A stretch of DNA of 64,000 bases, taken from NCBI RefSeq assembly GCF_001457475.1, contig NZ_LN831029.1, positions 3,844,001-3,908,000 on the forward strand, read 5' to 3'. The translations under genes were made by a program, and so were the position numbers. Shown piece by piece: positions 1 to 64,000 of this stretch. Source of the DNA: Achromobacter xylosoxidans (GTDB lineage Bacteria; Pseudomonadota; Gammaproteobacteria; Burkholderiales; Burkholderiaceae_B). The notes beneath the pieces are model-generated. The model was not told the DNA's origin. It saw nothing but the letters and a program-made list of their open reading frames with translations, and did no database searches. Within the stretch, counting starts at the first letter, position 1, and every line of letters starts with the position of its first letter.

Positions 1-648
1 CATGAAGCGGTTCACGAAGGGGACATAGGCGTTCGGATCGCCGGTCAGCTGGTAGCGTCCCTGCGCCGCAGCAAAGGCCTGTTCTCGGTGCTGGCCGACA
101 TATTTCTCGCGATCTGCCAGCAGTTCCATGGCTCGGCCTGGCTCTCCCAGCTCCAGGGCTTTCCGATATGCCCGCGTCAGTCCGTCCGCGACCTCTCCGA
201 AATCACCCGCCCCGAGGTAATCAACGGGCGAAGGACTTTTTTTTTGCGCCATTGCGGCCGATTGCCCGGCACTCGGCAGCCCGGCCTGGGTAGCGCCCAA
301 GCCCGCCCCGCCCGTCGATACATCGGCCAGCCCCAACGACTGGGCGGTTGCCATGGCCGGCGCTACCGGAGCGCTGGTAGCGACAGGCTGCAGGCCTGGC
401 CCGCCTCCCATCGCGTCCCCAGCAGCCACCGCCTGCGGTCCCTGCACCGGCTCCAGCCCCGCAGGTGCCTGCAGTTGGTCGCGGGTTCCTCCCATCGCCG
501 CGGCAATCTCCCGGTTCACACGCTTCTGCCGGTCGGCCTCCTCACGTTCGCGCGCCCGATCCTTGGACACGTCATAAGCCTGGGCGATTGCCATCCCATT
601 GCGCAGGCCATCGGCCAGGCCACCCGCAAAGCTTCCATTCATCGCCAT
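1..648 (-). CDS. Virion-associated protein, N-terminal 216 codons (runs off left edge)
   Basis: An open frame starts at ATG 648 and stays open to base 1, so the C-terminal part is missing. It follows the S74-domain gene with a one-base TGATG overlap. The first ~110 residues are rich in Ala, Gly, Gln and Pro with a charged helical stretch (RAREREEADRQKR), then a region around residue 140 becomes more ordered. The codons for Q-K-K-S contain a run of nine A on the coding strand. Position after the tail genes suggests an ejection or internal virion protein. I do not recognise the family. Confidence 0.7.
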   Translation of the reverse strand, partial: MAMNGSFAGGLADGLRNGMAIAQAYDVSKDRAREREEADRQKRVNREIAAAMGGTRDQLQAPAGLEPVQGPQAVAAGDAMGGGPGLQPVATSAPVAPAMATAQSLGLADVSTGGAGLGATQAGLPSAGQSAAMAQKKSPSPVDYLGAGDFGEVADGLTRAYRKALELGEPGRAMELLADREKYVGQHREQAFAAAQGRYQLTGDPNAYVPFVNRFM

Positions 649-1835
649 CAGATCCTCTCCAGTCCAATCAGGCCGGCCGACAAGTCGCCCGACAACGCCG
701 GCGGCAATGCACCGCCCCCTTCTTCCGCGGGCGCCGCAACGGGCGCCAGGCCGGGCTTGGCACGTCGCCGTTCCAGTCGATCCACCTTTTTCGCCAACGC
801 CCGAATCGCGGCGTGGTGCTGCCCGCTCACACTGATCATGTCCAGGCCGACCCCGCCCGGGGCGACCTCGTCACCAAATTGCGCGTGCATGTCCTCGGCG
901 TAGGGACCGACGTGCTCCCCACCATCCGCCACGCCGGCGCGATATTTCCACCGCTCTACCGGTACTTTCGTAAGGCCGGCCAGTGCCTCGTCGTCGTCCA
1001 GCGGTTCCCCGTCCTCTTTCAATTCCTTCGACGAGAACGCCATGGCGCCAGCCATCAGCCCCGTGCCCAACAGCGAACCGAGGCCAGCCTGACTGGCAGA
1101 GTTCGCGTTCTGCTGCATCTGCATCTGGTTGAGCCCCATTTGCCCCATGGAATTGAATGCACCGCTTGCAGTCCCCAGCAGTCCCTGCCCCGTCCCCGCG
1201 GCATTGCCCTGGGCCGACTGCGCCCCCATCACGCCAGTGGCGGAGTTCCCCGCCTGCAGGGCCGCCTGCGACGCCGCAATGCCGGTGCCGGTCTGGTTCC
1301 GGCCGAACTTCGCCGCGTTCTCGCGCAGGCTCATGCCCAGCAGCTTGGTGTCGTTGCGCTCCTTGTTGACCGCGCCGGCGGTGGCCAGCGCCCGCGCATT
1401 GGCCTGATCCGTCATGGCAGTGCTGCCCAGGCTGCTGGTGGGCGAAACGCCCATGCGAGCCATCTCGCGCGAGGTCTGCGCCTGCGTGTTGTCGAACTGC
1501 CGGCCCACGGTCGCCGCGGCCAGGCCTTCGCGCCGCGCGATCTCCTCCGGGCTGTCGTAATTCATGGCCTCCTCGGCCATCTTGTTCTCGATCGGCTGGA
1601 ATACGGACTTGTACTGATTCCATTGATCGTCGCCGCGCTGCGCGTTCTTGGTGGCCTCGCCCAGCGCGTTGTTCAGCAGCCCCTGGTAGATCGGCGCAAA
1701 CTGCTCGGTCAGCTGCTGATTCCATTCGAAATTGCGCTCGGCAAGATCCTGGGCGCGCATGCCGATCTGGGCATTGGCTTCCTGGGCCCGGCCGACGGCC
1801 GGATCCTGTTTCACTTCCGTGGACATGCAGCCCAT
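648..1835 (-). CDS. Virion protein with C-terminal S74-type intramolecular chaperone domain
   Basis: About 395 residues. The N-terminal two thirds is low-complexity, rich in Ala, Gln, Asn and Gly, with predicted helices and no beta-helix fibre repeats. The last ~130 residues match the peptidase S74/intramolecular chaperone pattern: SSKELKE with the Ser-Lys cleavage site, a W-K-Y-R segment, a GPYAEDMHAQFGD stretch and a terminal coiled coil (AIRALAKKVDRLERR). In known cases this domain trimerises and cleaves itself off. Start chosen at ATG 1835, with GAGG eight bases upstream; GTG 1844 is the alternative. It overlaps the neighbouring late genes tightly. Confidence 0.75.
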   Translation of the reverse strand: MGCMSTEVKQDPAVGRAQEANAQIGMRAQDLAERNFEWNQQLTEQFAPIYQGLLNNALGEATKNAQRGDDQWNQYKSVFQPIENKMAEEAMNYDSPEEIARREGLAAATVGRQFDNTQAQTSREMARMGVSPTSSLGSTAMTDQANARALATAGAVNKERNDTKLLGMSLRENAAKFGRNQTGTGIAASQAALQAGNSATGVMGAQSAQGNAAGTGQGLLGTASGAFNSMGQMGLNQMQMQQNANSASQAGLGSLLGTGLMAGAMAFSSKELKEDGEPLDDDEALAGLTKVPVERWKYRAGVADGGEHVGPYAEDMHAQFGDEVAPGGVGLDMISVSGQHHAAIRALAKKVDRLERRRAKPGLAPVAAPAEEGGGALPPALSGDLSAGLIGLERI

Positions 1836-1836
1836 T

Positions 1837-2310
1837 TCAGTCACCTCGTGCGGCCTTCTCGGCCTCCAGGTTGGTCAAGTACTCGGGGTACGGTTCAGCC
1901 AGCTGGCGCAGCTCCACCCCCACCGCGCGCGCCCAGTCCATGCCGCCCAGCAGCAGCGCGCAATGGGTCACCAGGTCGACATAGGAGGCGCGCAGGACAT
2001 AGGCCGTCCGCTTGCCCGCCACGCCGCCCGCGCGCTCCAGATCCGTGGCGATCGTCCAGTTGGTCGAGGCGTTCGCCAGTACCGCGTTGAGGCTGGCGAA
2101 ATTGGCCTGGTAGAACGCGTTGCGCGGCAGCACCACCAGCGCCTGGAACATGGCGCGGTTGATATCGGCGTCGCTGAGAATCCTGTCGCGGTCGACCAGG
2201 TCATCCCAGAAGTGCGCCACGTCGAACGCCGTGCGCAGGAAATCGACCGCGCTGGCGTTGCCGCGCATCCAGCGCAGCGCCATCGCCTGGTCAAAAAAAG
2301 GCGCGCTCAT
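1837..2310 (-). CDS. Phage protein of unknown function, late operon
   Basis: 157 residues, mainly helical, rich in aromatic residues and acidic in its first third (AHFWDDLVDRDRILSD). No signal peptide or membrane segment. Its start overlaps the stop of the upstream gene (ATGA), so it is translationally coupled inside the late operon. Placement between tail proteins and the S74-domain protein suggests a virion or assembly role. The family is not recognised. Confidence 0.75.
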   Translation of the reverse strand: MSAPFFDQAMALRWMRGNASAVDFLRTAFDVAHFWDDLVDRDRILSDADINRAMFQALVVLPRNAFYQANFASLNAVLANASTNWTIATDLERAGGVAGKRTAYVLRASYVDLVTHCALLLGGMDWARAVGVELRQLAEPYPEYLTNLEAEKAARGD

Positions 2311-2594
2311 CGGCGCGCCTTCGTGGTCTTGGTGGGCTTGATCGCCCGTCTGCTAGTGGAGGGCACCTCGGCCTTGCGGGCATAGGCCGGATCGATGGCG
2401 CCGGCCTCGTCGGCCCCTTGCGCTGCCGCGGCCGGCGGCACCATGGAAGCGGCAGCCGACAACGCCTCGCTGCGGGCGGTCTCGACCGCCTGCTGCGCGA
2501 CCTGCAGCAGGCTCATCACCAGGCCCATGGCCAGCTCCTGGGTGATGCGGTTCCCCACGTTGGAGAAGATGGCGTTTTCGATTTCCTTTTGCAT
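2307..2594 (-). CDS. Small phage protein, late operon
   Basis: 95 residues. The first 45 form a likely amphipathic helix (VGNRITQELAMGLVMSLLQ), the middle is Ala-rich, and the end is basic (RRAIKPTKTTKARR). A good ribosome site (AAGGA) precedes ATG 2594. The stop overlaps the next gene. It may be a minor virion or assembly factor, but nothing in it is diagnostic. Confidence 0.7.
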   Translation of the reverse strand: MQKEIENAIFSNVGNRITQELAMGLVMSLLQVAQQAVETARSEALSAAASMVPPAAAAQGADEAGAIDPAYARKAEVPSTSRRAIKPTKTTKARR

Positions 2595-2615
2595 GTCGTC
2601 CTTGCCAGCGGTTGG

Positions 2616-3260
2616 TTAGAGAATCCCGGCCACGTCGATGATCGACACCTGCGGGCTGGGTGCATACGAGATAAAGGTATTGGTGCGGGTTGGGCTCCAA
2701 CCAAAGAAGCGCACACCGAACTGCGGGAAGCCCGCCCAGAAGCCGTTCGCGGTCGCCTGCAGCGCTTCGGCCATGAGGTAGGTTTCCCAGCCCGACACGC
2801 CGGGCAGCGAGTTGTAGCCCTGCCGGACAAAGGCCTGGTTGTAGGCATACTTGCCCGACACCAGCCCGCTATAGGTCCAGCCGTCCCGATATGCCAGCCG
2901 GTAAGCGCTGTAGTAGTCGGGAATGTTCACGCTGCCGATGACGTTCAGCGGACGCTGCGCCGCGGTGAAAATCTGCGAACCCGACTCGTTGAATGCATCC
3001 AGGTAACTCGGGGTTACTGGCCTGTCGAACACGTAATACTCGGCCGGCTTGTTGAACGCGAACTCCAGCGTGCCGCCCGAGAGATTGGCCCACGACAGAT
3101 AGCAGGCCTCGCCCACCGGCCGGAAGAACAAGACGGGGTCTAGGGCCGCCACCGCTGCCGAATTGCTAGCTACGCCGGCGTGGCGCAGAAACATGTTGAT
3201 GGACGAGCTGTCCACGATCAGCTCGCTGGCGCCGGAGAGCAGCTGAAAACCGGCAGCCAT
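2616..3260 (-). CDS. Phage structural protein of unknown function
   Basis: 214 residues, rich in aromatic residues and predicted mainly beta, with several Tyr/Phe/Trp clusters (EACYLSW, YYSAYRLAYRDGWTY). No signal or membrane segment. It starts one base after the stop of the upstream gene, within the tail block. The composition suits a tail-tip or receptor-proximal component. Family not recognised. Confidence 0.75.
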   Translation of the reverse strand: MAAGFQLLSGASELIVDSSSINMFLRHAGVASNSAAVAALDPVLFFRPVGEACYLSWANLSGGTLEFAFNKPAEYYVFDRPVTPSYLDAFNESGSQIFTAAQRPLNVIGSVNIPDYYSAYRLAYRDGWTYSGLVSGKYAYNQAFVRQGYNSLPGVSGWETYLMAEALQATANGFWAGFPQFGVRFFGWSPTRTNTFISYAPSPQVSIIDVAGIL

Positions 3261-3551
3261 TCACCGCACCCCGTAGATGATGGTGGCGGTCGCCCTGTCG
3301 CCCGGCATGTCCTCCAGGAATTTCCACCGAAGGGTGATGCCGTCGCGCCAGACGAACGGCGCATTGACACTCGCCGGGCTGCCCTGCGGCAGGGTCGCAA
3401 ACCACGGTTCACCGCCCTCTGCCAACCGGGCATCGGCGTGCGCCCCGTCCGACGTGCCGGTGGCGACCTTTCCGTATTGCCGACTGATCTTGCTCAGGTA
3501 GGACGTCAGGACGGCCCCGTTGGGCGCGTAGGTCTCGATGCCGGCCGGCAT
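3261..3551 (-). CDS. Small tail-region protein
   Basis: 96 residues, start ATG 3551 overlapping the TAA of the upstream tail gene (TAATG). The sequence is beta-type, with an N-terminal GIETYAPNGAVLTSYLSK segment and a C-terminal ATATIIYGVR strand. The frame stays open further upstream (to 4379), but that part is the shadow of the FN3/tail gene, so the short form is taken. Likely a tail-tip accessory protein; no family assigned. Confidence 0.65.
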   Translation of the reverse strand: MPAGIETYAPNGAVLTSYLSKISRQYGKVATGTSDGAHADARLAEGGEPWFATLPQGSPASVNAPFVWRDGITLRWKFLEDMPGDRATATIIYGVR

Positions 3552-4720
3552 TACCAGATCCCCAGACGCACGCGCAGCACGTTGTTGGCGTCGAACACCA
3601 GCAGCAGGTTGTCGCGGATCTCCAGGCGCGCGCCGCTCACCGCCGTGCGCAGCAGGCCGATGGTGGCAGTGATTGCCGACAGGCTCGCCACATTGAGCTT
3701 GTCCGCCGTGATAGAGCCCGCGGCGATGCGCGCCGCGTTCAGCACGCCGGCTGTGATCTTGTCGGCGCTCAGGTTGGCGATCTTCGCGTTGGTGATCGCC
3801 GCGTCCTCGATGTTGGCCGTCTTGACGTAGGCGGTCGTGATGACGGCCAGGCGCGCGGACAGCGACGCCACCGTCAGCCGGTCCGCATTCAGGCTGTTCA
3901 CCGCGATGCGATCGCCGCTCATCTCCCCGAACGTGACCTTGGCCGCCGACAGGTTGGCGATCTTGGCGTCGGTGATCGAAGCGTTGCCCAGCTTGGCGTT
4001 GGAGATGGAACCGTTGGCGACGTACAGGTCGCGGATGTAGATGCCGGCAGGCACCGGCACGCCGTTGATTTCCGTCGGCTCGGGGATCTCGTACAGCAGC
4101 GCCTTGGGGTCGCCGGCGGCCGACAGGACGTCGATCAGGTAGGCAGGGTCCAGCGAGACGGCGCCGGTCGTGCCGCCCACGGCATTGAACGGCCCCACCT
4201 TGCCGCCGACGGACACGAACCGCACCCAGTAGAAATAGGTGGTAGCGGTGGCGCCGCCTACCGGATCCGCATACACCCAGCCGGTGGACTGGCCGACGCT
4301 CTGCGCCTGCGCCTGGTTGTCGGTCGTGCCGCGGAAAACCTCCGCATAGCCGAAGTAGGCGAAGTTCGGCTTGTCCCATTCCAACACCACGGTGCCCAGG
4401 CCGGGCGTTGCCTTGAAGCCAGTCGGCGCCGGCGGGATGCCATCGACCAACGGCGGCGTGCTGGGCTGGAACGTGCCCCCCGGATTCTTGATGAGGATGG
4501 GCTTGCCATCGGCGCCGCGCATCGTGACGATGCCATTCTCGACCAGGTCGCCCCAGGTCACCGCCTTGTCGACCGCCTGCCCGCCCTTCCCGAAGCGCGT
4601 CGCCAGGGTCAGCCGCATTTGCTCGAGCGCGCGCGTCGCGGCCGGGTTATCGGGCAGCCGGGCGGACTCGATCGCCGGCAGGTCTGCGTAGCGCAGGCCG
4701 GATCGTGCAGAGGTCGCCAT
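3551..4720 (-). CDS. Tail protein with fibronectin type III domain and K-I-A-N-L-S repeats
   Basis: 389 residues. After an N-terminal ~90-residue segment comes an FN3-like domain (about 95-185: PPAPTGFKATPGLGTVVLEW, then YFYWVRFVSVGGK). Residues 230-360 carry short repeats of the type ITDAKIANLSADKITAG, ending in a beta-rich tail (EIRDNLLLVFDANN). This is the layout of the C-terminal part of lambda J-type central tail proteins (DUF1983-like repeat region), here as a separate shorter protein. It overlaps the small gene downstream and lies two bases after the nozzle-like gene. Confidence 0.75.
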   Translation of the reverse strand: MATSARSGLRYADLPAIESARLPDNPAATRALEQMRLTLATRFGKGGQAVDKAVTWGDLVENGIVTMRGADGKPILIKNPGGTFQPSTPPLVDGIPPAPTGFKATPGLGTVVLEWDKPNFAYFGYAEVFRGTTDNQAQAQSVGQSTGWVYADPVGGATATTYFYWVRFVSVGGKVGPFNAVGGTTGAVSLDPAYLIDVLSAAGDPKALLYEIPEPTEINGVPVPAGIYIRDLYVANGSISNAKLGNASITDAKIANLSAAKVTFGEMSGDRIAVNSLNADRLTVASLSARLAVITTAYVKTANIEDAAITNAKIANLSADKITAGVLNAARIAAGSITADKLNVASLSAITATIGLLRTAVSGARLEIRDNLLLVFDANNVLRVRLGIW

Positions 4721-4722
4721 CG

Positions 4723-6378
4723 TCAGACCGCCGTGACGTTGCCCAGGACCGACGCCACGGTCACCTCGGAAATAGCCGCGGTGCCCTCGACGGTGAACTC
4801 GTAGCTGCGGGCGCGATAGTTACCGCGCAGCCGGAACGGGCGGCCGTTGGTCACTTGGTGCTGCAGCTCCACGTCCAGCGGCCCGCCGGACGTCTCGATC
4901 GTGGCCCGTAGCCGGAAAGTCACCGGGTAGGCGCCGGCCACCACCTGGGCGGCGCCGATGTTCTGGGCGCGCTCGAGGATGAACCGTTTGCTCACCCGGC
5001 GTATGGCCAGCGGCACCGAGCCACCGTCCCATTTGTGCACGTTGCCATCAGGCAGCGCCAGGAACAGCTCATCGCGCCGGCCGTCCGAGAACGAGGCCGT
5101 CGCATACACATCGGTACGGGTCAGCGACATGGCGCCGCGCGTCAGATCGAAAATCAGGCCGCCGCGCTCGGCGCCAGTGTCGAACCAGCAGAAGTAGCGG
5201 TTGTCGTGCACGCTGGCATGCATCGAGGCCGGCCGGTAGGCCTGCCACTGCGCCCGGGTCAGCAGCTCCTCAGTCACCACGCCCACGCCGCCCGCCTGGT
5301 CGACCATGACGAGGCCATCGGGAGAGGCGTAGACCACGCCGCCCTTGAACGCCCGGATAGTGCGCTTGGCGACGCACGGCTGGTTCCCATCCAGGCGCAG
5401 CGGCGTCAGGGTGACCGGATCCGCCTGGGTCGCCAGATAGGTGTCGCCCTTGGTGCACACGACCGTGGCCTGGCCCATGATGGCACCGCCCACGATCTCG
5501 TCCGCGACCGGCGAGTAGTACGGCCAGCCGAAGGGCTTGAACACCTCCGACCGGTACACCCGCTTGCCCGAAAACCCGATCATGAACCCGCCGGGGTGCG
5601 CCATCAGGCCGAACAGGTCCGCCGGCGGCGGCACCAGTGCGCGCTCGGGCAGCGCCTCGCCCAGCTCGGTGAAGTCGACCTTGTCGGAAAAGGTCACGGC
5701 GCCGGCCGGCACTTCTTTCCAGAATCGCAGCACGGCCGTGCCGGTGCCGTCGGTGGTGGAGATGTAAAGCCGCTTCAGCGTGATGTTGTATTCGCCGGCC
5801 GGCGGCCCCTCCATGTTGATCACGTTCAGGGTGTCATTGGTGGCAGCATTGAACGGGTCGCTCACCTCGTTGGGCGGCCCCTCCTCGCCCCAGGCCGACA
5901 CGAAGGTGTACGCCAGCAGGCACGACTGGCGCTCCAGGCCCGAGGGCGGATCGGGCTGCAGGGCGACCGTCACCGTGGCCCGCGACGTCGGCGCCGGGAT
6001 GCCCAGCCGATACCACGCGGACGGCATCTGGCCGTCGGTTGTAGCCATGGTCGAATCCGTCACCCGCGGCGGCTGGCCTGCCTCGGTGAAGTAGGTCCGC
6101 TCCTGCGCGTCGTCCGGAATGGCGCCGCGCGCCACATCGGTATCGTTCAGCCAGTGGAACCAGTAGCGCGAGTCGTCATCGATCGAGCGGCCGAAACGGT
6201 AGATCGCCAGCTTGGTGCCGACCTTGGCCAGGTCGGCGACTTTGGCCGGCGCCCGGTACGGCACCAGCGAGCCGCGCTGCAGACTGGCGTTCAGCACGTC
6301 CTGGCTGGCGCCGGCCGGCAACAGGTGCGGCTCAACCTTGGGCAGCATGCCGGTGAACGCCTTTTCCGCTTCCCGCAT
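4723..6378 (-). CDS. Tail nozzle/stabilisation-type protein
   Basis: 551 residues from ATG 6378, with GAGG eight bases upstream. The open frame extends to 6681 but that part is antisense of the holin genes. The protein is nearly all beta, with WXXG-type and aspartate-turn repeats suggesting a propeller (for example GGFMIGFSGKRVYRSE, GGVVYASPDGLVMVD). Its size and its place beside connector and fibre genes fit the gp12/gp10-type nozzle of short-tailed phages. The assignment is by context and fold type, not by a signature motif. Confidence 0.7.
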   Translation of the reverse strand: MREAEKAFTGMLPKVEPHLLPAGASQDVLNASLQRGSLVPYRAPAKVADLAKVGTKLAIYRFGRSIDDDSRYWFHWLNDTDVARGAIPDDAQERTYFTEAGQPPRVTDSTMATTDGQMPSAWYRLGIPAPTSRATVTVALQPDPPSGLERQSCLLAYTFVSAWGEEGPPNEVSDPFNAATNDTLNVINMEGPPAGEYNITLKRLYISTTDGTGTAVLRFWKEVPAGAVTFSDKVDFTELGEALPERALVPPPADLFGLMAHPGGFMIGFSGKRVYRSEVFKPFGWPYYSPVADEIVGGAIMGQATVVCTKGDTYLATQADPVTLTPLRLDGNQPCVAKRTIRAFKGGVVYASPDGLVMVDQAGGVGVVTEELLTRAQWQAYRPASMHASVHDNRYFCWFDTGAERGGLIFDLTRGAMSLTRTDVYATASFSDGRRDELFLALPDGNVHKWDGGSVPLAIRRVSKRFILERAQNIGAAQVVAGAYPVTFRLRATIETSGGPLDVELQHQVTNGRPFRLRGNYRARSYEFTVEGTAAISEVTVASVLGNVTAV

Positions 6379-6380
6379 CG

Positions 6381-6689
6381 CTACCTCGCCCGCGCCGGCT
6401 TGGCGATGTTGGCGACGTTGCCGCGGGCCCGGAACACCAGGAAGGCCAGCAGCAGCGTCAGGCCCAGCTGCCACGGGCTGACCGCGCCCTGCCGCGCCAG
6501 CACATCGAGCGCCTGGCCGCCAGTCAGCACCACCATGAGATAGGCCACCACTGACATGCCCACGCGATACCGCGCGCCGCGGCGCTGGTAGCAGGCCAGG
6601 CGCAGGGCGGTGGCGAAATTGGCGACGACAAAAAGAAGGGCCACCAGATGGTGGCCCGTGACGGTACTGCCGAAGTCCCAAGGGTGCAT
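6381..6689 (-). CDS. Putative holin, 3-TM type
   Basis: 102 residues with three hydrophobic segments: about 12-29 (HHLVALLFVVANFATAL), 44-62 (MSVVAYLMVVLTGGQAL) and 71-87 (PWQLGLTLLLAFLVFRA). The C-terminus is basic. This length and three-segment layout match phage holins of superfamily III. It lies next to a second small membrane protein, a usual holin pairing, but between tail genes and without an endolysin in view. Confidence 0.7.
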   Translation of the reverse strand: MHPWDFGSTVTGHHLVALLFVVANFATALRLACYQRRGARYRVGMSVVAYLMVVLTGGQALDVLARQGAVSPWQLGLTLLLAFLVFRARGNVANIAKPARAR

Positions 6690-6690
6690 G

Positions 6691-7038
6691 TCAGCCTCCC
6701 CGCTTCCAGAAGGTGAAATCGGCCGCCTCGATCTTCTTGATCGCCGTGATGGCGACGGTCACGGCCACCGCGGCCGCACCGAAGCCGGTCACCACGGTTT
6801 CCTGAATGCCGATCAGGCGGCCCAGCTCAGGCGCCGCGAAGTATCCGATCAGCCAAGACACCAGGCCGTAGACCAGGCGCTTGGCGACACCCAGCTCGTT
6901 GCTGTGCACGATGAACAAGGCGGCGCCGGCGAACGCGCCGATCAGCGCGCCGCCATCCACCCCGGGCAGCATTGCGCCGAAAAGCAGCGCCGAGGCCGTG
7001 GGCAATGCTGCGCTGATCGCGCTGGTAGGTTCAGCCAT
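6691..7038 (-). CDS. Putative second holin or membrane accessory protein
   Basis: 115 residues. Hydrophobic stretches at about 10-45 (SALLFGAMLPGV and AGAALFIVHS), 53-70 (RLVYGLVSWLIGYFAA) and 80-100 (VVTGFGAAAVAVTVAITA). Two adjacent ATGs (7041 and 7038) follow AGGAG; 7038 has the better spacing. The gene ends one base before the neighbouring 3-TM protein begins. It could be a holin, an antiholin or a lysis accessory protein. Confidence 0.65.
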   Translation of the reverse strand: MAEPTSAISAALPTASALLFGAMLPGVDGGALIGAFAGAALFIVHSNELGVAKRLVYGLVSWLIGYFAAPELGRLIGIQETVVTGFGAAAVAVTVAITAIKKIEAADFTFWKRGG

Positions 7039-7064
7039 CATTTCTCCTGTGTGAGGTCTACCAG

Positions 7065-7505
7065 CTAGGCCTTGATGGCCGCGGCGAGACGGAACAGGTC
7101 ATCCCGCTTCGCTTGAGTAAGGCCGAGGACGTCAGCCGCAGCGTTGAGCATGGCGCTGCCATGCTCGAATACCTGCAGTTCATCCCAGGCACGCCGGTAG
7201 TACGCCGGCGTCGTCGGATCGTTCAGTAACTCCTCGAAGGCTTCGAATAGGGTTCGCTCAGGGCGCCCCTCCGCAGGAAAGCGAGTAAGGCGCATCGCCT
7301 CGCGGCCCTGATAGCGCGAAACCGAGGCCGGAGGTCCTGCCGGCGGCTCGGGCATTTCCTCCAACGATGCGGGCACCAAGGTAAGCGGCGCATCGACTGG
7401 TCCGAACGGCGAACGGAATACATAGTGACCGGCCGAGTTATCTGCGATCACGTCGTCGTCGAACTGAAAGAAGCGGCCCGTTTCAGTGTCTTTGAAGGTG
7501 TGCAT
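7065..7505 (-). CDS. Tail fibre assembly-type protein
   Basis: 146 residues. It begins with a beta region (FKDTETGRFFQFDDDV) and has a helical C-terminal half (LTQAKRDDLFRLAAAIKA). It overlaps the stop of the tail-fibre gene by one base (TAATG), the standard place for a fibre chaperone or Tfa-like protein. The sequence does not show an unmistakable Tfa motif, so the role comes mainly from position. Confidence 0.6.
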   Translation of the reverse strand: MHTFKDTETGRFFQFDDDVIADNSAGHYVFRSPFGPVDAPLTLVPASLEEMPEPPAGPPASVSRYQGREAMRLTRFPAEGRPERTLFEAFEELLNDPTTPAYYRRAWDELQVFEHGSAMLNAAADVLGLTQAKRDDLFRLAAAIKA

Positions 7506-8758
7506 TATCGATACTCCCGCCAGCCGCTCAGGCTCGCATTAGTGGTGCTTGCCCGATATGTCGAACCTGCTGGAACCAGGATGCAGCCGGGCAAATTCGC
7601 CGAGCTATTCGGGTAATAGATCAAGCCGGCCGGGACTTCGTCTATGGCAAAGAACAAGTAGCCCGCTGCGGCGGTCGAAGTGGTATAGACCTGGACGAGG
7701 ATTGGCCGCCCCGTCGTGTTCGTGTAGATCACACCCAAAGACCGCGAAGCCGCGACGTTCTGCCATGTCTGATTGACGCCAAAAACTTGGCCGCGCATAG
7801 TTTGAAATGCCGCATTGAGCGTCGCATAGTCGGTCGCCAGCTGCGCAGCGTCGGCCGCGCCAGGATTGGTGACGGCGCCGAAGGCCTGGATAGTCCATGC
7901 ACCGGCGACGTTCTGCGGGTGCGTCTTGGTGCCCACACGCGGCACCCCACTGGGTCCGTTCTGGACCGGGGCATCGACCGTGCTGTACTGGCTGTTGGTC
8001 CCCTGCCCATACGGTACAGTGCCGTATGCCGTAGGGGAACCACTCTGTGAGGTCTTGATGTTGATGAGGTGACTGTGATTCTGGAACTGGTCCGGCTGAA
8101 TCACACCCACTGGGGCTGCGTCCGTGCCGTCACCCGAGAGGAACACGCGCCCGAGGGAGCCGACGGAGTGGCCGTTCAGGTCGGGCACCCGGATGGTGGT
8201 CGAACCGTCACCGGTGGTATAACAGCCGCGATTGCGCGGGTCTGCCAACCAATCGGATTCCGTAGCCACCGGCACCGTGCCGGCCACCACCATGGCGGCA
8301 AGGTCAGGAAAGGTGGCGCGCGAAATGGTCTGGCCATCGGCGGGGATCCGGCCTGCCGGGATGGACGAACGCAGCGGCCACCAGGCCACTGCCCCCACAG
8401 GAACAGGCGACTTCACGCGATACATGCCCGCCGCTGTGTCGAACTCGGCCATGCCTTGCCCGTTGACATAGATGGGCCCGCCGTCAGCCGTGGGCAGCTC
8501 GCTCGTGTTGAACGGTTGCACCGTGCGGCGAAGCAAGCGCTGCTCCGGCTCCCAGGCATTGTTGGCCGCATTGCGGCGCTTGAGCCACCCGGATCCGATG
8601 TCCGCCCAGCGCATATACGGTGCGACGTAGGCACCCGTCAACGTCGCGGGGTCCACGGCGCCGGAGAAGTCCGAAGCGACGTTGACGAAATTGTCGTCGA
8701 CCTCGTCACGGGTCAGCAGGCGCGCCAGGTTGCGGCGCAGGGTGAGCAATCGGGTCAT
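7505..8758 (-). CDS. Tail fibre protein with phage collar domain
   Basis: 417 residues. Residues ~125-240 form a phage tail collar domain: PVGAVAWWPL, ADGQTISRATFPDLAA, STTIRVPDLNG, then GVIQPDQFQNHSH. The N-terminal ~100 residues would attach to the virion. The last ~90 residues are beta-type and rich in Ser, Thr and Tyr, as in receptor-binding tips. No template/variable repeat or reverse transcriptase is present, so diversification of the BPP-1 type is not supported. The fibre assembly-type gene follows directly. Confidence 0.85.
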   Translation of the reverse strand: MTRLLTLRRNLARLLTRDEVDDNFVNVASDFSGAVDPATLTGAYVAPYMRWADIGSGWLKRRNAANNAWEPEQRLLRRTVQPFNTSELPTADGGPIYVNGQGMAEFDTAAGMYRVKSPVPVGAVAWWPLRSSIPAGRIPADGQTISRATFPDLAAMVVAGTVPVATESDWLADPRNRGCYTTGDGSTTIRVPDLNGHSVGSLGRVFLSGDGTDAAPVGVIQPDQFQNHSHLINIKTSQSGSPTAYGTVPYGQGTNSQYSTVDAPVQNGPSGVPRVGTKTHPQNVAGAWTIQAFGAVTNPGAADAAQLATDYATLNAAFQTMRGQVFGVNQTWQNVAASRSLGVIYTNTTGRPILVQVYTTSTAAAGYLFFAIDEVPAGLIYYPNSSANLPGCILVPAGSTYRASTTNASLSGWREYR

Positions 8759-8761
8759 GGC

Positions 8762-9223
8762 TTACCCGCGCTGCTGGGCCAGCGTCCAGTTGATGGTGAA
8801 CACGTCCTCGGGCTCCTTGTTCTTGACGCCGAACACAGAGCGATTCGTCATCGTGCCGGCAGCGGCCGCATTGAAAAGACCGGCCTCGGTGACGGGGCCC
8901 GACCCCACGCCTTCGCCGAAAGTCGCGGTATAGAGGCGCTGCGCGCCGGTGCCGGAGATGGTGACCGGCACACGGCTGCCTGCGATTTCCACCTCCAGGG
9001 TCTTGTCGGCACCCGCCGCCGGCGTCGTGCCGGTGCCCAGCGCCATATGGGAAATCACCCCCACCGCCTCGCCAGCGGCGCGGGCGGCCAGATAAGCCAG
9101 GCCGTCGTCGGTGAACAAGTTCTTGATGACGAAGCGCTCGGTTTGTCCAGTGCGCCCGCGGCGGACGATGATTTCCAGATCACCCCGGTTCAGGGCGCCG
9201 GAGCTGTTCAGCATGTTGCTCAT
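8762..9223 (-). CDS. Phage tail-region protein
   Basis: 153 residues, beta-rich, with the central phrase VGVISHMALGTGTTPA, seen in phage proteins that precede fibre genes, and ending FTINWTLAQQRG. An AAGGA ribosome site precedes ATG 9223. Likely a fibre-attachment or baseplate-like component; no named family assigned. Confidence 0.7.
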   Translation of the reverse strand: MSNMLNSSGALNRGDLEIIVRRGRTGQTERFVIKNLFTDDGLAYLAARAAGEAVGVISHMALGTGTTPAAGADKTLEVEIAGSRVPVTISGTGAQRLYTATFGEGVGSGPVTEAGLFNAAAAGTMTNRSVFGVKNKEPEDVFTINWTLAQQRG

Positions 9224-9235
9224 GGGAAAGTCCTT

Positions 9236-9769
9236 TCAGAAGGAAGTGGCGTCGCCGACGTAGTCGTCGGCATAGTCCAGGGCGTAGTTCTCCAGCACCA
9301 CACGGCCGGAGTCATGCGACGCGGCTGCATCCCGGCGCTCGCGGGCCACCGCCAGCGCCAGGACGTCGACCGTCATCGCGGCGTCGAATCGAATGGAGCG
9401 CACCGTCTGCCGGGCCCAATCCACTGCCGTGCCGGCCGACAGCCGCACGAACGCAAGGGCAAACCGGTCCAGCGCGCCAGCAACGTCGGCCCGGCCGAAG
9501 GCAACGCCAGCGCCGACCACGTCAGTGGCGGTCGCGCCATCGCGGCGTTGGCCCACCACGGCGACGGCGCGCCAGTCGACGGCCGCCGCCAGGTCATGGC
9601 GGTTTAGGATCCGCACCAGGCGGAAGTAGTCCACGGCCAGGCCGAGGTCCGCCAGGATGGGATTCAGGCCCAGGGGGTCCGCCACCGCATCCACGCGCGC
9701 CACCAGGGTGCCCGAGGCGTCGACCGTGGCGGCGACAATTTCATGCTCCAGGTGAACGGGGCCGGTCAT
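9236..9769 (-). CDS. Phage protein of unknown function, beta-rich
   Basis: 177 residues, very rich in Ala, Val and Asp, with alternating hydrophobic positions throughout and few charged helices. The end (YALDYADDYVGDATSF) is acidic. It starts one base after the stop of the upstream gene. It lies between the BppU-like protein and the fibre block, so a tail or adaptor role is likely. Not recognised. Confidence 0.7.
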   Translation of the reverse strand: MTGPVHLEHEIVAATVDASGTLVARVDAVADPLGLNPILADLGLAVDYFRLVRILNRHDLAAAVDWRAVAVVGQRRDGATATDVVGAGVAFGRADVAGALDRFALAFVRLSAGTAVDWARQTVRSIRFDAAMTVDVLALAVARERRDAAASHDSGRVVLENYALDYADDYVGDATSF

Positions 9770-9770
9770 G

Positions 9771-10160
9771 CTAGAACTGCTCCCGCACCTGGAATTTCAG
9801 GATGGCGAACGCCGTCTGGATGCGGCCATCGGGAAAGGTCACCTCGACCTCGCCTTCGAATTCGCCCGCCGTATCCAGGGCGTCGGCCGACCAATCCATG
9901 GCCAGGCGGCCACCACGGCCGGCCACGTCATAGGGCGGGCGGTAATCGACGTCGCCCGTCTCGGGGTCAACGTAGCCCGCGATCGCAAAGCACGGCATCG
10001 TGGCCTTGACGGCGTCGGCCCCCACCTCGCGGAACAGCAGCCGGGCGGTAGTGCCGGGCGCGGACAGATCCAGCGGGCGCCGCGTGCGCTGGTCCGTTAG
10101 CGACAGCTGCAGCTGGGGCGCGGTGTCTCCCTGCACCAGGCGGATTTTGTCGGTTGCCAT
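9771..10160 (-). CDS. BppU-like N-terminal domain protein (tail/baseplate component)
   Basis: 129 residues. It begins IRLVQGDTAPQLQLSLTD and continues with a beta-sandwich pattern (ARLLFREVG, EFEGEVEVTFPDG, AFAILKFQVRE). This resembles the small domain seen at the start of phage baseplate upper proteins (BppU_N type). As a single-domain protein it may decorate or connect the tail. It lies four bases downstream of the head-tail adaptor gene. Confidence 0.65.
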   Translation of the reverse strand: MATDKIRLVQGDTAPQLQLSLTDQRTRRPLDLSAPGTTARLLFREVGADAVKATMPCFAIAGYVDPETGDVDYRPPYDVAGRGGRLAMDWSADALDTAGEFEGEVEVTFPDGRIQTAFAILKFQVREQF

Positions 10161-10163
10161 GCG

Positions 10164-10805
10164 TTATTTCTGCTCGTTGGGGCTGGTCATCGCCTTGGCG
10201 GTGACGTCGCTGGTCAGGGTGGACTGGCATGCCGCCAGGTGCTGGGCGGCGCGTTGGTGGAACGCAGGCACCGTGTCGGCCTCTTTGAGGAAGGCGCGGT
10301 AGAGGATGTAGTCCACCAGCGCCGGCGCGTAGGCGCCCTCCTCGGCAAGCTCCTTGTCGCCGTCGTCCTTCGTGACCGCCGCCGGCGGCTTCGCGTAGGA
10401 CAGCTCGATCACTACGCCGGCTCGAGCCGGCGGATACACGTCGAACTGGCCGGGGCTGCGCTCGTCGTACAGGAAGTGGCGGATCTCCTGGACCTTGGAC
10501 TGGCTGCGCCAATTCGGGCGCACGCGGCCCAGCGCCGCGGCGTCGGCCACCGTGATGGCGCGCTGGCGCGGCGCCGAGACATTGCGCGGCACGTCGAACA
10601 GCATGCGGGCGCCGCCCGGCAGAGCCTGGCGCGCCCCTTCGGCGCAGGCGAAATCCTCGGACACCTCGTACAGGTCCGGCCGCAGGCGGTACGCCTCCAG
10701 GCGGCCGTCGCTCAACCACATGGGCAGCTCGGTGTCGTCCCAGTAGACGGCGCCGTCGTCCTGCAGGATGGTGCGCGCGCGGGTGATGACTTCGCCGACT
10801 TTCAT
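10164..10805 (-). CDS. Head-tail adaptor type protein (DUF6682-like)
   Basis: 213 residues. It opens MKVGEVITRARTILQDDG and has YWDDTELPMWLSDG, the pattern of phage connector-region proteins in which an N-terminal helix pair is followed by a beta domain. The C-terminal third is helical (PALVDYILYRAFLKEAD), probably for packing against the connector ring. It shares an ATGA overlap with the preceding gene. Role inferred from pattern and position between capsid and tail genes. Confidence 0.7.
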   Translation of the reverse strand: MKVGEVITRARTILQDDGAVYWDDTELPMWLSDGRLEAYRLRPDLYEVSEDFACAEGARQALPGGARMLFDVPRNVSAPRQRAITVADAAALGRVRPNWRSQSKVQEIRHFLYDERSPGQFDVYPPARAGVVIELSYAKPPAAVTKDDGDKELAEEGAYAPALVDYILYRAFLKEADTVPAFHQRAAQHLAACQSTLTSDVTAKAMTSPNEQK

Positions 10806-11452
10806 TTGAATTCGTCCCCGCCAGTGCGCATCCGCCGCTTGGCAAAGCCGCGGGCGCCATCATCGGCCAGCGTGTTGCAATCCCGGTCGAACTCCGTCTG
10901 GTAGCCTCCAGCGCGGCCGGGATCCGCGTAGCCCGCCTTATGCTGGTGCAGGCGCGCCAGCGCGCCGTTGGCCAACTTCTCGGCGTAGCGATTCAGCAAC
11001 ACGTCGTGCAGCTCGCGCGCGTTCCTGGTGGGCGCGTAGGCCACCTCGAGCCGCAGCGCCCGCGTCGCCTTGACCGTGACCGCCGGTACCAACTGCACGA
11101 AGCCCGGCAGCCGGCAGTAGAAGTGCTGCACGTCGGCGGTGCTGCCGACCTGGCGCCAAGCCCAGCCGTCGGGGAATTTCTCCTCGAGTTCGGCGCGCGT
11201 GGCCGACGTCACCGGGCCCTCGGGCAGCCAAGCCGCCACCACATCGACGATCTGCGTATCAGCCTCGGGCGGGTCCAGCTCGTACTCGGCGGTGCCAGGC
11301 ACCAGCGTCACCGGATCGAGGAACGCGCGCAGCACGCGGGTGCGAGTGCAGAATTCGATCGCTGCGTCGACGATGGCATCCTCGACCGCCGGCGTGGGCG
11401 CGCCTTCGATCAGCGGCACCACGAACCGCTCGAAATCTGCGAGGGCGGCCAT
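10802..11452 (-). CDS. Head-tail connector type protein
   Basis: 216 residues. Helical N-terminus (VEDAIVDAAIEFCTRTRVLR), a central beta segment, then a helical C-terminus (LHDVLLNRYAEKLANGALARL) with a Lys/Arg-rich tail. This helix-beta-helix order occurs in gp4/gp11-like adaptors of short-tailed phages. It overlaps both flanking genes, so it is translationally coupled. The family call is by layout and place. Confidence 0.7.
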   Translation of the reverse strand: MAALADFERFVVPLIEGAPTPAVEDAIVDAAIEFCTRTRVLRAFLDPVTLVPGTAEYELDPPEADTQIVDVVAAWLPEGPVTSATRAELEEKFPDGWAWRQVGSTADVQHFYCRLPGFVQLVPAVTVKATRALRLEVAYAPTRNARELHDVLLNRYAEKLANGALARLHQHKAGYADPGRAGGYQTEFDRDCNTLADDGARGFAKRRMRTGGDEFK

Positions 11453-11877
11453 TACGTCGGTTCGCCCGCGGCGCGCGAGTTGGCCAGGCTGACGATCTGC
11501 TGGATCATCTCGTCCTTCTTGAGGGCCGCGTCCAGTTCATGGTTGAACTGGGCACGGGCGAACGTCGCCAGGTCTTCCTTCTTCATGCCCTGCAGGTTGG
11601 GCATGTTGAAAGGTGGCACCTGGCTCTGCTCGGACAATTTTCCGCCGCCGACCGCCTGCTGCGTGGTCACGACCAGGCCAATGTTGCCCGGGTTCTCGTC
11701 CGCTTCCTCCCAGGCCTCGCGCCAGACGTCCTTGTGGGGCGTCAGTTTGATGGCGATCAGCGGCGGCACGAAATGAATCTGCCCGCGCTCCCACACCAGG
11801 CCGGTGCCGGCGACCGTGTCCTTCTTCTGTTCCTTCGCCCCGATGTACATGATCGGGATGAGGTTGTCCTGTTCCAT
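11452..11877 (-). CDS. Phage protein of unknown function, head region
   Basis: 141 residues from ATG 11877, which has GGAG seven bases upstream; the open frame to 11889 would need a TTG start and is less likely. The N-terminal half is beta (IPIMYIGAKEQKKDT, IHFVPPLIAIKL), the C-terminal half helical (KEDLATFARAQFNHELDAALKK). It lies between the decoration-type protein and the connectors. Possibly a head completion factor. Confidence 0.7.
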   Translation of the reverse strand: MEQDNLIPIMYIGAKEQKKDTVAGTGLVWERGQIHFVPPLIAIKLTPHKDVWREAWEEADENPGNIGLVVTTQQAVGGGKLSEQSQVPPFNMPNLQGMKKEDLATFARAQFNHELDAALKKDEMIQQIVSLANSRAAGEPT

Positions 11878-11961
11878 AGGGAACTCCAAAAAGGTGGGGC
11901 CAGGCGGTTTCCCGCCCAGCCCCGAATGCCGCGCAATGCGGCGAGACAGCCCCGAAAAGGC

Positions 11962-12381
11962 TTAGGCGACGCCCACCATCTGGCCGTTGACCACGGCCGT
12001 CAGCTGCGGCGTGCCCGTGAAGGCAGCCCCGCTGATCGTGGCAACCAGCTTGACCGGCCGCTTGAACAGGATGGGATGGGCGGTCGAATCGACGTTGCCG
12101 GCGGCGGCGATGTCGGCGCCGGCCAGCCAGGCGTCCAGATCGGCGACCGGACCATCGCTGGCGTCGTAGGGCTCGAAGCCCAGGTCCGCCTTGACACCGG
12201 CGCCAGCGGCGTCGGTGACCAGGCGCACGGCCGTGACGACGACGCCGGCCGGGATGACGCCCAGGTAGACCTTGTCCGCGATGCCGGCCGCGCCGCGGTA
12301 GCCGTAGGTTTCGACCCAGGCATTGCCGAAGGCCTGCGTGTGCAGGGGCTTGGCGTTGTAGTCGGGAGAGTAGCGATCCAT
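11962..12381 (-). CDS. Probable head decoration protein
   Basis: 139 residues from ATG 12381, which follows GGAG at ideal spacing; an upstream GTG (12399) lacks such support. The protein is Ala, Gly and Val-rich, beta-type and low in charge, directly downstream of the major capsid gene. That position and composition are usual for a capsid-stabilising protein. A GC-rich inverted repeat (about 12,408-12,425) without a T run lies in the gap before it. Confidence 0.65.
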   Translation of the reverse strand: MDRYSPDYNAKPLHTQAFGNAWVETYGYRGAAGIADKVYLGVIPAGVVVTAVRLVTDAAGAGVKADLGFEPYDASDGPVADLDAWLAGADIAAAGNVDSTAHPILFKRPVKLVATISGAAFTGTPQLTAVVNGQMVGVA

Positions 12382-12433
12382 GAAGTTCTCCAGTTCCACC
12401 GGGGCAGGCGGCCAACCGGCCGCCCGCCGCCGA

Positions 12434-13732
12434 TCAGGTGTTGAGGTTGACGACGGTGTCCAGCACCATCACGCCGTGGTCCGTCGGGATCTTGTTGCCG
12501 CGCGCGTCCGGCACCGAGAAGCGGAGCTTCGCCTTGCCGCACATGACTTCGCCCGCGACTTCGAGGTTGCGCTCGAAGTTGTAGCGGTTCTCCATCCAGT
12601 TGGCGTAGGTGTCCGATCCCTGGTTCTTGCCGTAAACGTGCGCCAGCGCCTGGGCGCCCAGCAGCATGCCGCGGTCGACAGCGAAGCCCGGTTGCAACGT
12701 CGGGATCGTGACGTCCGCCTCGGCGGCCGTGGCCTGGCCAGCCTGGGTGCAGTAGCGCACCGAATCACCCGGGTTCAGCCGGATGGCGCGGTCCATCTTG
12801 CGCACCAGGATGTTGTGCCAGATGCCGGCCTCGCCCGTGAACAGCGGGTGCTTCTTCGGTCCGGTGAACGACGAGGCACGGTTCCAGGCGTTCTGCAGAA
12901 ACGTGCGCCACTGCAGGCTGTTGGCCGCCGTGTTGGTCAGAATGCTCTGCCACATGCGGTTGGTCACCAGCAGCAGGTACAGCGGCTCGTCATCGGCGGC
13001 GGCGTCGCCCGCGATCTTGATCGGCTGGAGCTTGAACTCCATGTCGTCGATGATCGCGCCCAGGTGGTCCAGGTGTTCCAGCTTGAAGGTGTCGGTGGTA
13101 TCGATCGCGCCCAGCGCCTGGCCGCCCTGCACCAGCGACGTGCCATCGGCCACCCAGTGGCGGTTGTAGGTCGGCGCCTTGACCGGGTTGATCATGATTT
13201 CGGCGAAATCCGGATCGTTGGCCATGGGCACCACCCAATCGGTGCCGACCTGGGAGCCGCGGGTGCCGGCCAGGTGCACGATGGTGGACTGGTCGTTGAA
13301 GCGGCGGAACCAGCCCTGCAGGTTCGCCATGGCCAGGCCGCGCAGGTTGTGCACGGTGCGCTGCTGGGTCATCTTGCCGCCGGCGTCCACCACCTTGGTG
13401 GCCAGGTCGATGCGGATGTCCATGCTGGACATGTCCAGGCGCTCGCCTTTGCCCTCGGCCTGCTTGTCGCCCATGATCGGCTTGCCGCCGGTCTGGTTGA
13501 TCAGGTCGACGCTGACCTGGTCGCCCTGGGACTTCGTCAGGTCGGTGACTCGCACCAGCGGCATGTCGGGGCTGGTCTGGCCTTTCAGCTTCGCCTCGGC
13601 GGCCGATTGCTTCGGCGCCGCCCCGGTCAGGTTGTTCATCAGCGAGGGCTGACGTTGGGTGTTGGCGAACAGCGCCGCGCCGAAAACCTTGCGCGCAAGC
13701 GGCGAGCCAACGGGAACAGTAGTTTGGGACAT
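12434..13732 (-). CDS. Major capsid protein, N4-gp56 type
   Basis: 432 residues. The order of conserved blocks matches the N4-gp56 capsid family (DUF4043): PLVRVTDLTKSQGDQVSVDL, an E-loop-like GERLDMSSMDIRID, then RTVHNLRGLAMANLQGWFRR, and LLLVTNRMWQSIL near residue 260. A strong ribosome site (GGAGG) sits six bases before ATG 13732. It follows the scaffold gene, as expected. It would form the HK97-fold shell of the head. Confidence 0.88.
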   Translation of the reverse strand: MSQTTVPVGSPLARKVFGAALFANTQRQPSLMNNLTGAAPKQSAAEAKLKGQTSPDMPLVRVTDLTKSQGDQVSVDLINQTGGKPIMGDKQAEGKGERLDMSSMDIRIDLATKVVDAGGKMTQQRTVHNLRGLAMANLQGWFRRFNDQSTIVHLAGTRGSQVGTDWVVPMANDPDFAEIMINPVKAPTYNRHWVADGTSLVQGGQALGAIDTTDTFKLEHLDHLGAIIDDMEFKLQPIKIAGDAAADDEPLYLLLVTNRMWQSILTNTAANSLQWRTFLQNAWNRASSFTGPKKHPLFTGEAGIWHNILVRKMDRAIRLNPGDSVRYCTQAGQATAAEADVTIPTLQPGFAVDRGMLLGAQALAHVYGKNQGSDTYANWMENRYNFERNLEVAGEVMCGKAKLRFSVPDARGNKIPTDHGVMVLDTVVNLNT

Positions 13733-13753
13733 AAAGCCTCCAGTTCGTGGGAT

Positions 13754-14812
13754 TTACGAAGAGAGGCGCGCCAGCTGCGCTTCGATTTCATCCGGCGACA
13801 TGTTCATGAAGCGGTCCGTCAGGGCACTGCCCGACAGCGCCGCGATGGCGTCTGCCTCGGATGTGGCGGCCGGCTGGCCGCCAGGGATATCGGAAAGCGT
13901 GGAAGGCCCCGACGCTTCGGCCTTCGCTTTCGCGACGGCCTCGGCAACGCGCGCGGCAGGATCGGCTGGCTGCTTGCCCGCCGCGGCGCTGGCCGGGTCG
14001 GGTAGCTCGATCTCGCCGTGTTCGGCTTCGTACATACGGAGGGCGGCACCGAACCGCTCGGCGAGCGGCTTGTCCTGCCATGACGGCTTGGCGCGCAGCA
14101 TGGCGTCGATGGTGGCGACCTCGTTGAACTCGGCCGGGGCGGTGGCACGGAGGTGGGCGAGCTTGGGGATCGACACGATGGTGTCCTCGACGGTCACCAG
14201 TGCCTGCACCTGCTGTTCGCGGCGCGCGGCTTCCGCTTCCTCGGCGGCGGGCCGGCCGGCGTCGACCTGTTCGCTCAGGCTCTTGGCCAGGTCGATCAGG
14301 TTGTCCATCCGGCGCGCCACGTCGGGAGCTTCTTCGCGCAGCTGCTCCAGCAGTTGCTGGTCGACGATCTGGTCCAGATCGAGCGACTTGGTTGCCTTTC
14401 CCTGCTGGGCGGCAGCCTGATCCTGTTCCAGCTTGGTCGTCAGATCCCGCACCATCTGCTCGGCACGGATTGCGCGTTCGCGCTCCTGCTGCAGCACCTG
14501 GTAGGGGATGACGTTCTTGCCGTCCCTCGCCAACACAACGGCTTCGCCTTCCTGCGGGGCAGCGGCGGCCGTGGCCCCCTGCTGCTTACCGCCCTCGTCG
14601 GTGCCGGGCGTTGCACCGCTGGTATCGCCCTGGGGTTTGGCGCCGGCGGCGGTGGCCGCGACGTCATCGGCGGTCGACTGGTCGGCGGCGCTGGTGGTGG
14701 CATCCTGCCCACCGACCAGCGCGGCCAGCGCGTCGTCCGTCAAACTGAGGGGGTCGCGCAAGACTTCATCGAGGTTGTCGATGGGGTTGCCCGTCGTGGT
14801 GTCCGTGGTCAT
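13754..14812 (-). CDS. Capsid scaffolding protein
   Basis: 352 residues, acidic, rich in Ala, Glu, Asp and Gln, with a disordered N-terminal 85 residues and a coiled coil at about 105-175 (QQERERAIRAEQMVRDLTTK). The helical C-terminus (SPDEIEAQLARLSS) would bind capsid subunits. The gene lies between portal and capsid, the normal scaffold position. A terminator-like hairpin precedes it, so it may begin a separate transcript. No protease domain is seen. Confidence 0.82.
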   Translation of the reverse strand: MTTDTTTGNPIDNLDEVLRDPLSLTDDALAALVGGQDATTSAADQSTADDVAATAAGAKPQGDTSGATPGTDEGGKQQGATAAAAPQEGEAVVLARDGKNVIPYQVLQQERERAIRAEQMVRDLTTKLEQDQAAAQQGKATKSLDLDQIVDQQLLEQLREEAPDVARRMDNLIDLAKSLSEQVDAGRPAAEEAEAARREQQVQALVTVEDTIVSIPKLAHLRATAPAEFNEVATIDAMLRAKPSWQDKPLAERFGAALRMYEAEHGEIELPDPASAAAGKQPADPAARVAEAVAKAKAEASGPSTLSDIPGGQPAATSEADAIAALSGSALTDRFMNMSPDEIEAQLARLSS

Positions 14813-14859
14813 CTCTTCCTGCTCCTAGTTCTCGGATAGGTCCGGGGGGGTTGAAAACG

Positions 14860-14890
14860 AAAAAGCCCCCGACGATTTCTCGGCGGGGGC
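14860..14890 (-). terminator. Intrinsic terminator between portal and scaffold genes
   Basis: On the minus strand the hairpin has a GCCCCCG/CGGGGGC stem extended by three more pairs across one mismatch and followed by five T. It lies in the 122-base gap after the portal stop and before the scaffold start, inside the late operon. Readthrough or an anti-termination mechanism would be needed for co-transcription. Confidence 0.65.
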
Positions 14891-14934
14891 CAGTGGTTGC
14901 CCGTATCCCAGGGCGGGGAATCTGTGTCGGCGCG

Positions 14935-17217
14935 CTACGCGGCCGTGGCTTGGCGGGTGCCTAGGCGCGCCAGCACCTGGTCGACCTCGTCCGTCAGCTG
15001 CTGGAACCGCTCCTGCAGCTGGGCGCCGCCGGTCTGCGCTTCGGCGCGAATGCGCGCGCGCACCGTCTCTGCCTCCTCGTGCATCTCGGTCTGCTGCAGG
15101 CGGGTCTGCCATTCGGTGGTGCGATCGGCCAGCTGCTGGCGAAGCTTCTGCACCTCTTCCTCGTAGCGCGCCAGCGCGCCGTCCACCTGGCCCACCGTAT
15201 CGGTGTCGCCAGCGCCGGCCGCCTCGGCGCGGATGCGCTCGGCCTCGGCCAGCAGCTTCTGCGTCTTGGCCTCGCGCTCGGCGATCTTCGACTGGGCATC
15301 CTGCATGGCGGTCTGCATCTGGGCCTGCGCGGCCTGATCGGCCTGCTGCTTGGCGGCCTGGGCCTCGGGTGAATTCGGGTCGGCCTGGATCCCCAGTTGG
15401 GCCCGCAGGAACGCCGCCATTTCCTTGCGCTTGCCGAAGTCGGACATTTCCAGCGCGAAGGGGATCAGCAGCGCCTGCATGTTGGGCGGCATGGACTTGA
15501 GGATTTCCGAGAAGGCCGCGAACTGCTGGGCGCGGTAGGTCGGGGTGCTGGGGACGTCGGACAGCGCCACCTTGACCGGCGCCGTCTGCACGTCGTTCTC
15601 CTTGTAGGCCTGGCCCGTGACCGGGTCCTTGCGCGGGATGTTGACCACCACCTTGCGCTTGACCGTGCCGTTGTCCACCAGGATCTCGGCCTGGTCGGTC
15701 ATGTCCTCTTTGATGAGGTCCAGCAGCGCATTGCCGACGCCGCGGCGCGCGACCCGGTAGTTGTCGTTGATCTTGGCCAGCGTGGTGACGCCCTGCTCCA
15801 CCAGCGACTGGATGGCCAGGCCGGAGCTGGCATTGGATTGCTGGCCCATCATGGCTGCGTACACGCCGGCCGCCTCCTGGATGGCTTGCTTGCGCTCCTG
15901 CATGACCTGGAACTGCTGCTGGGACAGGTCGAAATTCGATTCGACCTTGATATTTGCACCCACGCGCAGCGCCTTCGGGTTCGTCACGACGAAGGCGTCC
16001 GATTGGCCGATCTCTCGGCTTACGTCGCTCATCGTGTTGTATTTCTCGTCCAGGGCATCCGAGTCGATGAAGGTGCGCCGGCTGTTCATCAGCCACATCA
16101 TGCGCGCCGCGCGGGCGTTCACCTCGTCCTGCGGGGACAGCATGGCCCGGATGATCCCGTAGGGCACGCCCGTCAGATCCTCGCGGTAGCCGAAGAACGG
16201 GATGTACGGGAAGCGCCGGCGGTTCGTGGCGCGGTCCTGAACCCGGATCGGGCCGATATGGAAGGCGCAGCGAATCTTGTCGTAGACGGCGAGCTTGGGC
16301 TGGACGGCGCCGGCGGCGACCAGCGCGCGGTGCACCTGGTTCTGCTCGTTGAATTCCAGGGTGCGCCCGCCGGGCAGCGCCAGCACCAGGCCCCGCACCC
16401 AGACCCGATACCAGACTTCGAAGCACGTCACCACCCTGCGCTCGATGTCGCGCCAGTCCAGGTCGTCCCAGGTGGTGCGCGTGCCCTGCCCGATGTCATT
16501 GAAGAAGTCCGCCGACATGCGGGCTTCGGTCGTCAGGTAGTCCGCCCAGTCCCGCCAGCCGGCCGCGGCCAGGATCATCTCCCGGTGCTGGGGGAAAAAC
16601 GCGGCGATGTGGTCGGCGTCGTAGCGCTTCTTGCGCACCACGTAGCGGGCATCGCTCCAGTCCAGGGCGCGGCTTCGCCAGTCCCAGTAGATCTCGGAGC
16701 GGGGAACGCTGGTGACGCGGTAGGGGTAGTTGAAGGGGTTGCTGTTGCGCGACACCTCCACCACCCCGAAACCGGCCTTGATCTGGCTGGCGTAGGCGTC
16801 CGACGTGGCGGTATCCGCCTGGGCCTCGCGCTCGGTCTCGTGCATCTTGGCCGACAGGGCCTCGGCCACGTCCTGGTACTGGTCGTCATCGCCACCAACG
16901 CGCCAGTCGGTGCGAGTCTTGGCCTCCATGCCCAGCACGGCGTTGACGGTCGGCTGGATCAGGTTGGTGACCAGCGGCCCCAGGCCTTTCGCTTCCAGGC
17001 GGGCCAGCGTCTCGGCGTCCAGCTGGTTGCCGTCGTAGTAGTCACAGGCCTTGTCCGCCTCGCGGCGCCAGGTAGGCTGGTTGCGGATCTCGTCCAGCCA
17101 GCGCTCGAGCTGGGACACGGACAGCGCGCCGGCGTCGGCCGGCGCCTGATCGCGGGCGTGCGCGGTCGCGCTTTCGCTGCCATCGAGGAGGCGGAAGCCG
17201 GTTACGGAAGTGTTCAT
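14935..17217 (-). CDS. Portal protein, P22 type
   Basis: 760 residues, close to P22 portal length (725). Blocks seen: an N-terminal helical region, RREADKACDYYDGNQLD near 50, LVTNLIQPTVNAVLGMEAKTRTDW near 85-108, and YIPFFGYREDLTGVPYG near 345, all typical of the P22_portal family. From about 620 the protein is a long Gln/Glu/Ala-rich helix, like the barrel at the P22 portal C-terminus. It forms the dodecameric DNA channel. The start overlaps the TerL stop by four bases. Confidence 0.92.
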   Translation of the reverse strand: MNTSVTGFRLLDGSESATAHARDQAPADAGALSVSQLERWLDEIRNQPTWRREADKACDYYDGNQLDAETLARLEAKGLGPLVTNLIQPTVNAVLGMEAKTRTDWRVGGDDDQYQDVAEALSAKMHETEREAQADTATSDAYASQIKAGFGVVEVSRNSNPFNYPYRVTSVPRSEIYWDWRSRALDWSDARYVVRKKRYDADHIAAFFPQHREMILAAAGWRDWADYLTTEARMSADFFNDIGQGTRTTWDDLDWRDIERRVVTCFEVWYRVWVRGLVLALPGGRTLEFNEQNQVHRALVAAGAVQPKLAVYDKIRCAFHIGPIRVQDRATNRRRFPYIPFFGYREDLTGVPYGIIRAMLSPQDEVNARAARMMWLMNSRRTFIDSDALDEKYNTMSDVSREIGQSDAFVVTNPKALRVGANIKVESNFDLSQQQFQVMQERKQAIQEAAGVYAAMMGQQSNASSGLAIQSLVEQGVTTLAKINDNYRVARRGVGNALLDLIKEDMTDQAEILVDNGTVKRKVVVNIPRKDPVTGQAYKENDVQTAPVKVALSDVPSTPTYRAQQFAAFSEILKSMPPNMQALLIPFALEMSDFGKRKEMAAFLRAQLGIQADPNSPEAQAAKQQADQAAQAQMQTAMQDAQSKIAEREAKTQKLLAEAERIRAEAAGAGDTDTVGQVDGALARYEEEVQKLRQQLADRTTEWQTRLQQTEMHEEAETVRARIRAEAQTGGAQLQERFQQLTDEVDQVLARLGTRQATAA

Positions 17218-18620
17218 GCGCGCCAGTTTTCCCGGTGTCGTTTGAAGTTGATCGGTGCGTTGTTGACCGCGTAGCGGAGGGACATCACGCCGTAGCGCGA
17301 TGCGGAGATGACGTCGTCATCGATCTTCACGATCGCGCCGTCCTTGCGGTGGTAGGTGCGGTACTCGGCAAGCCAGAGTTCCAGGTGAGAAAAAACCTTG
17401 AATCGGCCGGTGACCATGCGGTTGAGCATGATCTGGATGCCGGCCTCGACGCCATTCGAGCCATCCTCGAACTGCGTGCGCTCCGGCAGCATGGACACGC
17501 CCTCGGCCAGGTAGGCGTCCCGCATGGGCGTGCCGGTGTCCTTCTGCGCCTGCAGGGCGTCGTGCGGCCAGGCCACCGGGATCCAGCTGCCGCGGCCCTT
17601 GATGGCGCTGGCGTGCACGGAAACCGGTTGCTTCTTGGCCGCGTAGACGTCGTACACGTAGACGATGTCGGCGTCCTGGTTGTGCGCCAGCCAGGCCGCC
17701 GCCGTCGGGTGGTCCCATCCCAGATCCAGGCCGCAGATGCGCGGCCAGCTGTCAGGGATGTTGAACGGCGGCACCACGATGCTGGATTCCGGCACCGGGA
17801 ACACCGCGCCGGAGCCCAGCACCGGCTTGCCGTAGGCGCGCGCCTCGCGCTCGTGGTCCGGGTAGCTGGCCAGGATCGCGTCGGCCTGCTCGCGGGTGTA
17901 GTGCTCGGCATCGTAGATGCCCATGAACACCACCACGGTGCCGGCGTGCTTGTCGATCAGGAACCGCTTGACGGTCGCCGACATGCCCATCAGGGGCGTG
18001 AAGGTCAGGTACACCGGGCCCAACGTCGTGTTGGTGCGGGTGATCGCCTCCATGTAGATGTCGTGCGGCGGCTCCTCATCCAGCCAGACGAAATCCAGGG
18101 TTTCGGCCTGGAACTTCTCCCGGCCCTGCTCGTAGTTGCGAAAGCCCAGCACGCTCTCGCCGGCCTGGACGTCGCCGCCACCACCATGGCGCACCACAAT
18201 CATGGACACCGCGCCCGGCACGCCGGCCAGCGGCGCCACCTCCTTGATGGCGTCGCCGGGGATGGCGCCGGTCCCGCGTTCACTGTCGACGCCAGGCCGG
18301 CCCAGCAGCAGGCGCTGCATGCCGTCGCGCGTCAGCGCCGACGACACCGAGGCCGCCCATCCCGCCGTGGGCTTCTGGAAAACCTTGCCTTCCCACCATT
18401 CCGGGTAGCGCCCGGTCAGGTGCATGGCCGTCTCGTAGGCGCCCGAGAACGTCTTGCCCAGCTGGTTACCGGCAGAAAAAAGGCGCTCGCGGTATGCGGC
18501 GCCTTGTGCGTGGAACTCCCTCTGCTTCTCGTACGGCCGGTAGTACTTCAACCGGTTGCGCTTGGCGCGCCAGGCACGCTCCTGCAGCGCCCTGGCCAGC
18601 ATCACGCGCGGATTGGACAT
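17214..18620 (-). CDS. Terminase large subunit (ATPase and nuclease)
   Basis: 468 residues from ATG 18620, which overlaps the TerS stop (TGATG); the open frame upstream is the shadow of TerS. ATPase motifs: Walker A GNQLGKT at 51-57 and Walker B LDFVWLDEE at 175-183. The nuclease half has GLDLGWDHPTA (Asp299 and Asp303) and a late IDDDVISASRYG acidic cluster. It powers DNA packaging and cuts concatemers together with TerS and the portal. Confidence 0.95.
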   Translation of the reverse strand: MSNPRVMLARALQERAWRAKRNRLKYYRPYEKQREFHAQGAAYRERLFSAGNQLGKTFSGAYETAMHLTGRYPEWWEGKVFQKPTAGWAASVSSALTRDGMQRLLLGRPGVDSERGTGAIPGDAIKEVAPLAGVPGAVSMIVVRHGGGGDVQAGESVLGFRNYEQGREKFQAETLDFVWLDEEPPHDIYMEAITRTNTTLGPVYLTFTPLMGMSATVKRFLIDKHAGTVVVFMGIYDAEHYTREQADAILASYPDHEREARAYGKPVLGSGAVFPVPESSIVVPPFNIPDSWPRICGLDLGWDHPTAAAWLAHNQDADIVYVYDVYAAKKQPVSVHASAIKGRGSWIPVAWPHDALQAQKDTGTPMRDAYLAEGVSMLPERTQFEDGSNGVEAGIQIMLNRMVTGRFKVFSHLELWLAEYRTYHRKDGAIVKIDDDVISASRYGVMSLRYAVNNAPINFKRHRENWRA

Positions 18621-19339
18621 CAGTGCATCGTGGTCCCGGCGCCAGCGCCGCCCGCGCGCAGCTGGGCAAGTACCTTTTCCACCGGGATACCTTCGGCCTG
18701 GGCGATTTCCTGGGCGGCCTGCGCGATGGCGGCATCCAGCTCGGCGTCGGACTTCTTGTCCAGGTCGCCCAGTCGCAGCTCCTTGCGCTCCACGAACATG
18801 CCCAGGTGGCGCGCGATCAGCTCCAGATTCGGGGTCTTGGCCGCCAGCTTGAGCGTGAAATTGCTGTTGCGGTCCCAGCTCCAGCCCACGATGCAGCGGC
18901 GGACGCGCTCGGGCAGCAACCGCAGATCCTTCGGGCTCGTGATATCGCGCACCACGCCATTCTCGTCCGTCACCACCAGGTCCGCCGCGTCGTAGAAGCC
19001 CATGGCCACCCATTCCTCGAGGACGCGCTGGGCGGTGACTTCCAGCTTCGCCGACAGCTTGTCGCGCAGAGCCTGCACCGCCGCCGCGACGTTAGCCTGG
19101 TTCAACAAGCGCGACGCGCCGCTGATGGCCGCAGCACCGCGCGCCCGGTAGGCCGCCTCGTAGGCCTTGGTCTGGTTCTGGAAGCCACCCGCGGCGAACT
19201 CGTCCACAAACCGGCGCTGCTGGGGCGTCAGCGGGCTATCCGCGGACACCACGCGGCGGGCGGCGGTCGACAGCGTGCGTTTCGAGCGCGCAGGCGACTT
19301 CCGCGCCGGCTTGGGCGCTTTGGACTTCGATGAGGTCAT
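18620..19339 (-). CDS. Terminase small subunit (Terminase_2 family)
   Basis: 239 residues. A basic N-terminal 30 residues is followed by the family's opening pattern LTPQQRRFVDEFAAGGFQNQ, then YRARGAAAISGASRLLNQ and a helical oligomerisation region. It recognises the packaging site and loads TerL. First gene of the late operon; an AT-rich intergenic strip lies upstream. Coupled to TerL by TGATG. Confidence 0.92.
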   Translation of the reverse strand: MTSSKSKAPKPARKSPARSKRTLSTAARRVVSADSPLTPQQRRFVDEFAAGGFQNQTKAYEAAYRARGAAAISGASRLLNQANVAAAVQALRDKLSAKLEVTAQRVLEEWVAMGFYDAADLVVTDENGVVRDITSPKDLRLLPERVRRCIVGWSWDRNSNFTLKLAAKTPNLELIARHLGMFVERKELRLGDLDKKSDAELDAAIAQAAQEIAQAEGIPVEKVLAQLRAGGAGAGTTMH

Positions 19340-19354
19340 GGTGATTTCAAACGG

Positions 19355-19385
19355 GCGATGTTACGGATCGTAATAATATTGGCAG
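19355..19385. promoter_or_regulatory. AT-rich divergent promoter region with small palindrome
   Basis: A 67-base gap separates the late operon from the opposite-strand membrane gene. It contains a 5-bp inverted repeat (TTACG-GAT-CGTAA, 19361-19373) and TAATAATATT, the most AT-rich strip nearby. It is a natural place for a late promoter and for the promoter of the + strand gene. No clear -35/-10 pair can be fixed. Confidence 0.35.
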
Positions 19386-19406
19386 TTTCCAAGCCAGGAG
19401 CACAAC

Positions 19407-20057
19407 GTGTCGGACGAATTAGGGAAGACAAGGCGCAATTTGATGGTGTTCAGCACGGGTGTGCTTGCTGTCGCCTTCCTCGAGATTCCACTGAACGGCA
19501 GCAAATTTCTAGGGCTCGACCTCAACGGGCTAGATCCGAGCCGTGTCTGGTCGGGCACATTGATCGCTTTGCTCTACCTTGTACTTCGCTATTGGCACGA
19601 TCCAGCGATACGAAAGCTTGCCTCCGAATGGAAGAAGCAGGGAACGGAGATCTATCAAAAGCTAGCAATGACCACAATAGAAAACGCATTCAAGCATCGA
19701 GAGCGCAGAAAGATATTGCCGCGCGTTATCTTCAACATTTCGCAACCCCCAGCGCCATCGGCTCGCCCGGGCCTCATCGGCAGATACTCCTTTACAACGT
19801 GGCGAACTGGAAATGTGGCGATCGGCTGGTCAGGTGACGATGGCCAAATAGACGGTCATCCGGTCAAAGTGACCTATGCACGCGACGGATCGGCGTGGTT
19901 TAGGATCAGTCGGTTAAGCACAGCTTGGCTCGCGGTACGGACGTTCCGCAACATGCTACGCGTCTCGTGGACTGTGCTCGAAATCGTTGTGCCAGTCCTC
20001 CTCGCCATCGGTGCTACAGGGGTCGCCTGCTTCAAGCTTGCTCAAGCACTCTCATGA
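19407..20057 (+). CDS. Membrane protein of unknown function, probable prophage cargo
   Basis: 216 residues starting at GTG 19407 after AGGAG. Hydrophobic segments lie at about 13-27 (MVFSTGVLAVAFLEI), 48-61 (SGTLIALLYLVLRY) and 193-212 (VVPVLLAIGATGVACFKL), flanking a ~120-residue soluble middle. The N-terminal pair resembles small membrane proteins common in mobile regions. Base composition is clearly less GC-rich than its neighbours, and it points against the late operon, between HNH and TerS. This is the pattern of a lysogen-expressed cargo gene, perhaps for superinfection exclusion (inference). Confidence 0.75.
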   Translation: MSDELGKTRRNLMVFSTGVLAVAFLEIPLNGSKFLGLDLNGLDPSRVWSGTLIALLYLVLRYWHDPAIRKLASEWKKQGTEIYQKLAMTTIENAFKHRERRKILPRVIFNISQPPAPSARPGLIGRYSFTTWRTGNVAIGWSGDDGQIDGHPVKVTYARDGSAWFRISRLSTAWLAVRTFRNMLRVSWTVLEIVVPVLLAIGATGVACFKLAQALS

Positions 20058-20090
20058 AAAAAACCCCGCTCGGACTCCCGGCGGGGTTTC
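20056..20090. terminator. Strong bidirectional terminator
   Basis: Perfect 9-bp stem AAACCCCGC (20061-20069) with GCGGGGTTT (20081-20089). On the minus strand it is followed by seven T, so leftward transcripts from the early operon should stop here. On the plus strand it ends the membrane-protein gene with only TTT. Confidence 0.8.
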
Positions 20091-20150
20091 TACGCGCACT
20101 GATGACCAGTGACAGAATGAGGCCGATTTTGCGGATTGCTCACTTTTTTG

Positions 20151-20864
20151 TCAAGCATCGTGAGAAAGGTCCGGGTCGAACTTGTTGGACTTGCTCCGGT
20201 TCAAGACCGCGGGCACGATCCGCAGATTGGCTTCGCAATGAAGCCCACACACCAGCGGGTTGACCAACGGCACGACGTGATCGACGTCGTGCGGAATGCC
20301 GGTTTCGAGTTCGATTCGATCCCGTTCGTCATAGATCATCCTGATCTTTTTGCGATCTGCCCACGCCGGCGTCGCGAGCCGCATCAGCAGTCGTCTCCGT
20401 TCCTTCGGCTCTGAGCATTCCTGAATTGCCCTCGCCCAATGCCCGACCTTTTCTGGATTCTTCCATGGGTTGTCGTTGGCCACTCGCTCAATCCGAGACT
20501 CCAGCCAGTTTTGATAGTCCCGGTGCCACGATAAGCGGGTGTAGCGCGTTTCAAACTCCTCAGGCGAAAGCAGTACCTCCTCCAAGAAGTCCGACACGGG
20601 CTCGCCAGTCGTTGCCTCATACCATGCCCTAAAGGCTCGACCCCGCAGGGCTGCGAGGATAGTCTCCAGATTTTCAATGTTCTCGCGCGATAGCCTCTCT
20701 GCACGCGCATCATGGCTCGTATCCCGCCGATCCTGATTTTTGTAGGCCCTGAGTTCATAGGCCATTCGCTGTTCTTCGCGCTCTATTTTTCGTCGACGCG
20801 CGCGTTCTTTTTTCTCCTCCGCTTTTGACGGAAGCGGGCGGACAATCCACGGGTTGAATGTCAT
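20151..20864 (-). CDS. HNH endonuclease family protein
   Basis: About 237 residues from ATG 20864 (TTG 20870 also possible). A basic coiled N-terminus (KAEEKKERARRRKIEREE) and a helical middle lead to a C-terminal HNH-type core: HDVDHVVPL, CGLHCEANL and NRSKSNKF. Phage HNH proteins next to terminase genes often help DNA packaging. Here it is the last gene before the terminator, separated from terS by the cargo gene. GC content is low for this window. Confidence 0.82.
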   Translation of the reverse strand: MTFNPWIVRPLPSKAEEKKERARRRKIEREEQRMAYELRAYKNQDRRDTSHDARAERLSRENIENLETILAALRGRAFRAWYEATTGEPVSDFLEEVLLSPEEFETRYTRLSWHRDYQNWLESRIERVANDNPWKNPEKVGHWARAIQECSEPKERRRLLMRLATPAWADRKKIRMIYDERDRIELETGIPHDVDHVVPLVNPLVCGLHCEANLRIVPAVLNRSKSNKFDPDLSHDA

Positions 20865-20909
20865 AAGCAACCAAGATCTTGGGGAGCTGGCAAAACGCTA
20901 TCTCAGATC

Positions 20910-21524
20910 CTATTCGCCGACAAGGCCCGCACCGCGCAGCAGGGATTCAGCCAGGTCCATGGCGCGGGCCTCCTCGCCCTTCTTCCCTTCCTCGACCACG
21001 CCGGCGCCCTTGCGCACTACGCGCGATCCGCGCAGCCAGATGGTGATTTTTCCGTTCTGATCCGTGACGGTGCGATCGCTGATGCCGGCGTGCACGGCCA
21101 GGTCGGACAGCATGACCCGGCTGCGGTTGGCCTTGGCGGCGAAGTAGCGGGCGACGATGCCGTCGCGGACGGCGCGGTGCACGATGTGCCCGGACAGGAT
21201 GCCGCTGGCCATGACGCCGTCGGACACCGCGCGCACCGCGGCGAACCAGTCCTGGTCCCACACGCTGCTACGGCAGCACGGGCATGGCGTCGTCTGCGGC
21301 AGAAACCGGGCCTCGAGGATGCGCTGGTGCAGCGGCGCCAGCGCCTGCAGCTCGCGCAGGATGAATCCGGCCTGCGCCGCGCCATCGACGCCGGCCAGGC
21401 CGCGGCCGGTGCGCGGCGTGCGATCAGCCATCTTCACCATGGCCGGCCGGTCCAGGGTGCCAGCGGAGTAGTTGAAGGCGTAGGTGAGCGCCTGGTGGGC
21501 ACCCTTGAAAAGCGGTTCGGACAC
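20910..21524 (-). CDS. Candidate late-gene regulator with CPCC zinc motif
   Basis: 204 residues from GTG 21524, preceded by AGGAG at good spacing; the open frame continues to 21665 without a better start. It has CPCC near residue 96 (only these clustered cysteines), followed by a helix-turn-helix-like stretch (LSDLAVHAGISDRTV). Its place at the end of the early leftward operon, before a terminator and the late genes, is where lambda-like phages keep a Q antiterminator. Family identity is not certain. Confidence 0.6.
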   Translation of the reverse strand: MSEPLFKGAHQALTYAFNYSAGTLDRPAMVKMADRTPRTGRGLAGVDGAAQAGFILRELQALAPLHQRILEARFLPQTTPCPCCRSSVWDQDWFAAVRAVSDGVMASGILSGHIVHRAVRDGIVARYFAAKANRSRVMLSDLAVHAGISDRTVTDQNGKITIWLRGSRVVRKGAGVVEEGKKGEEARAMDLAESLLRGAGLVGE

Positions 21525-21559
21525 TGTGCGCTCCTGTATCGGCGTTCCGTGAAAATCTT

Positions 21560-21787
21560 TCAATCCAAGCCCCCAAGTACTTCCACTGACCATGCCGTCA
21601 GGCGCTGGCGCATCAGGGAGGCAATTTCCTCTGGCGATCGAGCGCTGGCCATCTGGGAACCGCATTCCACCGTCTGGCTATACCGACCTGTGCCGCCGGG
21701 AGCCGTCAGCGATCCCGTCATAGCGAAGCACCCGTTGTCCAGACGCCGAAGCGGCCCAAACTCGAGGCTGTGTTCATTCCTGGCCAT
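21560..21787 (-). CDS. Small phage early protein
   Basis: 75 residues from ATG 21787, with GGGAG upstream. The first part is beta-like (SLEFGPLRRLDNGCFAM), the end helical (EEIASLMRQRLTAWSVEVL). It overlaps the end of the helix-turn-helix gene upstream. No family recognised. Confidence 0.55.
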   Translation of the reverse strand: MARNEHSLEFGPLRRLDNGCFAMTGSLTAPGGTGRYSQTVECGSQMASARSPEEIASLMRQRLTAWSVEVLGGLD

Positions 21788-22382
21788 GAAAGCTCCCATT
21801 CGGCCCACGGCCAGCGCCATGCAGCGACTGCAGCCGCGGCTGGGCCGCGGCGATGCGATCAGCGTTCAGGCCCAGCCTGGCGGCCATGCGCAGCGGCTCG
21901 CGCTTGGCAACGCCTGGCACCACCCGCACCTGGCTGGCATGAACTGGTGTGAGCGCTGGTTGCGCCGGTGTCGGGTCCGGCTGCCGCACCACCGGAACGC
22001 TGGCGGCCGTGTGGGTTGGGGTGCTGGCGTCGGTGGTGCTGGTGGCGACGGGCCCAGCAGATTGCCAGCGCGCATAGGCTTCCAGCTTCGTGGCTCCCAC
22101 CCCCATGCGGCCGGCGCTGACGCACTCGTACCACTCCGAGCCGGCCGGGCGATCGGGCCAAAGGCGAAGCCGCGGGCGCACCACGGACCGCGTCGGCGCC
22201 GCGGTGCTGACCGGGTATCGCCGGCGCTGCTTGGGCGGCTCGCCACGCTGGTGGCGCTGAACCGTGGTGACGATCTGCCACACGCGTTCGGGCGATATGC
22301 CGTAGGCGCGCGCCAGCTCGGCGCTCGGTTCACCAGCCTCGCGCCGGCGAGTGATTTCCAGGTTGCGATCGCTGATCTTCAT
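21774..22382 (-). CDS. Helix-turn-helix phage protein
   Basis: 202 residues from ATG 22382, overlapping the stop of the RusA gene. The N-terminal 50 residues form a resolvase/sigma-like helix-turn-helix (ITRRREAGEPSAELARAYGIS then PERVWQIV). A middle part contains WYECVSAGRMGVG, followed by a Pro/Thr-rich linker and a helical C-terminus (MAARLGLNADRIAAAQPRL). It may control early or late transcription, or be a replication accessory. Target unknown. Confidence 0.7.
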   Translation of the reverse strand: MKISDRNLEITRRREAGEPSAELARAYGISPERVWQIVTTVQRHQRGEPPKQRRRYPVSTAAPTRSVVRPRLRLWPDRPAGSEWYECVSAGRMGVGATKLEAYARWQSAGPVATSTTDASTPTHTAASVPVVRQPDPTPAQPALTPVHASQVRVVPGVAKREPLRMAARLGLNADRIAAAQPRLQSLHGAGRGPNGSFHGQE

Positions 22383-22867
22383 GCGGCAGTCTCCAGGCCG
22401 AACAGCACAGACTGCGGGTCGTAGGTGTGCAGCGGCGTGACGACCGCCACCAGGCGCGCGCCATGCTCGTCCGGTTCTGCGCGCCGCGCGTGGATCTCGC
22501 GCACCCAGCGGTCGTCCTCGAAAACCACGTCCTTGAGGCTGTCCAGGACGACTTTCTGGGCGTTGTCCAGGTCCAGGCACTGCACAGTGTCGTCCCACGC
22601 GGTGCCATCCTTGCGCATGCGCTTTTGCCAGTCCTGCGGACGGTTCGGGAACAGGGTGAATTCGACCTTGACGCGGCCGGCGATCGGCTGGGCGACGCCG
22701 GCCTTGCGTGCCAACGCCAGCACCTGCGCCTTGTAGGCCTTCGCCTCGGGCGTGACGTAGGTGCTGGTGAACGACCTGCCGCCGCGCGCCGTAACGGTGC
22801 GGCTGGCCCAGTAGCGGTTCGCGCTGATCGGGTACGGCAGCACCAGGGTGTGGGATTGGATGGTCAT
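22379..22867 (-). CDS. rusA: RusA-type Holliday junction resolvase
   Basis: 162 residues from ATG 22867; the upstream extension of the frame is out of context. The active-site block DLDNAQKVVLDSLKD then VFEDD is the RusA signature, with acidic residues that bind magnesium and a nearby basic segment (RKDGTAWDD). The length fits the family (about 120-160). It cuts branched DNA during phage recombination or before packaging. It is coupled to both neighbours by overlapping stop/start codons. Confidence 0.9.
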   Translation of the reverse strand: MTIQSHTLVLPYPISANRYWASRTVTARGGRSFTSTYVTPEAKAYKAQVLALARKAGVAQPIAGRVKVEFTLFPNRPQDWQKRMRKDGTAWDDTVQCLDLDNAQKVVLDSLKDVVFEDDRWVREIHARRAEPDEHGARLVAVVTPLHTYDPQSVLFGLETAA

Positions 22868-23097
22868 CAGGCTCCCTCGCTGCGCAGGTCGCGCAGCCAT
22901 TCGATACGCGCGGCGGTCTTGCCGCTCGGCGCCGGTTGATGGGTTCCGCAGGTGCGGGGATAGGTGGGGCTGACGAAGGTCCCCGGGCGGTCCGTCATGG
23001 CGGTGCAGCGGCCCAGGCCCAGGTCGGCATATCTCGGTGCGTCTCGCAACGAGAACAGCTGGCACGCAACGCATTGCACGGCGGTGGTGGCGGTCAT
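22867..23097 (-). CDS. Small cysteine-containing phage protein
   Basis: 76 residues with C-x2-C (CVAC, residues 9-12) and two further Cys near 30 and 50, a possible zinc site. Its ATG overlaps the stop of the DUF1376 gene (ATGA), and its own stop overlaps the rusA start, so it is a genuine operon member. Function unknown. Confidence 0.65.
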   Translation of the reverse strand: MTATTAVQCVACQLFSLRDAPRYADLGLGRCTAMTDRPGTFVSPTYPRTCGTHQPAPSGKTAARIEWLRDLRSEGA

Positions 23098-24260
23098 ACC
23101 CGAACTCCGTAATCCGCCAGCAACCTGGCACGGTCAGCTTCGGAGAGACCAGCCGCGGCGTGCACCCTCGTTTTGAAGTCGGGAAACTGCTCCCCGGGCA
23201 ACTGCTGGACGCCCAGCTTGGCCCCCTGGGCCTCGATGCCCGAAGCGGTCAACGCCCAGCCGAGGGGGTCTACGCCCTTTGCAGGTGCGCCCCCTCCGCC
23301 AACGCCGCTGGCTGAGGTGCCGGGGTGCAGGACCTTGACCAGGAACACGTCGACAAAGCCTGAATTGACCGGCCCCGCGTCGCTGCTTTTCTCCCGGTCA
23401 GCCACGGCCAGGTGGTAGGCCTCGACCAGTTGCGCCCTCGTCACGCCCTGCTTTTCCCAGGCGACCAGTCGCGGGTCTGAACTGACGAACTTGGCGGTCT
23501 TGCCCCGGACCTTCTCCAGGCTGTTCAGCAGCTTGGCATAGCCAGCGGCGCATTCTTCCTGGGCGGCAAGCCAGATGGCTTCCGACGGCGGCGGCGAATT
23601 GTCCACAGGGTCGCGGTCGCGCGCGATAGACGCCGCTGCCGCTATATCTTTTTTATTTCCTTCTCCCTGTCCCTGTCCCTTAAGAGCGTTTTCCGAAGGA
23701 TTTCCGCCGGATTGCTTTTGATTCTTCCGGCCCTTTCCGCCGGAATTAGTGGAGATTTCCGACGGAAAAAGATCAGCTTCCAGCGGAAAGCCGGCGGCAA
23801 TCCAGTCCTCAAGCGACGGAACGACCCACGGCGGGAGGTGCTGCTGCTCACGCAGCTTGTTGGCTTTCCGGACGCGGTCCACCAACTTGTCGTGCGCATG
23901 CTTGTGCTTGGCCTGCCAGGCGTCGCGCGCCTTTTCAGCCACGACGGGGTGGTACAGACGCCCATCACTGCACCGAACCCAGCCGTACAGCGCGCCGTCG
24001 CGGTGCTTGCGCCATTCGGCGAGGACGCGCCCGTAGCCGGCCAGGGCCGCCAGGGCTTTGTCATCGTCCGGCAGGCTCGCCGCCGGCACCTGATGCCACG
24101 ACGCGCACCACAGCAGGACCGCCGCGCGGAATTCCTCGGCTTCAATTTGGATCGCCAGGTCGCTATCGCGCAGGCGTGCGACGTCCAAGGGCATAAAGGC
24201 GAAATCCCGCAGGTCGCAATCTGGCGGGGTCAGGGGCTCAGGCAACTGCAACTCAGTCAT
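23094..24260 (-). CDS. DUF1376 domain protein, probable replication protein
   Basis: 388 residues. Residues ~20-115 show the DUF1376 pattern: FMPLDVARLRDSDLAIQIEAE, then AAVLLWCASWHQVPAASLP, then ALYGWVRCSDGRLYHPVVAEKA. The middle is a charged, disordered linker with Lys/Asn/Gln runs; the C-terminal part is helical. DUF1376 proteins stand in the place of replication initiators in many prophages. No helicase or loader is seen near it, so host DnaB/DnaC may be recruited (inference). Confidence 0.82.
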   Translation of the reverse strand: MTELQLPEPLTPPDCDLRDFAFMPLDVARLRDSDLAIQIEAEEFRAAVLLWCASWHQVPAASLPDDDKALAALAGYGRVLAEWRKHRDGALYGWVRCSDGRLYHPVVAEKARDAWQAKHKHAHDKLVDRVRKANKLREQQHLPPWVVPSLEDWIAAGFPLEADLFPSEISTNSGGKGRKNQKQSGGNPSENALKGQGQGEGNKKDIAAAASIARDRDPVDNSPPPSEAIWLAAQEECAAGYAKLLNSLEKVRGKTAKFVSSDPRLVAWEKQGVTRAQLVEAYHLAVADREKSSDAGPVNSGFVDVFLVKVLHPGTSASGVGGGGAPAKGVDPLGWALTASGIEAQGAKLGVQQLPGEQFPDFKTRVHAAAGLSEADRARLLADYGVRV

Positions 24261-24871
24261 GGCCCCTCCGGGTCTGTCTTTTCAAGACGCGCGTAGGCCT
24301 CCCACATGCGCAGGCTCGCCAGGCGCGCGATATCGACGGCGGCGGCCGGGCTGATCGGCGGCGCGTCGCGATTCGGTTGGGCGCGTCGGATGCACTCGAC
24401 GCGCATGGCGGCGCCAACCGGCCGTGGATAGCCCTCGCGGTCCAGCAGCAGGACGCCGCTCTGGCGGCTCGGAAGCGCCGCGAGCAGATCCGGGTGCCAG
24501 ATCTCCTTGGGCAGCGCGTAGTAGTGCTTCCAGACCTTGCGCGGCCAATCCTTGGGCGTGCTTTTGTAGCGGGCGCTCCGGTACTCTCGTTCCAGGCGCA
24601 ACTCGTTCATGCGGGGGTTGTGGCGCAGCTCCGACACGGTGGGCCAGTAGCCGAGGTGTTCCCGATGCCACCACTTTTCCTTCTTGGCGTCAGCTTTCAA
24701 GTCGGCCCGGCTGATCTTGATTTCGACGTCGATGATGCGCAGGTTCTCCGTCACCACCAGCAGGTCGCATTCGTGCCCGGTCCAATTGCAATTCGGCACC
24801 ACCACCAGGTATTTGCGGTTGAACGTCTGCCGCACCAGCGCACGGGCGATGGCATGCTCTGACCAGGTCAT
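24257..24871 (-). CDS. MmcB-like nuclease-fold protein
   Basis: 204 residues from ATG 24871, coupled to the preceding gene by ATGA. It carries a PD-(D/E)XK-like core: CDLLVVTENLRIIDVEIKISRADL, where Asp and E-x-K could be catalytic, then a second strand HYYALPKEIW. This matches the MmcB/VRR-like DNA repair fold. It could process phage or host DNA. The C-terminal ~60 residues are helical. Confidence 0.65.
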   Translation of the reverse strand: MTWSEHAIARALVRQTFNRKYLVVVPNCNWTGHECDLLVVTENLRIIDVEIKISRADLKADAKKEKWWHREHLGYWPTVSELRHNPRMNELRLEREYRSARYKSTPKDWPRKVWKHYYALPKEIWHPDLLAALPSRQSGVLLLDREGYPRPVGAAMRVECIRRAQPNRDAPPISPAAAVDIARLASLRMWEAYARLEKTDPEGP

Positions 24872-25305
24872 GTCGTCACCCCGCGCCAGACGAAATCGCC
24901 CTTGTCCTCGCGCATGGCCGGCTCGTTCTCCTGACACGGACACTCGTAGCCCGCCCAGCGATCAGCGACAGGCCGCCAGAAATTGCGCACGCGGCCGGAA
25001 GGAACATGGTTGTCCTCATTCGCGTCGATCAGATCGAACTCGTCCAGCACCCAGGCTGCATCCGCGGCGGAGCAACGCTCCCCGCTGAGACTGACACTCA
25101 GGTGGTATTCGGGCCCCAGTGCGGGCTCGCCGGGTTCGGGGACAGCCACCTCGACGGCGGACAGCACATAAAGGCCGCTGGCCTCATGCAACCAGGCGGC
25201 AATGGGAAAGCCAAATGCCAGGATCTGCGCCGGGATGGCGTTGCGGGGCACCTGCGCCCAGCCAGCCCCTTTGGGGCGCTTCGGTTGGATGATCGACAGA
25301 GTCAT
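24868..25305 (-). CDS. Conserved phage protein of unknown function
   Basis: 145 residues. Features: a C-terminal block DNHVPSGRVRNFWRPVAD followed by GYECPCQENEP, with two Cys, and a central strand LSVSLSGERCSAADAAWVLDEF. Coupled to both flanking genes by ATGA overlaps. Likely an early accessory protein. Confidence 0.7.
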   Translation of the reverse strand: MTLSIIQPKRPKGAGWAQVPRNAIPAQILAFGFPIAAWLHEASGLYVLSAVEVAVPEPGEPALGPEYHLSVSLSGERCSAADAAWVLDEFDLIDANEDNHVPSGRVRNFWRPVADRWAGYECPCQENEPAMREDKGDFVWRGVTT

Positions 25306-27263
25306 GCGCCCTCCCCGCCGCGCACGGCCAGCGCCGTCGCAATCGGCCGCACCCAGATGGGGGTACTCGACAGTTGGAACGACTCGCCGGCGCGCGACAG
25401 CAGGATGGCCCGGCCGATTTCCTCGGCCATGGCCTTGGCCGCCTTACGCGGCACCGCGTTGCCGATGCGCTCCCGGTGGGCGCTGTCGGAAGTGCCGTCC
25501 ATCTGGAACACCTCGCCGCGCTCCTCGGCCTCGGCGTAGTCGTCGGGGTCGTAGATGCTCTGTAGGGCCGCCAGCTCGAGCGTGGTGAACGGCCGGTGCC
25601 AGGTGCCGTCCTCGGCGATGATGCGGCACACCAGCTTGTCGTTGGCCGCGGGCAGCGAAAGTTGCGAATTTTCGAAATTTCGCGGATCGGCGACAGTCCA
25701 TCGGCCGTTGTCATGGCACGCCGACGCCGAGACGGCGCCGACGTGCTTGTCCCAGGCGGCCACGCCGTAATGCCCTGCGGTCAGGTAGTGATCGCCACGC
25801 TCGCGGGCCAGGCCGGGCCGCGGGTCCGCCACGGCGAATGCGCCATTGGCATAGCCGGCGATCACAGCATGGGAGTGTTCCGCCCAGTCCGCCGTGTGGA
25901 ACTTCCCGTGCAGCTTGCTCGCATCAGCGCCACCGCGGGGATCCGCGACGCAGAGGCCACCGCTGCCGAAGCGCGCGCCGGTGACAGTCTTTGCGTGGTC
26001 CTCGTAGGCCGTGATGGCCAGCTTGCTGCCGCGGGCCGACTCGGGCCAGCCGGTGCGCGGATCCGCCACGCACTGGCCGGTACCGTGGGCACCGGTGACC
26101 GCGCGCGCGGCGTCGTCGTAGCGGACGATGCGAAATTCGTTGCTGTGCTTGGCCGGGCCGCGGTGGCGCGGGTCGGCAACACTGTAGGCGCCCTGCCCCG
26201 GACCCTGCTGGCCGGCGATCGCACCGGTCGAGGCGTCCCAGCGGCGCACGCCGTAGGCCTGGCCGTCCTTCCACGCCGCCGACGGATCGAAACGAGGATC
26301 CGCCACGGAGAAGGCGCCATTCAGCGGATAACTGCGACCGGCCACCACGCCGGCGCTGTCCTGCATCGAATGCACCCCGAGGGCACCGCGGTGCATCTCC
26401 GGCACCAGCAGGTAATCGCGCAGGTAGCCGTCCTGCACGGCCAGGCGGCTCAAGCTGCGCCAGTCGCTGCCGGCTTCGACGAACGCCAGCCGCACCCACG
26501 TTTTCCAGCTCAGGTTCGGAATGCGATGCATCGGCCCTGCGCGCAGGTCCCCCGGCAGGTGCATGCGGCCCAGGATCTCGCCCACGGCGCGCAGCGGCCG
26601 CTTCGGCGGCTCGTAGATGAACGCCGGCACCTTCTCGGCGTGGCGCGCGATCAGCAAGAAGCGCTTGCGGCTTTGGGCCAGGCCGCCCAGCTCGCCGCAG
26701 TCGTGGGCGGTTTCGCGCACGACATAGCCATAGTGGCGCAGCAGCTGGACGATCTGATCGAGGAAGTGGCGGCCGCGCGTGGCAATTCGCGGCACGTTCT
26801 CGAACAGGATGACCTCGACCGGGTCGTCCTTCCAGGCCTCCAGGCACAGCCAGATGCCGCGCAGCGTCAGTTCGTTCAGCGCCTGATACTTGGCCGTGAG
26901 GCTGCGCGCGTGAGACAGCAGCCCCGAAAAGCCTTTGCACGGCGCCGACAGGAAAAGGATGTGCGGCCGGTGCCCGCCCGCAGCGGCGCGGACGTCCGCC
27001 GGCATGGCCTCGACCCAACCTGCCGGCGGCTCATGGCCGTGAAACGAGATGTACTGGTGGCGGCTGAACATGTCGCGCACCGTGCAGCGCACGCCCGTGA
27101 ATTTCTCGAAGTCTGCCGCGCCGGCCGGATCCACGTCGATCCCGCCCAGGCAGACCATCTCGCCCTCGAGGCCAGGGATGGCGGGCTTTGCGTCCTGCAT
27201 GCCGGCCGCGCCGATGCCCGACCCAGAAAAGACGCCGAAATGGTTGATTCTCGACTTGGCCAT
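25302..27263 (-). CDS. C5 cytosine DNA methyltransferase with six V-A-D-P-R repeats
   Basis: 653 residues from ATG 27263. Motif I GSGIGAAGM (14-22), motif IV APCKGFSG with catalytic Cys109, motif VI ENVPR (155-159), motif VIII QSRKRFLLIAR (197-207), motif X RIGNAVPRKAAKAM. Between VIII and X lies a ~220-residue region with six VADPR repeats (320, 362, 399, 439, 478, 524) about 37-46 apart, in place of a usual target-recognition domain. Motif IV has Lys where PCQ is normal. It likely methylates phage DNA against host restriction. Confidence 0.9.
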   Translation of the reverse strand: MAKSRINHFGVFSGSGIGAAGMQDAKPAIPGLEGEMVCLGGIDVDPAGAADFEKFTGVRCTVRDMFSRHQYISFHGHEPPAGWVEAMPADVRAAAGGHRPHILFLSAPCKGFSGLLSHARSLTAKYQALNELTLRGIWLCLEAWKDDPVEVILFENVPRIATRGRHFLDQIVQLLRHYGYVVRETAHDCGELGGLAQSRKRFLLIARHAEKVPAFIYEPPKRPLRAVGEILGRMHLPGDLRAGPMHRIPNLSWKTWVRLAFVEAGSDWRSLSRLAVQDGYLRDYLLVPEMHRGALGVHSMQDSAGVVAGRSYPLNGAFSVADPRFDPSAAWKDGQAYGVRRWDASTGAIAGQQGPGQGAYSVADPRHRGPAKHSNEFRIVRYDDAARAVTGAHGTGQCVADPRTGWPESARGSKLAITAYEDHAKTVTGARFGSGGLCVADPRGGADASKLHGKFHTADWAEHSHAVIAGYANGAFAVADPRPGLARERGDHYLTAGHYGVAAWDKHVGAVSASACHDNGRWTVADPRNFENSQLSLPAANDKLVCRIIAEDGTWHRPFTTLELAALQSIYDPDDYAEAEERGEVFQMDGTSDSAHRERIGNAVPRKAAKAMAEEIGRAILLSRAGESFQLSSTPIWVRPIATALAVRGGEGA

Positions 27264-27267
27264 GGCG

Positions 27268-27498
27268 TCATGCGACCGTGTTGGCGCGTGCGCGCACGTA
27301 CCCGATCGCGCCGAAAGCATGCTGCTCCAGCACGGCGCGCGCGTACTCGGCCTTGGTCTTGCCGCTCATCGTGGCCAGGGCCGCGATCGCGTCGTAGAGG
27401 TCACTGGTGCAAGGCACGTCCAGCCGTTCGGTGCACTTGCCACCGGCGGAAGTTTCGGCGGGGCGGGATTCCAGGGTATGCAGGGTCGGGTTGCTCAT
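27268..27498 (-). CDS. Small phage protein, ribbon-helix-helix-like
   Basis: 76 residues from ATG 27498 after AGGTAACCC. Residues 24-58 (ERLDVPCTSDLYDAIAALA, then GKTKAEYARAVLEQ) look like a strand followed by two helices, as in MetJ/Arc-type DNA-binding proteins. It sits directly upstream of the methyltransferase. The fold is inferred only. Confidence 0.6.
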   Translation of the reverse strand: MSNPTLHTLESRPAETSAGGKCTERLDVPCTSDLYDAIAALATMSGKTKAEYARAVLEQHAFGAIGYVRARANTVA

Positions 27499-27570
27499 GG
27501 GTTACCTATCGGATATTGCTCGGCTGGGCCTGGCGCGCTGCGGCGGGCACAATGCCGGCATGCAGTCAGC

Positions 27571-28218
27571 TCAAGGGGAAGGCGGAAAAGGAACGTTCGG
27601 TGCGGGCGCAGCACTCACGGCAGCGCATTCACGAGCCGCGCTGATAGCTGCGCGGCACATCGCGGCGGCAGTCAGCACCGTCAGAATGGCGAAATGGGAG
27701 CGGTCGCCAGGCGGCAGCCACTGGTCCAGCTCGTCGGCGAGCGCCTGCTGTACGCGGGCAGGCCCATCCGGCAACGTCTGTACGTGCAACAGCGCCGTAC
27801 CCGCGACATGCCGATCGGTGGAGAACCGCGGCAACGGGAAGGGCCAGGTTTCGAGGGATTCCGCGGGGATGCCGAAAACTACCTCCGCGACAGTGCGATC
27901 GAGCGCCAGCGCGGCGTCGTTCGGCCCGAGCTGGACCGGGGCGTCGGGACGACCGACCGGGCGAGTTAGCGCGGCCTCGGGGTCATCCCATGCGTCGAGG
28001 ATCTGTTCGGCCACATGTTCCGCGAACCGGCCGCCATTTCTCAGGCGTGTCACCATGCCCAGCGTGTACGCGAGCCTCGGCGCCAGACCGTTGGTCAGCA
28101 TCGAACCCTCGGGGAAGCCCTCGGCCTGGCCGTTCGACCAGATGCGGAACGTGTGGCCCGAAGGCGCCACGACTTCGAAGAGCGGCGCCGGGGTCGCGCC
28201 TCCGGTTGCGTCATCCAT
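27571..28218 (-). CDS. Phage early protein of unknown function
   Basis: 215 residues from ATG 28218 (GGGGGAG just upstream); ATG 28230 is an alternative. The start is beta (LFEVVAPSGHTFRIWSNGQAEGF), the middle mixed, and the end Ala/Cys-rich and hydrophobic (AILTVLTAAAMCRAAISAA), possibly one membrane helix or packed helix. Part of the leftward early operon. Not recognised. Confidence 0.65.
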   Translation of the reverse strand: MDDATGGATPAPLFEVVAPSGHTFRIWSNGQAEGFPEGSMLTNGLAPRLAYTLGMVTRLRNGGRFAEHVAEQILDAWDDPEAALTRPVGRPDAPVQLGPNDAALALDRTVAEVVFGIPAESLETWPFPLPRFSTDRHVAGTALLHVQTLPDGPARVQQALADELDQWLPPGDRSHFAILTVLTAAAMCRAAISAARECAAVSAAPAPNVPFPPSP

Positions 28219-28307
28219 GGACTCCCCCATGACGAATCTTGGCGGCCAGCTCCCTCCGACTATGATTTGCCCACCCACTGAGCAATTCATTTTGGAAGGA
28301 ACTGACC

Positions 28308-28565
28308 ATGGAAAAACCGGCACGAGAACTATCGGCCGTAGAGGGGCGCGTCGACGCTTTGACGATCGCATTGCGCGCGATGGTGGCTGTGCTGCCAGAG
28401 GAATACGCGAAAGCATTCGCCGCGCAGTTCCAGCACGACCTCGGACGATTCGAGGACATGGTCATGTCGATGCCCGCCCCGGACGACTATTTTGTTGGGC
28501 TGCGCAGCGTTCAGGACAAATGGCTCGCTGGCTTTCCCGGTTTTCCTGCGCCAGACGGGAAGTAG
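28308..28565 (+). CDS. Small helical protein opposite the early operon
   Basis: 85 residues from ATG 28308, with AGGA seven bases before. Mainly helical (VEGRVDALTIALRAMVAVLPEEY). It is transcribed against the leftward early genes and overlaps the 3' end of the 28462-28806 gene by 104 bases. Less GC-rich than its neighbours. A regulator or antisense-linked gene is possible. Confidence 0.6.
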   Translation: MEKPARELSAVEGRVDALTIALRAMVAVLPEEYAKAFAAQFQHDLGRFEDMVMSMPAPDDYFVGLRSVQDKWLAGFPGFPAPDGK

Positions 28566-28806
28566 CCATTTCGACCATGTCGCGCCAAGTAGGCTCGTCC
28601 CCATGCCGGGCATCTTGCCTATTTCGGCTCACAAAGGCGGACAGCCTCCGCCGCGTCGGTCGCCGCCCCTGCAAAAAGCCTAGGAAAGCCTGCGCGTCCT
28701 TGAGGACGTCGCGCGCGCGGATTGGCGTGTTTTCCCCGGCGCGGCGCGTTACCGCGAGGTGCAGCGCGAACTCGACCGCCTTGGCGCGGATGTGGGCGTC
28801 ACGCAT
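28462..28806 (-). CDS. Small basic phage early protein
   Basis: 114 residues from ATG 28806, overlapping the cro-like stop (28799). Helical N-terminus (MRDAHIRAKAVEFALHLAV), Arg-rich middle (LQGRRPTRRRLSAFVSRNRQ). The last 34 codons overlap the opposite-strand gene. The basic charge could mean nucleic-acid binding. No family recognised. Confidence 0.55.
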   Translation of the reverse strand: MRDAHIRAKAVEFALHLAVTRRAGENTPIRARDVLKDAQAFLGFLQGRRPTRRRLSAFVSRNRQDARHGDEPTWRDMVEMATSRLAQENRESQRAICPERCAAQQNSRPGRAST

Positions 28807-29074
28807 GCTCCACCCCCTCGGCCAGGGTGGCGCCGCCATCTCCGGCGGGCCCATCTACGCCGGCCGGTTCGGCCTTGGCCGATGCGGCCTTCCGCTCGAA
28901 ATAGTCGTGAAGCGCCTGGACGGTCTGCACGCGGGGATTTTTCACCTCTCCGTAGCGCAGCTTTCGCACCGTGCTTTCCGGCACACCAGACCCTTCCGCA
29001 ACAGCGGGAAGGTCGGGAAATCGAACAGCGCTCAGGCGCGCGAGGACAGATGAAAGAAATGTGGGCTCGTTCAT
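28799..29074 (-). CDS. cro: Cro-like repressor
   Basis: 91 residues from ATG 29074. Residues 20-60 form a Cro/CI-type helix-turn-helix (LPAVAEGSGVPESTVRKL then GEVKNPRVQTVQAL); the rest is a flexible Ala/Gly-rich tail. It is divergent from the repressor, with the operators between them. The predicted promoter would put the transcript start almost at the ATG, so a leaderless message is possible. It would hold down the repressor during lytic growth. Confidence 0.75.
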   Translation of the reverse strand: MNEPTFLSSVLARLSAVRFPDLPAVAEGSGVPESTVRKLRYGEVKNPRVQTVQALHDYFERKAASAKAEPAGVDGPAGDGGATLAEGVEHA

Positions 29075-29086
29075 GCGCCGCATTTT

Positions 29087-29157
29087 CAACCCATATTTGG
29101 GTTGGCGTCAACCCGCATAATGGTTGCGAGCCTTGGCATAGTTCCATTTATGGGTAA
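29087..29157. promoter_or_regulatory. Right-type operator cluster with three CI/Cro sites
   Basis: Three 18-bp sites: 29087-29104 (CAACCCA-TATT-TGGGTTG, perfect 7-bp arms), 29109-29126 (CAACC/GGTTG arms) and a weaker 29140-29157. A -35-like TTGACG reading left (29111-29106) and a -10-like CATAAT reading right (29116-29121) lie among them, suggesting overlapping promoters for cro and cI. The third site covers the cI start codon. Confidence 0.75.
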
Positions 29158-29587
29158 AAAATCAGCTGCGGAGGTTGTCGGCGCAAACCTTGACCGACTC
29201 ATGACCGAGGCTGGCCTTTCCAACGTGACGTTGGAAAGCCGGCTGTCTCGACGCGTCACGAAGTCGACCATAGGGCGCATGCGCAACGCGGAAATCAGTG
29301 CCGGCATCGACAACGTCGAGGAGGTCGCGCGCGCATTTGGCCTAGAGGCTTGGCAATTCTTGATCCCTGACGTCTCGGCGGTGCATAAACCTCGCCTCGC
29401 CGGGAGTTCGCCGACGGCCGACTCGGGAATGGCGTCGCTGAGCGCAGCAGACTCCGAACTGCTGGCGCTGTTCAACCAGCTGGACGACGTTTACCGGGCG
29501 TTGCTCCTTGCGGACGCCAGGAAGTACCTGCAAGTGCAGCAGCCTGCTATCAAAAGTCCCCCTGCCAAAAGGGCTAGTTCGTCCTAA
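29150..29587 (+). CDS. CI-like phage repressor without protease domain
   Basis: 145 residues from ATG 29150, just after the operator cluster; upstream ATG 29120 and TTG 29102 are alternatives, and none has a good ribosome site. The N-terminal part is a helix-turn-helix of the lambda repressor class (LMTEAGLSNVTLESRLS, VTKSTIGRMRNAE), followed by a linker and a helical C-terminus that could dimerise. There is no LexA/CI Ser-Lys peptidase domain, so classical RecA-driven cleavage is not expected. Confidence 0.8.
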   Translation: MGKKSAAEVVGANLDRLMTEAGLSNVTLESRLSRRVTKSTIGRMRNAEISAGIDNVEEVARAFGLEAWQFLIPDVSAVHKPRLAGSSPTADSGMASLSAADSELLALFNQLDDVYRALLLADARKYLQVQQPAIKSPPAKRASSS

Positions 29588-29686
29588 CATCCGACTCGTT
29601 TGGTCGAATGGGCGCGCAGTATGCGGCTCCCAATTCGTCGTCTGGGGAAAAAAATTTGTCCCCCTTGAAACAAATTTGATCGAAAC

Positions 29687-30220
29687 ATGAACAGACTTTA
29701 TCTAGTAGTGTGTTCGTTCGCCGCCGTCAGCGTGCTCGTCGGCTGCGCCTCCCCGAAGACATATTCCTCCGTTCAACAGCCGACCGGCACCGAACTTACA
29801 GCCGACCTCTCGACGGTAATGCTTCGTGAGACGCGCACGGGCGATTTGCCCAATGCCTTCGGCAATGCCGACGTGTTTGGACGTAAGGTGGATAAGGGCT
29901 CGCGGTCGATCTTCTATCAGGGCTTGCGCGAAGATGGCGCAGTGGTTCTAAGGGTGGTCACTATCGACGTTGTTTCAAACGAGACAACCATGAACCGCAC
30001 GGCGATGTCTGTGACGACCGCGTCGGCTTATACGGTCGGAAATCAGGCCTACGGCTCCGCCGTAACGACTCATTCCACGGCCGGAAGAACCGAGTCCCTT
30101 CCTCCGAACGCAGCCGACCTCGTTGTGCGCCCGCCTTGGCCAGCGCCAGTGGAATGGGGCGGTCACAAGCTCGAGATCCGATCAGCCAGTCCAGCATCCG
30201 TCACCTACATCATCAAGTAA
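29687..30220 (+). CDS. Lipoprotein cargo gene behind the repressor
   Basis: 177 residues with a lipoprotein signal: MNRLYLVVCSFAAVSVLVGC, lipid-modified Cys at 20. The mature part is beta-type, rich in Ser, Thr and Val. The gene follows cI with a 99-base AT-rich gap (29588-29686, which holds no other gene and may carry its own promoter) and ends at a strong terminator. Because it is co-oriented with the repressor it should be expressed in the lysogen, as with lysogenic-conversion lipoproteins. Receptor masking or superinfection exclusion is an inference. Confidence 0.8.
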   Translation: MNRLYLVVCSFAAVSVLVGCASPKTYSSVQQPTGTELTADLSTVMLRETRTGDLPNAFGNADVFGRKVDKGSRSIFYQGLREDGAVVLRVVTIDVVSNETTMNRTAMSVTTASAYTVGNQAYGSAVTTHSTAGRTESLPPNAADLVVRPPWPAPVEWGGHKLEIRSASPASVTYIIK

Positions 30221-30233
30221 ACGAACCAACGCG

Positions 30234-30259
30234 GGCCGCCCCAGGCGGCCATTTTTTTT
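30234..30259 (+). terminator. Intrinsic terminator after the lipoprotein gene
   Basis: Stem GGCCGCC/GGCGGCC with a three-base loop followed by A and eight T. It closes the cI-lipoprotein unit and separates it from the rightward early promoter. Confidence 0.9.
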
Positions 30260-30265
30260 CCATCG

Positions 30266-30336
30266 CGACCCATTTGTGGGTTGACTAACCCGTTTTTGGT
30301 CTGTAAATTTCCTTCCGTCGACCCATTTGTGGGTCA
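30266..30336. promoter_or_regulatory. Left-type operator cluster with three CI/Cro sites
   Basis: Three 18-bp sites like those next to cro: 30266-30283 (CGACCCATTTGTGGGTTG), 30286-30303 (TAACCCGTTTTTGGTCTG) and 30319-30336 (CGACCCATTTGTGGGTCA). They cover the predicted rightward early promoter, so the repressor should shut it in the lysogen. Confidence 0.78.
30281..30309 (+). promoter_or_regulatory. Rightward early promoter
   Basis: TTGACT (30281-30286), 17-base spacer, TAAATT (30304-30309). The -35 overlaps the first operator and the spacer contains the second. It would drive the recombination-integration operon from 30356. Confidence 0.6.
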
Positions 30337-30355
30337 TCAAAGACGAGAGGAAGCC

Positions 30356-30700
30356 ATGCTTTCCACGCACGCGGCCCCCGCCGCCATCAGCCAGGCGGCA
30401 AACGCCGACAGCTACTCGCTGGTCCACCTTGCGCCGCCGACGCTCTCCGACGCCGACGTTCTCAGCGTCCTCTGCGACCTGTTCGCCGGCCGCGCCGCTA
30501 CCGCCTTCGGCGAGTCCTTGGAGTGGTGGGCGGAGACGTTTCAGTGCGACCTGGCCGCGAAGGCCGCCGGCGGCGTGGTGCTGGCGGCGATCAGCAAGTG
30601 GCCCTTCGATCAGCGCGCCGGCGCCGAGGGCGTTGAGCAGCTGCAGGCCGAACTGGTCAAGCGCGCCCGCCAGATCCTGGCCCGCGGGGTGCAACCGTGA
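30356..30700 (+). CDS. Phage early protein of unknown function
   Basis: 114 residues from ATG 30356 after GAGGAAGCC, the first gene after the rightward promoter. Acidic-aromatic centre (GESLEWWAETFQCDL) and a helical end (VEQLQAELVKRARQIL). First position suggests an early regulator or anti-host factor. Not recognised. Confidence 0.7.
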   Translation: MLSTHAAPAAISQAANADSYSLVHLAPPTLSDADVLSVLCDLFAGRAATAFGESLEWWAETFQCDLAAKAAGGVVLAAISKWPFDQRAGAEGVEQLQAELVKRARQILARGVQP

Positions 30701-30804
30701 CCGGCGCCCTGATCCTCGTTCCCGTCGCCTATGTCATGGCGCGCGGGATCGACTTCATCGCGGCCGTCCTGCGCCGCACCGATCCCTGGAGCCCGACCGT
30801 ATGA
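30697..30804 (+). CDS. Very small membrane protein
   Basis: 35 residues from GTG 30697, overlapping both the previous stop and the next start (ATGA). One hydrophobic segment (ALILVPVAYVMA) is followed by a basic end. The perfect operon overlaps support its reality despite the size. Confidence 0.5.
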   Translation: MTGALILVPVAYVMARGIDFIAAVLRRTDPWSPTV

Positions 30805-31301
30805 CGATCCAAGTCCTTGGCGTCGACCCGCGCAGCCGGAGCAAGACCCAGCTGACCGCGCCCGCCCCCCTTCCCTACGTTTCCCGCCGCGCGTTGGCGC
30901 GCGTGCGCGATCGCATCGAACCGCCCAAGGCGTGCCACTGCTGCGGCGGCCCGGTGAAGCTGACCAACAACCGTGACATCTACGGCGGGCAGTCCTTTGG
31001 CGCGTGGCCTTATGTCTACCGGTGCGCGCAGTGCCAGGCCTACGTCGGCCTGCACCCTGACACGGATCTGCCGCTGGGCATCATGGCCACCAAGGCAACT
31101 ATCCAGGCGCGCAAGGTCGCCAAGGCCGATTTCCTGGCGCTGGTCGGCGAACGGTATGCAGGCAAGCAGAGCGCCGCCTATGCCTGGCTCGCGCGCGCTT
31201 TGACCATTTCGCCGTCCATCTGCCATTTCGGCATGTTCACCGAACAGCAGGCCGGCCGCGCCGGCGAAGTCTGCCGCCTCGCACGCGAGGCCCGCCAATG
31301 A
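30801..31301 (+). CDS. Zinc-finger-containing protein (DUF3268 type)
   Basis: 166 residues from ATG 30801. Zinc site C45-x2-C48 and C75-x2-C78 around an IYGG strand, then the typical AYVGLHPDTDLPLG and a helical rest with AKADFLALVGERY. This matches the phage zinc-finger family DUF3268. Nucleic-acid binding is likely; exact role unknown. Confidence 0.8.
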   Translation: MTIQVLGVDPRSRSKTQLTAPAPLPYVSRRALARVRDRIEPPKACHCCGGPVKLTNNRDIYGGQSFGAWPYVYRCAQCQAYVGLHPDTDLPLGIMATKATIQARKVAKADFLALVGERYAGKQSAAYAWLARALTISPSICHFGMFTEQQAGRAGEVCRLAREARQ

Positions 31302-31507
31302 GCGCCGCCACCATCTGGGTGCTGTTCGCCTTCCTCCCGGCGGGCCACGACCGCCCGCCGGTCATGCGCATCGAGCGGTTCGAAACCGCTGCGGAATGCG
31401 AGCGCGTCCGCGCGATCTTCCCCCGAAACATCACCACCGTCTTTACCTGCCTGCCCAGCCGCCAGATCCGCGCAGGGCAGCGCCTGCCCCTGGAGCCCCG
31501 CCAATGA
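31298..31507 (+). CDS. Small phage protein
   Basis: 69 residues, ATGA overlap at the start. A hydrophobic start (AATIWVLFAFLPAG) is probably a signal-like or membrane segment, followed by MRIERFETAAECERVRA with one Cys and TTVFTCLPS with a second. A small periplasmic protein with a disulfide is possible. Confidence 0.6.
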   Translation: MSAATIWVLFAFLPAGHDRPPVMRIERFETAAECERVRAIFPRNITTVFTCLPSRQIRAGQRLPLEPRQ

Positions 31508-31788
31508 AGCCCACCCGCAAGCTGGTCCGCGCCGACGGCACGGACACCGAATTGCACGGCCCGCACGCGCTGATCGACGTCCGCCAGCTCATCGGCGCCG
31601 ACGCCCTCGAGATAGTCAGCCTCGGCCAGCGCCAGCACGCCATGCTCATCGACCAGTCGGCCGACGCCAAGGGCCTGCCGGTCAACGCCGCGGCGTCCCA
31701 TCTGTACCAGGCTGCGCGCGGCGAGCCGCGCCCCATCCACGGCGATGTCGTGATCGTGCCCGACACCGACTACGCGAGGGAAGCATGA
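31504..31788 (+). CDS. DUF3846-like phage protein
   Basis: 94 residues from ATG 31504. The order of I-D-V-R-Q-L-I-G, MLIDQSADAKGLPVNAAAS and GDVVIVPD fits DUF3846 proteins, in which a strand pair surrounds a conserved glycine-lysine-glycine-leucine-proline turn. Overlaps neighbours by four bases on both sides. Function unknown in the family. Confidence 0.7.
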   Translation: MKPTRKLVRADGTDTELHGPHALIDVRQLIGADALEIVSLGQRQHAMLIDQSADAKGLPVNAAASHLYQAARGEPRPIHGDVVIVPDTDYAREA

Positions 31789-31973
31789 TCCGCCGCCTCC
31801 GCATCGTCTGGCGCCGCGCGCGCCGCACGGGCCGCGACCTGGACGCGGCTTCCTACGCAGCCGGCATCGTCGGCGGCGTGATCTTCCTGGCCGCCATGAC
31901 CGGCGTGCTGGGCCCGACACTCGACGCCCAGCGCCACCATCAGGCCGGTGCCGAGCGCCACGCCTCTCGCTGA
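31785..31973 (+). CDS. Small single-span membrane protein
   Basis: 62 residues. A very basic N-terminus (RRLRIVWRRARRTGR) is followed by one membrane helix (YAAGIVGGVIFLAAMTGVL), so the N-terminus is probably cytoplasmic. ATGA overlap with the preceding gene. Not recognised. Confidence 0.6.
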   Translation: MIRRLRIVWRRARRTGRDLDAASYAAGIVGGVIFLAAMTGVLGPTLDAQRHHQAGAERHASR

Positions 31974-31987
31974 ACGGAGCTGCTGAC

Positions 31988-32791
31988 ATGGAACCCAAGA
32001 TTTTCACTGTCCGCGCCTCCAGCTGGGGCCGCCTGTTCGACTGCGCTCACGCTTGGGAAGGCACGCACATCCTGGGCATGAAGAAGCCCGCCGGCGTGCG
32101 CGCGCTGCTGGGCACCGCCGTGCATGCTGGCACGGCCGCGTTCGACCGCGCCCGCCTGGACGGCACGGACTGCACGCCCGACGATGCCGCCGGCGTCCTG
32201 GTGGACGAGCTGCGCAACCCTGCCCAGGACGTCGACATGGCGCAGGACGGCCTGTCCATCGACGAGGCCGAGCGCATCGCCCTGGTGGTGCTGGTCAAGT
32301 ACTGCGCCGAAATCGCGCCCCGCTTCGAGTACATCGACGTCGAGACGACGCTGGACCCGCTCAATATCGACTGCGGCAACGGCATGACCGTGCGCCTGAC
32401 CGGCACCATGGACCGCGCCCGAGTGGCCGCGACCGAGGGCGGCATCGTAGTGCCCGACGTCAAGACTGGCACGCGTGTCCTGGTCGACGGCAAGGCAGTG
32501 ACCCAGGGCCGCGCCGCACAGACGGGCACCTACCAGCTCATGTACGAGGCCACCAAGAAGGTCACGACGGTCGGATCGCAAATCATCGCCCTGTCCACCA
32601 GCAGCCGGCCGGCCGCGGCCGTGAGCCCCATTTTCGACGCCCGCCGCGTGATGGTCGGCGAGCCCGACAAGCCCGGCCTGCTCGAACACGCTGCGGCGAT
32701 GTTCCGCACCGGCCTGTTTCCCCCGAACCCCTCCAGCGTCCTGTGCAGCCCCAAGTACTGCGCGCGCTGGTCGTCCTGCCTTTTCCGATAA
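31988..32791 (+). CDS. Cas4/RecB-type PD-(D/E)XK exonuclease
   Basis: 267 residues. Nuclease motifs: GTAVHAG with His46, GTMDR (139-143), PDVKTG (156-161) and QTGTYQ (178-183). Cys19 plus Cys253, Cys258 and Cys264 are placed like the four iron-sulfur ligands of Cas4 and AddB. It precedes recT by one small gene, so it probably resects ends for RecT annealing, as in other phage exonuclease-annealase pairs. Confidence 0.82.
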   Translation: MEPKIFTVRASSWGRLFDCAHAWEGTHILGMKKPAGVRALLGTAVHAGTAAFDRARLDGTDCTPDDAAGVLVDELRNPAQDVDMAQDGLSIDEAERIALVVLVKYCAEIAPRFEYIDVETTLDPLNIDCGNGMTVRLTGTMDRARVAATEGGIVVPDVKTGTRVLVDGKAVTQGRAAQTGTYQLMYEATKKVTTVGSQIIALSTSSRPAAAVSPIFDARRVMVGEPDKPGLLEHAAAMFRTGLFPPNPSSVLCSPKYCARWSSCLFR

Positions 32792-32806
32792 CCAGAGGAG
32801 CCCCGC

Positions 32807-33028
32807 ATGTCCCTTCACCCCGTCAGCCGCGACGTGTTCGTCCGGCGCACCGATCAGGCCGGCAAGTCGGTCGTGACCCAGCACCTGGCCTGGGATCCCG
32901 CCCAGTTCTTGGTCAGCCAAGTCGAGCAGTACCACCGCGACGCCAAGCCCGAGGAGCGCCAGACCGTCGCGCTCGCCACCGCCGCGGAGTACCGCGACTA
33001 CCGCAACAGCCACAAGCAAGGACGCTGA
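32807..33028 (+). CDS. Small phage protein between exonuclease and recT
   Basis: 73 residues, charged, with DVFVRRTDQAGKSVVTQHLAW at the start and a helical, Arg/Glu-rich end. Good ribosome site (AGAGGAG). Its place suggests an accessory of the recombination pair. No family recognised. Confidence 0.65.
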   Translation: MSLHPVSRDVFVRRTDQAGKSVVTQHLAWDPAQFLVSQVEQYHRDAKPEERQTVALATAAEYRDYRNSHKQGR

Positions 33029-33030
33029 TT

Positions 33031-34242
33031 ATGACTCAGACCACCACCGTTCAGAGCCTGCGCGCGGCGCCCGAAGCTCAGATGCCTGTCGTCGCCCCCG
33101 GATTCGGCAGCTTGCAGAGCTTCGAGCTGATGCAGCGCGCCGCCAACCTTCTGGCCAGCAGCACCCTGGTGCCGGCGCAATACCGCAAGGTCATCGAGAA
33201 GCTGGACAAGTACGGCAACGTCAAGGAATCGCGCGAGAACCCCAACGCCCTTGCGAACGCCGTTGTGGCGCTGAACATGGCGCAGCGCATGGGCGCCGAC
33301 CCGCTCATGGTCATGCAAAACCTTTACATCGTCGAGGGCCGCCCGTCCTGGTCCTCGCAATGGATCATCGCGGCCGTCAACGGCTGCGGAAGGTTCTCCC
33401 CGCTACGCTTCGATATCAAGGTCCTGGGCCCCAAGGCCATCGACTACAAGTCGACCTACTGGGAAGCCGGTGAACGCCGCAGCAAGGTCGAGAAGGTCGA
33501 AATCGTCGACAAGGTCTGCGTAGCCTGGGCGATCGAGAAGGAAACCGGCGAGCGCCTGGAATCGCCCGCCGTGTCGATTGAAATGGCGGTGCGCGAGGGG
33601 TGGTACACCAAGACTGGCAGCAAGTGGCAGACCATGGACGAGGTCATGCTTCGCTACCGCACGGCCAGCTTCTTCGGCAAGCTCTATGCACCGGAACTGC
33701 TGATGGGCCTGCAGACGGTCGAGGAAGCGCAGGACATCATCGAGGCAACGGCTGGCCCGGATGGCACGATCAGCGTGAACGTGGACGAACTGCGCGCCAA
33801 TGCAGCGCCCGCGCAGCGTCAGCCGTCGGCCGCGCCCGCCGACGTCACCGATGTGGAAAGCCGGGACGCACAACAGACTGCGCAAGTCGACACCGCTCCC
33901 GCGCAGGCGCAAGCCGAGGCCGGTAATCCGGCGCCGCGCGCGGCTACGGCCGCCAAGGCCTCGTCCGAGCCGCAGGCCAATCCCAGCGAGCAGGGCCAAG
34001 CCGAACTGCCCAACGCTGGCAACGAAGGCGGCGGCCTGGATCCGGCCAAGGTGGAACACCAGATCCAATACGCCAAGACCATCGATGTCCTGGACTTGGC
34101 CAGCGACTCGATCGACGGCGTAGACGACCTTGGCGAGCGAGCCCGGCTGCACCAGCTGTACCAATCGCGCCGCCTGTCTCTCACGTCCGAGGCCCAGCGC
34201 GCTGGCAGCACGCGGCGCCGCAGCGTCCAGGCGCCCGAATAA
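33031..34242 (+). CDS. recT: RecT-family ssDNA annealing protein
   Basis: 403 residues from ATG 33031. The RecT signature covers ~35-250: AVVALNMAQRMGADPLMVMQNLY, then WSSQWIIAAVNGCGRF, and a later VMLRYRTASFFGKLYAPELLMG. After ~250 comes a Pro/Ala/Gln/Asp-rich linker, then a conserved helical tail (LGERARLHQLYQSRRLSL) that may bind SSB or the partner nuclease. RecT anneals homologous single strands in phage recombination. Confidence 0.9.
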   Translation: MTQTTTVQSLRAAPEAQMPVVAPGFGSLQSFELMQRAANLLASSTLVPAQYRKVIEKLDKYGNVKESRENPNALANAVVALNMAQRMGADPLMVMQNLYIVEGRPSWSSQWIIAAVNGCGRFSPLRFDIKVLGPKAIDYKSTYWEAGERRSKVEKVEIVDKVCVAWAIEKETGERLESPAVSIEMAVREGWYTKTGSKWQTMDEVMLRYRTASFFGKLYAPELLMGLQTVEEAQDIIEATAGPDGTISVNVDELRANAAPAQRQPSAAPADVTDVESRDAQQTAQVDTAPAQAQAEAGNPAPRAATAAKASSEPQANPSEQGQAELPNAGNEGGGLDPAKVEHQIQYAKTIDVLDLASDSIDGVDDLGERARLHQLYQSRRLSLTSEAQRAGSTRRRSVQAPE

Positions 34243-34257
34243 GGCCAGGTGACCGAC

Positions 34258-35418
34258 ATGGCTTTGTTCCGCAACCTCTCGGTCTACAGCCTACCCGGCG
34301 GGTGGGCCGTATCCCTGCCCCAGCTGGTCGGCATGCTGGAGCAGCATCAATTCGTGCCCACGACCGACCTGCAGGCCGAGTCCACCGGCTGGGCGCCGGT
34401 TCACGAGGGCTACGGGCTCGTGCACGAGGTGCAGGGCCATCTGCTGCTGCGCCAACGCACCGAATCGCGCGTGATGCCCACCAAGGCGATCGACCTGCAG
34501 GTGCAAGAAGCTGCGGCGAAGGTCGAGGAGGCCCAGGGCTACAAGCCCGGCAAAAAGCAGCGCAAGGAGATCCGCGAACGGGTCATCGACCAGATGCTGC
34601 CCGCGGCGTTCCGGCAGCAGGACGATGTGCTGGTCTGGATCGACACCTACGCCGGCCGCCTGGGAATTGACAGCGCCTCGAGCGGCCCGCGCGACGCCGC
34701 GGTCGCCCTGCTGTGCGAGAGCATCGACCACTTCGCGCTTGACCGCCTGTCCGTGCGCACGGCGGCGGCCGGCGCGATGACTGCCTGGCTCGCCGATGAT
34801 GAGGCGCCGGAAGGCTTCACCATTGACACGCTGGCGGACCTGCGGGCGGCGGGCGAAGGCGCCGGCGCCGTGCAGTACGTCAATCGCCCCCTGGACCCTG
34901 CGGAGGTGCGCCACCACATCCAAAGCGGCATGCAGTGCACTCGCCTCGCCCTGACGTGGCAGGACCGCATCTCGTTCGTGCTGGATGACGAACTGGTGCT
35001 GAAACGCATCGTCCCCGCCGACGTCGTGCAGATGGACGTCGAACGCTCCGCCAAGACGGAAGCCGAGGAATTCGAGGCTGATTTTTTCCTCATGGCGACC
35101 ACCTTGCGCGGCCTGGTGGCCGACCTGGTCGACGCCCTGGGCGGCGAATACGTCGACGACCGCCAAGCGGACATGTTCCGCACCAGCACCGGCCCGGCCC
35201 TGCGCGCCGACGACACCGACGACGACGGCGACGACCCGCTGCTGGCAGAAGCCCGCCGCGTGGTGGTCGAGAACCGCCGCGCGTCCATTTCCCTTGTTCA
35301 GCGCCATCTGCGCATTGGCTACAACCGCGCCGCGTCGCTTCTCGAAGCCCTCGAGCTGCGCGGTGTGGTGACGGCCATGCGCCCTGATGGTGGCCGTGAA
35401 TTGCTTGCCATCTCCTGA
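34258..35418 (+). CDS. rdgC: RdgC fused to an FtsK-gamma-like DNA-binding domain
   Basis: 386 residues from ATG 34258. Residues 1-300 follow RdgC throughout: MALFRNLSVYSLPGGWAV, LLRQRTESRVMPT, QGYKPGKKQRKEIRE, GAMTAWLADDEAPEGFTID, QCTRLALTWQDRISFVL. After an acidic linker (DDTDDDGDDPLL), residues 325-386 match the FtsK gamma winged helix (ENRRASISLVQRHLRIGYNR, AASLLEALELRGVV). RdgC normally ends near residue 300. RdgC forms a DNA-encircling ring that opposes RecA; the added domain suggests sequence-directed loading. It sits between recT and an SMC-like ATPase. Confidence 0.9.
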   Translation: MALFRNLSVYSLPGGWAVSLPQLVGMLEQHQFVPTTDLQAESTGWAPVHEGYGLVHEVQGHLLLRQRTESRVMPTKAIDLQVQEAAAKVEEAQGYKPGKKQRKEIRERVIDQMLPAAFRQQDDVLVWIDTYAGRLGIDSASSGPRDAAVALLCESIDHFALDRLSVRTAAAGAMTAWLADDEAPEGFTIDTLADLRAAGEGAGAVQYVNRPLDPAEVRHHIQSGMQCTRLALTWQDRISFVLDDELVLKRIVPADVVQMDVERSAKTEAEEFEADFFLMATTLRGLVADLVDALGGEYVDDRQADMFRTSTGPALRADDTDDDGDDPLLAEARRVVVENRRASISLVQRHLRIGYNRAASLLEALELRGVVTAMRPDGGRELLAIS

Positions 35419-35427
35419 GGAGCAACC

Positions 35428-37212
35428 ATGCGAATCAACCGTATCACCGTCGAGAACTTCCAGGGCGCCCGCGCCGTGGACCTGCAGTTGCCCACCCCGC
35501 TCGCGCTGGTGTCGGGCCTGAATGGCGCCGGCAAGTCGACCGTCGCCGAAGCCGTCCGCCTGGCGCTGCAGGGCACGCCGGAACGGGTCGGCCTGAAAAA
35601 AGAGTACGACATGCTGGTCAGCGACGGCGCGAAGCTGGGCGCGGTGACCGTGGAACTGGACGCCGGCGCCGTGTCGATGACACTGCCCAAGGGCGTGGCG
35701 GATGGCCAGGACCTGGTGCCGACCAGCCCGGCCCTGCCCTTCGTCCTGGCGCCCGAACGCTTCGCCCAGGCCGAGGCCAACGACCGGCGCAGCCTGCTGT
35801 TCACGCTGACCGGCGCGAAGATCCGCCCCGACGATATCGCCGCCCGCCTGCTGGCCCGGACATGCAACGCCGAGCTGGTGACCCAGATCAAGCCCATCCT
35901 GCGTACCGGGTTCGCCGCGGGCTCAAAGTACGCCAAGGACCAGGCCACCCAGGCCAAGGGTGCCTGGCGCACCGTCACCGGAGAAGCCTACGGTGAGGTC
36001 AAGGCCAAGGACTGGGCGGCCGACGAGCCCGCGTTCGACCGCGCGGCACTCGAGAACACCGGCGCGGAGCTGGCCGGCCTGGACGAACGCATCGAGGCGA
36101 CGGCGCAATCGCTGGGCAAGCTGGTGCAGAAGGCCGAGGCCTACGCGGCGGCGCGCGATCAGCTGGCCGCGCGCCAGGCCAAGGCGGCGCGCCTGCCCGA
36201 GCTGAACCGCAAGCTGGAATACGACCTTGCCGAGCATGGCAAGGCAGTCGCGCACGTCGAAGCGCTCCAGCTGCGCGCTGGCGCCGGCCCGCGGACGGGC
36301 CTGGTGCACGAACTGGCCATCTGCCTGGACGACGTCTACAACTGCGAGAAGGTGACCCTGCTGCTGCCCGGGCCGCTCGATATGCGGATCCTCGAAGTGC
36401 TGGAGCGCTACGAGGTCCAGTACGGGAAGCTCGACGCCCCCGGCGACGCCGAAGCCGCGGGCGCGCTGCCCAAGGCCATCGATGCCCGCGAGCTGATGGC
36501 GCGCAGCGTGGAAAACGACCGCCGCGATATCGCCGCCGCCCAAGAAGCCGCAGCCAGCTTGGAAGCCGTGAACGCTCCGGAGGCGATCGACACCGCCGAC
36601 GTCGAAGCCGTGCGCGCGCAACTCAACGCCCTCAAGGAGCAGCGCAAGGAAGTGCACGAGCGGGTGCAGGCGCTGCTGAACGCCAAGCAAGCCGCCGACA
36701 GCGCGAAACAGCGCACCGCCAACGCAGCGCAGTACCACGGTGAGGTACAGGCCTGGGCCAAGATCGGCGACGCGCTGGCGCCCGACGGCATCCCCGGCGA
36801 AATCCTGGCCGAAGCCCTGCAGCCGATGAACGACCGTCTCGCTCACCTGGCCAGCCTGGCCAACTGGCCGGCGGTGGCGATCGCCGGCGACATGGCCATC
36901 ACCTACGGCGGCCGCGCCTATCGGCTTCTGTCCGAGTCCGAGCGCTGGCGCACCGACGCCCTGATCGGGCTGGCGCTGGCCGCCCAGTCCGGGCTGCGCT
37001 GCGTGCTGCTGGACCGCTTCGATTGCCTGGATCAGCCAGGCCGCGGCGACCTGCTGGGGCTGCTCGACACTCTGGCCGCCGACGGCGAACTCGACACCGC
37101 CCTGGTGCTGGGCACCCTGAAATCCGCCCCGCCCGCCCCCACCGACCTTTTCACCAGCCACTGGATCGACCACGGCACCAACGCCCAGCCCGCGCTGCGC
37201 GCCGCCGCCTGA
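35428..37212 (+). CDS. SMC/Rad50-like ATPase
   Basis: 594 residues. Walker A GLNGAGKST (30-38), a coiled-coil middle (about 190-460, with broken heptads), a signature-like LLSESERWRTDALIGLALA near 510 in place of LSGGE, and Walker B CVLLDRFDCLDQ. The layout matches phage ATPases of the RecF/SbcC/Rad50 group. It has no nuclease domain itself; the DnaQ-type exonuclease gene follows 15 bases later and may be its partner. Confidence 0.85.
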   Translation: MRINRITVENFQGARAVDLQLPTPLALVSGLNGAGKSTVAEAVRLALQGTPERVGLKKEYDMLVSDGAKLGAVTVELDAGAVSMTLPKGVADGQDLVPTSPALPFVLAPERFAQAEANDRRSLLFTLTGAKIRPDDIAARLLARTCNAELVTQIKPILRTGFAAGSKYAKDQATQAKGAWRTVTGEAYGEVKAKDWAADEPAFDRAALENTGAELAGLDERIEATAQSLGKLVQKAEAYAAARDQLAARQAKAARLPELNRKLEYDLAEHGKAVAHVEALQLRAGAGPRTGLVHELAICLDDVYNCEKVTLLLPGPLDMRILEVLERYEVQYGKLDAPGDAEAAGALPKAIDARELMARSVENDRRDIAAAQEAAASLEAVNAPEAIDTADVEAVRAQLNALKEQRKEVHERVQALLNAKQAADSAKQRTANAAQYHGEVQAWAKIGDALAPDGIPGEILAEALQPMNDRLAHLASLANWPAVAIAGDMAITYGGRAYRLLSESERWRTDALIGLALAAQSGLRCVLLDRFDCLDQPGRGDLLGLLDTLAADGELDTALVLGTLKSAPPAPTDLFTSHWIDHGTNAQPALRAAA

Positions 37213-37227
37213 CACAAGGACCACGAC

Positions 37228-37842
37228 ATGCAAAACCTGGGATTCTTCTACGACACCGAAACCACCGGCCTGCCGCAGTTCAAGGAGCCGTCTGGACACC
37301 CCGGCCAGCCCCACATTGTGCAACTGGCCGCGGCGCTGGTCGACCTGGACTCGCGCGAGACGGTCGCCAGCCTGGACCTGGTCGTCCGGCCGGACGGCTG
37401 GATCATCCCCGATGAGGTCACCGAGGTCCACGGCATCACCACCGAGTACGCCCTGGCGGTGGGCGTGCCCGAGACGCTGGCCCTGTCCCTGTTCCTGGAA
37501 ATGTGGGCCGGACGCAAGCGCATCGCACACAACGAGTCCTTCGATGCCCGCATCATCCGCATCGCCCAGCACCGCGCCGGCGAGCTGGAGCACGACCTGG
37601 AACGCTGGAAGGCCGGCACGGCCGAATGCACCGCACGCCTGGCCACGCCCATCCTGAAACTGCCGCCCACCGCCAAGATGGTGGCCGCCAATCGCCACCA
37701 CTACAAGACGGCAAACCTGAGCGAGGCGGTGCTGTTCTTCACCGGCAAGCCGCTGGAGAACGCGCATAGCGCCTTGGCGGACGTGCGCGGCTGCATGGAC
37801 GTCTATTTCGGCATCCAGGACCTGCAAAGGGAGGCCGCGTAA
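37228..37842 (+). CDS. DnaQ-type 3'-5' exonuclease
   Basis: 204 residues. DEDDh motifs: Exo I DTETTG (9-14), Exo II IAHNESFDARII with Asp, and Exo III AHSALADVRGC with His and Asp. An insertion around residues 120-150 lengthens it compared with the host epsilon subunit core. A role in phage DNA recombination or editing is likely because of its neighbours. Confidence 0.9.
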   Translation: MQNLGFFYDTETTGLPQFKEPSGHPGQPHIVQLAAALVDLDSRETVASLDLVVRPDGWIIPDEVTEVHGITTEYALAVGVPETLALSLFLEMWAGRKRIAHNESFDARIIRIAQHRAGELEHDLERWKAGTAECTARLATPILKLPPTAKMVAANRHHYKTANLSEAVLFFTGKPLENAHSALADVRGCMDVYFGIQDLQREAA

Positions 37843-37844
37843 TC

Positions 37845-38333
37845 ATGCATCCCTACATGAACCGCCACGACCGGCGCCAGGCCCGGCGCGCCGAGGGCCG
37901 ACGGCCTCGGGCGGGGCGCATGGCGCGTCCCATGGCCGCCCCGATGATTATGGGCTCAGAAATCGTGATGCGCCCCCTGGAACAGCTGTTCGACGAGCTG
38001 GACCGGACCGGCAAGGTGTCGGTCAACGCCAAGGGCTACCCGACCTTCGTGGCCTGCGACGGCCACAAGTACGAGGCCGCGCCCGCGATCGAAGGGCTGA
38101 TCTGGCACTTCGAGATGTGGAGCATCCGCCACGCCAAGGAACTGCCGCTGCAGCCCCTGCGTGATCTGTACATCGCGCTGCACTACCTGGTGCCGATCCA
38201 GGAACGCACTATCGAAGGCCTGCGGCACGCACTGCCGATACTGCGCCGTGTGATCGCCTTGGGCCAGCGCGACGACCAGGGCGACCTGTTCCACCAAACC
38301 CGCATCAAGATCGCCATGGAGGCGCAGGCATGA
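37845..38333 (+). CDS. Phage protein of unknown function
   Basis: 162 residues. Highly basic first 35 residues (NRHDRRQARRAEGRRPRAGR), then a mixed domain with LEQLFDELDRTGKVSVNAKGY and a helical C-terminus. Two bases separate it from the exonuclease gene. Possible nucleic-acid binding; not recognised. Confidence 0.65.
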   Translation: MHPYMNRHDRRQARRAEGRRPRAGRMARPMAAPMIMGSEIVMRPLEQLFDELDRTGKVSVNAKGYPTFVACDGHKYEAAPAIEGLIWHFEMWSIRHAKELPLQPLRDLYIALHYLVPIQERTIEGLRHALPILRRVIALGQRDDQGDLFHQTRIKIAMEAQA

Positions 38334-39082
38334 GCAAGATCGAAAACACCTGGCGCCTGGCCCCGGTGGCCGCTGCACAGCACGAGCTGGCCGAGGTTCG
38401 CGCCGCCCTCGGCTTTCTTCCCCAAGGCTATACCGCCATGGCTGGCCTGGAGCGCCTCGCCGACCTGCTGGCGGCCGCGGAGCCTTCACCGACCTCGCCT
38501 GCAGTCAGCACCGAACAGGATGCCCCGATCACCGTTACCGTGGACCATGATCCGCGCGGCGTCAGCGTTGGCGTGTGGCAGGGATCGCACTGCATCTACA
38601 GCGGGGCGCATCCGCTGCCCGCCGCCGCTGGCCTATCCACGGCGGCGCACACCTACGGCGCCCCGGCTGAGGTGGCGGTGCGCATCGAGAACTACCTCAC
38701 CCACAACGGCCAGGAAAACTCGGTGAGCCTGCTGCTGTACGAGGCCATGAAAGCGCTGCGCGCTCCCGCTGCTGCCGATGTGCAAACCGCTGCCGCCCGC
38801 GACGTTCTGGCCGAGCGCCAGCGACAGATCAGCGTCGAAGGCCGGACGCCGGCGCATGACGACCAATACACCGCCGGCGACATGGCGAGTGCGGCGGCGT
38901 GCTACGCCGCCCAGGGTCGCCACCACTATCCGGAGCCGGGCCGCCCTGGACCGAGCTGGCCCTGGGCCGCCGAATGGTGGAAGCCCTCGACGTATCGCCG
39001 CAATCTGGAAAAGGCCGGCGCCCTGATCCTGGCTGAAATCGAGCGTTTGGACCGTGCAGCGCAACGCGCGGGGGATGCCTAA
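38330..39082 (+). CDS. Phage protein with ERQRQ...WPW...KAGALILAEIER module
   Basis: 250 residues. The C-terminal ~95 residues (DVLAERQRQISVEGRTPAHDD, WPWAAEWWKPST, NLEKAGALILAEIERLD) are a module found in many phage proteins and often at the end of unrelated domains. The N-terminal part has a helical segment and a beta centre of unclear fold. Overlaps both neighbours. Function unknown. Confidence 0.75.
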   Translation: MSKIENTWRLAPVAAAQHELAEVRAALGFLPQGYTAMAGLERLADLLAAAEPSPTSPAVSTEQDAPITVTVDHDPRGVSVGVWQGSHCIYSGAHPLPAAAGLSTAAHTYGAPAEVAVRIENYLTHNGQENSVSLLLYEAMKALRAPAAADVQTAAARDVLAERQRQISVEGRTPAHDDQYTAGDMASAAACYAAQGRHHYPEPGRPGPSWPWAAEWWKPSTYRRNLEKAGALILAEIERLDRAAQRAGDA

Positions 39083-39555
39083 TGGCCCTGCCCTACAGCA
39101 CCGCGACCAGCGGCGAGAAGGCACTTGGCGAGATCCAGAAGCTGCTGCGCGCCTTCGGCTGCAGCAAGTTCGGGAGCATGGTGGACGACGGCGCCGGCGA
39201 GCTGCTGGTGCAGTTCGAATACCGGGGCCGCCAGGTTTCCGTGAAGGCATCGACGAAGGGCTACGCCGCGGCCTGGCTCAAGGAGAACCCGTGGAGTCAT
39301 CGCCGCACCGGCACGCGGGCCCAGTACGAGAAAAAAGCCATGGACGTGGCGAGCGTCGCCGTGTATTCGATCCTGCGCGATTGGATCAAAGGCCAGATCA
39401 TGGCCATCGAGACTGGCATCCTCTCGTTCGAAGGCGCGTTTCTCGGTCAGATCATGCTGCCGACGGGCCATACCGTGCTGGAGCATGCAGCGGCGGCCAA
39501 CCTTCTGCCGGCGCCGGACGGCGGCCAGCAGAGCCGCCAGGCCGCGGAGGTGTGA
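39082..39555 (+). CDS. Phage protein of unknown function
   Basis: 157 residues. N-terminal alpha/beta part (ALGEIQKLLRAFGCSKFGSM, then LLVQFEYRGRQVSVKAST) and a helical middle (AVYSILRDWIKGQIMAIETG). Start overlaps the previous stop. Likely an early accessory protein; not recognised. Confidence 0.7.
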   Translation: MALPYSTATSGEKALGEIQKLLRAFGCSKFGSMVDDGAGELLVQFEYRGRQVSVKASTKGYAAAWLKENPWSHRRTGTRAQYEKKAMDVASVAVYSILRDWIKGQIMAIETGILSFEGAFLGQIMLPTGHTVLEHAAAANLLPAPDGGQQSRQAAEV

Positions 39556-39557
39556 AC

Positions 39558-39839
39558 ATGGCAGTCACCATCACTGATCATGCCGACGCCCGCCTGAAAG
39601 AGCGTCTGGGCCTGCCGAAGTCGGCCCGCGCTGCTGCCGCGCAGCGCGCCTTCGATCAAGGCAAGCGGCACGGCGACGCGGCCGGGAAGCTCAAGCGCTT
39701 CTTGGACAAGTGCTGGCTCCAGCACCGCAAGGCCAACAACGTCCGCATCCACGCTGAACACATCTGGTTTTTCGCCCACGAAACCCTGGTGACCGTCTAC
39801 GAGGTGCCCAGGAACATGCGCGCGGGCGCAAAGGACTGA
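39558..39839 (+). CDS. Small basic phage protein
   Basis: 93 residues from ATG 39558. It starts ITDHADARLKERLGLPKS and ends in a beta pattern (RIHAEHIWFFAHETLVTVYEVP), the shape of small RelE-like or mRNA-related folds, but without a partner antitoxin gene. The call is left open. Confidence 0.65.
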   Translation: MAVTITDHADARLKERLGLPKSARAAAAQRAFDQGKRHGDAAGKLKRFLDKCWLQHRKANNVRIHAEHIWFFAHETLVTVYEVPRNMRAGAKD

Positions 39840-39842
39840 ACT

Positions 39843-40586
39843 ATGAATGAACAGAACAACATCGCGCAGCCGGCGATTGTCGTCACGCTCACTCGCACCC
39901 TGGGTGCGTATGGCGCAGCGTTTGACCTCCCCGGACCGCACCGGGCATTTACGTACCACCACCAGCCGGGGAATATCGGGGCGCACCGCCTCGGTGCCGC
40001 TTGGCAAAAGGCAGCCAGCGGTAGTTCGGGCGACCTCATCGACAGAGGGCTGGGGCTGCTCAAGGCCCTACAGGAGGTCGGGTTCGGTGTCTTTGAGGTG
40101 TCGGAAATTGCCGCCCCTGTAGCCGAAGAGCGGGCTGCATGCCCTACCGACGTATGCAAAGCCGGGCAGGCCGATGCCGTGCTGTGCGCGAACGACGAGT
40201 GCGACCGCGCCAACGGGGTGCGGCCGCCCATGTGCCGCATCCCCGGGGTCCGCGAGGACGTGCTGCGACGCGCCGCCCTGGCAAGCGCCCCTGTAGCCGG
40301 GGAGCCAGTGGGCGTCGTGCAGCCCAACGGCAATACCTTCCGTCTTTCGCGGCCGCTGCCGGCGGGCACCAAGGTCTATGCCGTGCCCCAGGCCAGCGCC
40401 GAGGCGGGCGATGATGAGCTGGTTTACTTGGGCGCCACAGCGCCGCCTGTGCCGGCGTGGCTGCTGAAAAGCGCGCGGCGCATCAGCCACTACATGGCGA
40501 CGCATCACCCCGGCGAGTGGGCCATCTACGGGATTCAAATCCGGCGCGAGCCCAAGGCTTCCGCACAAGGAGGCATCAGTGGCTGA
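39843..40586 (+). CDS. Phage protein of unknown function, mosaic
   Basis: 247 residues made of three parts: an N-terminal domain (IVVTLTRTLGAYGAAFDLPG), a Cys-containing middle, and a C-terminal part with LKSARRISHYMATHHPGEWAIYG. Ala/Pro-rich joints suggest a modular, frequently recombined early protein. Overlaps the next gene by eight bases. Confidence 0.6.
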   Translation: MNEQNNIAQPAIVVTLTRTLGAYGAAFDLPGPHRAFTYHHQPGNIGAHRLGAAWQKAASGSSGDLIDRGLGLLKALQEVGFGVFEVSEIAAPVAEERAACPTDVCKAGQADAVLCANDECDRANGVRPPMCRIPGVREDVLRRAALASAPVAGEPVGVVQPNGNTFRLSRPLPAGTKVYAVPQASAEAGDDELVYLGATAPPVPAWLLKSARRISHYMATHHPGEWAIYGIQIRREPKASAQGGISG

Positions 40587-41580
40587 GAACAGTAAGATCG
40601 AATGGACCGACCATACTTTCAACCCGTGGGAAGGCTGCCAGAAGGTCGGGCCCGGCTGTGACCACTGCTACGCAGAGACGCGCAACGCCCGCTTCGCCGG
40701 CGGCCGGGCTATCAACTGGGGGCCGGGCGCGCCACGCCGGCGGACCAGCGCCGCCAACTGGCGCAAGCCGCTGTCCTGGAACGGCAACCCATTCTACCAA
40801 TGCCTGGACTGCGGATGGCGTGGACACGGCGCGGGCAAGATCAACGGGGGCCTGCCGGTCTGCCCGGTGCCGAAATGCGCTTCCCTGAGGCTGGCCCCGG
40901 CCCGAGCGAGGGTGTTCTGCGCCAGCCTGGCTGACGTCTTCGACAATGCCGTGGACCCGGCCTGGCGCGAGGATCTTTACGGGCAGATCGAGGCCACGCC
41001 CAACCTGGACTGGCTGCTGCTGACGAAACGTATCGGCAACGTGGGCAACATGCTGCCTGTGCCGTTCGACTTCGACCGGATGTATCCCAACGTCTGGATC
41101 GGCGCCACCATCGTGAATCAAGCCGAGGCCGACCGAGATATCCCCAAGCTGCTCGAGTTGCCGGCGCGCGTTCGCTTCCTGAGCATGGAACCGCTACTCG
41201 GGCCGGTCGACCTTGGCGCCGGCTGCCGGCGCGCTGGGTTGCACCTGGGCGAGGCTCTGGACTGGGTAATCGTCGGCGGCGAGAGCGGCCCCGGGGCACG
41301 CCCCATGCATCCGGCCTGGGCCGCCAGTCTGCGCGACCAATGCCAGAACGCTGGAGTGCCGTTCCTGTTCAAGCAGTGGGGTGACTGGGCGCCTGGATCT
41401 GGGGATTTCGGCGCCGGCGGCTATGACACCGCGGCGGTCGCCTGGGATGGCCGTGTCGCACGCGACGACTACCCGGTCGGCGCAACGAGCGCGGACGGCT
41501 GGTCGATGGTTCATCGGCCGGGCAAGGTGGCAGCCGGCCGGCTGCTCGATGGCCGCGAATGGAACGAGGTGCCGCAATGA
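40579..41580 (+). CDS. Phage Gp37/Gp68 family protein (DUF5131)
   Basis: 333 residues from GTG 40579. The family's opening SKIEWTDHTFNPWEGC continues with three cysteines (C20-x6-C27-x2-C30) in radical-SAM-like spacing. Other blocks: FCASLADVFD, LDWLLLTKR, VWIGATIVNQ, VRFLSMEPLLGPVD, WVIVGGESGPGARP, PFLFKQWGDW. A likely zinc ribbon (C75-x2-C78, C95-x4-C100) is inserted between the first and second block. Activity of the family is not established; an Fe-S cofactor is inferred. Confidence 0.85.
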   Translation: MAENSKIEWTDHTFNPWEGCQKVGPGCDHCYAETRNARFAGGRAINWGPGAPRRRTSAANWRKPLSWNGNPFYQCLDCGWRGHGAGKINGGLPVCPVPKCASLRLAPARARVFCASLADVFDNAVDPAWREDLYGQIEATPNLDWLLLTKRIGNVGNMLPVPFDFDRMYPNVWIGATIVNQAEADRDIPKLLELPARVRFLSMEPLLGPVDLGAGCRRAGLHLGEALDWVIVGGESGPGARPMHPAWAASLRDQCQNAGVPFLFKQWGDWAPGSGDFGAGGYDTAAVAWDGRVARDDYPVGATSADGWSMVHRPGKVAAGRLLDGREWNEVPQ

Positions 41581-42224
41581 AAGAACGGCCCATCCCTTTC
41601 AACGGAGCGATGGTGCGGGCGTTGCTGGCCGGCAACAAGACGCAGACGCGGCGGGTCGTGAGGCAGCAGCCGGCCGGCGCGTGGGCGGCTCCCGGGAAAA
41701 CGTCATGCCCCTACGGCCAGCCCAGTGACCGCCTGTGGGTGCGTGAGCCCTGGCGCAGCACCGCAGACCTGGACAGGTGCAGCGGCAGCCAGATCGCCGA
41801 GCTGTGCCTGGACGCCGGCTACAACGCGCCCTGGGCTCCGATCCAGTACGAAGCCGACGGTGCGAGGCGTGACTGGAAGCACACCGGCACGCCGCCCCAT
41901 GACGGTCCGCCCCAACCGGGCAGGTATCGCCATGCCCGGTTCATGCCGCGCTGGGCGAGTCGGCTTGAGCTGGAGGTGACCGGCGTGCGCGTAGAGCGGT
42001 TGCAAGGCATCAGCTACGAGGATGCGCTGGCGGAAGGCGCATTCGACCCGCGCTTGTTCGTGGGCGACGAATGCCGCGACGCCAGCGTCGAATCAGCCGA
42101 CGAGCTGGCGCGCCGCCTGCAATGGCCGCAGCGCTCATTCCGCGAACTGTGGAGCAGCATCAACGGCGCCGAGTCCTGGGACGCCGACCCCTGGGTCTGG
42201 ATCGTCGAGTTCAGGAGGATCTGA
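41577..42224 (+). CDS. ASCH/PUA-like phage protein
   Basis: 215 residues from ATG 41577, coupled to the DUF5131 gene. It begins MKERPIPFNGAMVRALLAGNKTQTRR and continues with PSDRLWVREPW and a C-terminal LEVTGVRVERLQGISYEDALAEG and DPWVWIVEFRRI. This pattern is that of ASCH/PUA-like phage proteins, where the KTQTRR segment and W-V-R-E-x-W are conserved. RNA or modified-nucleobase binding is inferred. Frequent partner of DUF5131 proteins. Confidence 0.75.
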   Translation: MKERPIPFNGAMVRALLAGNKTQTRRVVRQQPAGAWAAPGKTSCPYGQPSDRLWVREPWRSTADLDRCSGSQIAELCLDAGYNAPWAPIQYEADGARRDWKHTGTPPHDGPPQPGRYRHARFMPRWASRLELEVTGVRVERLQGISYEDALAEGAFDPRLFVGDECRDASVESADELARRLQWPQRSFRELWSSINGAESWDADPWVWIVEFRRI

Positions 42225-42225
42225 C

Positions 42226-42570
42226 ATGCAAAAGCGCTGCTTCAACACCGTTGAAGCCCAGCAGTACCTGGGCGTCAAGCGCCGGTTCTTCGAAGCCAAA
42301 CTCGCCCCGCTGCTCGCTGGCAAGGGAGTCCAGGCCGGCACATCGGTTGTCTATGAACGGGCCGATCTCGACGCGGCCTGGGACCGCTATAAACTGACGG
42401 CGGGCAATGAGCGTCCCGCGCCCAAGAACGGAGTACGCAAATGGGACGTTCTAGAACAAGTGGCATCTACCCGTCGCAAGACGGCACGTTCGAGGTCGAC
42501 GCCCGATATAGGGGGCACCGAATTCGCAAACGTGGTTTCCAAAATCAGGGGGACGCCAGCGACTACCTGA
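42226..42570 (+). CDS. xis: Excisionase-like helix-turn-helix protein
   Basis: 114 residues from ATG 42226 with AGGAGG upstream. The MerR/AlpA-like start (RCFNTVEAQQYLGVKRRFFE) and VVYERADLDAAWDRY match DNA-bending excisionases. It overlaps the integrase start by 130 bases in another frame, a common xis-int arrangement. It likely directs prophage excision. Confidence 0.75.
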   Translation: MQKRCFNTVEAQQYLGVKRRFFEAKLAPLLAGKGVQAGTSVVYERADLDAAWDRYKLTAGNERPAPKNGVRKWDVLEQVASTRRKTARSRSTPDIGGTEFANVVSKIRGTPATT

Positions 42571-43655
42571 TGCAACGCAAGGCCGAAATCCGTGACGACA
42601 TGACCAACGGAGTTCGGCCAAAGGTAACCCTGGCCGCTGCGGCGGCCAGATATCTGCTGGAGAAGGAAGGCATGCCATCGGCGACGGCGTCAACCTACGC
42701 GCTTGAGCCGCTGGTGGCCCTCCTTGGCTCTTTAACATTGGATCAGCTCGACGACGACGCCCTCGTGCCATTTATCGAGGAGCGCAAGGCGTTCGGCTGG
42801 GCCGACAAGACGGTCAACAACAGCCTGGAATGCGTCAGGGCCATCTGCAACCGCGCCGCAAGGCGATGGAGATTTCCGAACCGCATGACCTGGCTGGAGA
42901 GCGCTCCCCACATCAGCCTGCTGAAACTCGAAGATCAGCGCCCTCCCCGCCCCATAACCTGGGCCGAGCAGGACAGGCTCCTGGCCAGCGCGCCAGGTTA
43001 CTTGGCGAAGGTGCTGCTTTTCGACTTGAATACCGGCGTCCGGCGAAATGTCCTTTCGAATCTGCGGTGGACCTGGGAACTCCCCCTCGAGATCCGCCCT
43101 GGCCTGGTTCGTTCGGTCTTCATCGTGCCGCGGGAGTACGTGAAGGGGCGGAAACGGGAGAGGATCATCGTTTGCAACACAACCGCGCAAGGCATCGTTG
43201 ACAGCCAGCGGGGCAAGCATCCGGAATTCGTTTTCACCTACGTAAAGGATCTCCCCAAGTGGGCGCGGCTCGCTAAAGGCCCACACCCGCTGGGCTGGAC
43301 GCTGCCCGAGCGGCCTCACAAGACGCTCGCGGATCGATTCGAGTATGCATGGGGTAAGACTCGGACGGCTGCTGGCATGGCGGATCTGCACCTGCACGAC
43401 CTGCGCCACACCCTCGGGATGCGCTTGCGGGCTGCCGGGGTCTCGGATCGGACCCAAAACGAGATCCTCTGGCACAAATCCGGCAGCATGACGGATCACT
43501 ATGCCGTGGCGCAGCTGCGCGAGATTTACGACGCTCTCGAGGCTATCCAGGCCCCGGGCGCAGACGGTGAATCGCTCAACTTGCTGGCCATCATGCGGGA
43601 GAGGCGACAACAAGAAGTCCCCCAAAAGTCCCCCAGCCTGCGGCTGGTGGCTTAA
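42441..43655 (+). CDS. int: Phage integrase, tyrosine recombinase
   Basis: 404 residues. An N-terminal arm-binding type domain (SQDGTFEVDARYRGHRIRKR), a core-binding helical region, and a catalytic domain: Arg in TGVRRNVLSN (about 201), His319-x-x-Arg322 in HDLRH, Trp344-His345 and nucleophile Tyr354 in SMTDHYAV. The Lys of a beta turn is in the GRKRERI stretch. It joins phage and host attachment sites; the attachment region should lie just downstream. Confidence 0.93.
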   Translation: MGRSRTSGIYPSQDGTFEVDARYRGHRIRKRGFQNQGDASDYLMQRKAEIRDDMTNGVRPKVTLAAAAARYLLEKEGMPSATASTYALEPLVALLGSLTLDQLDDDALVPFIEERKAFGWADKTVNNSLECVRAICNRAARRWRFPNRMTWLESAPHISLLKLEDQRPPRPITWAEQDRLLASAPGYLAKVLLFDLNTGVRRNVLSNLRWTWELPLEIRPGLVRSVFIVPREYVKGRKRERIIVCNTTAQGIVDSQRGKHPEFVFTYVKDLPKWARLAKGPHPLGWTLPERPHKTLADRFEYAWGKTRTAAGMADLHLHDLRHTLGMRLRAAGVSDRTQNEILWHKSGSMTDHYAVAQLREIYDALEAIQAPGADGESLNLLAIMRERRQQEVPQKSPSLRLVA

Positions 43656-43801
43656 GGCAAATCCCGTAAGCCGTTGAAATAACTGACAGTAATGAAAGGG
43701 CATAAGGAAATCCCGATTAGGGAATTTGCTTATGCCCTTTAATTATTTGTACGGCGCATACTCGATACGTAAGAATTCGTCCTTGGCATAAAGCAAGAAA
43801 G
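43656..43801. other. Probable right attachment region and phage-host junction
   Basis: 146 bases with no gene between the integrase and the host LysR gene. It holds the hairpin at 43695-43740 and an AT-rich strip; no tRNA end is seen. The core sequence cannot be fixed without the left attachment site, which is outside the window. A weak -35/-10 pair (TTGTAC at 43747, TAAGAA at 43770) points toward LysR. Confidence 0.5.
43695..43740 (+). terminator. Long hairpin downstream of the integrase
   Basis: Outer arms AAAGGGCATAAG and CTTATGCCCTTT are perfect complements of 12 bp; inner arms AAATCCC and GGGAATTT pair nearly fully. An AATTATTT tail follows. It likely ends integrase transcription and may shield the host LysR operon, or form part of the attachment site. 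Confidence 0.65.
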
Positions 43802-44770
43802 ATGGAACTTCGTCAACTCGAGGCCTTCGCGGCCGTCATGTCCACGGGCAGCGTCACCGCTGCCGGGCGTCTGCTTGGCCGCTCGCAACCGGCCATCAGC
43901 CGCCTGTTGCAGGAATTGGAAGCCGAGATCGGCTATGCCCTGTTCGCCCGCAGCGGGCCGCGCGTGACGCCGACCGAGCAGGGTTTCCTGCTCTATGACG
44001 ACGTCGAGCGCGCCCTGTCCAGCCTGCGCCAGATCCGCGACCGGGCCGAGGAAATCGCCCGCGGCCAGGCGCAGCCCCTGCTGCTGGCGGCCACCTCGGC
44101 GCTGGCCGCCGGGTTGGTGCCGGACGCGCTCAAGCGCATCGAGCCGCACGCCAACCTCGCCCCCCGCATCGAACTGCGCAGCGCCTCGCCCGAGCGCGTG
44201 GTGCACGCCGTCCTGAGCGGCGCGGCGCAACTGGGCGCGACCAGCCTCCCGCTGGAGCATCGCGGCCTGACCGTGCACTGGATCGGCCAGGCGCCCTGTG
44301 TGGTGGCGCTGCCCGAAAACGATCCGGCCGCGCGCCATGAGGTGGTGCCGGTGGCCGAGCTGGCCGGGCGCCGCGTCATCACCATGGCCAATCCCTACCG
44401 CCTGCGGCGGCGGCTGGACGCGGCGCTGGGCCACGCGGCCGGCGCCATCGAAACCAATTCGTCCGTCAACGCCCTGGCCGCCGTGCGCGCGGGCCTGGGC
44501 GTGTCGGTGCTGGAACCCATTACCGCCTACGGCGCGCCGATGGCGGGCGTGGCGATCCGCCCGATCGACCTGGACATTCCCTTTTTCTTCGGGGTCATCA
44601 CCTCGCAGTCGCAGCCGCTGACGCCGGCCTGCCAGGCCATGGCCGATGCGCTGGCGCAGGCCGCCGCGCAACTGCTGCCCGGCTTCGTGCTGCACGACGC
44701 CTGCCAGCACGGCGCGCTGCTGCAGTCGATCTACGGCGATGACGCCCCTCTTACGGATACGCCCGCATGA
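43802..44770 (+). CDS. LysR-family regulator heading a transport/oxidation operon
   Basis: 322 residues. N-terminal winged helix (LRQLEAFAAVMSTGSVTAAG, then RSQPAISRLLQELE), then a type-2 periplasmic-binding-like effector domain (residues ~95-295). It overlaps the next gene by four bases (ATGA), so it leads the operon it probably controls. Most LysR genes instead face their target operon. The prophage end lies within 146 bases upstream. Confidence 0.9.
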   Translation: MELRQLEAFAAVMSTGSVTAAGRLLGRSQPAISRLLQELEAEIGYALFARSGPRVTPTEQGFLLYDDVERALSSLRQIRDRAEEIARGQAQPLLLAATSALAAGLVPDALKRIEPHANLAPRIELRSASPERVVHAVLSGAAQLGATSLPLEHRGLTVHWIGQAPCVVALPENDPAARHEVVPVAELAGRRVITMANPYRLRRRLDAALGHAAGAIETNSSVNALAAVRAGLGVSVLEPITAYGAPMAGVAIRPIDLDIPFFFGVITSQSQPLTPACQAMADALAQAAAQLLPGFVLHDACQHGALLQSIYGDDAPLTDTPA

Positions 44771-46242
44771 ACCAACCCCTCGCTCCCGCCCCGCAAGGCC
44801 TGGCCGCGCTGGAAGCGCGCCTGCGCCAGGACCTGTCCTGGCTGGAAATCCCGGCCAAACAGTGGGTCACGCCGCGCCTGGTCGACGGCCAGCCGGTGCT
44901 GGACGTGGCCATCATCGGCGGCGGCATGGCCGGCCTGGCCGCGGCCGCGTCGCTGACCCACCAGGGCATCGTCGCGCCGATCTTCGACCAGTCACCCGAA
45001 GGCTATGAAGGCCCGTGGGCCACCACCGCGCGCATGGAGACCCTGCGCTCGCCCAAGCAACTGACGGGTCCGGCGCTGGGCCTGCCCGCCCTGACCTTCC
45101 GCGCCTGGTTCGAGGCGCAGTTCGGCGGCGAAGCCTGGGACGCGCTGGACAAGATCCCGCGCCTGCAGTGGATGGACTACCTGCGCTGGTACCGCCGCGT
45201 GCTGAACCTGGACGTGCGCAACCAGCACCGCGTGCTGGCCGTGCTGCCGCGCGCCGACCGGCTGGTGCAACTGGACATCGAAGCGCCCGCCGGCCGCCAG
45301 ACCGTGCTGGCGCGCCGCGTGGTGCTGGCCACCGGCCGCGACGGCCTGGGCGGCGCCTACGTGCCGGACTTCGCGCGCAAGCTGCCGCGCGACCGTTGGG
45401 CGCATTCGTCGGACGTGCTGGACTACGCCACCCTGGCCGGCAAGCGCGTCGGCGTGGTGGGCGCGGGCGCGTCGGCCATGGACAGCGCCGCCACCGCCCT
45501 GGAAGCGGGCGCGGCCAGCGTCGACCTGCTGATCCGCCGCGACGACATTCCGCGCATCAACAAGGGCAAGGGCGCCGGCAACCCCGGCCTGACCCATGGC
45601 CACCTGAACCTGCCCGACGACTGGAAGTGGAAGATCCGCCACTACATCAACGCCGCCCAGGTGCCGCCGCCGCGCGGCAGCACGCTGCGCGTGTCGCGCC
45701 ACCCGAACGCCCGCTTCAACCTGGGCTGCGGCGTGCAGGACCTGGCGCTGGTCAATGACGAAATCCGCGTGACCACGCCCAAGGGCGTCTTCACGCTGGA
45801 CTTCCTGGTGTTCTCCACGGGTTTCCGCATCGACTGGACCGTGCGGCCGGAATTCGCCGCGCTGGCGTCCCACGTGCGCGCCTGGGGCGACCGCTACACC
45901 CCGCCCGCCGGCGAGGAAGACCAGGAACTGCATGATTCGCCCGACCTGGGCGCGGCCTTCGAATTGCAGGAAAAGACCCCGGGCGCCTGTCCCGGCCTGG
46001 ACCGGGTGCACTGCTTCTCGTACCCGGCCGCGCTGACGCACGGCACCGTGTCGGGCGACATCCCCGCCATCAGCGAAGGCGCCAAGCGCCTGGCGCAAGG
46101 CATCGCCGGCCTGTTCTACCGCGAGGACGTGGCCACGCACTACGCCAATATGGAAGCGTTCTCGGAACCGGAAGTGTTCGGCGACGAATGGACGCCGGCC
46201 CCGGCGCCCGGCGCGCCCCGGCAGGCGGAGACCGCGCAATGA
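44767..46242 (+). CDS. Flavin-containing monooxygenase-like protein
   Basis: 491 residues. FAD Rossmann motif IIGGGMAGLAAA near residue 49 and an NADPH motif VVGAGASAMDSAA near 225, with DRWAHSSDVLDY before it, in the order seen in class B flavin monooxygenases. The N-terminal ~45 residues are an extra helical segment. Cytoplasmic. Probably oxidises the compound taken up by the ABC transporter encoded next; the substrate is unknown. Confidence 0.8.
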   Translation: MNQPLAPAPQGLAALEARLRQDLSWLEIPAKQWVTPRLVDGQPVLDVAIIGGGMAGLAAAASLTHQGIVAPIFDQSPEGYEGPWATTARMETLRSPKQLTGPALGLPALTFRAWFEAQFGGEAWDALDKIPRLQWMDYLRWYRRVLNLDVRNQHRVLAVLPRADRLVQLDIEAPAGRQTVLARRVVLATGRDGLGGAYVPDFARKLPRDRWAHSSDVLDYATLAGKRVGVVGAGASAMDSAATALEAGAASVDLLIRRDDIPRINKGKGAGNPGLTHGHLNLPDDWKWKIRHYINAAQVPPPRGSTLRVSRHPNARFNLGCGVQDLALVNDEIRVTTPKGVFTLDFLVFSTGFRIDWTVRPEFAALASHVRAWGDRYTPPAGEEDQELHDSPDLGAAFELQEKTPGACPGLDRVHCFSYPAALTHGTVSGDIPAISEGAKRLAQGIAGLFYREDVATHYANMEAFSEPEVFGDEWTPAPAPGAPRQAETAQ

Positions 46243-47213
46243 CCGCTTGGCTGCTCCGCCGCGTGGCGCAAGCCGCGGTGGTCGTGTTCCTGATGACGCT
46301 GATCGTCTTCGTCGGGCTGCACGCCATCGGCAACCCCGTCGACATCCTGATCGGCCAGGACGTCGACCAGGTCGACCGCGCCCGCATCATCGCCGAACTG
46401 GGGCTGGACAAGCCCTTGTGGCAACAGTACCTGGGCTTTCTGAACGGGGCGCTGCACGGCAACCTGGGCAACAGCTTCGTCTACAACATCCCCGCCGTGG
46501 AACTGGTGATCCAGCGCCTGCCGGCGACCCTCGAACTGGCCATCGCCGCGCTGCTGCTGGCGGTGATCATCGGGCTGCCGCTGGGCCTCTTGGCCGGGCT
46601 GTATCCCGACAGCCGCTTCTCCAAGCTGGTGATGGCGGGCAGCATCGTCGGCTTCTCGCTGCCGACCTTCTGGGTCGCGCTGATGCTGATCATGACCTTC
46701 AGCGTGTCGCTGGGCTGGCTGCCGGCCAGCGGCCGCGGCCAGACGGTGGAATTCCTGGGCTTCCAGTGGTCGTGGCTGACGGCCGACGGCTGGCGCCACC
46801 TGATCCTGCCGGCGCTGAACCTGTCGCTGTTCAAGATCTCGCTGGTGATCCGCCTGACCCGCGCCGGCGTGCGCGACGTGATGCCGCTGGACTTCGTCAA
46901 GTTCGCCCGCGCCAAGGGCCTGTCGCCGTTCCGGGTGGTCTGTGTGCACGTGCTGCGCAACACCATGATCCCGCTGGTGACGGTACTGGGCCTGGAGCTG
47001 GGCTCGACCATCGCCTTCGCCGTCATCACCGAAAGCATCTTCGCCTGGCCCGGCGCCGGCAAGCTGATCCTGGACAGCCTGAACGCGCTGGACCGCCCGG
47101 TGATCGTGGCCTACCTGATCGTGGTGGTGTGCCTGTTCGTGACGCTCAACCTGATCGTCGACATCCTGTACAAAGTGCTGGACCCGCGGGTGCGGCTGGA
47201 GGCCTCGGCATGA
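46239..47213 (+). CDS. dppB: ABC transporter permease, DppB type
   Basis: 324 residues, six membrane helices, from ATG 46239 (ATGA with the flavoprotein gene). The first helix (VVVFLMTLIVFVGLHAIGNPV), the long periplasmic loop, and the ABC-coupling motif FVKFARAKGLSPFRVV near residue 228 fit the oligopeptide permease family. Partner of the next permease. No peptide-specific residue can be read from the sequence. Confidence 0.9.
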   Translation: MTAWLLRRVAQAAVVVFLMTLIVFVGLHAIGNPVDILIGQDVDQVDRARIIAELGLDKPLWQQYLGFLNGALHGNLGNSFVYNIPAVELVIQRLPATLELAIAALLLAVIIGLPLGLLAGLYPDSRFSKLVMAGSIVGFSLPTFWVALMLIMTFSVSLGWLPASGRGQTVEFLGFQWSWLTADGWRHLILPALNLSLFKISLVIRLTRAGVRDVMPLDFVKFARAKGLSPFRVVCVHVLRNTMIPLVTVLGLELGSTIAFAVITESIFAWPGAGKLILDSLNALDRPVIVAYLIVVVCLFVTLNLIVDILYKVLDPRVRLEASA

Positions 47214-48145
47214 GCGCTCCGAACACTCCCCAGGCAAATGCCATGCAAACCGCCGCCCCCGCGCTGAAGCGCGAATCGCCCTGGCGCCGTAACCTGCTGG
47301 AATTCCTGTCGTCCAAGACGGCGGTGTTCGGGCTGGTGATCGCCACCCTGCTGATCCTGGCCGCCATCCTGGCGCCGTGGATCTCGCCGCAGAACCCCTA
47401 CGACCTGCTGCAGATCGACGTGCTGGACGCGCGCCTGGCGCCGGGCACGATGAACGGCCTGAACACCTTCCACTACTGGCTCGGCACCGACGGCCAGGGC
47501 CGCGACCTGCTGTCGGGCATCCTGTACGGCCTGCGCATCAGCCTGATGGTGGGCGTGGGCTCGGCGCTGATCGCCGGCATCATCGGCACGCTGCTGGGCC
47601 TGCTGGCGGCGTATGCCGGCGGCAAGGTCGACGCGCTGATCATGCGGCTGGTGGACCTGATCCTGTCGTTCCCGTCGATCCTGGTGGCCATGATGATCCT
47701 GGCCTACCTGGGCAAGGGCGTGGGCAACGTGGTGCTGACGCTGGTGATCCTGGAATGGGCCTACTACGCCCGCACCGCGCGCGGCCAGGCCCTGGTCGAG
47801 CGCCGCCGCGAGTACGTCGAGGCGGCGCGCTGCCTGGACATCCCCAACTGGCGGATCATGCTCAAGCACATCCTGCCCAACTGCCTGCCGCCGCTGATCG
47901 TCATCGGCACCCTGCAGATCGCGCGCGCCATCACGCTCGAAGCCACGCTGAGTTTCCTAGGCCTGGGCGTGCCCGTGACCGAACCGTCGCTGGGGCTGCT
48001 GATCTCCAACGGCTTCCAATACATGCTGTCCGGCGAATACTGGATCAGTTTCTACCCCGGCATCGCGCTGCTGATCACCATCGTCGCCATCAACCTGGTG
48101 GGCGACCGCCTGCGCGACGTGCTGAACCCGAGGACCCACAAATGA
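47210..48145 (+). CDS. dppC: ABC transporter permease, DppC type
   Basis: 311 residues. A cytoplasmic ~30-residue N-terminus, the OppC N-terminal helix, HYWLGTDGQGRDLLSG, and coupling motif EYVEAARCLDIPNWRIM near residue 205. Six helices expected. Overlaps both neighbours by four bases, so it is tightly co-translated with DppB and DppD. Confidence 0.9.
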   Translation: MSAPNTPQANAMQTAAPALKRESPWRRNLLEFLSSKTAVFGLVIATLLILAAILAPWISPQNPYDLLQIDVLDARLAPGTMNGLNTFHYWLGTDGQGRDLLSGILYGLRISLMVGVGSALIAGIIGTLLGLLAAYAGGKVDALIMRLVDLILSFPSILVAMMILAYLGKGVGNVVLTLVILEWAYYARTARGQALVERRREYVEAARCLDIPNWRIMLKHILPNCLPPLIVIGTLQIARAITLEATLSFLGLGVPVTEPSLGLLISNGFQYMLSGEYWISFYPGIALLITIVAINLVGDRLRDVLNPRTHK

Positions 48146-49164
48146 GCGCCGCCCGTCCCGTCGCGGCGCCGGCCGCCGCCAACGTGCCGACCCTGGAAGT
48201 GCGCAACCTGCGCACCCACTTCTTCACCCGCGCCGGCACCCTGCCCGCCGTGGACGACGTGTCCTTCACGCTGGAGCGCGGCAAGATCCTGGGCCTGGTC
48301 GGCGAGTCCGGCTCGGGCAAATCCGTCACCGGCTTTTCGATCATGGGCCTGGTGGACGCCCCCGGCCGCGTGGTCGGCGGCCAGGTGCTGTTCCAGGGCC
48401 GCGACCTGACCAAGCTGGCCCCGCGCGAGCTGCGCAAGCTGCAGGGCAACCGCATCGCCATGATCTTCCAGGATCCGATGATGACGTTGAACCCGGTGCT
48501 GCGGGTCGACGTGCAGATGATCGAAACGGTGCGCGCCCACAACAGCATGAGCAAGGCGCAGGCGCGCGAGCTGGCCCGCGACACGCTCGGCATGATGGGT
48601 ATTCCCAGCCCGGAAGAACGGCTGCTGGCGTATCCGCACCAGTTGTCCGGCGGCATGCGCCAGCGCGTGGCGATCGCCATCGCCATGCTGCACCGGCCCG
48701 ACCTCATCATCGCCGACGAGCCGACCACGGCGCTGGACGTCACCATCCAGGCGCAGATCCTGTCCGAAGTGCAGAAGCTGGCGCAGCAACACGGCACCAG
48801 CCTCATCTGGATCACCCACGACCTGTCGGTGGTGGCGGGCCTGGCCGACGACGTGGCGGTGATGTACGCCGGCCGCATCGTCGAACACGGCAAGGTCGAC
48901 GACGTGCTCGACCGTCCTCAGCATCCCTACACCCTGGGCCTGATCGACAGCCTGCCCAGCAACAACCAGCGCGGCCAACGCCTGCGCCAGATTCCCGGCA
49001 TGACACCCAACCTGCTCACCCTGCCCGCCGGCTGTGCCTTCGCGGCGCGCTGCGCGCGCGCCACGGCGCAATGCGGCCAGCAGCCCGCCATCACCGACGT
49101 GCTGCCCGGCCATCAGGTGCGCTGCTTTCATCCGTCGCGCCAACCGGGCGAGGTGGCAGCATGA
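48142..49164 (+). CDS. dppD: ABC transporter ATPase, DppD type
   Basis: 340 residues. Walker A GESGSGKS near residue 56, Q-loop FQDPMMTLNP, signature LSGGMRQR, Walker B LIIADEPTTALD and switch WITHDL. The C-terminal extension has the oligopeptide-family Cys block (C-x5-C-x4-C, then a fourth Cys) that can bind an iron-sulfur centre. Energises import with DppF. Confidence 0.92.
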   Translation: MSAARPVAAPAAANVPTLEVRNLRTHFFTRAGTLPAVDDVSFTLERGKILGLVGESGSGKSVTGFSIMGLVDAPGRVVGGQVLFQGRDLTKLAPRELRKLQGNRIAMIFQDPMMTLNPVLRVDVQMIETVRAHNSMSKAQARELARDTLGMMGIPSPEERLLAYPHQLSGGMRQRVAIAIAMLHRPDLIIADEPTTALDVTIQAQILSEVQKLAQQHGTSLIWITHDLSVVAGLADDVAVMYAGRIVEHGKVDDVLDRPQHPYTLGLIDSLPSNNQRGQRLRQIPGMTPNLLTLPAGCAFAARCARATAQCGQQPAITDVLPGHQVRCFHPSRQPGEVAA

Positions 49165-50195
49165 GCCAGACGACGATTCCGGACACCCGCGACGGCGCCA
49201 CCCCGCTCATCGACCTGCGCCAGGTCAGCAAGCGCTTTGGCGAACGCCCCGTCGGCGCCGCCGGCCGCGCCTTGCAGCGCCTGGGCCTGTCCAAGCCGCC
49301 CGCCATCACCCGCGCCGTCGATCATGTGGACCTGCTGGTGCGCCCCGGCGAAGTGGTCGGCCTGGTCGGCGAATCCGGCTGCGGCAAGTCCACGCTGGGC
49401 CGCATCGCGGCCGGCCTGCTGACGCCGTCCGGCGGCGAGGTGCTGATCAACGGCCAGCGCCCCGCCGACATGACGCCGGCCCAGGCCCACGCCGCGCGCC
49501 TGAAGGTGCAGATGATCTTCCAGGACCCGTACGCGAGCCTGAACCCGCGCCTGCGCGTGGACGAGATCGTCGGCGAAGCGGCGCGCATCCACGGCCTGGT
49601 CGGCAACGGCGACTTCGACGACTACGTCAGCGCGCAACTGCAACGCGCCGGCCTCGACCCGGCCCTGCGCCAGCGCTATCCGCACCAGTTCAGCGGCGGC
49701 CAGCGCCAGCGCATCGGCATCGCCCGCGCCCTGGCGGTGCAGCCGTCGATGCTGGTGTGCGACGAGGCCGTGGCCGCGCTGGACGTGTCGATCCAGGCAC
49801 AGATCCTGAATCTGTTCATGGACCTGCGCGAACAGCTCAACCTGACGTACCTGTTCATCAGCCATGACCTGGGCGTGGTCGAGCACCTGTCGGACCGCGT
49901 GGTCATCATGTACCTGGGCCGCGTGGTCGAGACGGCGCCGGTGGACGAAGTCTTCCGCCGCCCCAACCATCCGTACACCCAGGCGCTGCTGGCCGAGATC
50001 CCCAACCTGAAATCGCGCCACAAGACCTTCACCGCCATCAAGGGAGAGATTCCCAGCCCGCTCAATCCGCCCGGCGGCTGCCACTTCCACCCGCGCTGTC
50101 CGCATGCGATGGCGCGCTGCAAAACCGAGGTTCCCACCCTGAAGGGAATCGCCATCAACCACCTGAGCGCCTGTCACCTGAACGACATGGCCTGA
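49161..50195 (+). CDS. dppF: ABC transporter ATPase, DppF type
   Basis: 344 residues. Walker A GESGCGKST, Q-loop FQDPYASLNPR, signature FSGGQRQR, Walker B VCDEAVAALD, switch FISHDL. C-terminal CHFHPRCPHAMARCKTE is the oligopeptide ABC C-terminal motif. An insertion near residues 30-50 (PVGAAGRALQRLGLSKPP) is longer than usual for DppF. Forms a heterodimer with DppD. Confidence 0.92.
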   Translation: MSQTTIPDTRDGATPLIDLRQVSKRFGERPVGAAGRALQRLGLSKPPAITRAVDHVDLLVRPGEVVGLVGESGCGKSTLGRIAAGLLTPSGGEVLINGQRPADMTPAQAHAARLKVQMIFQDPYASLNPRLRVDEIVGEAARIHGLVGNGDFDDYVSAQLQRAGLDPALRQRYPHQFSGGQRQRIGIARALAVQPSMLVCDEAVAALDVSIQAQILNLFMDLREQLNLTYLFISHDLGVVEHLSDRVVIMYLGRVVETAPVDEVFRRPNHPYTQALLAEIPNLKSRHKTFTAIKGEIPSPLNPPGGCHFHPRCPHAMARCKTEVPTLKGIAINHLSACHLNDMA

Positions 50196-50226
50196 AAGAA
50201 GTTCCCCCTCACCAAGGACCCCGAAC

Positions 50227-51798
50227 ATGAAACGCCTGATTCTCTCGACCCTGACCGCCGCCATCCTGGGCGCGTCCGCCGCGGCCTCGGCCGACAACCT
50301 GTCGATCGGCTTTGCCGATCCGCTGTCCTCGCTCGACCCGCAACTGAACAACCACGCCGGCGACCGCTCGGTGGCCCTGCACTTCTGGGATCTGCTGATC
50401 GAGAACAAGTGGAACAAGCTGCAGCCCGGCCTGGCCGTGAGCTGGAAGCCGCTGGACAGCACCACCTGGGAATTCAAGCTGCGCGAAGGCGTCAAGTGGC
50501 AGGACGGCACGCCGTTCACCGCCGACGACCTGATCTACTCGTACACCCGCGCCCGCGCCGTGCCCGGCAGCGTGGCCACCTACGCCGGCTACCTGCGCAC
50601 CATCGACACGATGACCGCCAAGGACCCGCTGACCCTGATCGTCAAGACCAAGGCGCCCAACCCCGACCTGCCGCTGAACCTGGCGTCGGTGCACGTGGTC
50701 AGCAAGCACGTCGGCGAGAAGTCCACCACCGAAGACTACAACTCGGGCAAGGCCATGGTCGGCACCGGCCCCTACAAGTTCGTGTCCTACACCCCCGGCG
50801 ACCGCGTCATCATGGAACGCAACGACGGCTACTGGGGCGAGAAGGCCACCTGGGACAAGGTCAACTACCGCTACATCAACAACGCCGCCGCCCGCACCGC
50901 CGCGCTGCTGGCCGGCGACGTCGACGTGATCGACAAGGTGTCGGTGTCCGACCTGGCCAAGCTGCAGAAGGCCGCCAACATCTCGGTCTACCCGTACGAC
51001 GGCCTGCGCGTCATGATCCTGCAACCCAGCTTCAACCCCGCGCCCAACCAGTACATCACCGACAACAACGGCAAGCCGCTGGACAAGAACCCGCTGCTGG
51101 ACGTGCGCGTGCGCCAGGCCCTGAACCTGGCGATCAACCGCAAGGCCATCGCCGACCGCATCCTGCAGGGCGCCGCCACCGAAGCCAACCAGTGGATGCC
51201 CAAGGGCACCTTCGGCTACAACCCCGACGTCAAGGACATCCCCAACGACGTCGAAAAGGCCAAGAAGCTGCTGGCCGAAGCCGGTTTCCCCGACGGCTTC
51301 AAACTGACCATGCACGTGCCCAACGACCGCTACCCGCAAGGCCCGGAAACGGCCCAGGCGGTGGCGCAGTTCTGGACCCGCATCGGCGTCAAGACGCAAG
51401 TGGAAGTGGTGCCATGGGCCGTGTACTCGGGCCGCGCCAACAAGAACGAATTCGCGGTCAGCATGCTGGCCTGGGGCAACGGCACGGGCGAAGCCAGCTA
51501 CGCGCTGGTCAACATCCTGGCCACGGTCGACGCCAAGAAGGGCCTGGGCGCCTCCAACTGGGGCCACTACAGCAACCCCAAGGTCGACGCCGCGCTCGAC
51601 CAGTCCACCTCGGAATTCGACGTGGCCAAGCGTGAAGCCATCCTGCGCGACTCGGTCAAGCTGGTGTCCGACGACGTCGGCATCATCCCGCTGTACCACT
51701 ACAAGAACATCTGGGCCGCCAAGAAGGGCCTGAAGGTCACCCCCATGACCAGCGACCGCACCGCCGCCATGATGGTCACCAAGGACTCGGCCAAGTAA
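50227..51798 (+). CDS. ABC transporter periplasmic binding protein, family 5
   Basis: 523 residues. Signal peptide MKRLILSTLTAAILGASAAASA, cleavage near residue 22. Family-5 blocks: STTWEFKLREGVKWQDGTPF, a long domain I, VRVRQALNLAINRKAIADRI, and C-terminal IIPLYHYKNIW. Good ribosome site (AAGGA). It gathers the substrate for the permeases encoded upstream. Confidence 0.93.
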   Translation: MKRLILSTLTAAILGASAAASADNLSIGFADPLSSLDPQLNNHAGDRSVALHFWDLLIENKWNKLQPGLAVSWKPLDSTTWEFKLREGVKWQDGTPFTADDLIYSYTRARAVPGSVATYAGYLRTIDTMTAKDPLTLIVKTKAPNPDLPLNLASVHVVSKHVGEKSTTEDYNSGKAMVGTGPYKFVSYTPGDRVIMERNDGYWGEKATWDKVNYRYINNAAARTAALLAGDVDVIDKVSVSDLAKLQKAANISVYPYDGLRVMILQPSFNPAPNQYITDNNGKPLDKNPLLDVRVRQALNLAINRKAIADRILQGAATEANQWMPKGTFGYNPDVKDIPNDVEKAKKLLAEAGFPDGFKLTMHVPNDRYPQGPETAQAVAQFWTRIGVKTQVEVVPWAVYSGRANKNEFAVSMLAWGNGTGEASYALVNILATVDAKKGLGASNWGHYSNPKVDAALDQSTSEFDVAKREAILRDSVKLVSDDVGIIPLYHYKNIWAAKKGLKVTPMTSDRTAAMMVTKDSAK

Positions 51799-51808
51799 GG
51801 CGCGCATC

Positions 51809-53167
51809 ATGGTTCCTACCCTGAGCATCCAACCCGCCGACGCGCTCATCGACGTGCCCCGCCAGATCCGGGTGGAGCACGTCGCGCCCGGCCAGACGGT
51901 GGAGATCACCGCCCTCACCCGCCGCAACGGCGTGCTGTGGCAAAGCCACGCCGCCTTCGTCGCGGGCGAGGACGGCGTGGTCGACCTGACGCGCGACGCG
52001 CCCGTCTCGGGCGACTACAGCGGCCTCTCGCCCATGGGCCTGGTATGGTCGCAGTCGCCCGTGGACTCGCCCAGCCGCGAGCACTTCAACCACCCGGTCA
52101 GCGAGCCGCTGGTCACCGAAGTGGTGGCGCGCGTGGCCGGCGCCCAGAGCGTGGCGCGCTTCACCCAGCGCCTGGCGGCCGAAGGCGTCACCCGCCAGGA
52201 CGTGCGCGAAGAAGGCCTGGTCGGCACGCTCTACCTGCCGCCCGGCGCCACGCCCGGCTCGCATCCCGCCGTGCTGATCCTGAACGGCTCGGGCGGCGGC
52301 ATCAACGAACCGCGCGCCGCGCTGTATGCGTCGCGCGGCTACGCCGCCTTCGCCCTGGCCTACTTCAAGGCGCCGGGCCTGTCGGACTACATCTCCAACA
52401 CGCCGCTGGAGTACTTCCAGACCGGCCTGCGCTGGCTGCGCAAAAAGGTCCAGCCCAAGCACGACTTCGTCGCCATCAGCGGCCAGTCGCGCGGCGGCGA
52501 ACTGGTGCTGCTGCTGGGCGCCACCTTCCCCACGGAAGTGTCGGCGGTCGTGGCCTACGTGCCGGGCGCCGTGGTCCACAGCGGCCAGAACGCCTGCGAC
52601 CCCAAGATCGGCCGCGAAGGCCCGACCTGGCTGCTGGGCGGCAAGCCCCTGCCGCACGTCTGGGAAAACAACCGCACCGCCACCTGGGCGCCGTTCGACG
52701 AAGGCCCCGCGCCGCATCGCCACGAAAAGGCCATCCTCACCGCGCTGCAGGACCCCGACGCCGTGGCCCGCGCCCGCATCAGGGTCGAGGACATCCAGGG
52801 CCCGGTGATGCTGCTGTCGGCCACCGACGACGGCTCGTGGCCGTCCAGCCTGTACTCGAAGATGGTGCGCGACAAGCTGGCCGAGGTACAGCATCCGTAT
52901 CCGGTCCAATGGCTGGACTACGAGAACGGCGGCCACTCGATCCTGTTCCCCTACGTGCCCACCACGCAACTGGTCTACGCCCACCCCGTGTCCGGCAAGA
53001 TCAGCACCAGCGGCGGCAACCCCAAGGACAACGCGCGCGCCGACGAGCAATCGTGGGAAGGCGTGCTGAAGTTCCTGGACGCCGCGGTCAAGGCGCGCGG
53101 CCAGGCCGCGCCGTCCGCGAACCGCGCCGAAGCCGGCGCGGCCGCCACGCCCGGCAACGCCGGCTGA
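51809..53167 (+). CDS. BAAT-type acyl-CoA thioesterase/acyl hydrolase
   Basis: 452 residues. N-terminal beta-sandwich (residues ~5-135) of the bile acid-CoA:amino acid acyltransferase/thioesterase family, then an alpha/beta-hydrolase: GGINEPRAALYASRGYAAFALAYF, nucleophile Ser in SGQSRGGEL, Asp in SATDDGSW and His in GGHSI. The family's usual nucleophile motif is G-x-S/C-x-G. Eleven bases after the binding protein gene. May remove an acyl group in the same pathway. Confidence 0.85.
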   Translation: MVPTLSIQPADALIDVPRQIRVEHVAPGQTVEITALTRRNGVLWQSHAAFVAGEDGVVDLTRDAPVSGDYSGLSPMGLVWSQSPVDSPSREHFNHPVSEPLVTEVVARVAGAQSVARFTQRLAAEGVTRQDVREEGLVGTLYLPPGATPGSHPAVLILNGSGGGINEPRAALYASRGYAAFALAYFKAPGLSDYISNTPLEYFQTGLRWLRKKVQPKHDFVAISGQSRGGELVLLLGATFPTEVSAVVAYVPGAVVHSGQNACDPKIGREGPTWLLGGKPLPHVWENNRTATWAPFDEGPAPHRHEKAILTALQDPDAVARARIRVEDIQGPVMLLSATDDGSWPSSLYSKMVRDKLAEVQHPYPVQWLDYENGGHSILFPYVPTTQLVYAHPVSGKISTSGGNPKDNARADEQSWEGVLKFLDAAVKARGQAAPSANRAEAGAAATPGNAG

Positions 53168-53191
53168 ACGACATCCAAGGAGACTTTCTCA

Positions 53192-54361
53192 ATGGCACAA
53201 CCCCCCATCGTCTATGACGCCGCCCGCGACCTGGTGGACCAACTGGTCGGCCTGAAGGCCGACAGCGCCACCTACGCCGTGCGCCACCAGCGCGACAAGG
53301 TCGCCGCCGCCACCCAGGGCAGCTACGACGCCCTGTTCGACCCGGCCCTGCCCGGCCTGACGCTGGCCGAGCGCCTGCTGGTCGCGCTGTACGCGGCGCG
53401 CCTGACGCCGTCGCCGGCGCTGGCCGCGCACTACCGCCAGCGCCTGATCGAGGCCGGCGCCAGCGCCGCCGACATCCAGGTGGCCGAGTCCGGCAAGCCG
53501 GCGGACGCCGCCGACCCGCGCCTGGCCGCGATCCTGGAGTTCACCCGCAAGCTGATCGAAAAGCCCGTCGAAGGCGACGAGGCCGCCCTCAAGACCCTGC
53601 CGGCCGCCGGCGTCTCCACGCCCGCCGTGGTCACGCTGTCGCAACTGGTGGCGTTCCTGTCGTATCAGGTGCGTCTCGTCGCCGGCCTGCAGGCCATGCT
53701 GGCGCTGGAAACCAAGCCGATCGCGGCCGGCAACCCGCCCGCGCCCTTCCCGGCCAACACCGCCGCCACCGAACCGGGCGCCGTCATCAAGGCCCACGGC
53801 TTCACCAACGAAGTGCTGGAATGGAAGGCGTGGCTGGACGTGGTCCAGGTCGACAGCGCCACGCCCGAGCAGATCGCGGTGCTGGAAGAAAGCCACCCCA
53901 AGGCCAAGGTCTCGGATTACTACCTGTTCCTGGTGCACCAGCCCGAGATCCTGCGCCAGCGCTCCACCGCGTTCAACGCCATCATGTACGCGCCCGGCGG
54001 CCTGTCGCGCGCCGAGCGTGAACTGGGCGCGACCGTGGTGTCGCGCGTCAACGGCTGCGTCTACTGCGCCTCGGTGCACGCGCAGCGCTTCGAGCAACTG
54101 GCCAAGCGCAACGACGTGATCGCGCAGGTGTTCGAGGATCCGGCCACCGCCGGCACCACTGCCCGCGAACTGGCGATCGGCAAGTTCTCGATCCAGATCA
54201 CGGACGCGCCGGCCTCGGTGGATGCGGCCAGCATCCAAGTGTTGAAGGATGTGGGCATGAGCGACGGCGAAGTGCTGGACCTGCTGCATTCGGACGCGAT
54301 CTTCGCGTGGGCCAACCGGTTGATGTTGAACCTGGGCGAGCCGGTGGTCGTGCAGGTCTGA
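53192..54361 (+). CDS. Two-domain carboxymuconolactone decarboxylase/alkylhydroperoxidase protein
   Basis: 389 residues with two related CMD-fold halves. The N-terminal half (LTLAERLLVALYAARL, then EFTRKLIEKP) has no Cys; the C-terminal half has the redox motif C289-V-Y-C292 in NGCVYCASVHAQRFEQL. The halves resemble families usually encoded as two separate genes (CMD Avi_7170-like and alkylhydroperoxidase Avi_7169-like types). Thiol-based peroxidase-type chemistry is likely. Last gene before the operon terminator. Confidence 0.8.
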   Translation: MAQPPIVYDAARDLVDQLVGLKADSATYAVRHQRDKVAAATQGSYDALFDPALPGLTLAERLLVALYAARLTPSPALAAHYRQRLIEAGASAADIQVAESGKPADAADPRLAAILEFTRKLIEKPVEGDEAALKTLPAAGVSTPAVVTLSQLVAFLSYQVRLVAGLQAMLALETKPIAAGNPPAPFPANTAATEPGAVIKAHGFTNEVLEWKAWLDVVQVDSATPEQIAVLEESHPKAKVSDYYLFLVHQPEILRQRSTAFNAIMYAPGGLSRAERELGATVVSRVNGCVYCASVHAQRFEQLAKRNDVIAQVFEDPATAGTTARELAIGKFSIQITDAPASVDAASIQVLKDVGMSDGEVLDLLHSDAIFAWANRLMLNLGEPVVVQV

Positions 54362-54383
54362 CGATCGCGCGCGCAGTACCTGG

Positions 54384-54416
54384 ACAGGCCGCGTTTTCGC
54401 GGCCTGTTTGTTTTTC
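54384..54416 (+). terminator. Intrinsic terminator of the LysR-ABC operon
   Basis: Stem ACAGGCCGCG/CGCGGCCTGT with a TTTT loop, followed by TTGTTTTT. It ends the operon begun at 43802. Confidence 0.9.
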
Positions 54417-54426
54417 GGCGTCCCCC

Positions 54427-55326
54427 CTACTTCTGCCGCGCCTCCACCCGCTGCGACAGCAGGTCGTAGAACAGCCGCGCCACCGGATTCAAGGTCTTGC
54501 CGCGCGGATGGATCAGGCCGATCGTGCGGCTCACGGCGGGATTGCGCAGCGGCACGCTGACCAGCGTGCCGTGATCCTCATCCGGCATCGCCAGGCGCGG
54601 CACCACACCCACGCCCAGGCCAGCCTCCACCATGCTGACCAGCGCCGGCACGTGCTGCACCTCGCAGAAATGGCGCGGCCGGCTGCCGCTGTGCACCAGC
54701 GCCTGGTCCATCAGGAAACGATTGCCGCTGCCCTGCGCCAGCGTGATGTACGGATGCGCCTCCAGGTCGGCCCAATCCACCGACTTGCGTTTGGCCAGCG
54801 GATGCTTGCGGCTCACCGCCGCCACGAACGGCTCTTCCAGCAGCGGCTTGAACTCGATCTCCGCGTCATTGGCGCCGATGTAGGTCAGCCCGAAATCCGC
54901 GTCGCCGCGCGCCACCGCCGTCAGCACCTGCGAGGACGACTCGTCGATGATGCGGATGCGGATGCGCGGATAGCTGGCGTGGTATTCGCGGATCACATCC
55001 GGCAGGAAATACGCCACCGCCGACGGCACGCAGGCAATCGTCACCATGCCCGACAACCGCTCGGCCACGTCGCGGATGCCGACCAGCGCGCTCTCCAGCT
55101 CATTCAGCACGCTACGGGCGCGCGGCACGAAGCCGCGGCCGAGGGTGGTCAGCTCGACCTTGCGCGTGGTGCGCGTCATCAGCTGCACGCCCAGCGCCGC
55201 TTCCAGCTTGTCGACGCGGCGCGACAGCGCCGACTGCGACAGGTGCAGCGCCTCGGACGCGGCGCGGAAACTGCCCAGGTCGGCCACCGCCAGGAAGGCG
55301 CGCAGATCGGCAAGATCGAAATTCAT
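54427..55326 (-). CDS. LysR-family regulator, divergent to the Bug operon
   Basis: 299 residues. Helix-turn-helix LRAFLAVADLGSFRAASEAL, then LSQSALSRRVDKLE; effector domain 90-290. It is divergent from the Bug-receptor operon with a 108-base shared upstream region, the standard geometry for LysR control of a neighbouring catabolic operon. Effector unknown. Confidence 0.92.
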   Translation of the reverse strand: MNFDLADLRAFLAVADLGSFRAASEALHLSQSALSRRVDKLEAALGVQLMTRTTRKVELTTLGRGFVPRARSVLNELESALVGIRDVAERLSGMVTIACVPSAVAYFLPDVIREYHASYPRIRIRIIDESSSQVLTAVARGDADFGLTYIGANDAEIEFKPLLEEPFVAAVSRKHPLAKRKSVDWADLEAHPYITLAQGSGNRFLMDQALVHSGSRPRHFCEVQHVPALVSMVEAGLGVGVVPRLAMPDEDHGTLVSVPLRNPAVSRTIGLIHPRGKTLNPVARLFYDLLSQRVEARQK

Positions 55327-55434
55327 GCGTTTTTATCAAGAATTGAACGAATTTTTGCACTTTACTCGATTCCGAGCGCGGGGCACGATGTCTCCCAGCC
55401 GCAACCAATAGCGGCCCGAACAGGAGACCCGCCC
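55327..55434. promoter_or_regulatory. Divergent promoter region for lysR and the Bug operon
   Basis: 108 bases, AT-rich near the lysR start (TTTTTATCAAGAATTGAACG), then GC-rich to the ribosome site before 55435. LysR boxes of the T-N11-A type should lie here, but no single site stands out by eye. Confidence 0.5.
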
Positions 55435-56427
55435 ATGAAGCCGTTACGGAGAGCCTGCCTGCGCACCGCGCTGGCGCTGGCCGCCGCCCCCTTGTTGTCG
55501 TCCGCCCCCTTCTCGGCCCACGCCGACGCCTGGCCGCAACGCCCCATCCGCCTGCTGGTGCCCTACGGCCCCGGCGGCAGTTCCGACGTGGTGGCGCGCG
55601 CCGTCGCCGTGGAGATGTCGCGCGACCTGGGCCAGCAGGTCATCGTCGAGAACAAGGGCGGCGGACAGGGCAGCATCGCCACGGTGGAAGCGGCGCGCGC
55701 CCGGCCCGACGGCTACACGCTGATCCTGGGCCACGTCGGCACCCTGGCGGTGAACCCGACCATGATGCCCAACCTGTCGTATGACCCGCGCCGCGACTTC
55801 GCCCCGATCATTCTGCTGGCCAAGCTGCCCATGGTGTTCGCCGTGGGCGCCAAGGTGCCGGCCGCCACCCTGCCCGAATTCGTGGCGCTGGCGCGCGCCA
55901 AGCCGGGCGTCCTGAACTACGGCTCGGCCGGCAACGGCAGCGCCGGCCACCTGGCCTTCGAAATGCTCAAGACCGCCGCCGCCATCGACGTGGTGCACGT
56001 GCCGTACAAGGGCACCGGCGCCCAGGTCACCGACCTGCTGGCCGGCAACATCGACGCCGCCGCGGCCGGCATTCCTGGCCTGCTGCCGCATGCGCAGGCC
56101 GGCAAGATCAAGATCGTGGCCGTCGGCTCGGCCCAGCGCCTGCCGATCCTGCCGGACGTGCCCACCGTGGCCGAGCAGGGCTACCCCGGCTTCGAAAGCT
56201 CGCAGTGGTTCGGCCTGCTGGCCCCGGCCGGCACGCCGCAGGAAGCGATCTCGCGCCTGCAGGCCGCCGCCCAGCGCGCCCTGCGGACCGACGCCGTGCG
56301 CCAGCGCCTGGCCCATGACGCCGCCGAGCCTTCCGGCGCCGGCCCGGCCGAATTCGCCGCCTTCATCGACGCCGAAGAGCGCCGCTGGAGCCAAGTGGTG
56401 AAAGACGCCCGTCTTTCCGCCGAATAA
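55435..56427 (+). CDS. Bug-type (TctC) periplasmic receptor
   Basis: 330 residues from ATG 55435, with a ribosome site (AGGAG). Signal peptide to about residue 30 (ending SAHA). Bug blocks: PIRLLVPYGPGGSSDVVAR, VIVENKGGGQGSIA, KLPMVFAVGAK, NYGSAGNGSAGHLAFE, VVHVPYKGTGAQ. These receptors serve tripartite tricarboxylate transporters; no TctA/TctB is in this window. It sits with an Ldh-family oxidoreductase, so a hydroxy acid is a plausible ligand. Confidence 0.92.
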   Translation: MKPLRRACLRTALALAAAPLLSSAPFSAHADAWPQRPIRLLVPYGPGGSSDVVARAVAVEMSRDLGQQVIVENKGGGQGSIATVEAARARPDGYTLILGHVGTLAVNPTMMPNLSYDPRRDFAPIILLAKLPMVFAVGAKVPAATLPEFVALARAKPGVLNYGSAGNGSAGHLAFEMLKTAAAIDVVHVPYKGTGAQVTDLLAGNIDAAAAGIPGLLPHAQAGKIKIVAVGSAQRLPILPDVPTVAEQGYPGFESSQWFGLLAPAGTPQEAISRLQAAAQRALRTDAVRQRLAHDAAEPSGAGPAEFAAFIDAEERRWSQVVKDARLSAE

Positions 56428-56462
56428 GCCCCCCTCTTTTTTTCACACAAGGATTGCTGATC

Positions 56463-57509
56463 ATGGCCGCCACTGCTGGCTCCCCCTCCCTCGTCCCGGA
56501 AACCGAACTGCGCGCGCTTGGCGTGCGCGCCTTCGAAGGCCTGGGCCTGCCGCGCCAGGACGCCGTCGACGTGGTCGACATCCTGGTGCTGGCCGATCTG
56601 TTCGGCCTGTCCACCCACGGCCTGTCGCGCATCGAATCATATGGCGAGCGCCTGCAGGTCGGCGGCATCAACCGCCAGGCCCGCATCCGCGTGGACAGCC
56701 CCGCCCCCGCGCTGCGCCTGGTCGACGGCGACAACGGCGTCGGCCCGCTGGTCGGCATGCACGCGCTGCGCGCCGCCATGCAGGCCGCCAGCGAATGCGG
56801 CGTGGGCCTGGCGTTCGCCCGCCAGAGCAACCATTTCGGCCCGATCTCGCCCTACGGCCTGATCGCCGCCGAGGCCGGCTACGCCAGCATCATCGGCAGC
56901 AACGCCACCACCACCATCGCCCCCTGGGGCGGCACCGACGCGCGCGTCGGCAACAGCCCCATCGGCTTTGCCGTGCCGAATCCGGACGGCGCGCACTTCC
57001 TGCTCGACATGGCCATGAGCGTGGTGGCCCGCGCCAAGATCCGCAACGCCCTGAAGGCCGGCCAGGCCATCCCCGACACCTGGGCCACCGACGCCCAGGG
57101 CCAACCGACCACCGATCCCAGGCAGGCGCTGGACGGCTTCCTGCTGCCGATCGGCGGCCACAAGGGCTACGGCCTGGCGCTGATGGTGGACCTGTTCGCC
57201 GGGCTGCTGTCCAACGCCGCCTACCTCACCCACGTCAAATCCTGGGTCGACGCGCCCGACGAACCGCAGAACCTGGGCCACTTCTTCCTGCTGATCGACA
57301 CCCGCCGCCTGGGCTCGACCCAATGGCTGGCCGAACGCATGAACGACTTCGCCGCCATCCTGCACGGCAGCCCGGCCGCCGACCCGGCCCGCCCCGTGAT
57401 CCAGCCCGGCGAGATCGAACTGGCCAAGCTGGCGCGCCAGCGCGCCCACGGCATCGAAGTGGCCGCGGACGTCCTGGCCCTGCTGCGCCAACACGCCGGC
57501 CAGAGCTGA
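56463..57509 (+). CDS. Malate/L-lactate dehydrogenase family (Ldh_2) oxidoreductase
   Basis: 348 residues from ATG 56463 after AAGGA. Family blocks: LADLFGLSTHGLSRI, GPLVGMHALRAAM, ARQSNHFGPISPYG, the NAD-binding TTIAPWGGTDARVGNSPIGFAV, MAMSVVARAKI, and GGHKGYGLALMVDLFAG. NAD(P)-dependent oxidation of a hydroxy acid is expected. Between two Bug receptors, probably one pathway. Confidence 0.9.
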   Translation: MAATAGSPSLVPETELRALGVRAFEGLGLPRQDAVDVVDILVLADLFGLSTHGLSRIESYGERLQVGGINRQARIRVDSPAPALRLVDGDNGVGPLVGMHALRAAMQAASECGVGLAFARQSNHFGPISPYGLIAAEAGYASIIGSNATTTIAPWGGTDARVGNSPIGFAVPNPDGAHFLLDMAMSVVARAKIRNALKAGQAIPDTWATDAQGQPTTDPRQALDGFLLPIGGHKGYGLALMVDLFAGLLSNAAYLTHVKSWVDAPDEPQNLGHFFLLIDTRRLGSTQWLAERMNDFAAILHGSPAADPARPVIQPGEIELAKLARQRAHGIEVAADVLALLRQHAGQS

Positions 57510-57536
57510 GCCGGCATCCCGGAGGAGACCGACAAC

Positions 57537-58508
57537 ATGAAGAACATCGCCCGACTCACCCTGGTCCTGGCGGCGGCGCTGGCCGCGCCGCTGGCCCGCG
57601 CCGCCGACTACCCGAGCCAGCCGATCCGCCTGATCGTGCCCTACGTGGCCGGCGGCGCGGCCGACATCACCGCGCGCGTGGTCGCGGCCCGCATGGCCAA
57701 GACCCTGAAGGGCACCATCGTGGTCGAGAACAAGCCCGGCGCCAACGGCATGATCGGCACCGACTTCGTCGCCAAGGCCGCGCCCGACGGCTACACCCTG
57801 CTTCTGGACGCCAGCGGCCCGCTGGTGGTCAACCCGTCGCTGTACAAGAAAACGCCCTATGACCCGCTGAAGGATTTCGCCCCGATCAGCCAGATCACCA
57901 GCTACCAGTACGCGCTGGTGGTGCCGCGGCAATCGCCCGCGCACAGCATCGACGACCTGCTCGCCGCCGCCCGCAAGAAACCCGGCGCCGTCACCTATGG
58001 CTCGGCCGGCCTGGGCGCCGGCGGCCACCTGGCCGGCGAACTGCTGGCCCTGCGCACCGGCACCCAACTGACGCACGTGCCCTACAAGGGCAACGCCCAG
58101 GCCCTGACCGACGTGCTGGGCGGGCAACTGTCGTTCACCTTCGACACCACCGTCACCGCCACCCCGCACATCCAGTCCGGCAAGCTGCGCGCCTATGCCG
58201 TGACCGGCCCGCGCCGCACCTCCAGTCTGCCCGACCTGCCCACCATGCAGGAACTCGGCTACAAGGACTTCGTCATCACCCAGTTCCAGGGCCTGCTGGC
58301 GCCCGCCGGCACCGATCCGCGCATCATCGCCACCCTGCATGACGCCGTGGTCCAGGCGGTGAAGGACCCGGAAGTGGTGCGCAAGCTGGCCACCGAAGGC
58401 GGCAACGAAATCATCGCCGGCACGCCCGAGGAATTCACGCGCCAGCTGCGCGACGACCTGCAACGCTACCGCCAACTGATCAGCGAAGCTCACATCACCG
58501 CGGAGTGA
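57537..58508 (+). CDS. Second Bug-type (TctC) periplasmic receptor
   Basis: 323 residues with signal peptide (cleavage near ARAAD). Blocks: PIRLIVPYVAGGAADITARV, VVENKPGANGMIGTDFVAKA, TYGSAGLGAGGHLAGELLA, LTHVPYKGNAQALTDVL. It differs from the first receptor in most binding-loop positions, so it may take another acid or stereoisomer. Same operon. Confidence 0.92.
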   Translation: MKNIARLTLVLAAALAAPLARAADYPSQPIRLIVPYVAGGAADITARVVAARMAKTLKGTIVVENKPGANGMIGTDFVAKAAPDGYTLLLDASGPLVVNPSLYKKTPYDPLKDFAPISQITSYQYALVVPRQSPAHSIDDLLAAARKKPGAVTYGSAGLGAGGHLAGELLALRTGTQLTHVPYKGNAQALTDVLGGQLSFTFDTTVTATPHIQSGKLRAYAVTGPRRTSSLPDLPTMQELGYKDFVITQFQGLLAPAGTDPRIIATLHDAVVQAVKDPEVVRKLATEGGNEIIAGTPEEFTRQLRDDLQRYRQLISEAHITAE

Positions 58509-58512
58509 CCCC

Positions 58513-59283
58513 ATGTACCAGATCGATATCCTGATCCAGGGCTACCCGGGCCGCGCCGTCTGCCATGGCGGCCTGGGCTGGAGCACCAGCACCCTGCTGC
58601 GCTCGGACCGCCACAGGATCCTGGTGGACGTGGGCGCGTTCGGCGTGCGCCACCTGCTCGGCCGCCACCTGGACGCCTGCGGCGTCGCGCCGGCCGACAT
58701 CACCGACGTCGTCCTCACGCACGCCCACTACGACCACGCCGTCAACTTCACGCTGTTCCCCAACGCCACCGTCTGGATCGGCGCGCAGGAACTGCAATGG
58801 GCCGCCGCGCAACCGCCCGGCTTCAACCCGCTGCCCGAACTGTACGTGCGCGAACTCGACCGGCTGGACCGCGTGCGCCGCATCGGCGACGGCGACGCCT
58901 TCCTGCCCGGCATCACCGCCATCGCCGCGCCCGGCCATACCCCGGGCCATCTGCTGTTCTACGTCGATGACCCGCGCCAACCTATTCTGTTCACCGGCGA
59001 CGCCGCCAAGAACCGCGCCGAACTGGTCTCGGGCCAGGTAGTCGATACCGCCGACGCCGCCGCCAGCCACGCCAGCTTGGAGCGCATCTGGGCGTGGTGG
59101 CGCAAGCGACCGGACACCCTGCTGGTGCCTGGGCATGACCTGGGCATGAAGCTCGACGCCGATGGAGCGCCGGTCTACGTCGGCGAACGCCGCGCCGCCA
59201 TCAATGCCTGGTTTGGCGACGATCTGGAGCCGCAACGGATCGACTTGTGCTGTGCGCCGACTGCGGGGCGGTACAGCGTCTGA
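58513..59283 (+). CDS. Metallo-beta-lactamase fold hydrolase
   Basis: 256 residues. Zinc motif THAHYDHA (HxHxDH) near residue 75, then APGHTPGH, Asp in FTGDAAKNR, and a final PGHDLG. The family includes lactonases and glyoxalase-II-type enzymes. Four bases downstream of the Bug gene. A lactone or thioester hydrolase for the same pathway is possible. Confidence 0.85.
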   Translation: MYQIDILIQGYPGRAVCHGGLGWSTSTLLRSDRHRILVDVGAFGVRHLLGRHLDACGVAPADITDVVLTHAHYDHAVNFTLFPNATVWIGAQELQWAAAQPPGFNPLPELYVRELDRLDRVRRIGDGDAFLPGITAIAAPGHTPGHLLFYVDDPRQPILFTGDAAKNRAELVSGQVVDTADAAASHASLERIWAWWRKRPDTLLVPGHDLGMKLDADGAPVYVGERRAAINAWFGDDLEPQRIDLCCAPTAGRYSV

Positions 59284-59415
59284 GTCGGCTGCTACCCGGT
59301 GTGAACCATCCGCCACGCCCCTTGAACCGTAGCTGCCGCCTGTGAGCTTCCGCCACGGCAGACAAGCCATCAGCAATCGCCTTTGAATTTCCCACTGTCC
59401 TCCACCAATAACGCC

Positions 59416-60210
59416 ATGACCGCGATTTCCAGCACCACCGCACGTTCGGACGTCCCCGCCCATTCCGGCGCCACCAGCATCCCCGCCGACATCGTCCAGG
59501 CCTTCACCCCCACCGGCGTACTGCGCGCCACCATCAACCTCGGCAACCCCATCCTGGCCACCCGCGACGCCAGCGGCGCGGCCGCCGGCGTCTCCGTCGA
59601 CCTGGCCCGCGCCTTCGCGCAGCGGCTCGGCGTGGCCCTGGAACTCATCGTTCTGGACAGCGCCGGCAAGGCCGTCGACACCGTCAGCCAGGACGCCGCC
59701 GACATCGGCTTCTTCGCCATCGACCCCAAGCGCGCCGCCGGCATCGCCTTCACCGACGCCTACGTCCTGATCGAAGGCGCCTACCTGGTGCGCAACGATT
59801 CGCCCCTGCGCGAGATCGCCGAGGTCGACGACCCGCGCCATCGCGTCACCGTCGGCCTGGGCAGCGCCTACGACCTCTACCTGACCCGCGAACTGCAACG
59901 CGCCGCCATCACCCGCGCCGCCACCTCGCCCACCGTGGTCGACACCTTCCTGCAGACCGGCACCGACGTCGCCGCCGGCGTGCGCCAGCAACTGGAAGCC
60001 GACGCCCGCCGCCTGGGCGGCCTGCGCCTGCTGCCCGGCAGCTTCATGACCATCCGCCAGGCCATGGGCCTGCCGCGCGGGCGCGGCGAAGCGGCGGCGC
60101 GCGTCCTGGCCGACTTCGTCGAAGACATGAAACGCAGCGGCTTCGTGGCCCAGGCCCTGGCCCGCCACGGCATCGACGGCGCCGCCGTCGCGCCGGCTGC
60201 CGGCGGATAG
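59416..60210 (+). CDS. Family-3 solute-binding-like protein without signal peptide
   Basis: 264 residues from ATG 59416 (TTG 59383 is possible; neither gives a signal peptide). Amino-acid-binding type blocks: GVLRATINLGNPILATRD, GVSVDLARAFAQRLG, DIGFFAIDPKRAAGIAFTDAY, GLGSAYDLYLTREL. It lacks the usual secretion signal and has no strong ribosome site; the 132 bases before it hold no other gene. It may be cytosolic, or the annotated start may miss an exotic leader. Confidence 0.75.
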   Translation: MTAISSTTARSDVPAHSGATSIPADIVQAFTPTGVLRATINLGNPILATRDASGAAAGVSVDLARAFAQRLGVALELIVLDSAGKAVDTVSQDAADIGFFAIDPKRAAGIAFTDAYVLIEGAYLVRNDSPLREIAEVDDPRHRVTVGLGSAYDLYLTRELQRAAITRAATSPTVVDTFLQTGTDVAAGVRQQLEADARRLGGLRLLPGSFMTIRQAMGLPRGRGEAAARVLADFVEDMKRSGFVAQALARHGIDGAAVAPAAGG

Positions 60211-60323
60211 CCGCCGGATAGTCGGCCGACCCGCGCACGGCTCAACGCCAAGCAGGCCCGCCCTGTCGGCAGCCGGACGGGGAGTCAGCGGTTTCGTTAA
60301 AATGACGCTTTCCGCCTTCCACT

Positions 60324-60346
60324 GCGCCCCGCCCCACGCGGGGCGC
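60324..60346 (+). other. Hairpin in the leader of the methyltransferase gene
   Basis: Perfect 9-bp stem GCGCCCCGC/GCGGGGCGC with a 5-base loop, 15 bases before ATG 60361, and no Shine-Dalgarno after it. A -10-like TAAAAT lies at 60297-60302. It could affect translation or stability of the message. Confidence 0.45.
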
Positions 60347-60360
60347 ATTGCCTTACCCCC

Positions 60361-61218
60361 ATGTCCGACAAAACCCACGACATCCGCCCCGGCCAGTCGA
60401 TCGAACTGCTCAAGGCCCTGCACATCCTGACCCGCGACGGCAAGATGAACCAGGACAGCCGCCGCAAGCTCAAGCAGGTCTACCACCTGTTCCAGTTCAT
60501 CGAACCGCTGCTCAAGGACGTCCAGCAACAGCGCGGCGCCGTCACCCTCGCGGACCACGGCGCGGGCAAGTCGTACCTGGGCTTCATCCTGTACGACCTG
60601 TTCTTCAAGGAGCAGCCCGACGCGCTGAAGAATGGCTCGCACATCTACGGCATCGAAACCCGCGAGGAACTGGTCAAGTCATCGGAAGAACTGGCCAAGC
60701 GCCTGGGCTTTGGCGGCATGTCGTTCCTGAACCTGTCGGTGGCCGAATCCATCACCTCCGACAAACTGCCCGCGACCATCGACGTGGTCACGGCCCTGCA
60801 CGCCTGCAACACCGCCACCGACGACGCGATCCATTTCGCGCTGGAGAAAAAGGCCAAGTACATCGTGGTCGTGCCCTGCTGCCAGGCGGAAGTGGCGTCG
60901 GTGCTACGCAAGAACAAAGCCAAGGCGCTGGCCGATCCGCTGGCGGAGATCTGGCGGCATCCGCTGCACACGCGGGAGTTTGGCAGCCAGATCACGAACG
61001 TGCTGCGGTGCTTGCAACTGGAAGCGCACGGGTATCAGGTCAGCGTGACGGAGCTGGTGGGGTGGGAGCATTCGATGAAGAATGAGCTGATCATTGCGCA
61101 GTACAAGGATCTGCCGCGTCGGAAGCCTGCGGAACGGCTGACGGAGATGCTGGATCGGATCGGGTTGCAGGAGTTGAAGGATCGGTTTTTCCTGCCGACC
61201 CCTATGACGACATCCTGA
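60361..61218 (+). CDS. Class I SAM-dependent methyltransferase
   Basis: 285 residues. SAM-binding core: VTLADHGAGKSYLGFILYDLF with DHGAGKS as motif I, then YGIETREELVKSSEELAKRLG, and a DVVTALHACNTATDDAIHFAL motif IV-like strand, then VPCCQAEVA. This resembles Methyltransf_32-type enzymes. Substrate unknown. Stand-alone gene with its own leader; the 150 bases upstream hold a hairpin. Confidence 0.8.
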   Translation: MSDKTHDIRPGQSIELLKALHILTRDGKMNQDSRRKLKQVYHLFQFIEPLLKDVQQQRGAVTLADHGAGKSYLGFILYDLFFKEQPDALKNGSHIYGIETREELVKSSEELAKRLGFGGMSFLNLSVAESITSDKLPATIDVVTALHACNTATDDAIHFALEKKAKYIVVVPCCQAEVASVLRKNKAKALADPLAEIWRHPLHTREFGSQITNVLRCLQLEAHGYQVSVTELVGWEHSMKNELIIAQYKDLPRRKPAERLTEMLDRIGLQELKDRFFLPTPMTTS

Positions 61219-61243
61219 ACGCAACGGCAGGACGTCGCCGGAT

Positions 61244-61459
61244 TCAATCCCCGGAGCTTCGGCGCAACCGATCCGTCGACTGCTTGTTCAGCCGCTTTGC
61301 CTCGGCCTCCGCGTAGTCTTCCTCGCCCTGTTCGTATTTGCCTTCATACATGCAGCTGCTGCGGGCCAAGCCGCACTCGCCGATGATTGAAGAGCAGCCC
61401 GAGCTCAACGCAGCGAGAAATAGCACAATACCGTAACGGCCCAACGTTTGAATCGACAT
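61244..61459 (-). CDS. Small lipoprotein
   Basis: 71 residues from ATG 61459. Lipoprotein signal MSIQTLGRYGIVLFLAALSSGC, lipid Cys at 22; the mature part has two further Cys and a charged helical end (YEQGEEDYAEAEAKRLNK). Outer-membrane or periplasmic; no known family. Convergent with the methyltransferase gene. Confidence 0.7.
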   Translation of the reverse strand: MSIQTLGRYGIVLFLAALSSGCSSIIGECGLARSSCMYEGKYEQGEEDYAEAEAKRLNKQSTDRLRRSSGD

Positions 61460-61773
61460 ATGGCTCCTTGGGGAATCACGGTAGTGTACCGGCGACGATG
61501 GCAACCTCAACCTCGGGGCGGGGTAAAAAATAGTGTCAACCGCCGGCGCCGGCTGGCAGCAACACCGGCCAGCGCGGTTGAAAACCGAGTACCGATCGCA
61601 TCACGGCATTGGAACAGTGAAAAAGCGGAGGCCATCACGGCGCCACACAGAGAGAACGGCAATCCGGCTCGCGCGGGATTGCCGTTCTGCTTTATTGTTC
61701 TACCCTTCGAGAATGCCCGCCCCGCTGTCGCCATGCCCGCCCTGCCGACAGACGCCATGACTCCGGAGCCCGT
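61460..61773. other. Intergenic region without a supported gene
   Basis: 314 bases between the lipoprotein and the leucine-rich-repeat gene. It contains short open frames on both strands with no ribosome site or conserved pattern, and one strong 13-bp hairpin at 61653-61688. Probably regulatory or repeat-derived. Confidence 0.5.
61653..61688. terminator. Orphan 13-bp hairpin
   Basis: AGAACGGCAATCC and GGATTGCCGTTCT pair perfectly around a 10-base loop; TTTATTGTT follows on the + strand. No gene ends just before it on either strand. It may be an orphan terminator or a REP-like element. Confidence 0.5.
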
Positions 61774-62646
61774 ATGCCACTAGTCCCGTTTTCGACGCCC
61801 CAACCCGGCCGCGACAAGCGATGGCTGTTGATGCACAGCCGCCAGGCCGCGCAGGCGCATGGCTCGGATCAAGTCCTTGTCTACGATGCGCCGCCGGACG
61901 CGACAACGCTGGCGACGATCGAATACGTCCATCTGTGGGCGCCGCCCCTGGACCCGGTGCAGGAATTGCCGGCATTGATCGCGCGCCTGCCGTCCCTGAC
62001 GCATCTGTCCATCGGACCTGGCAATATCCAGGCCTCGGTGATCGAGAACCTGCGCGCCGATATGCTGCCGGACAGCCTGCGGCATCTGTCGATTTTCGAT
62101 TGCCCCGGTTCGCATACCTGGTCGGCGGGAGCGATGCCGCAACTGGAATCGCTAGAAGTAAATGTACCGATGCGGTTCAAGGCAGAGGATTTCCCCGCGC
62201 TGCGGTCGCTGTCGATATTGCCGGACAAGCCAGGCAAGCTGCTGGACCAGACCTTGCGGCTGCCGCTGGCGGAACTGAATCTGTACAACGTGCCCTTCGA
62301 TGCGACCGTGTTTGATCGCATCGCGGCGTTGCCGCTGGTGTCGCTGGGGTTGATGGCGGGGCGTTCGTTGCAGACGCTGGCGGGTATAGAACAATTATCC
62401 GGACTGCGCTCGTTGCGGCTGAAGAATCAAGGGGCATTGGAGACGATCCGGCCCATCGCCGCCCTGCCCGCACTGGAATGGCTGAACATCCAATATTGCA
62501 AGAAAATTGCCGATATCGATGTCCTGGAAGAACTTACCGGTTTGCAGGAGCTGACCCTGGTGGGTTGCGGCAATATTGGGCTGGGTGAGTTGGAAGACAA
62601 GCTGCGCACTAAACTGCTGCGGTCAAATATCGCCGCCACGAGATAG
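61774..62646 (+). CDS. Leucine-rich-repeat-like protein
   Basis: 290 residues from ATG 61774 after GGAG. Irregular repeats of about 20-24 residues with L-x-x-L-x-L-x pattern (LTHLSIGPGNI, LRHLSIFDC, LRSLSILPD, LRSLRLKNQG, LEWLNIQYCKK, LQELTLVGCGN). No signal or membrane segment. A protein-binding scaffold is expected. The N-terminal ~70 residues are not repeat-like. Confidence 0.7.
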   Translation: MPLVPFSTPQPGRDKRWLLMHSRQAAQAHGSDQVLVYDAPPDATTLATIEYVHLWAPPLDPVQELPALIARLPSLTHLSIGPGNIQASVIENLRADMLPDSLRHLSIFDCPGSHTWSAGAMPQLESLEVNVPMRFKAEDFPALRSLSILPDKPGKLLDQTLRLPLAELNLYNVPFDATVFDRIAALPLVSLGLMAGRSLQTLAGIEQLSGLRSLRLKNQGALETIRPIAALPALEWLNIQYCKKIADIDVLEELTGLQELTLVGCGNIGLGELEDKLRTKLLRSNIAATR

Positions 62647-62825
62647 TTCTTATATTTGCCCTTCGCCCGATGGCATCCTCTGGCATGGAAACTCGCGAAG
62701 GAACGGCCAAAAACTGTCGCAATTCGACCTGACATGCCACCTCCATTTCGATACATTGCTCTAGGGCTTAATTCCTGAAAGCCGTTATCTGCACAATGTC
62801 GAACGCATGAGGAGACGTACCGGCG

Positions 62826-63371
62826 ATGAATAAAGAGACTTTGGAAAAGTTAAAGGCTCGCACGGCCCGCACCGCCGTAGGAGCATCCACCGCGCAGAAG
62901 ATGGGCCCCAAAGGAACGATCGCCGCAGCGCGAGAGTTCTTGCAAGGCGTGAACCTGCGCAAGTTCGGAAACGCCAAGACGGAACGTGCCTATTTTCGAT
63001 TGCTTGATACGGAGACTGCCGCACTGCAGAACGCCTTGCCCCGAACTGCCCAGCACTGGGGAAGCGCGCGCAAGTTTCTGAATATCTTTCTTCGCAATTG
63101 CGCCTACAACAAGTATCTGTGCAGCGAATACGCCCTCGACACGATAGAGCAATGGATGGAAGTGCCGCTGGACAGCCACGTAGCATCCGGCTTGAGGAAG
63201 CAGCCGGAAGGCGCCAAACTGCTGCGCTGGAAAACCGTTATCGGATTAACACCGGAAGAAAGCGCGATCTTGCAGGAGGTCGCATCCCGGATCGCCAACC
63301 GGGAGGGCATAGCTCGGGTCCATCTGGACGTGCATTATTGGAACGGTCCACACGTGAAGCCGCGCGCCTGA
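62826..63371 (+). CDS. Protein of unknown function, lower GC
   Basis: 181 residues from ATG 62826; AGGAG lies eleven bases upstream. Mainly helical: WGSARKFLNIFLRNCAYNKYL, IEQWMEVPLDSHVASGL, LTPEESAILQEVASRIANREG, ending ARVHLDVHYWNG. Composition is less GC-rich than the core genes, suggesting acquisition. The 179 bases before it contain no gene. The conserved-looking FLRNCAYN and EVPLDSHV blocks recall a widespread but uncharacterised protein type. Confidence 0.65.
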   Translation: MNKETLEKLKARTARTAVGASTAQKMGPKGTIAAAREFLQGVNLRKFGNAKTERAYFRLLDTETAALQNALPRTAQHWGSARKFLNIFLRNCAYNKYLCSEYALDTIEQWMEVPLDSHVASGLRKQPEGAKLLRWKTVIGLTPEESAILQEVASRIANREGIARVHLDVHYWNGPHVKPRA

Positions 63372-63402
63372 ACCGCTCCGCAAGCAGCGGGGGAAGAAGC
63401 CC

Positions 63403-64000
63403 CTACCCCCGCTGGCTCAACGCCTTGGCAATCCGATGCCGCCCCACCGTCGTCTTCGGCACCTTGAATGGAAACCAGCTACGCACGTCCTCGTCCAGCC
63501 CGATCCCGTGCATGTAGTTGTAGATCGCCTTCTTCAACGCCCGTCCCAGCGCGTCGTGATCCACCCCAGTCGGGTCGTCAAAGCCGATGTCGTTCTTGGC
63601 GAACGTCACCTCCGGCAGCGGCCGCAGCGTCACGCCGTATTCCTCGGGATTCAGCCCGACCGGTGAATGCACCGTACAGGCGAAGCGGTGGAAGAACCCG
63701 CTCTGGATACAGCCGTTCTCGAATAGCTGGCGCACGTACTCCAGCGCATCGACCGTATCCTGCACCGTCTGCGTGGGAAAGCCGTACATCAGGTAGGCGT
63801 GCACCAGGATGCCGGCGTCGGTGAAAGCGCGCGTGACGCGCGCCACCTGGTCGACGGACACGCCCTTCTTCATCAGGTTCAGCAGGCGGTCCGAGGCGAC
63901 CTCCAGGCCGCCCGAGACGGCGATGCAGCCGCTGTCGGCCAGCAGTTCGCACAGCTCGGGAGTGAAGGTCTTCTCGAAGCGGATGTTGCCCCACCACGAG
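63403..64000 (-). CDS. Radical SAM protein, C-terminal part (runs off right edge)
   Basis: Frame open to base 64000, so the N-terminal part with the Cys cluster is outside. The visible part shows a (S)WWGNIRFEKTF segment, CIAVSGGLEVASDRLLNLM, KGVSVDQVARVTRAF, HAYLMYGFPTQTVQDTVDAL, and a C-terminal domain ending KVPKTTVGRHRIAKAL. This order fits radical SAM enzymes of the B12-binding-domain group. Substrate unknown. Confidence 0.82.
   Translation of the reverse strand, partial: SWWGNIRFEKTFTPELCELLADSGCIAVSGGLEVASDRLLNLMKKGVSVDQVARVTRAFTDAGILVHAYLMYGFPTQTVQDTVDALEYVRQLFENGCIQSGFFHRFACTVHSPVGLNPEEYGVTLRPLPEVTFAKNDIGFDDPTGVDHDALGRALKKAIYNYMHGIGLDEDVRSWFPFKVPKTTVGRHRIAKALSQRG

Follow-up and report, generated by a model that had tools for sequence, protein, structure and literature searches.

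The role of RdgC is unsettled. RdgC homologues are reported to form ring-shaped dimers and to bind DNA without sequence preference, and the Escherichia coli protein is described as lowering the activities of RecA (PMC11077077). The gamma domain of FtsK is known as a reader of the polar KOPS motif, and one KOPS is reported to be bound by three gamma domains, loading the FtsK motor to one side (PMC5052618). The same report gives R1289 as the main XerD contact, within a surface shared with KOPS binding, and describes how recombination at dif is promoted by fusing gamma to XerC or to XerD, and even by placing a 9-residue gamma stretch on XerC (PMC5052618). Changing R1300, E1303 and E1306 together is reported to leave E. 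coli FtsK blind to KOPS, with E1303 and E1306 contributing to the reading, and FtsK altered in the E1303/E1306 region is said there to support Xer recombination still (PMC2680272). Here we describe a prophage gene, rdgC-gamma, whose predicted product joins the two proteins, RdgC at the N terminus and an FtsK gamma domain at the C terminus.

The gene lies in a window of 64,000 nucleotides, the whole stretch of DNA analysed, which corresponds to positions 3,844,001-3,908,000 of the 6.81-Mb Achromobacter xylosoxidans genome (Table 1). The reading frame as listed spans 34249..35418 from a GTG, and the start annotated for the counterpart in Achromobacter phage CF418P1 matches the ATG at 34258. A preliminary description had proposed a phage RdgC fused to FtsK gamma, and profile searches bore this out: RdgC is matched at full length over residues 3-297 (PF04381, E 3.6e-86, 289.6 bits against a Pfam cut-off of 25) and FtsK_gamma completely (PF09397, E 3e-20, 72.1 bits against a cut-off of 30.6), and the 62-residue tail searched alone gives FtsK_gamma at E 1.7e-21. 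The linker between the two is acidic and 27 residues long. Only RdgC and FtsK_gamma were matched among Pfam profiles up to E 1, with no motor ATPase domain, and Terminase_2 was not found in the Pfam search. The solved relatives by sequence are 2owl and 2owy for the RdgC part and 2j5o and 2ve8 for the gamma part, the PDB relatives of the latter starting at E 1.4e-18. A sequencing frameshift joining two genes, an artefact that the preliminary description had considered, is ruled out since an identical unbroken frame is found in CF418P1 (99% over 386 aa) and in another genome, G214 (99% identity), and since both Pfam domains are present in 119 of the best 120 of 801 homologues (8000 candidates scored), P0005 being the sole exception. 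The host genome has one other RdgC, without gamma, and one other gamma, within FtsK. Two of the homologous fusions, P0070 and P0103, share a similar short segment, NLH...FGA, which precedes gamma in one protein and follows it in the other.

Table 1. Features of the window around rdgC-gamma; positions are counted from the first letter of the window.
Feature	Position	Strand	Basis or remark
Prophage portion in window	1..43729	+	limits inferred from repeat and CF418P1 match
PD-(D/E)XK exonuclease, same operon	31988..32791	+	PF12705
RecT-like single-strand annealing protein	33025..34242	+	phrog_561, E 1.9e-81
rdgC-gamma gene	34258..35418	+	386 aa + stop; ORF call, Pfam, CF418P1 counterpart
RdgC domain, residues 3-297	34264..35148	+	PF04381 profile 2-298/298; 2owl
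GGGNAGGG (KOPS motif) inside rdgC-gamma	34313..34320	-	motif search
Acidic linker, residues 298-324	35149..35229	+	sequence and Pfam domain limits
FtsK gamma winged-helix domain, residues 325-383	35230..35406	+	PF09397 profile 3-61/63
SbcC/Rad50-like ATPase, directly 3' of rdgC-gamma	35428..37212	+	phrog_77, PF13476
GGGNAGGG (KOPS motif) inside SbcC-like gene	35732..35739	-	same codons in many relatives
DnaQ-like exonuclease (DNA polymerase exonuclease subunit)	37228..37842	+	phrog_192
Tyrosine integrase of prophage	42441..43655	+	PF00589
Right attachment repeat, 33 bp	43697..43729	+	left copy starts ahead of window, at genome position 3828621

The surrounding prophage measures 59.1 kb (genome positions 3,828,621-3,887,729) and is bounded by 33-bp direct repeats, with the integrase near one end. 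The order of genes around the fusion, exonuclease, RecT, RdgC-gamma, SbcC-like ATPase and DnaQ, is that of a predicted recombination operon; the RecT-like protein has no Pfam match. Exonuclease, RecT and ATPase also flank the fusion in G275, G205, G222, G221 and G214, and the fusion of G353 is outside an operon of this type, only RdgC and one other gene being matched. Among 80 IMG/VR loci, a RecT/ERF gene was found upstream of 54 of the 68 gamma-bearing RdgC genes vs. 2 of the 12 without gamma (Fisher P = 5e-5), as judged with neighbour profiles seeded chiefly from gamma-bearing loci. After dereplication to 38 representatives the counts are 22/32 and 2/6 (Fisher P = 0.17), and only two supported independent pairs show the association. 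Because the loci are the best 80 of 583 from a scan in which RdgC and gamma were each represented by a single peptide pattern, the ratio 68:12 is not a frequency.

The position between RecT and the ATPase is not reserved for RdgC. We collected 140 loci around SbcC-like genes (80 from IMG/VR and 60 from named genomes) and omitted 11 partial ones; upstream of the SbcC-like gene, the remaining 129 have RdgC-gamma in 28 cases, another gamma protein in 16 and neither in 85. All 28 RdgC genes just upstream of SbcC-like genes bear gamma, and no gamma-less RdgC was found there in the 129 loci with an RdgC profile made from gamma-bearing members. Thirteen of the loci with neither were chosen for their nearness to the window's type: four have 14-16 bases between RecT and ATPase, and the other nine an open frame of 227-254 residues. 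The frame examined among these nine, that of L310, matches PHROG 6576 with the gamma part absent, and relatives with gamma are phi297 gp12, L330 and L406. A third type, L335:2688-3365, is a protein of 226 aa with a strong gamma and an unrecognised N-terminal part that differs from those of the other two; it directly follows RecT, upstream of the SbcC-like ATPase. In place of RdgC-gamma, the slot can be occupied by a different protein, gamma-bearing or gamma-less, or be empty. As RdgC, PHROG 6576 and the L335 type all bear gamma, at least three kinds of protein carry the domain beside phage annealing genes.

The survey also returned other proteins of note. PHROG 6576-like slot proteins match the ribosome modulation factor profile (PF04957) below its cut-off, in L310:3311-3994 (the best, 26 vs. 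a cut-off of 27.9 bits), L330:3084-4001, L349:3102-3992 and L406:7126-8001. Gordonia phage Bowser gp53 (L438:2856-3899), annotated as a RusA-like Holliday junction resolvase, contains FtsK_gamma at residues 271-329 (E 3.4e-23) and has no other Pfam match at E 0.01. A 170-aa protein of Vibrio phage 434O48-1 (L009:4177-4689) carries a C-terminal gamma, has no RdgC match and lies about 2 kb upstream of an integrase. Public records name such motor-less gamma proteins of phages "DNA translocase", as in OQ817832 (30165-31325) and in the phi297 gp12 family.

RdgC itself is present in 198 of the 207 genomes of the family, and the full fusion in at least seven (G000, G214, G275, G205, G222, G221 and G353); the 41 genomes that share the genus of the host account for at least five of these. 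Of 184 genomes sampled across the class, 62 contain RdgC (66 matches) and, judged by match counts per genome, one of the 66, the window's own, is followed by gamma among the matches listed. With the protein of phage PA8 as query, every one of the 148 genomes in the family of G145 gave a match, FtsK being counted as such, and among the matches listed one genome, G491, has an open, full-length RdgC-gamma. The fusion used as query matched 1102 plasmid records, and in 21 the match covered 80% or more of its length. All gamma-bearing RdgC copies whose neighbourhoods were inspected are in phage-like or plasmid stretches. The preliminary description had known of no described system of this kind, and we found no description of the fusion in the open-licence literature, but the architecture recurs in many phages and plasmids and is widespread, not unique.

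Its origin was not single. In a phylogeny of 62 RdgC cores, of which 22 bear gamma and 40 lack it, the trait changes six times, five of the changes being forced by supported branches, and the tree does not separate gains of gamma from losses. A single origin with vertical descent of RdgC-gamma is rejected on these 62 cores (p-AU 1.9e-6). Nine rows had been omitted for long or doubtful branches, one duplicate (with gamma, Skulduggery, KLER1-1, pRhodan, pVariov, pBVIE05, pChromo and P0108; without gamma, L057 and L113); with all 71 rows in the tree there are seven changes, six of them forced. The fusion of G353 pairs with an RdgC from the same genome that lacks gamma (73% identity, support 100/99), and the RdgC of PA8, which is 81% identical to a gamma-less RdgC of G517 (family of G145), groups with a plasmid RdgC-gamma and a gamma-less RdgC of G145 (support 100/100). 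Phages F116 and PA8 share a block of 6.8 kb at a mean identity of 95%, ending in the 3' part of rdgC. Past it, PA8 has 0.28 kb comprising the linker and most of gamma (L150, 33584-33865) and F116 has 1.06 kb comprising nearly all of a gene for a "nucleoid associated protein" (L155, 8994-10056), after which identity resumes at 97%. The annotated RdgC proteins of the two phages are 64% identical over 278 residues, so that rdgC is less alike than the block around it. The gamma tail looks like a cassette, the alternative to which is another DNA-binding protein.

In the five genomes tested, the gamma of RdgC is always nearer the gamma of the genome's own FtsK than that of the window's RdgC, with values of 0.68 vs. 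0.62 in G275, 0.67 vs. 0.62 in G205, 0.73 vs. 0.67 in G222, 0.65 vs. 0.62 in G221 and 0.60 vs. 0.55 in G353. The gammas of PA8 and Skulduggery are likewise nearer that of Pseudomonas aeruginosa FtsK (0.68 and 0.63) than the window's (0.62 and 0.58). The window's own gamma scores 0.62 against host FtsK and 0.63 against P. aeruginosa FtsK over 60 residues, and its recognition core is nearer the host (0.82 vs. 0.68). A uniform host-likeness of gamma is rejected by two plasmids, pBVIE05 and pVariov, whose gammas are nearer the window's (0.67 and 0.55) than Achromobacter FtsK (0.62 and 0.48), here a stand-in for the FtsK of their own hosts. We read these patterns as repeated capture of the host's gamma; slow co-evolution with the KOPS of the host may explain them instead. 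Recurrence in phages and plasmids, together with an origin that was not single, suggests that phages give RdgC a DNA address.

The residues that face DNA and XerD were counted, in E. coli numbering, in 82 non-redundant RdgC-gamma sequences, with 24 FtsK for comparison; as the 82 were drawn mainly from the best 120 of the search, most resemble the window's. R1289 and Y1295 are kept in all 82, Q1288 and N1296 in 81, E1306 in 77, E1303 in 75 and R1297 in 73. R1300, which E. coli FtsK requires to read KOPS, is kept in 58/82 vs. 24/24 FtsK; the window has S, E and E at positions 1300, 1303 and 1306, and R1289, the XerD contact, is present. In RdgC-gamma, the commonest residue has on average a share of 0.92 at positions 1282-1299 vs. 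0.60 elsewhere, and 0.90 vs. 0.72 in FtsK. The recognition segment had earlier been called close to that of FtsK gamma, rightly so, as 20 residues of it are identical in host FtsK. Most of the gamma residues expected to read KOPS or to touch XerD are thus retained, but R1300 has been lost in the window.

Sites that such a domain could read are available in the host. Samples of 20 kb were taken on either side of the dif candidate: GGGNAGGG, the KOPS motif, is distributed 34:6 between the plus and minus strands in the ten that precede it and 2:36 in the ten that follow, and the change of polarity falls between the 3.07-Mb and 3.41-Mb samples. The best dif-like site, from a pattern search at up to 3 mismatches, is at 3,197,457 with 2 mismatches; the search also gave two weaker candidates at other places and two matches in the control. 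GGGNAGGG behaves as the polar motif of the host, flipping around this site. The preliminary description had also suggested targeting to XerCD/dif territory and, as one possibility, a guard of phage ends. Neither proposal is supported: a search for dif-like sites gave none in the window and, at up to 3 mismatches to the pattern, none in the rest of the prophage, the distance from the prophage to the dif candidate of the host is about 0.63 Mb, and KOPS motifs are spread over the prophage.

Polar KOPS in prophages of E. coli and Salmonella have already been reported (PMC5993296). We counted the motif in the first 50 kb of PA8, JBD90, Skulduggery, D3 and F116, in 40.9 kb of AchV4 and in the whole of the others. 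The plus:minus counts are 13:0 in CF418P1, 2:14 in the prophage, 0:7 in PA8, 1:9 in JBD90 and 2:0 in Skulduggery, all carriers of RdgC-gamma; 8:1 in phi297, with gamma and no RdgC; 7:0 in F116 and 0:4 in AchV4, with RdgC and no gamma; and 6:1 in D3 and 1:3 in SE2, with neither. Taken singly, the counts reach P values below 0.05 in just two cases, CF418P1 (P = 0.007) and the prophage (P = 0.038). Skulduggery (L151), a carrier of RdgC-gamma, has 2 copies of GGGNAGGG in its first 50 kb vs. about 6 expected, a possible avoidance. In IMG/VR representatives, the antisense:sense counts relative to rdgC are 71:14 for 32 gamma loci (28.9:15.7 expected from an order-3 Markov model) and 26:3 for six gamma-less loci (9.7:4.9 expected); another motif, GGNAGGGG, is likewise skewed in the gamma set (42:6). 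KOPS enrichment as a mark of gamma carriers is therefore rejected, polarity and enrichment being alike without gamma and seen in F116 and D3 too. The KOPS polarity of phages is real, but does not go with gamma. Phage DNA offers sites for the domain, with no sign that the phages were shaped by RdgC-gamma, and since polarity is equal in phages with gamma-less RdgC, it is no evidence for KOPS targeting. The interpretation in the preliminary description is partly supported: a phage RdgC with a genuine gamma stands, and the placing in XerCD/dif territory does not.

The KOPS within the SbcC-like gene falls on GCC-CTN-CCC codons at a conserved Ala-Leu-Pro and is present in 12 of 15 representatives, where codon usage predicts 0.22 each. 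In a wider set it is found in 11/13 genes with RdgC-gamma vs. 15/29 without (Fisher P = 0.084), and in G205 it is displaced by a few bases. This conserved site is a lead only and not clearly specific to RdgC-gamma.

The reading we favour, with about even confidence, is that RdgC-gamma is a clamp addressed by gamma to KOPS-type DNA in the service of phage annealing recombination. The RdgC part would form a ring-shaped dimer around duplex DNA and hinder RecA as bacterial RdgC does, and the gamma part would bind GGGNAGGG both in the host chromosome, with its polarity, and in the host-like phage DNA, so that the ring would be loaded or held there in a fixed orientation. Beside the phage exonuclease, RecT/ERF and the SbcC-like ATPase, RecA could then be kept off chosen duplex DNA, favouring annealing; it is these adjoining genes that make the exclusion of RecA while phage annealing works a likely use. 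Gamma could instead be an additional winged helix that binds DNA without regard to sequence and raises the affinity of RdgC. The relaxed R1300 (58/82), the F116/PA8 exchange of the gamma tail for a "nucleoid associated protein" gene and a KOPS content that does not track gamma all fit this, but the reading stretch is far better kept than the rest of the domain (0.92 vs. 0.60), and we consider such a role unlikely.

Two further explanations turn on the partners of FtsK. RdgC-gamma might act through XerD, activating or occupying the host's XerCD, for instance to resolve multimers of phage or chromosome. The invariant R1289 (82/82) and the published effect of gamma fused to XerC or XerD, even as a 9-residue stretch on XerC (PMC5052618), speak for it, but our pattern search gave no dif-like site in the prophage, the phage encodes an integrase of its own, and E1303 and E1306, reported as dispensable for Xer recombination in E. 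coli FtsK (PMC2680272), are mostly kept; this function seems improbable to us. More improbable still is a decoy that would occupy chromosomal KOPS, block the loading of FtsK and disturb segregation or division during phage growth. A gamma resembling that of the host would contend with FtsK for its sites, and in 5/5 genomes the gamma of RdgC is nearer that of the genome's own FtsK than that of the window's RdgC; against this, a lone gamma would be enough for the purpose, the window's gamma is no nearer host FtsK (0.62) than P. aeruginosa FtsK (0.63, 60 residues), and the exonuclease, annealing protein and SbcC-like ATPase as neighbours point to recombination. A bolder extension of the addressed clamp, which we offer as a tentative and rather doubtful idea, is that phages repeatedly weld the host's polarity reader onto whatever protein occupies the slot (RdgC more than once, PHROG 6576 and the third type), and that phage recombination would thereby gain a strand direction, which gamma reads from KOPS, in a phage counterpart of Chi, with RdgC rings loaded one way wherever host or phage DNA bears the polar marks.

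A sequence reader on RdgC offers a direct route to ask where the ring is wanted and what it does, and RdgC proteins equipped in this way occur next to phage annealing genes in several distinct lineages of RdgC. Gamma is also found here outside the FtsK motor, inside recombination operons, where its carriers are often named "DNA translocase". Compared with bacterial RdgC (PF04381; 2owl of E. coli and 2owy of P. aeruginosa), the fusion has the same full-length domain, adds the linker and gamma, and sits in a phage recombination operon. Compared with FtsK, it gives the same complete winged-helix match (PF09397; P. aeruginosa 2j5o and 2ve8/2ve9), but the motor domain is lacking, gamma is attached to RdgC and R1300 is S; the CF418P1 counterpart is nevertheless annotated as an FtsK/SpoIIIE DNA translocase. 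The phi297-type proteins (PHROG 6576), often named "DNA translocase FtsK", occupy the same slot between RecT and the Rad50-like ATPase and carry gamma, but have no RdgC match and include the gamma-less relative L310. The FtsK-like proteins of cluster J mycobacteriophages also have a phage-borne, gamma-type C-terminal DNA-binding domain, but are reported to retain the motor domain, their gamma being described as unlike known bacterial gammas (PMC3706429). The small terminase of Bacillus phages Sam46 and Sam112 is likewise reported as a phage protein with gamma and conserved DNA-binding sites, gamma being N-terminal on a packaging protein there and C-terminal on RdgC here (PMC8190038). As gamma on a phage terminase and on phage FtsK-like proteins is already published, phage proteins with gamma are a known kind, of which the fusion to RdgC is a further form.
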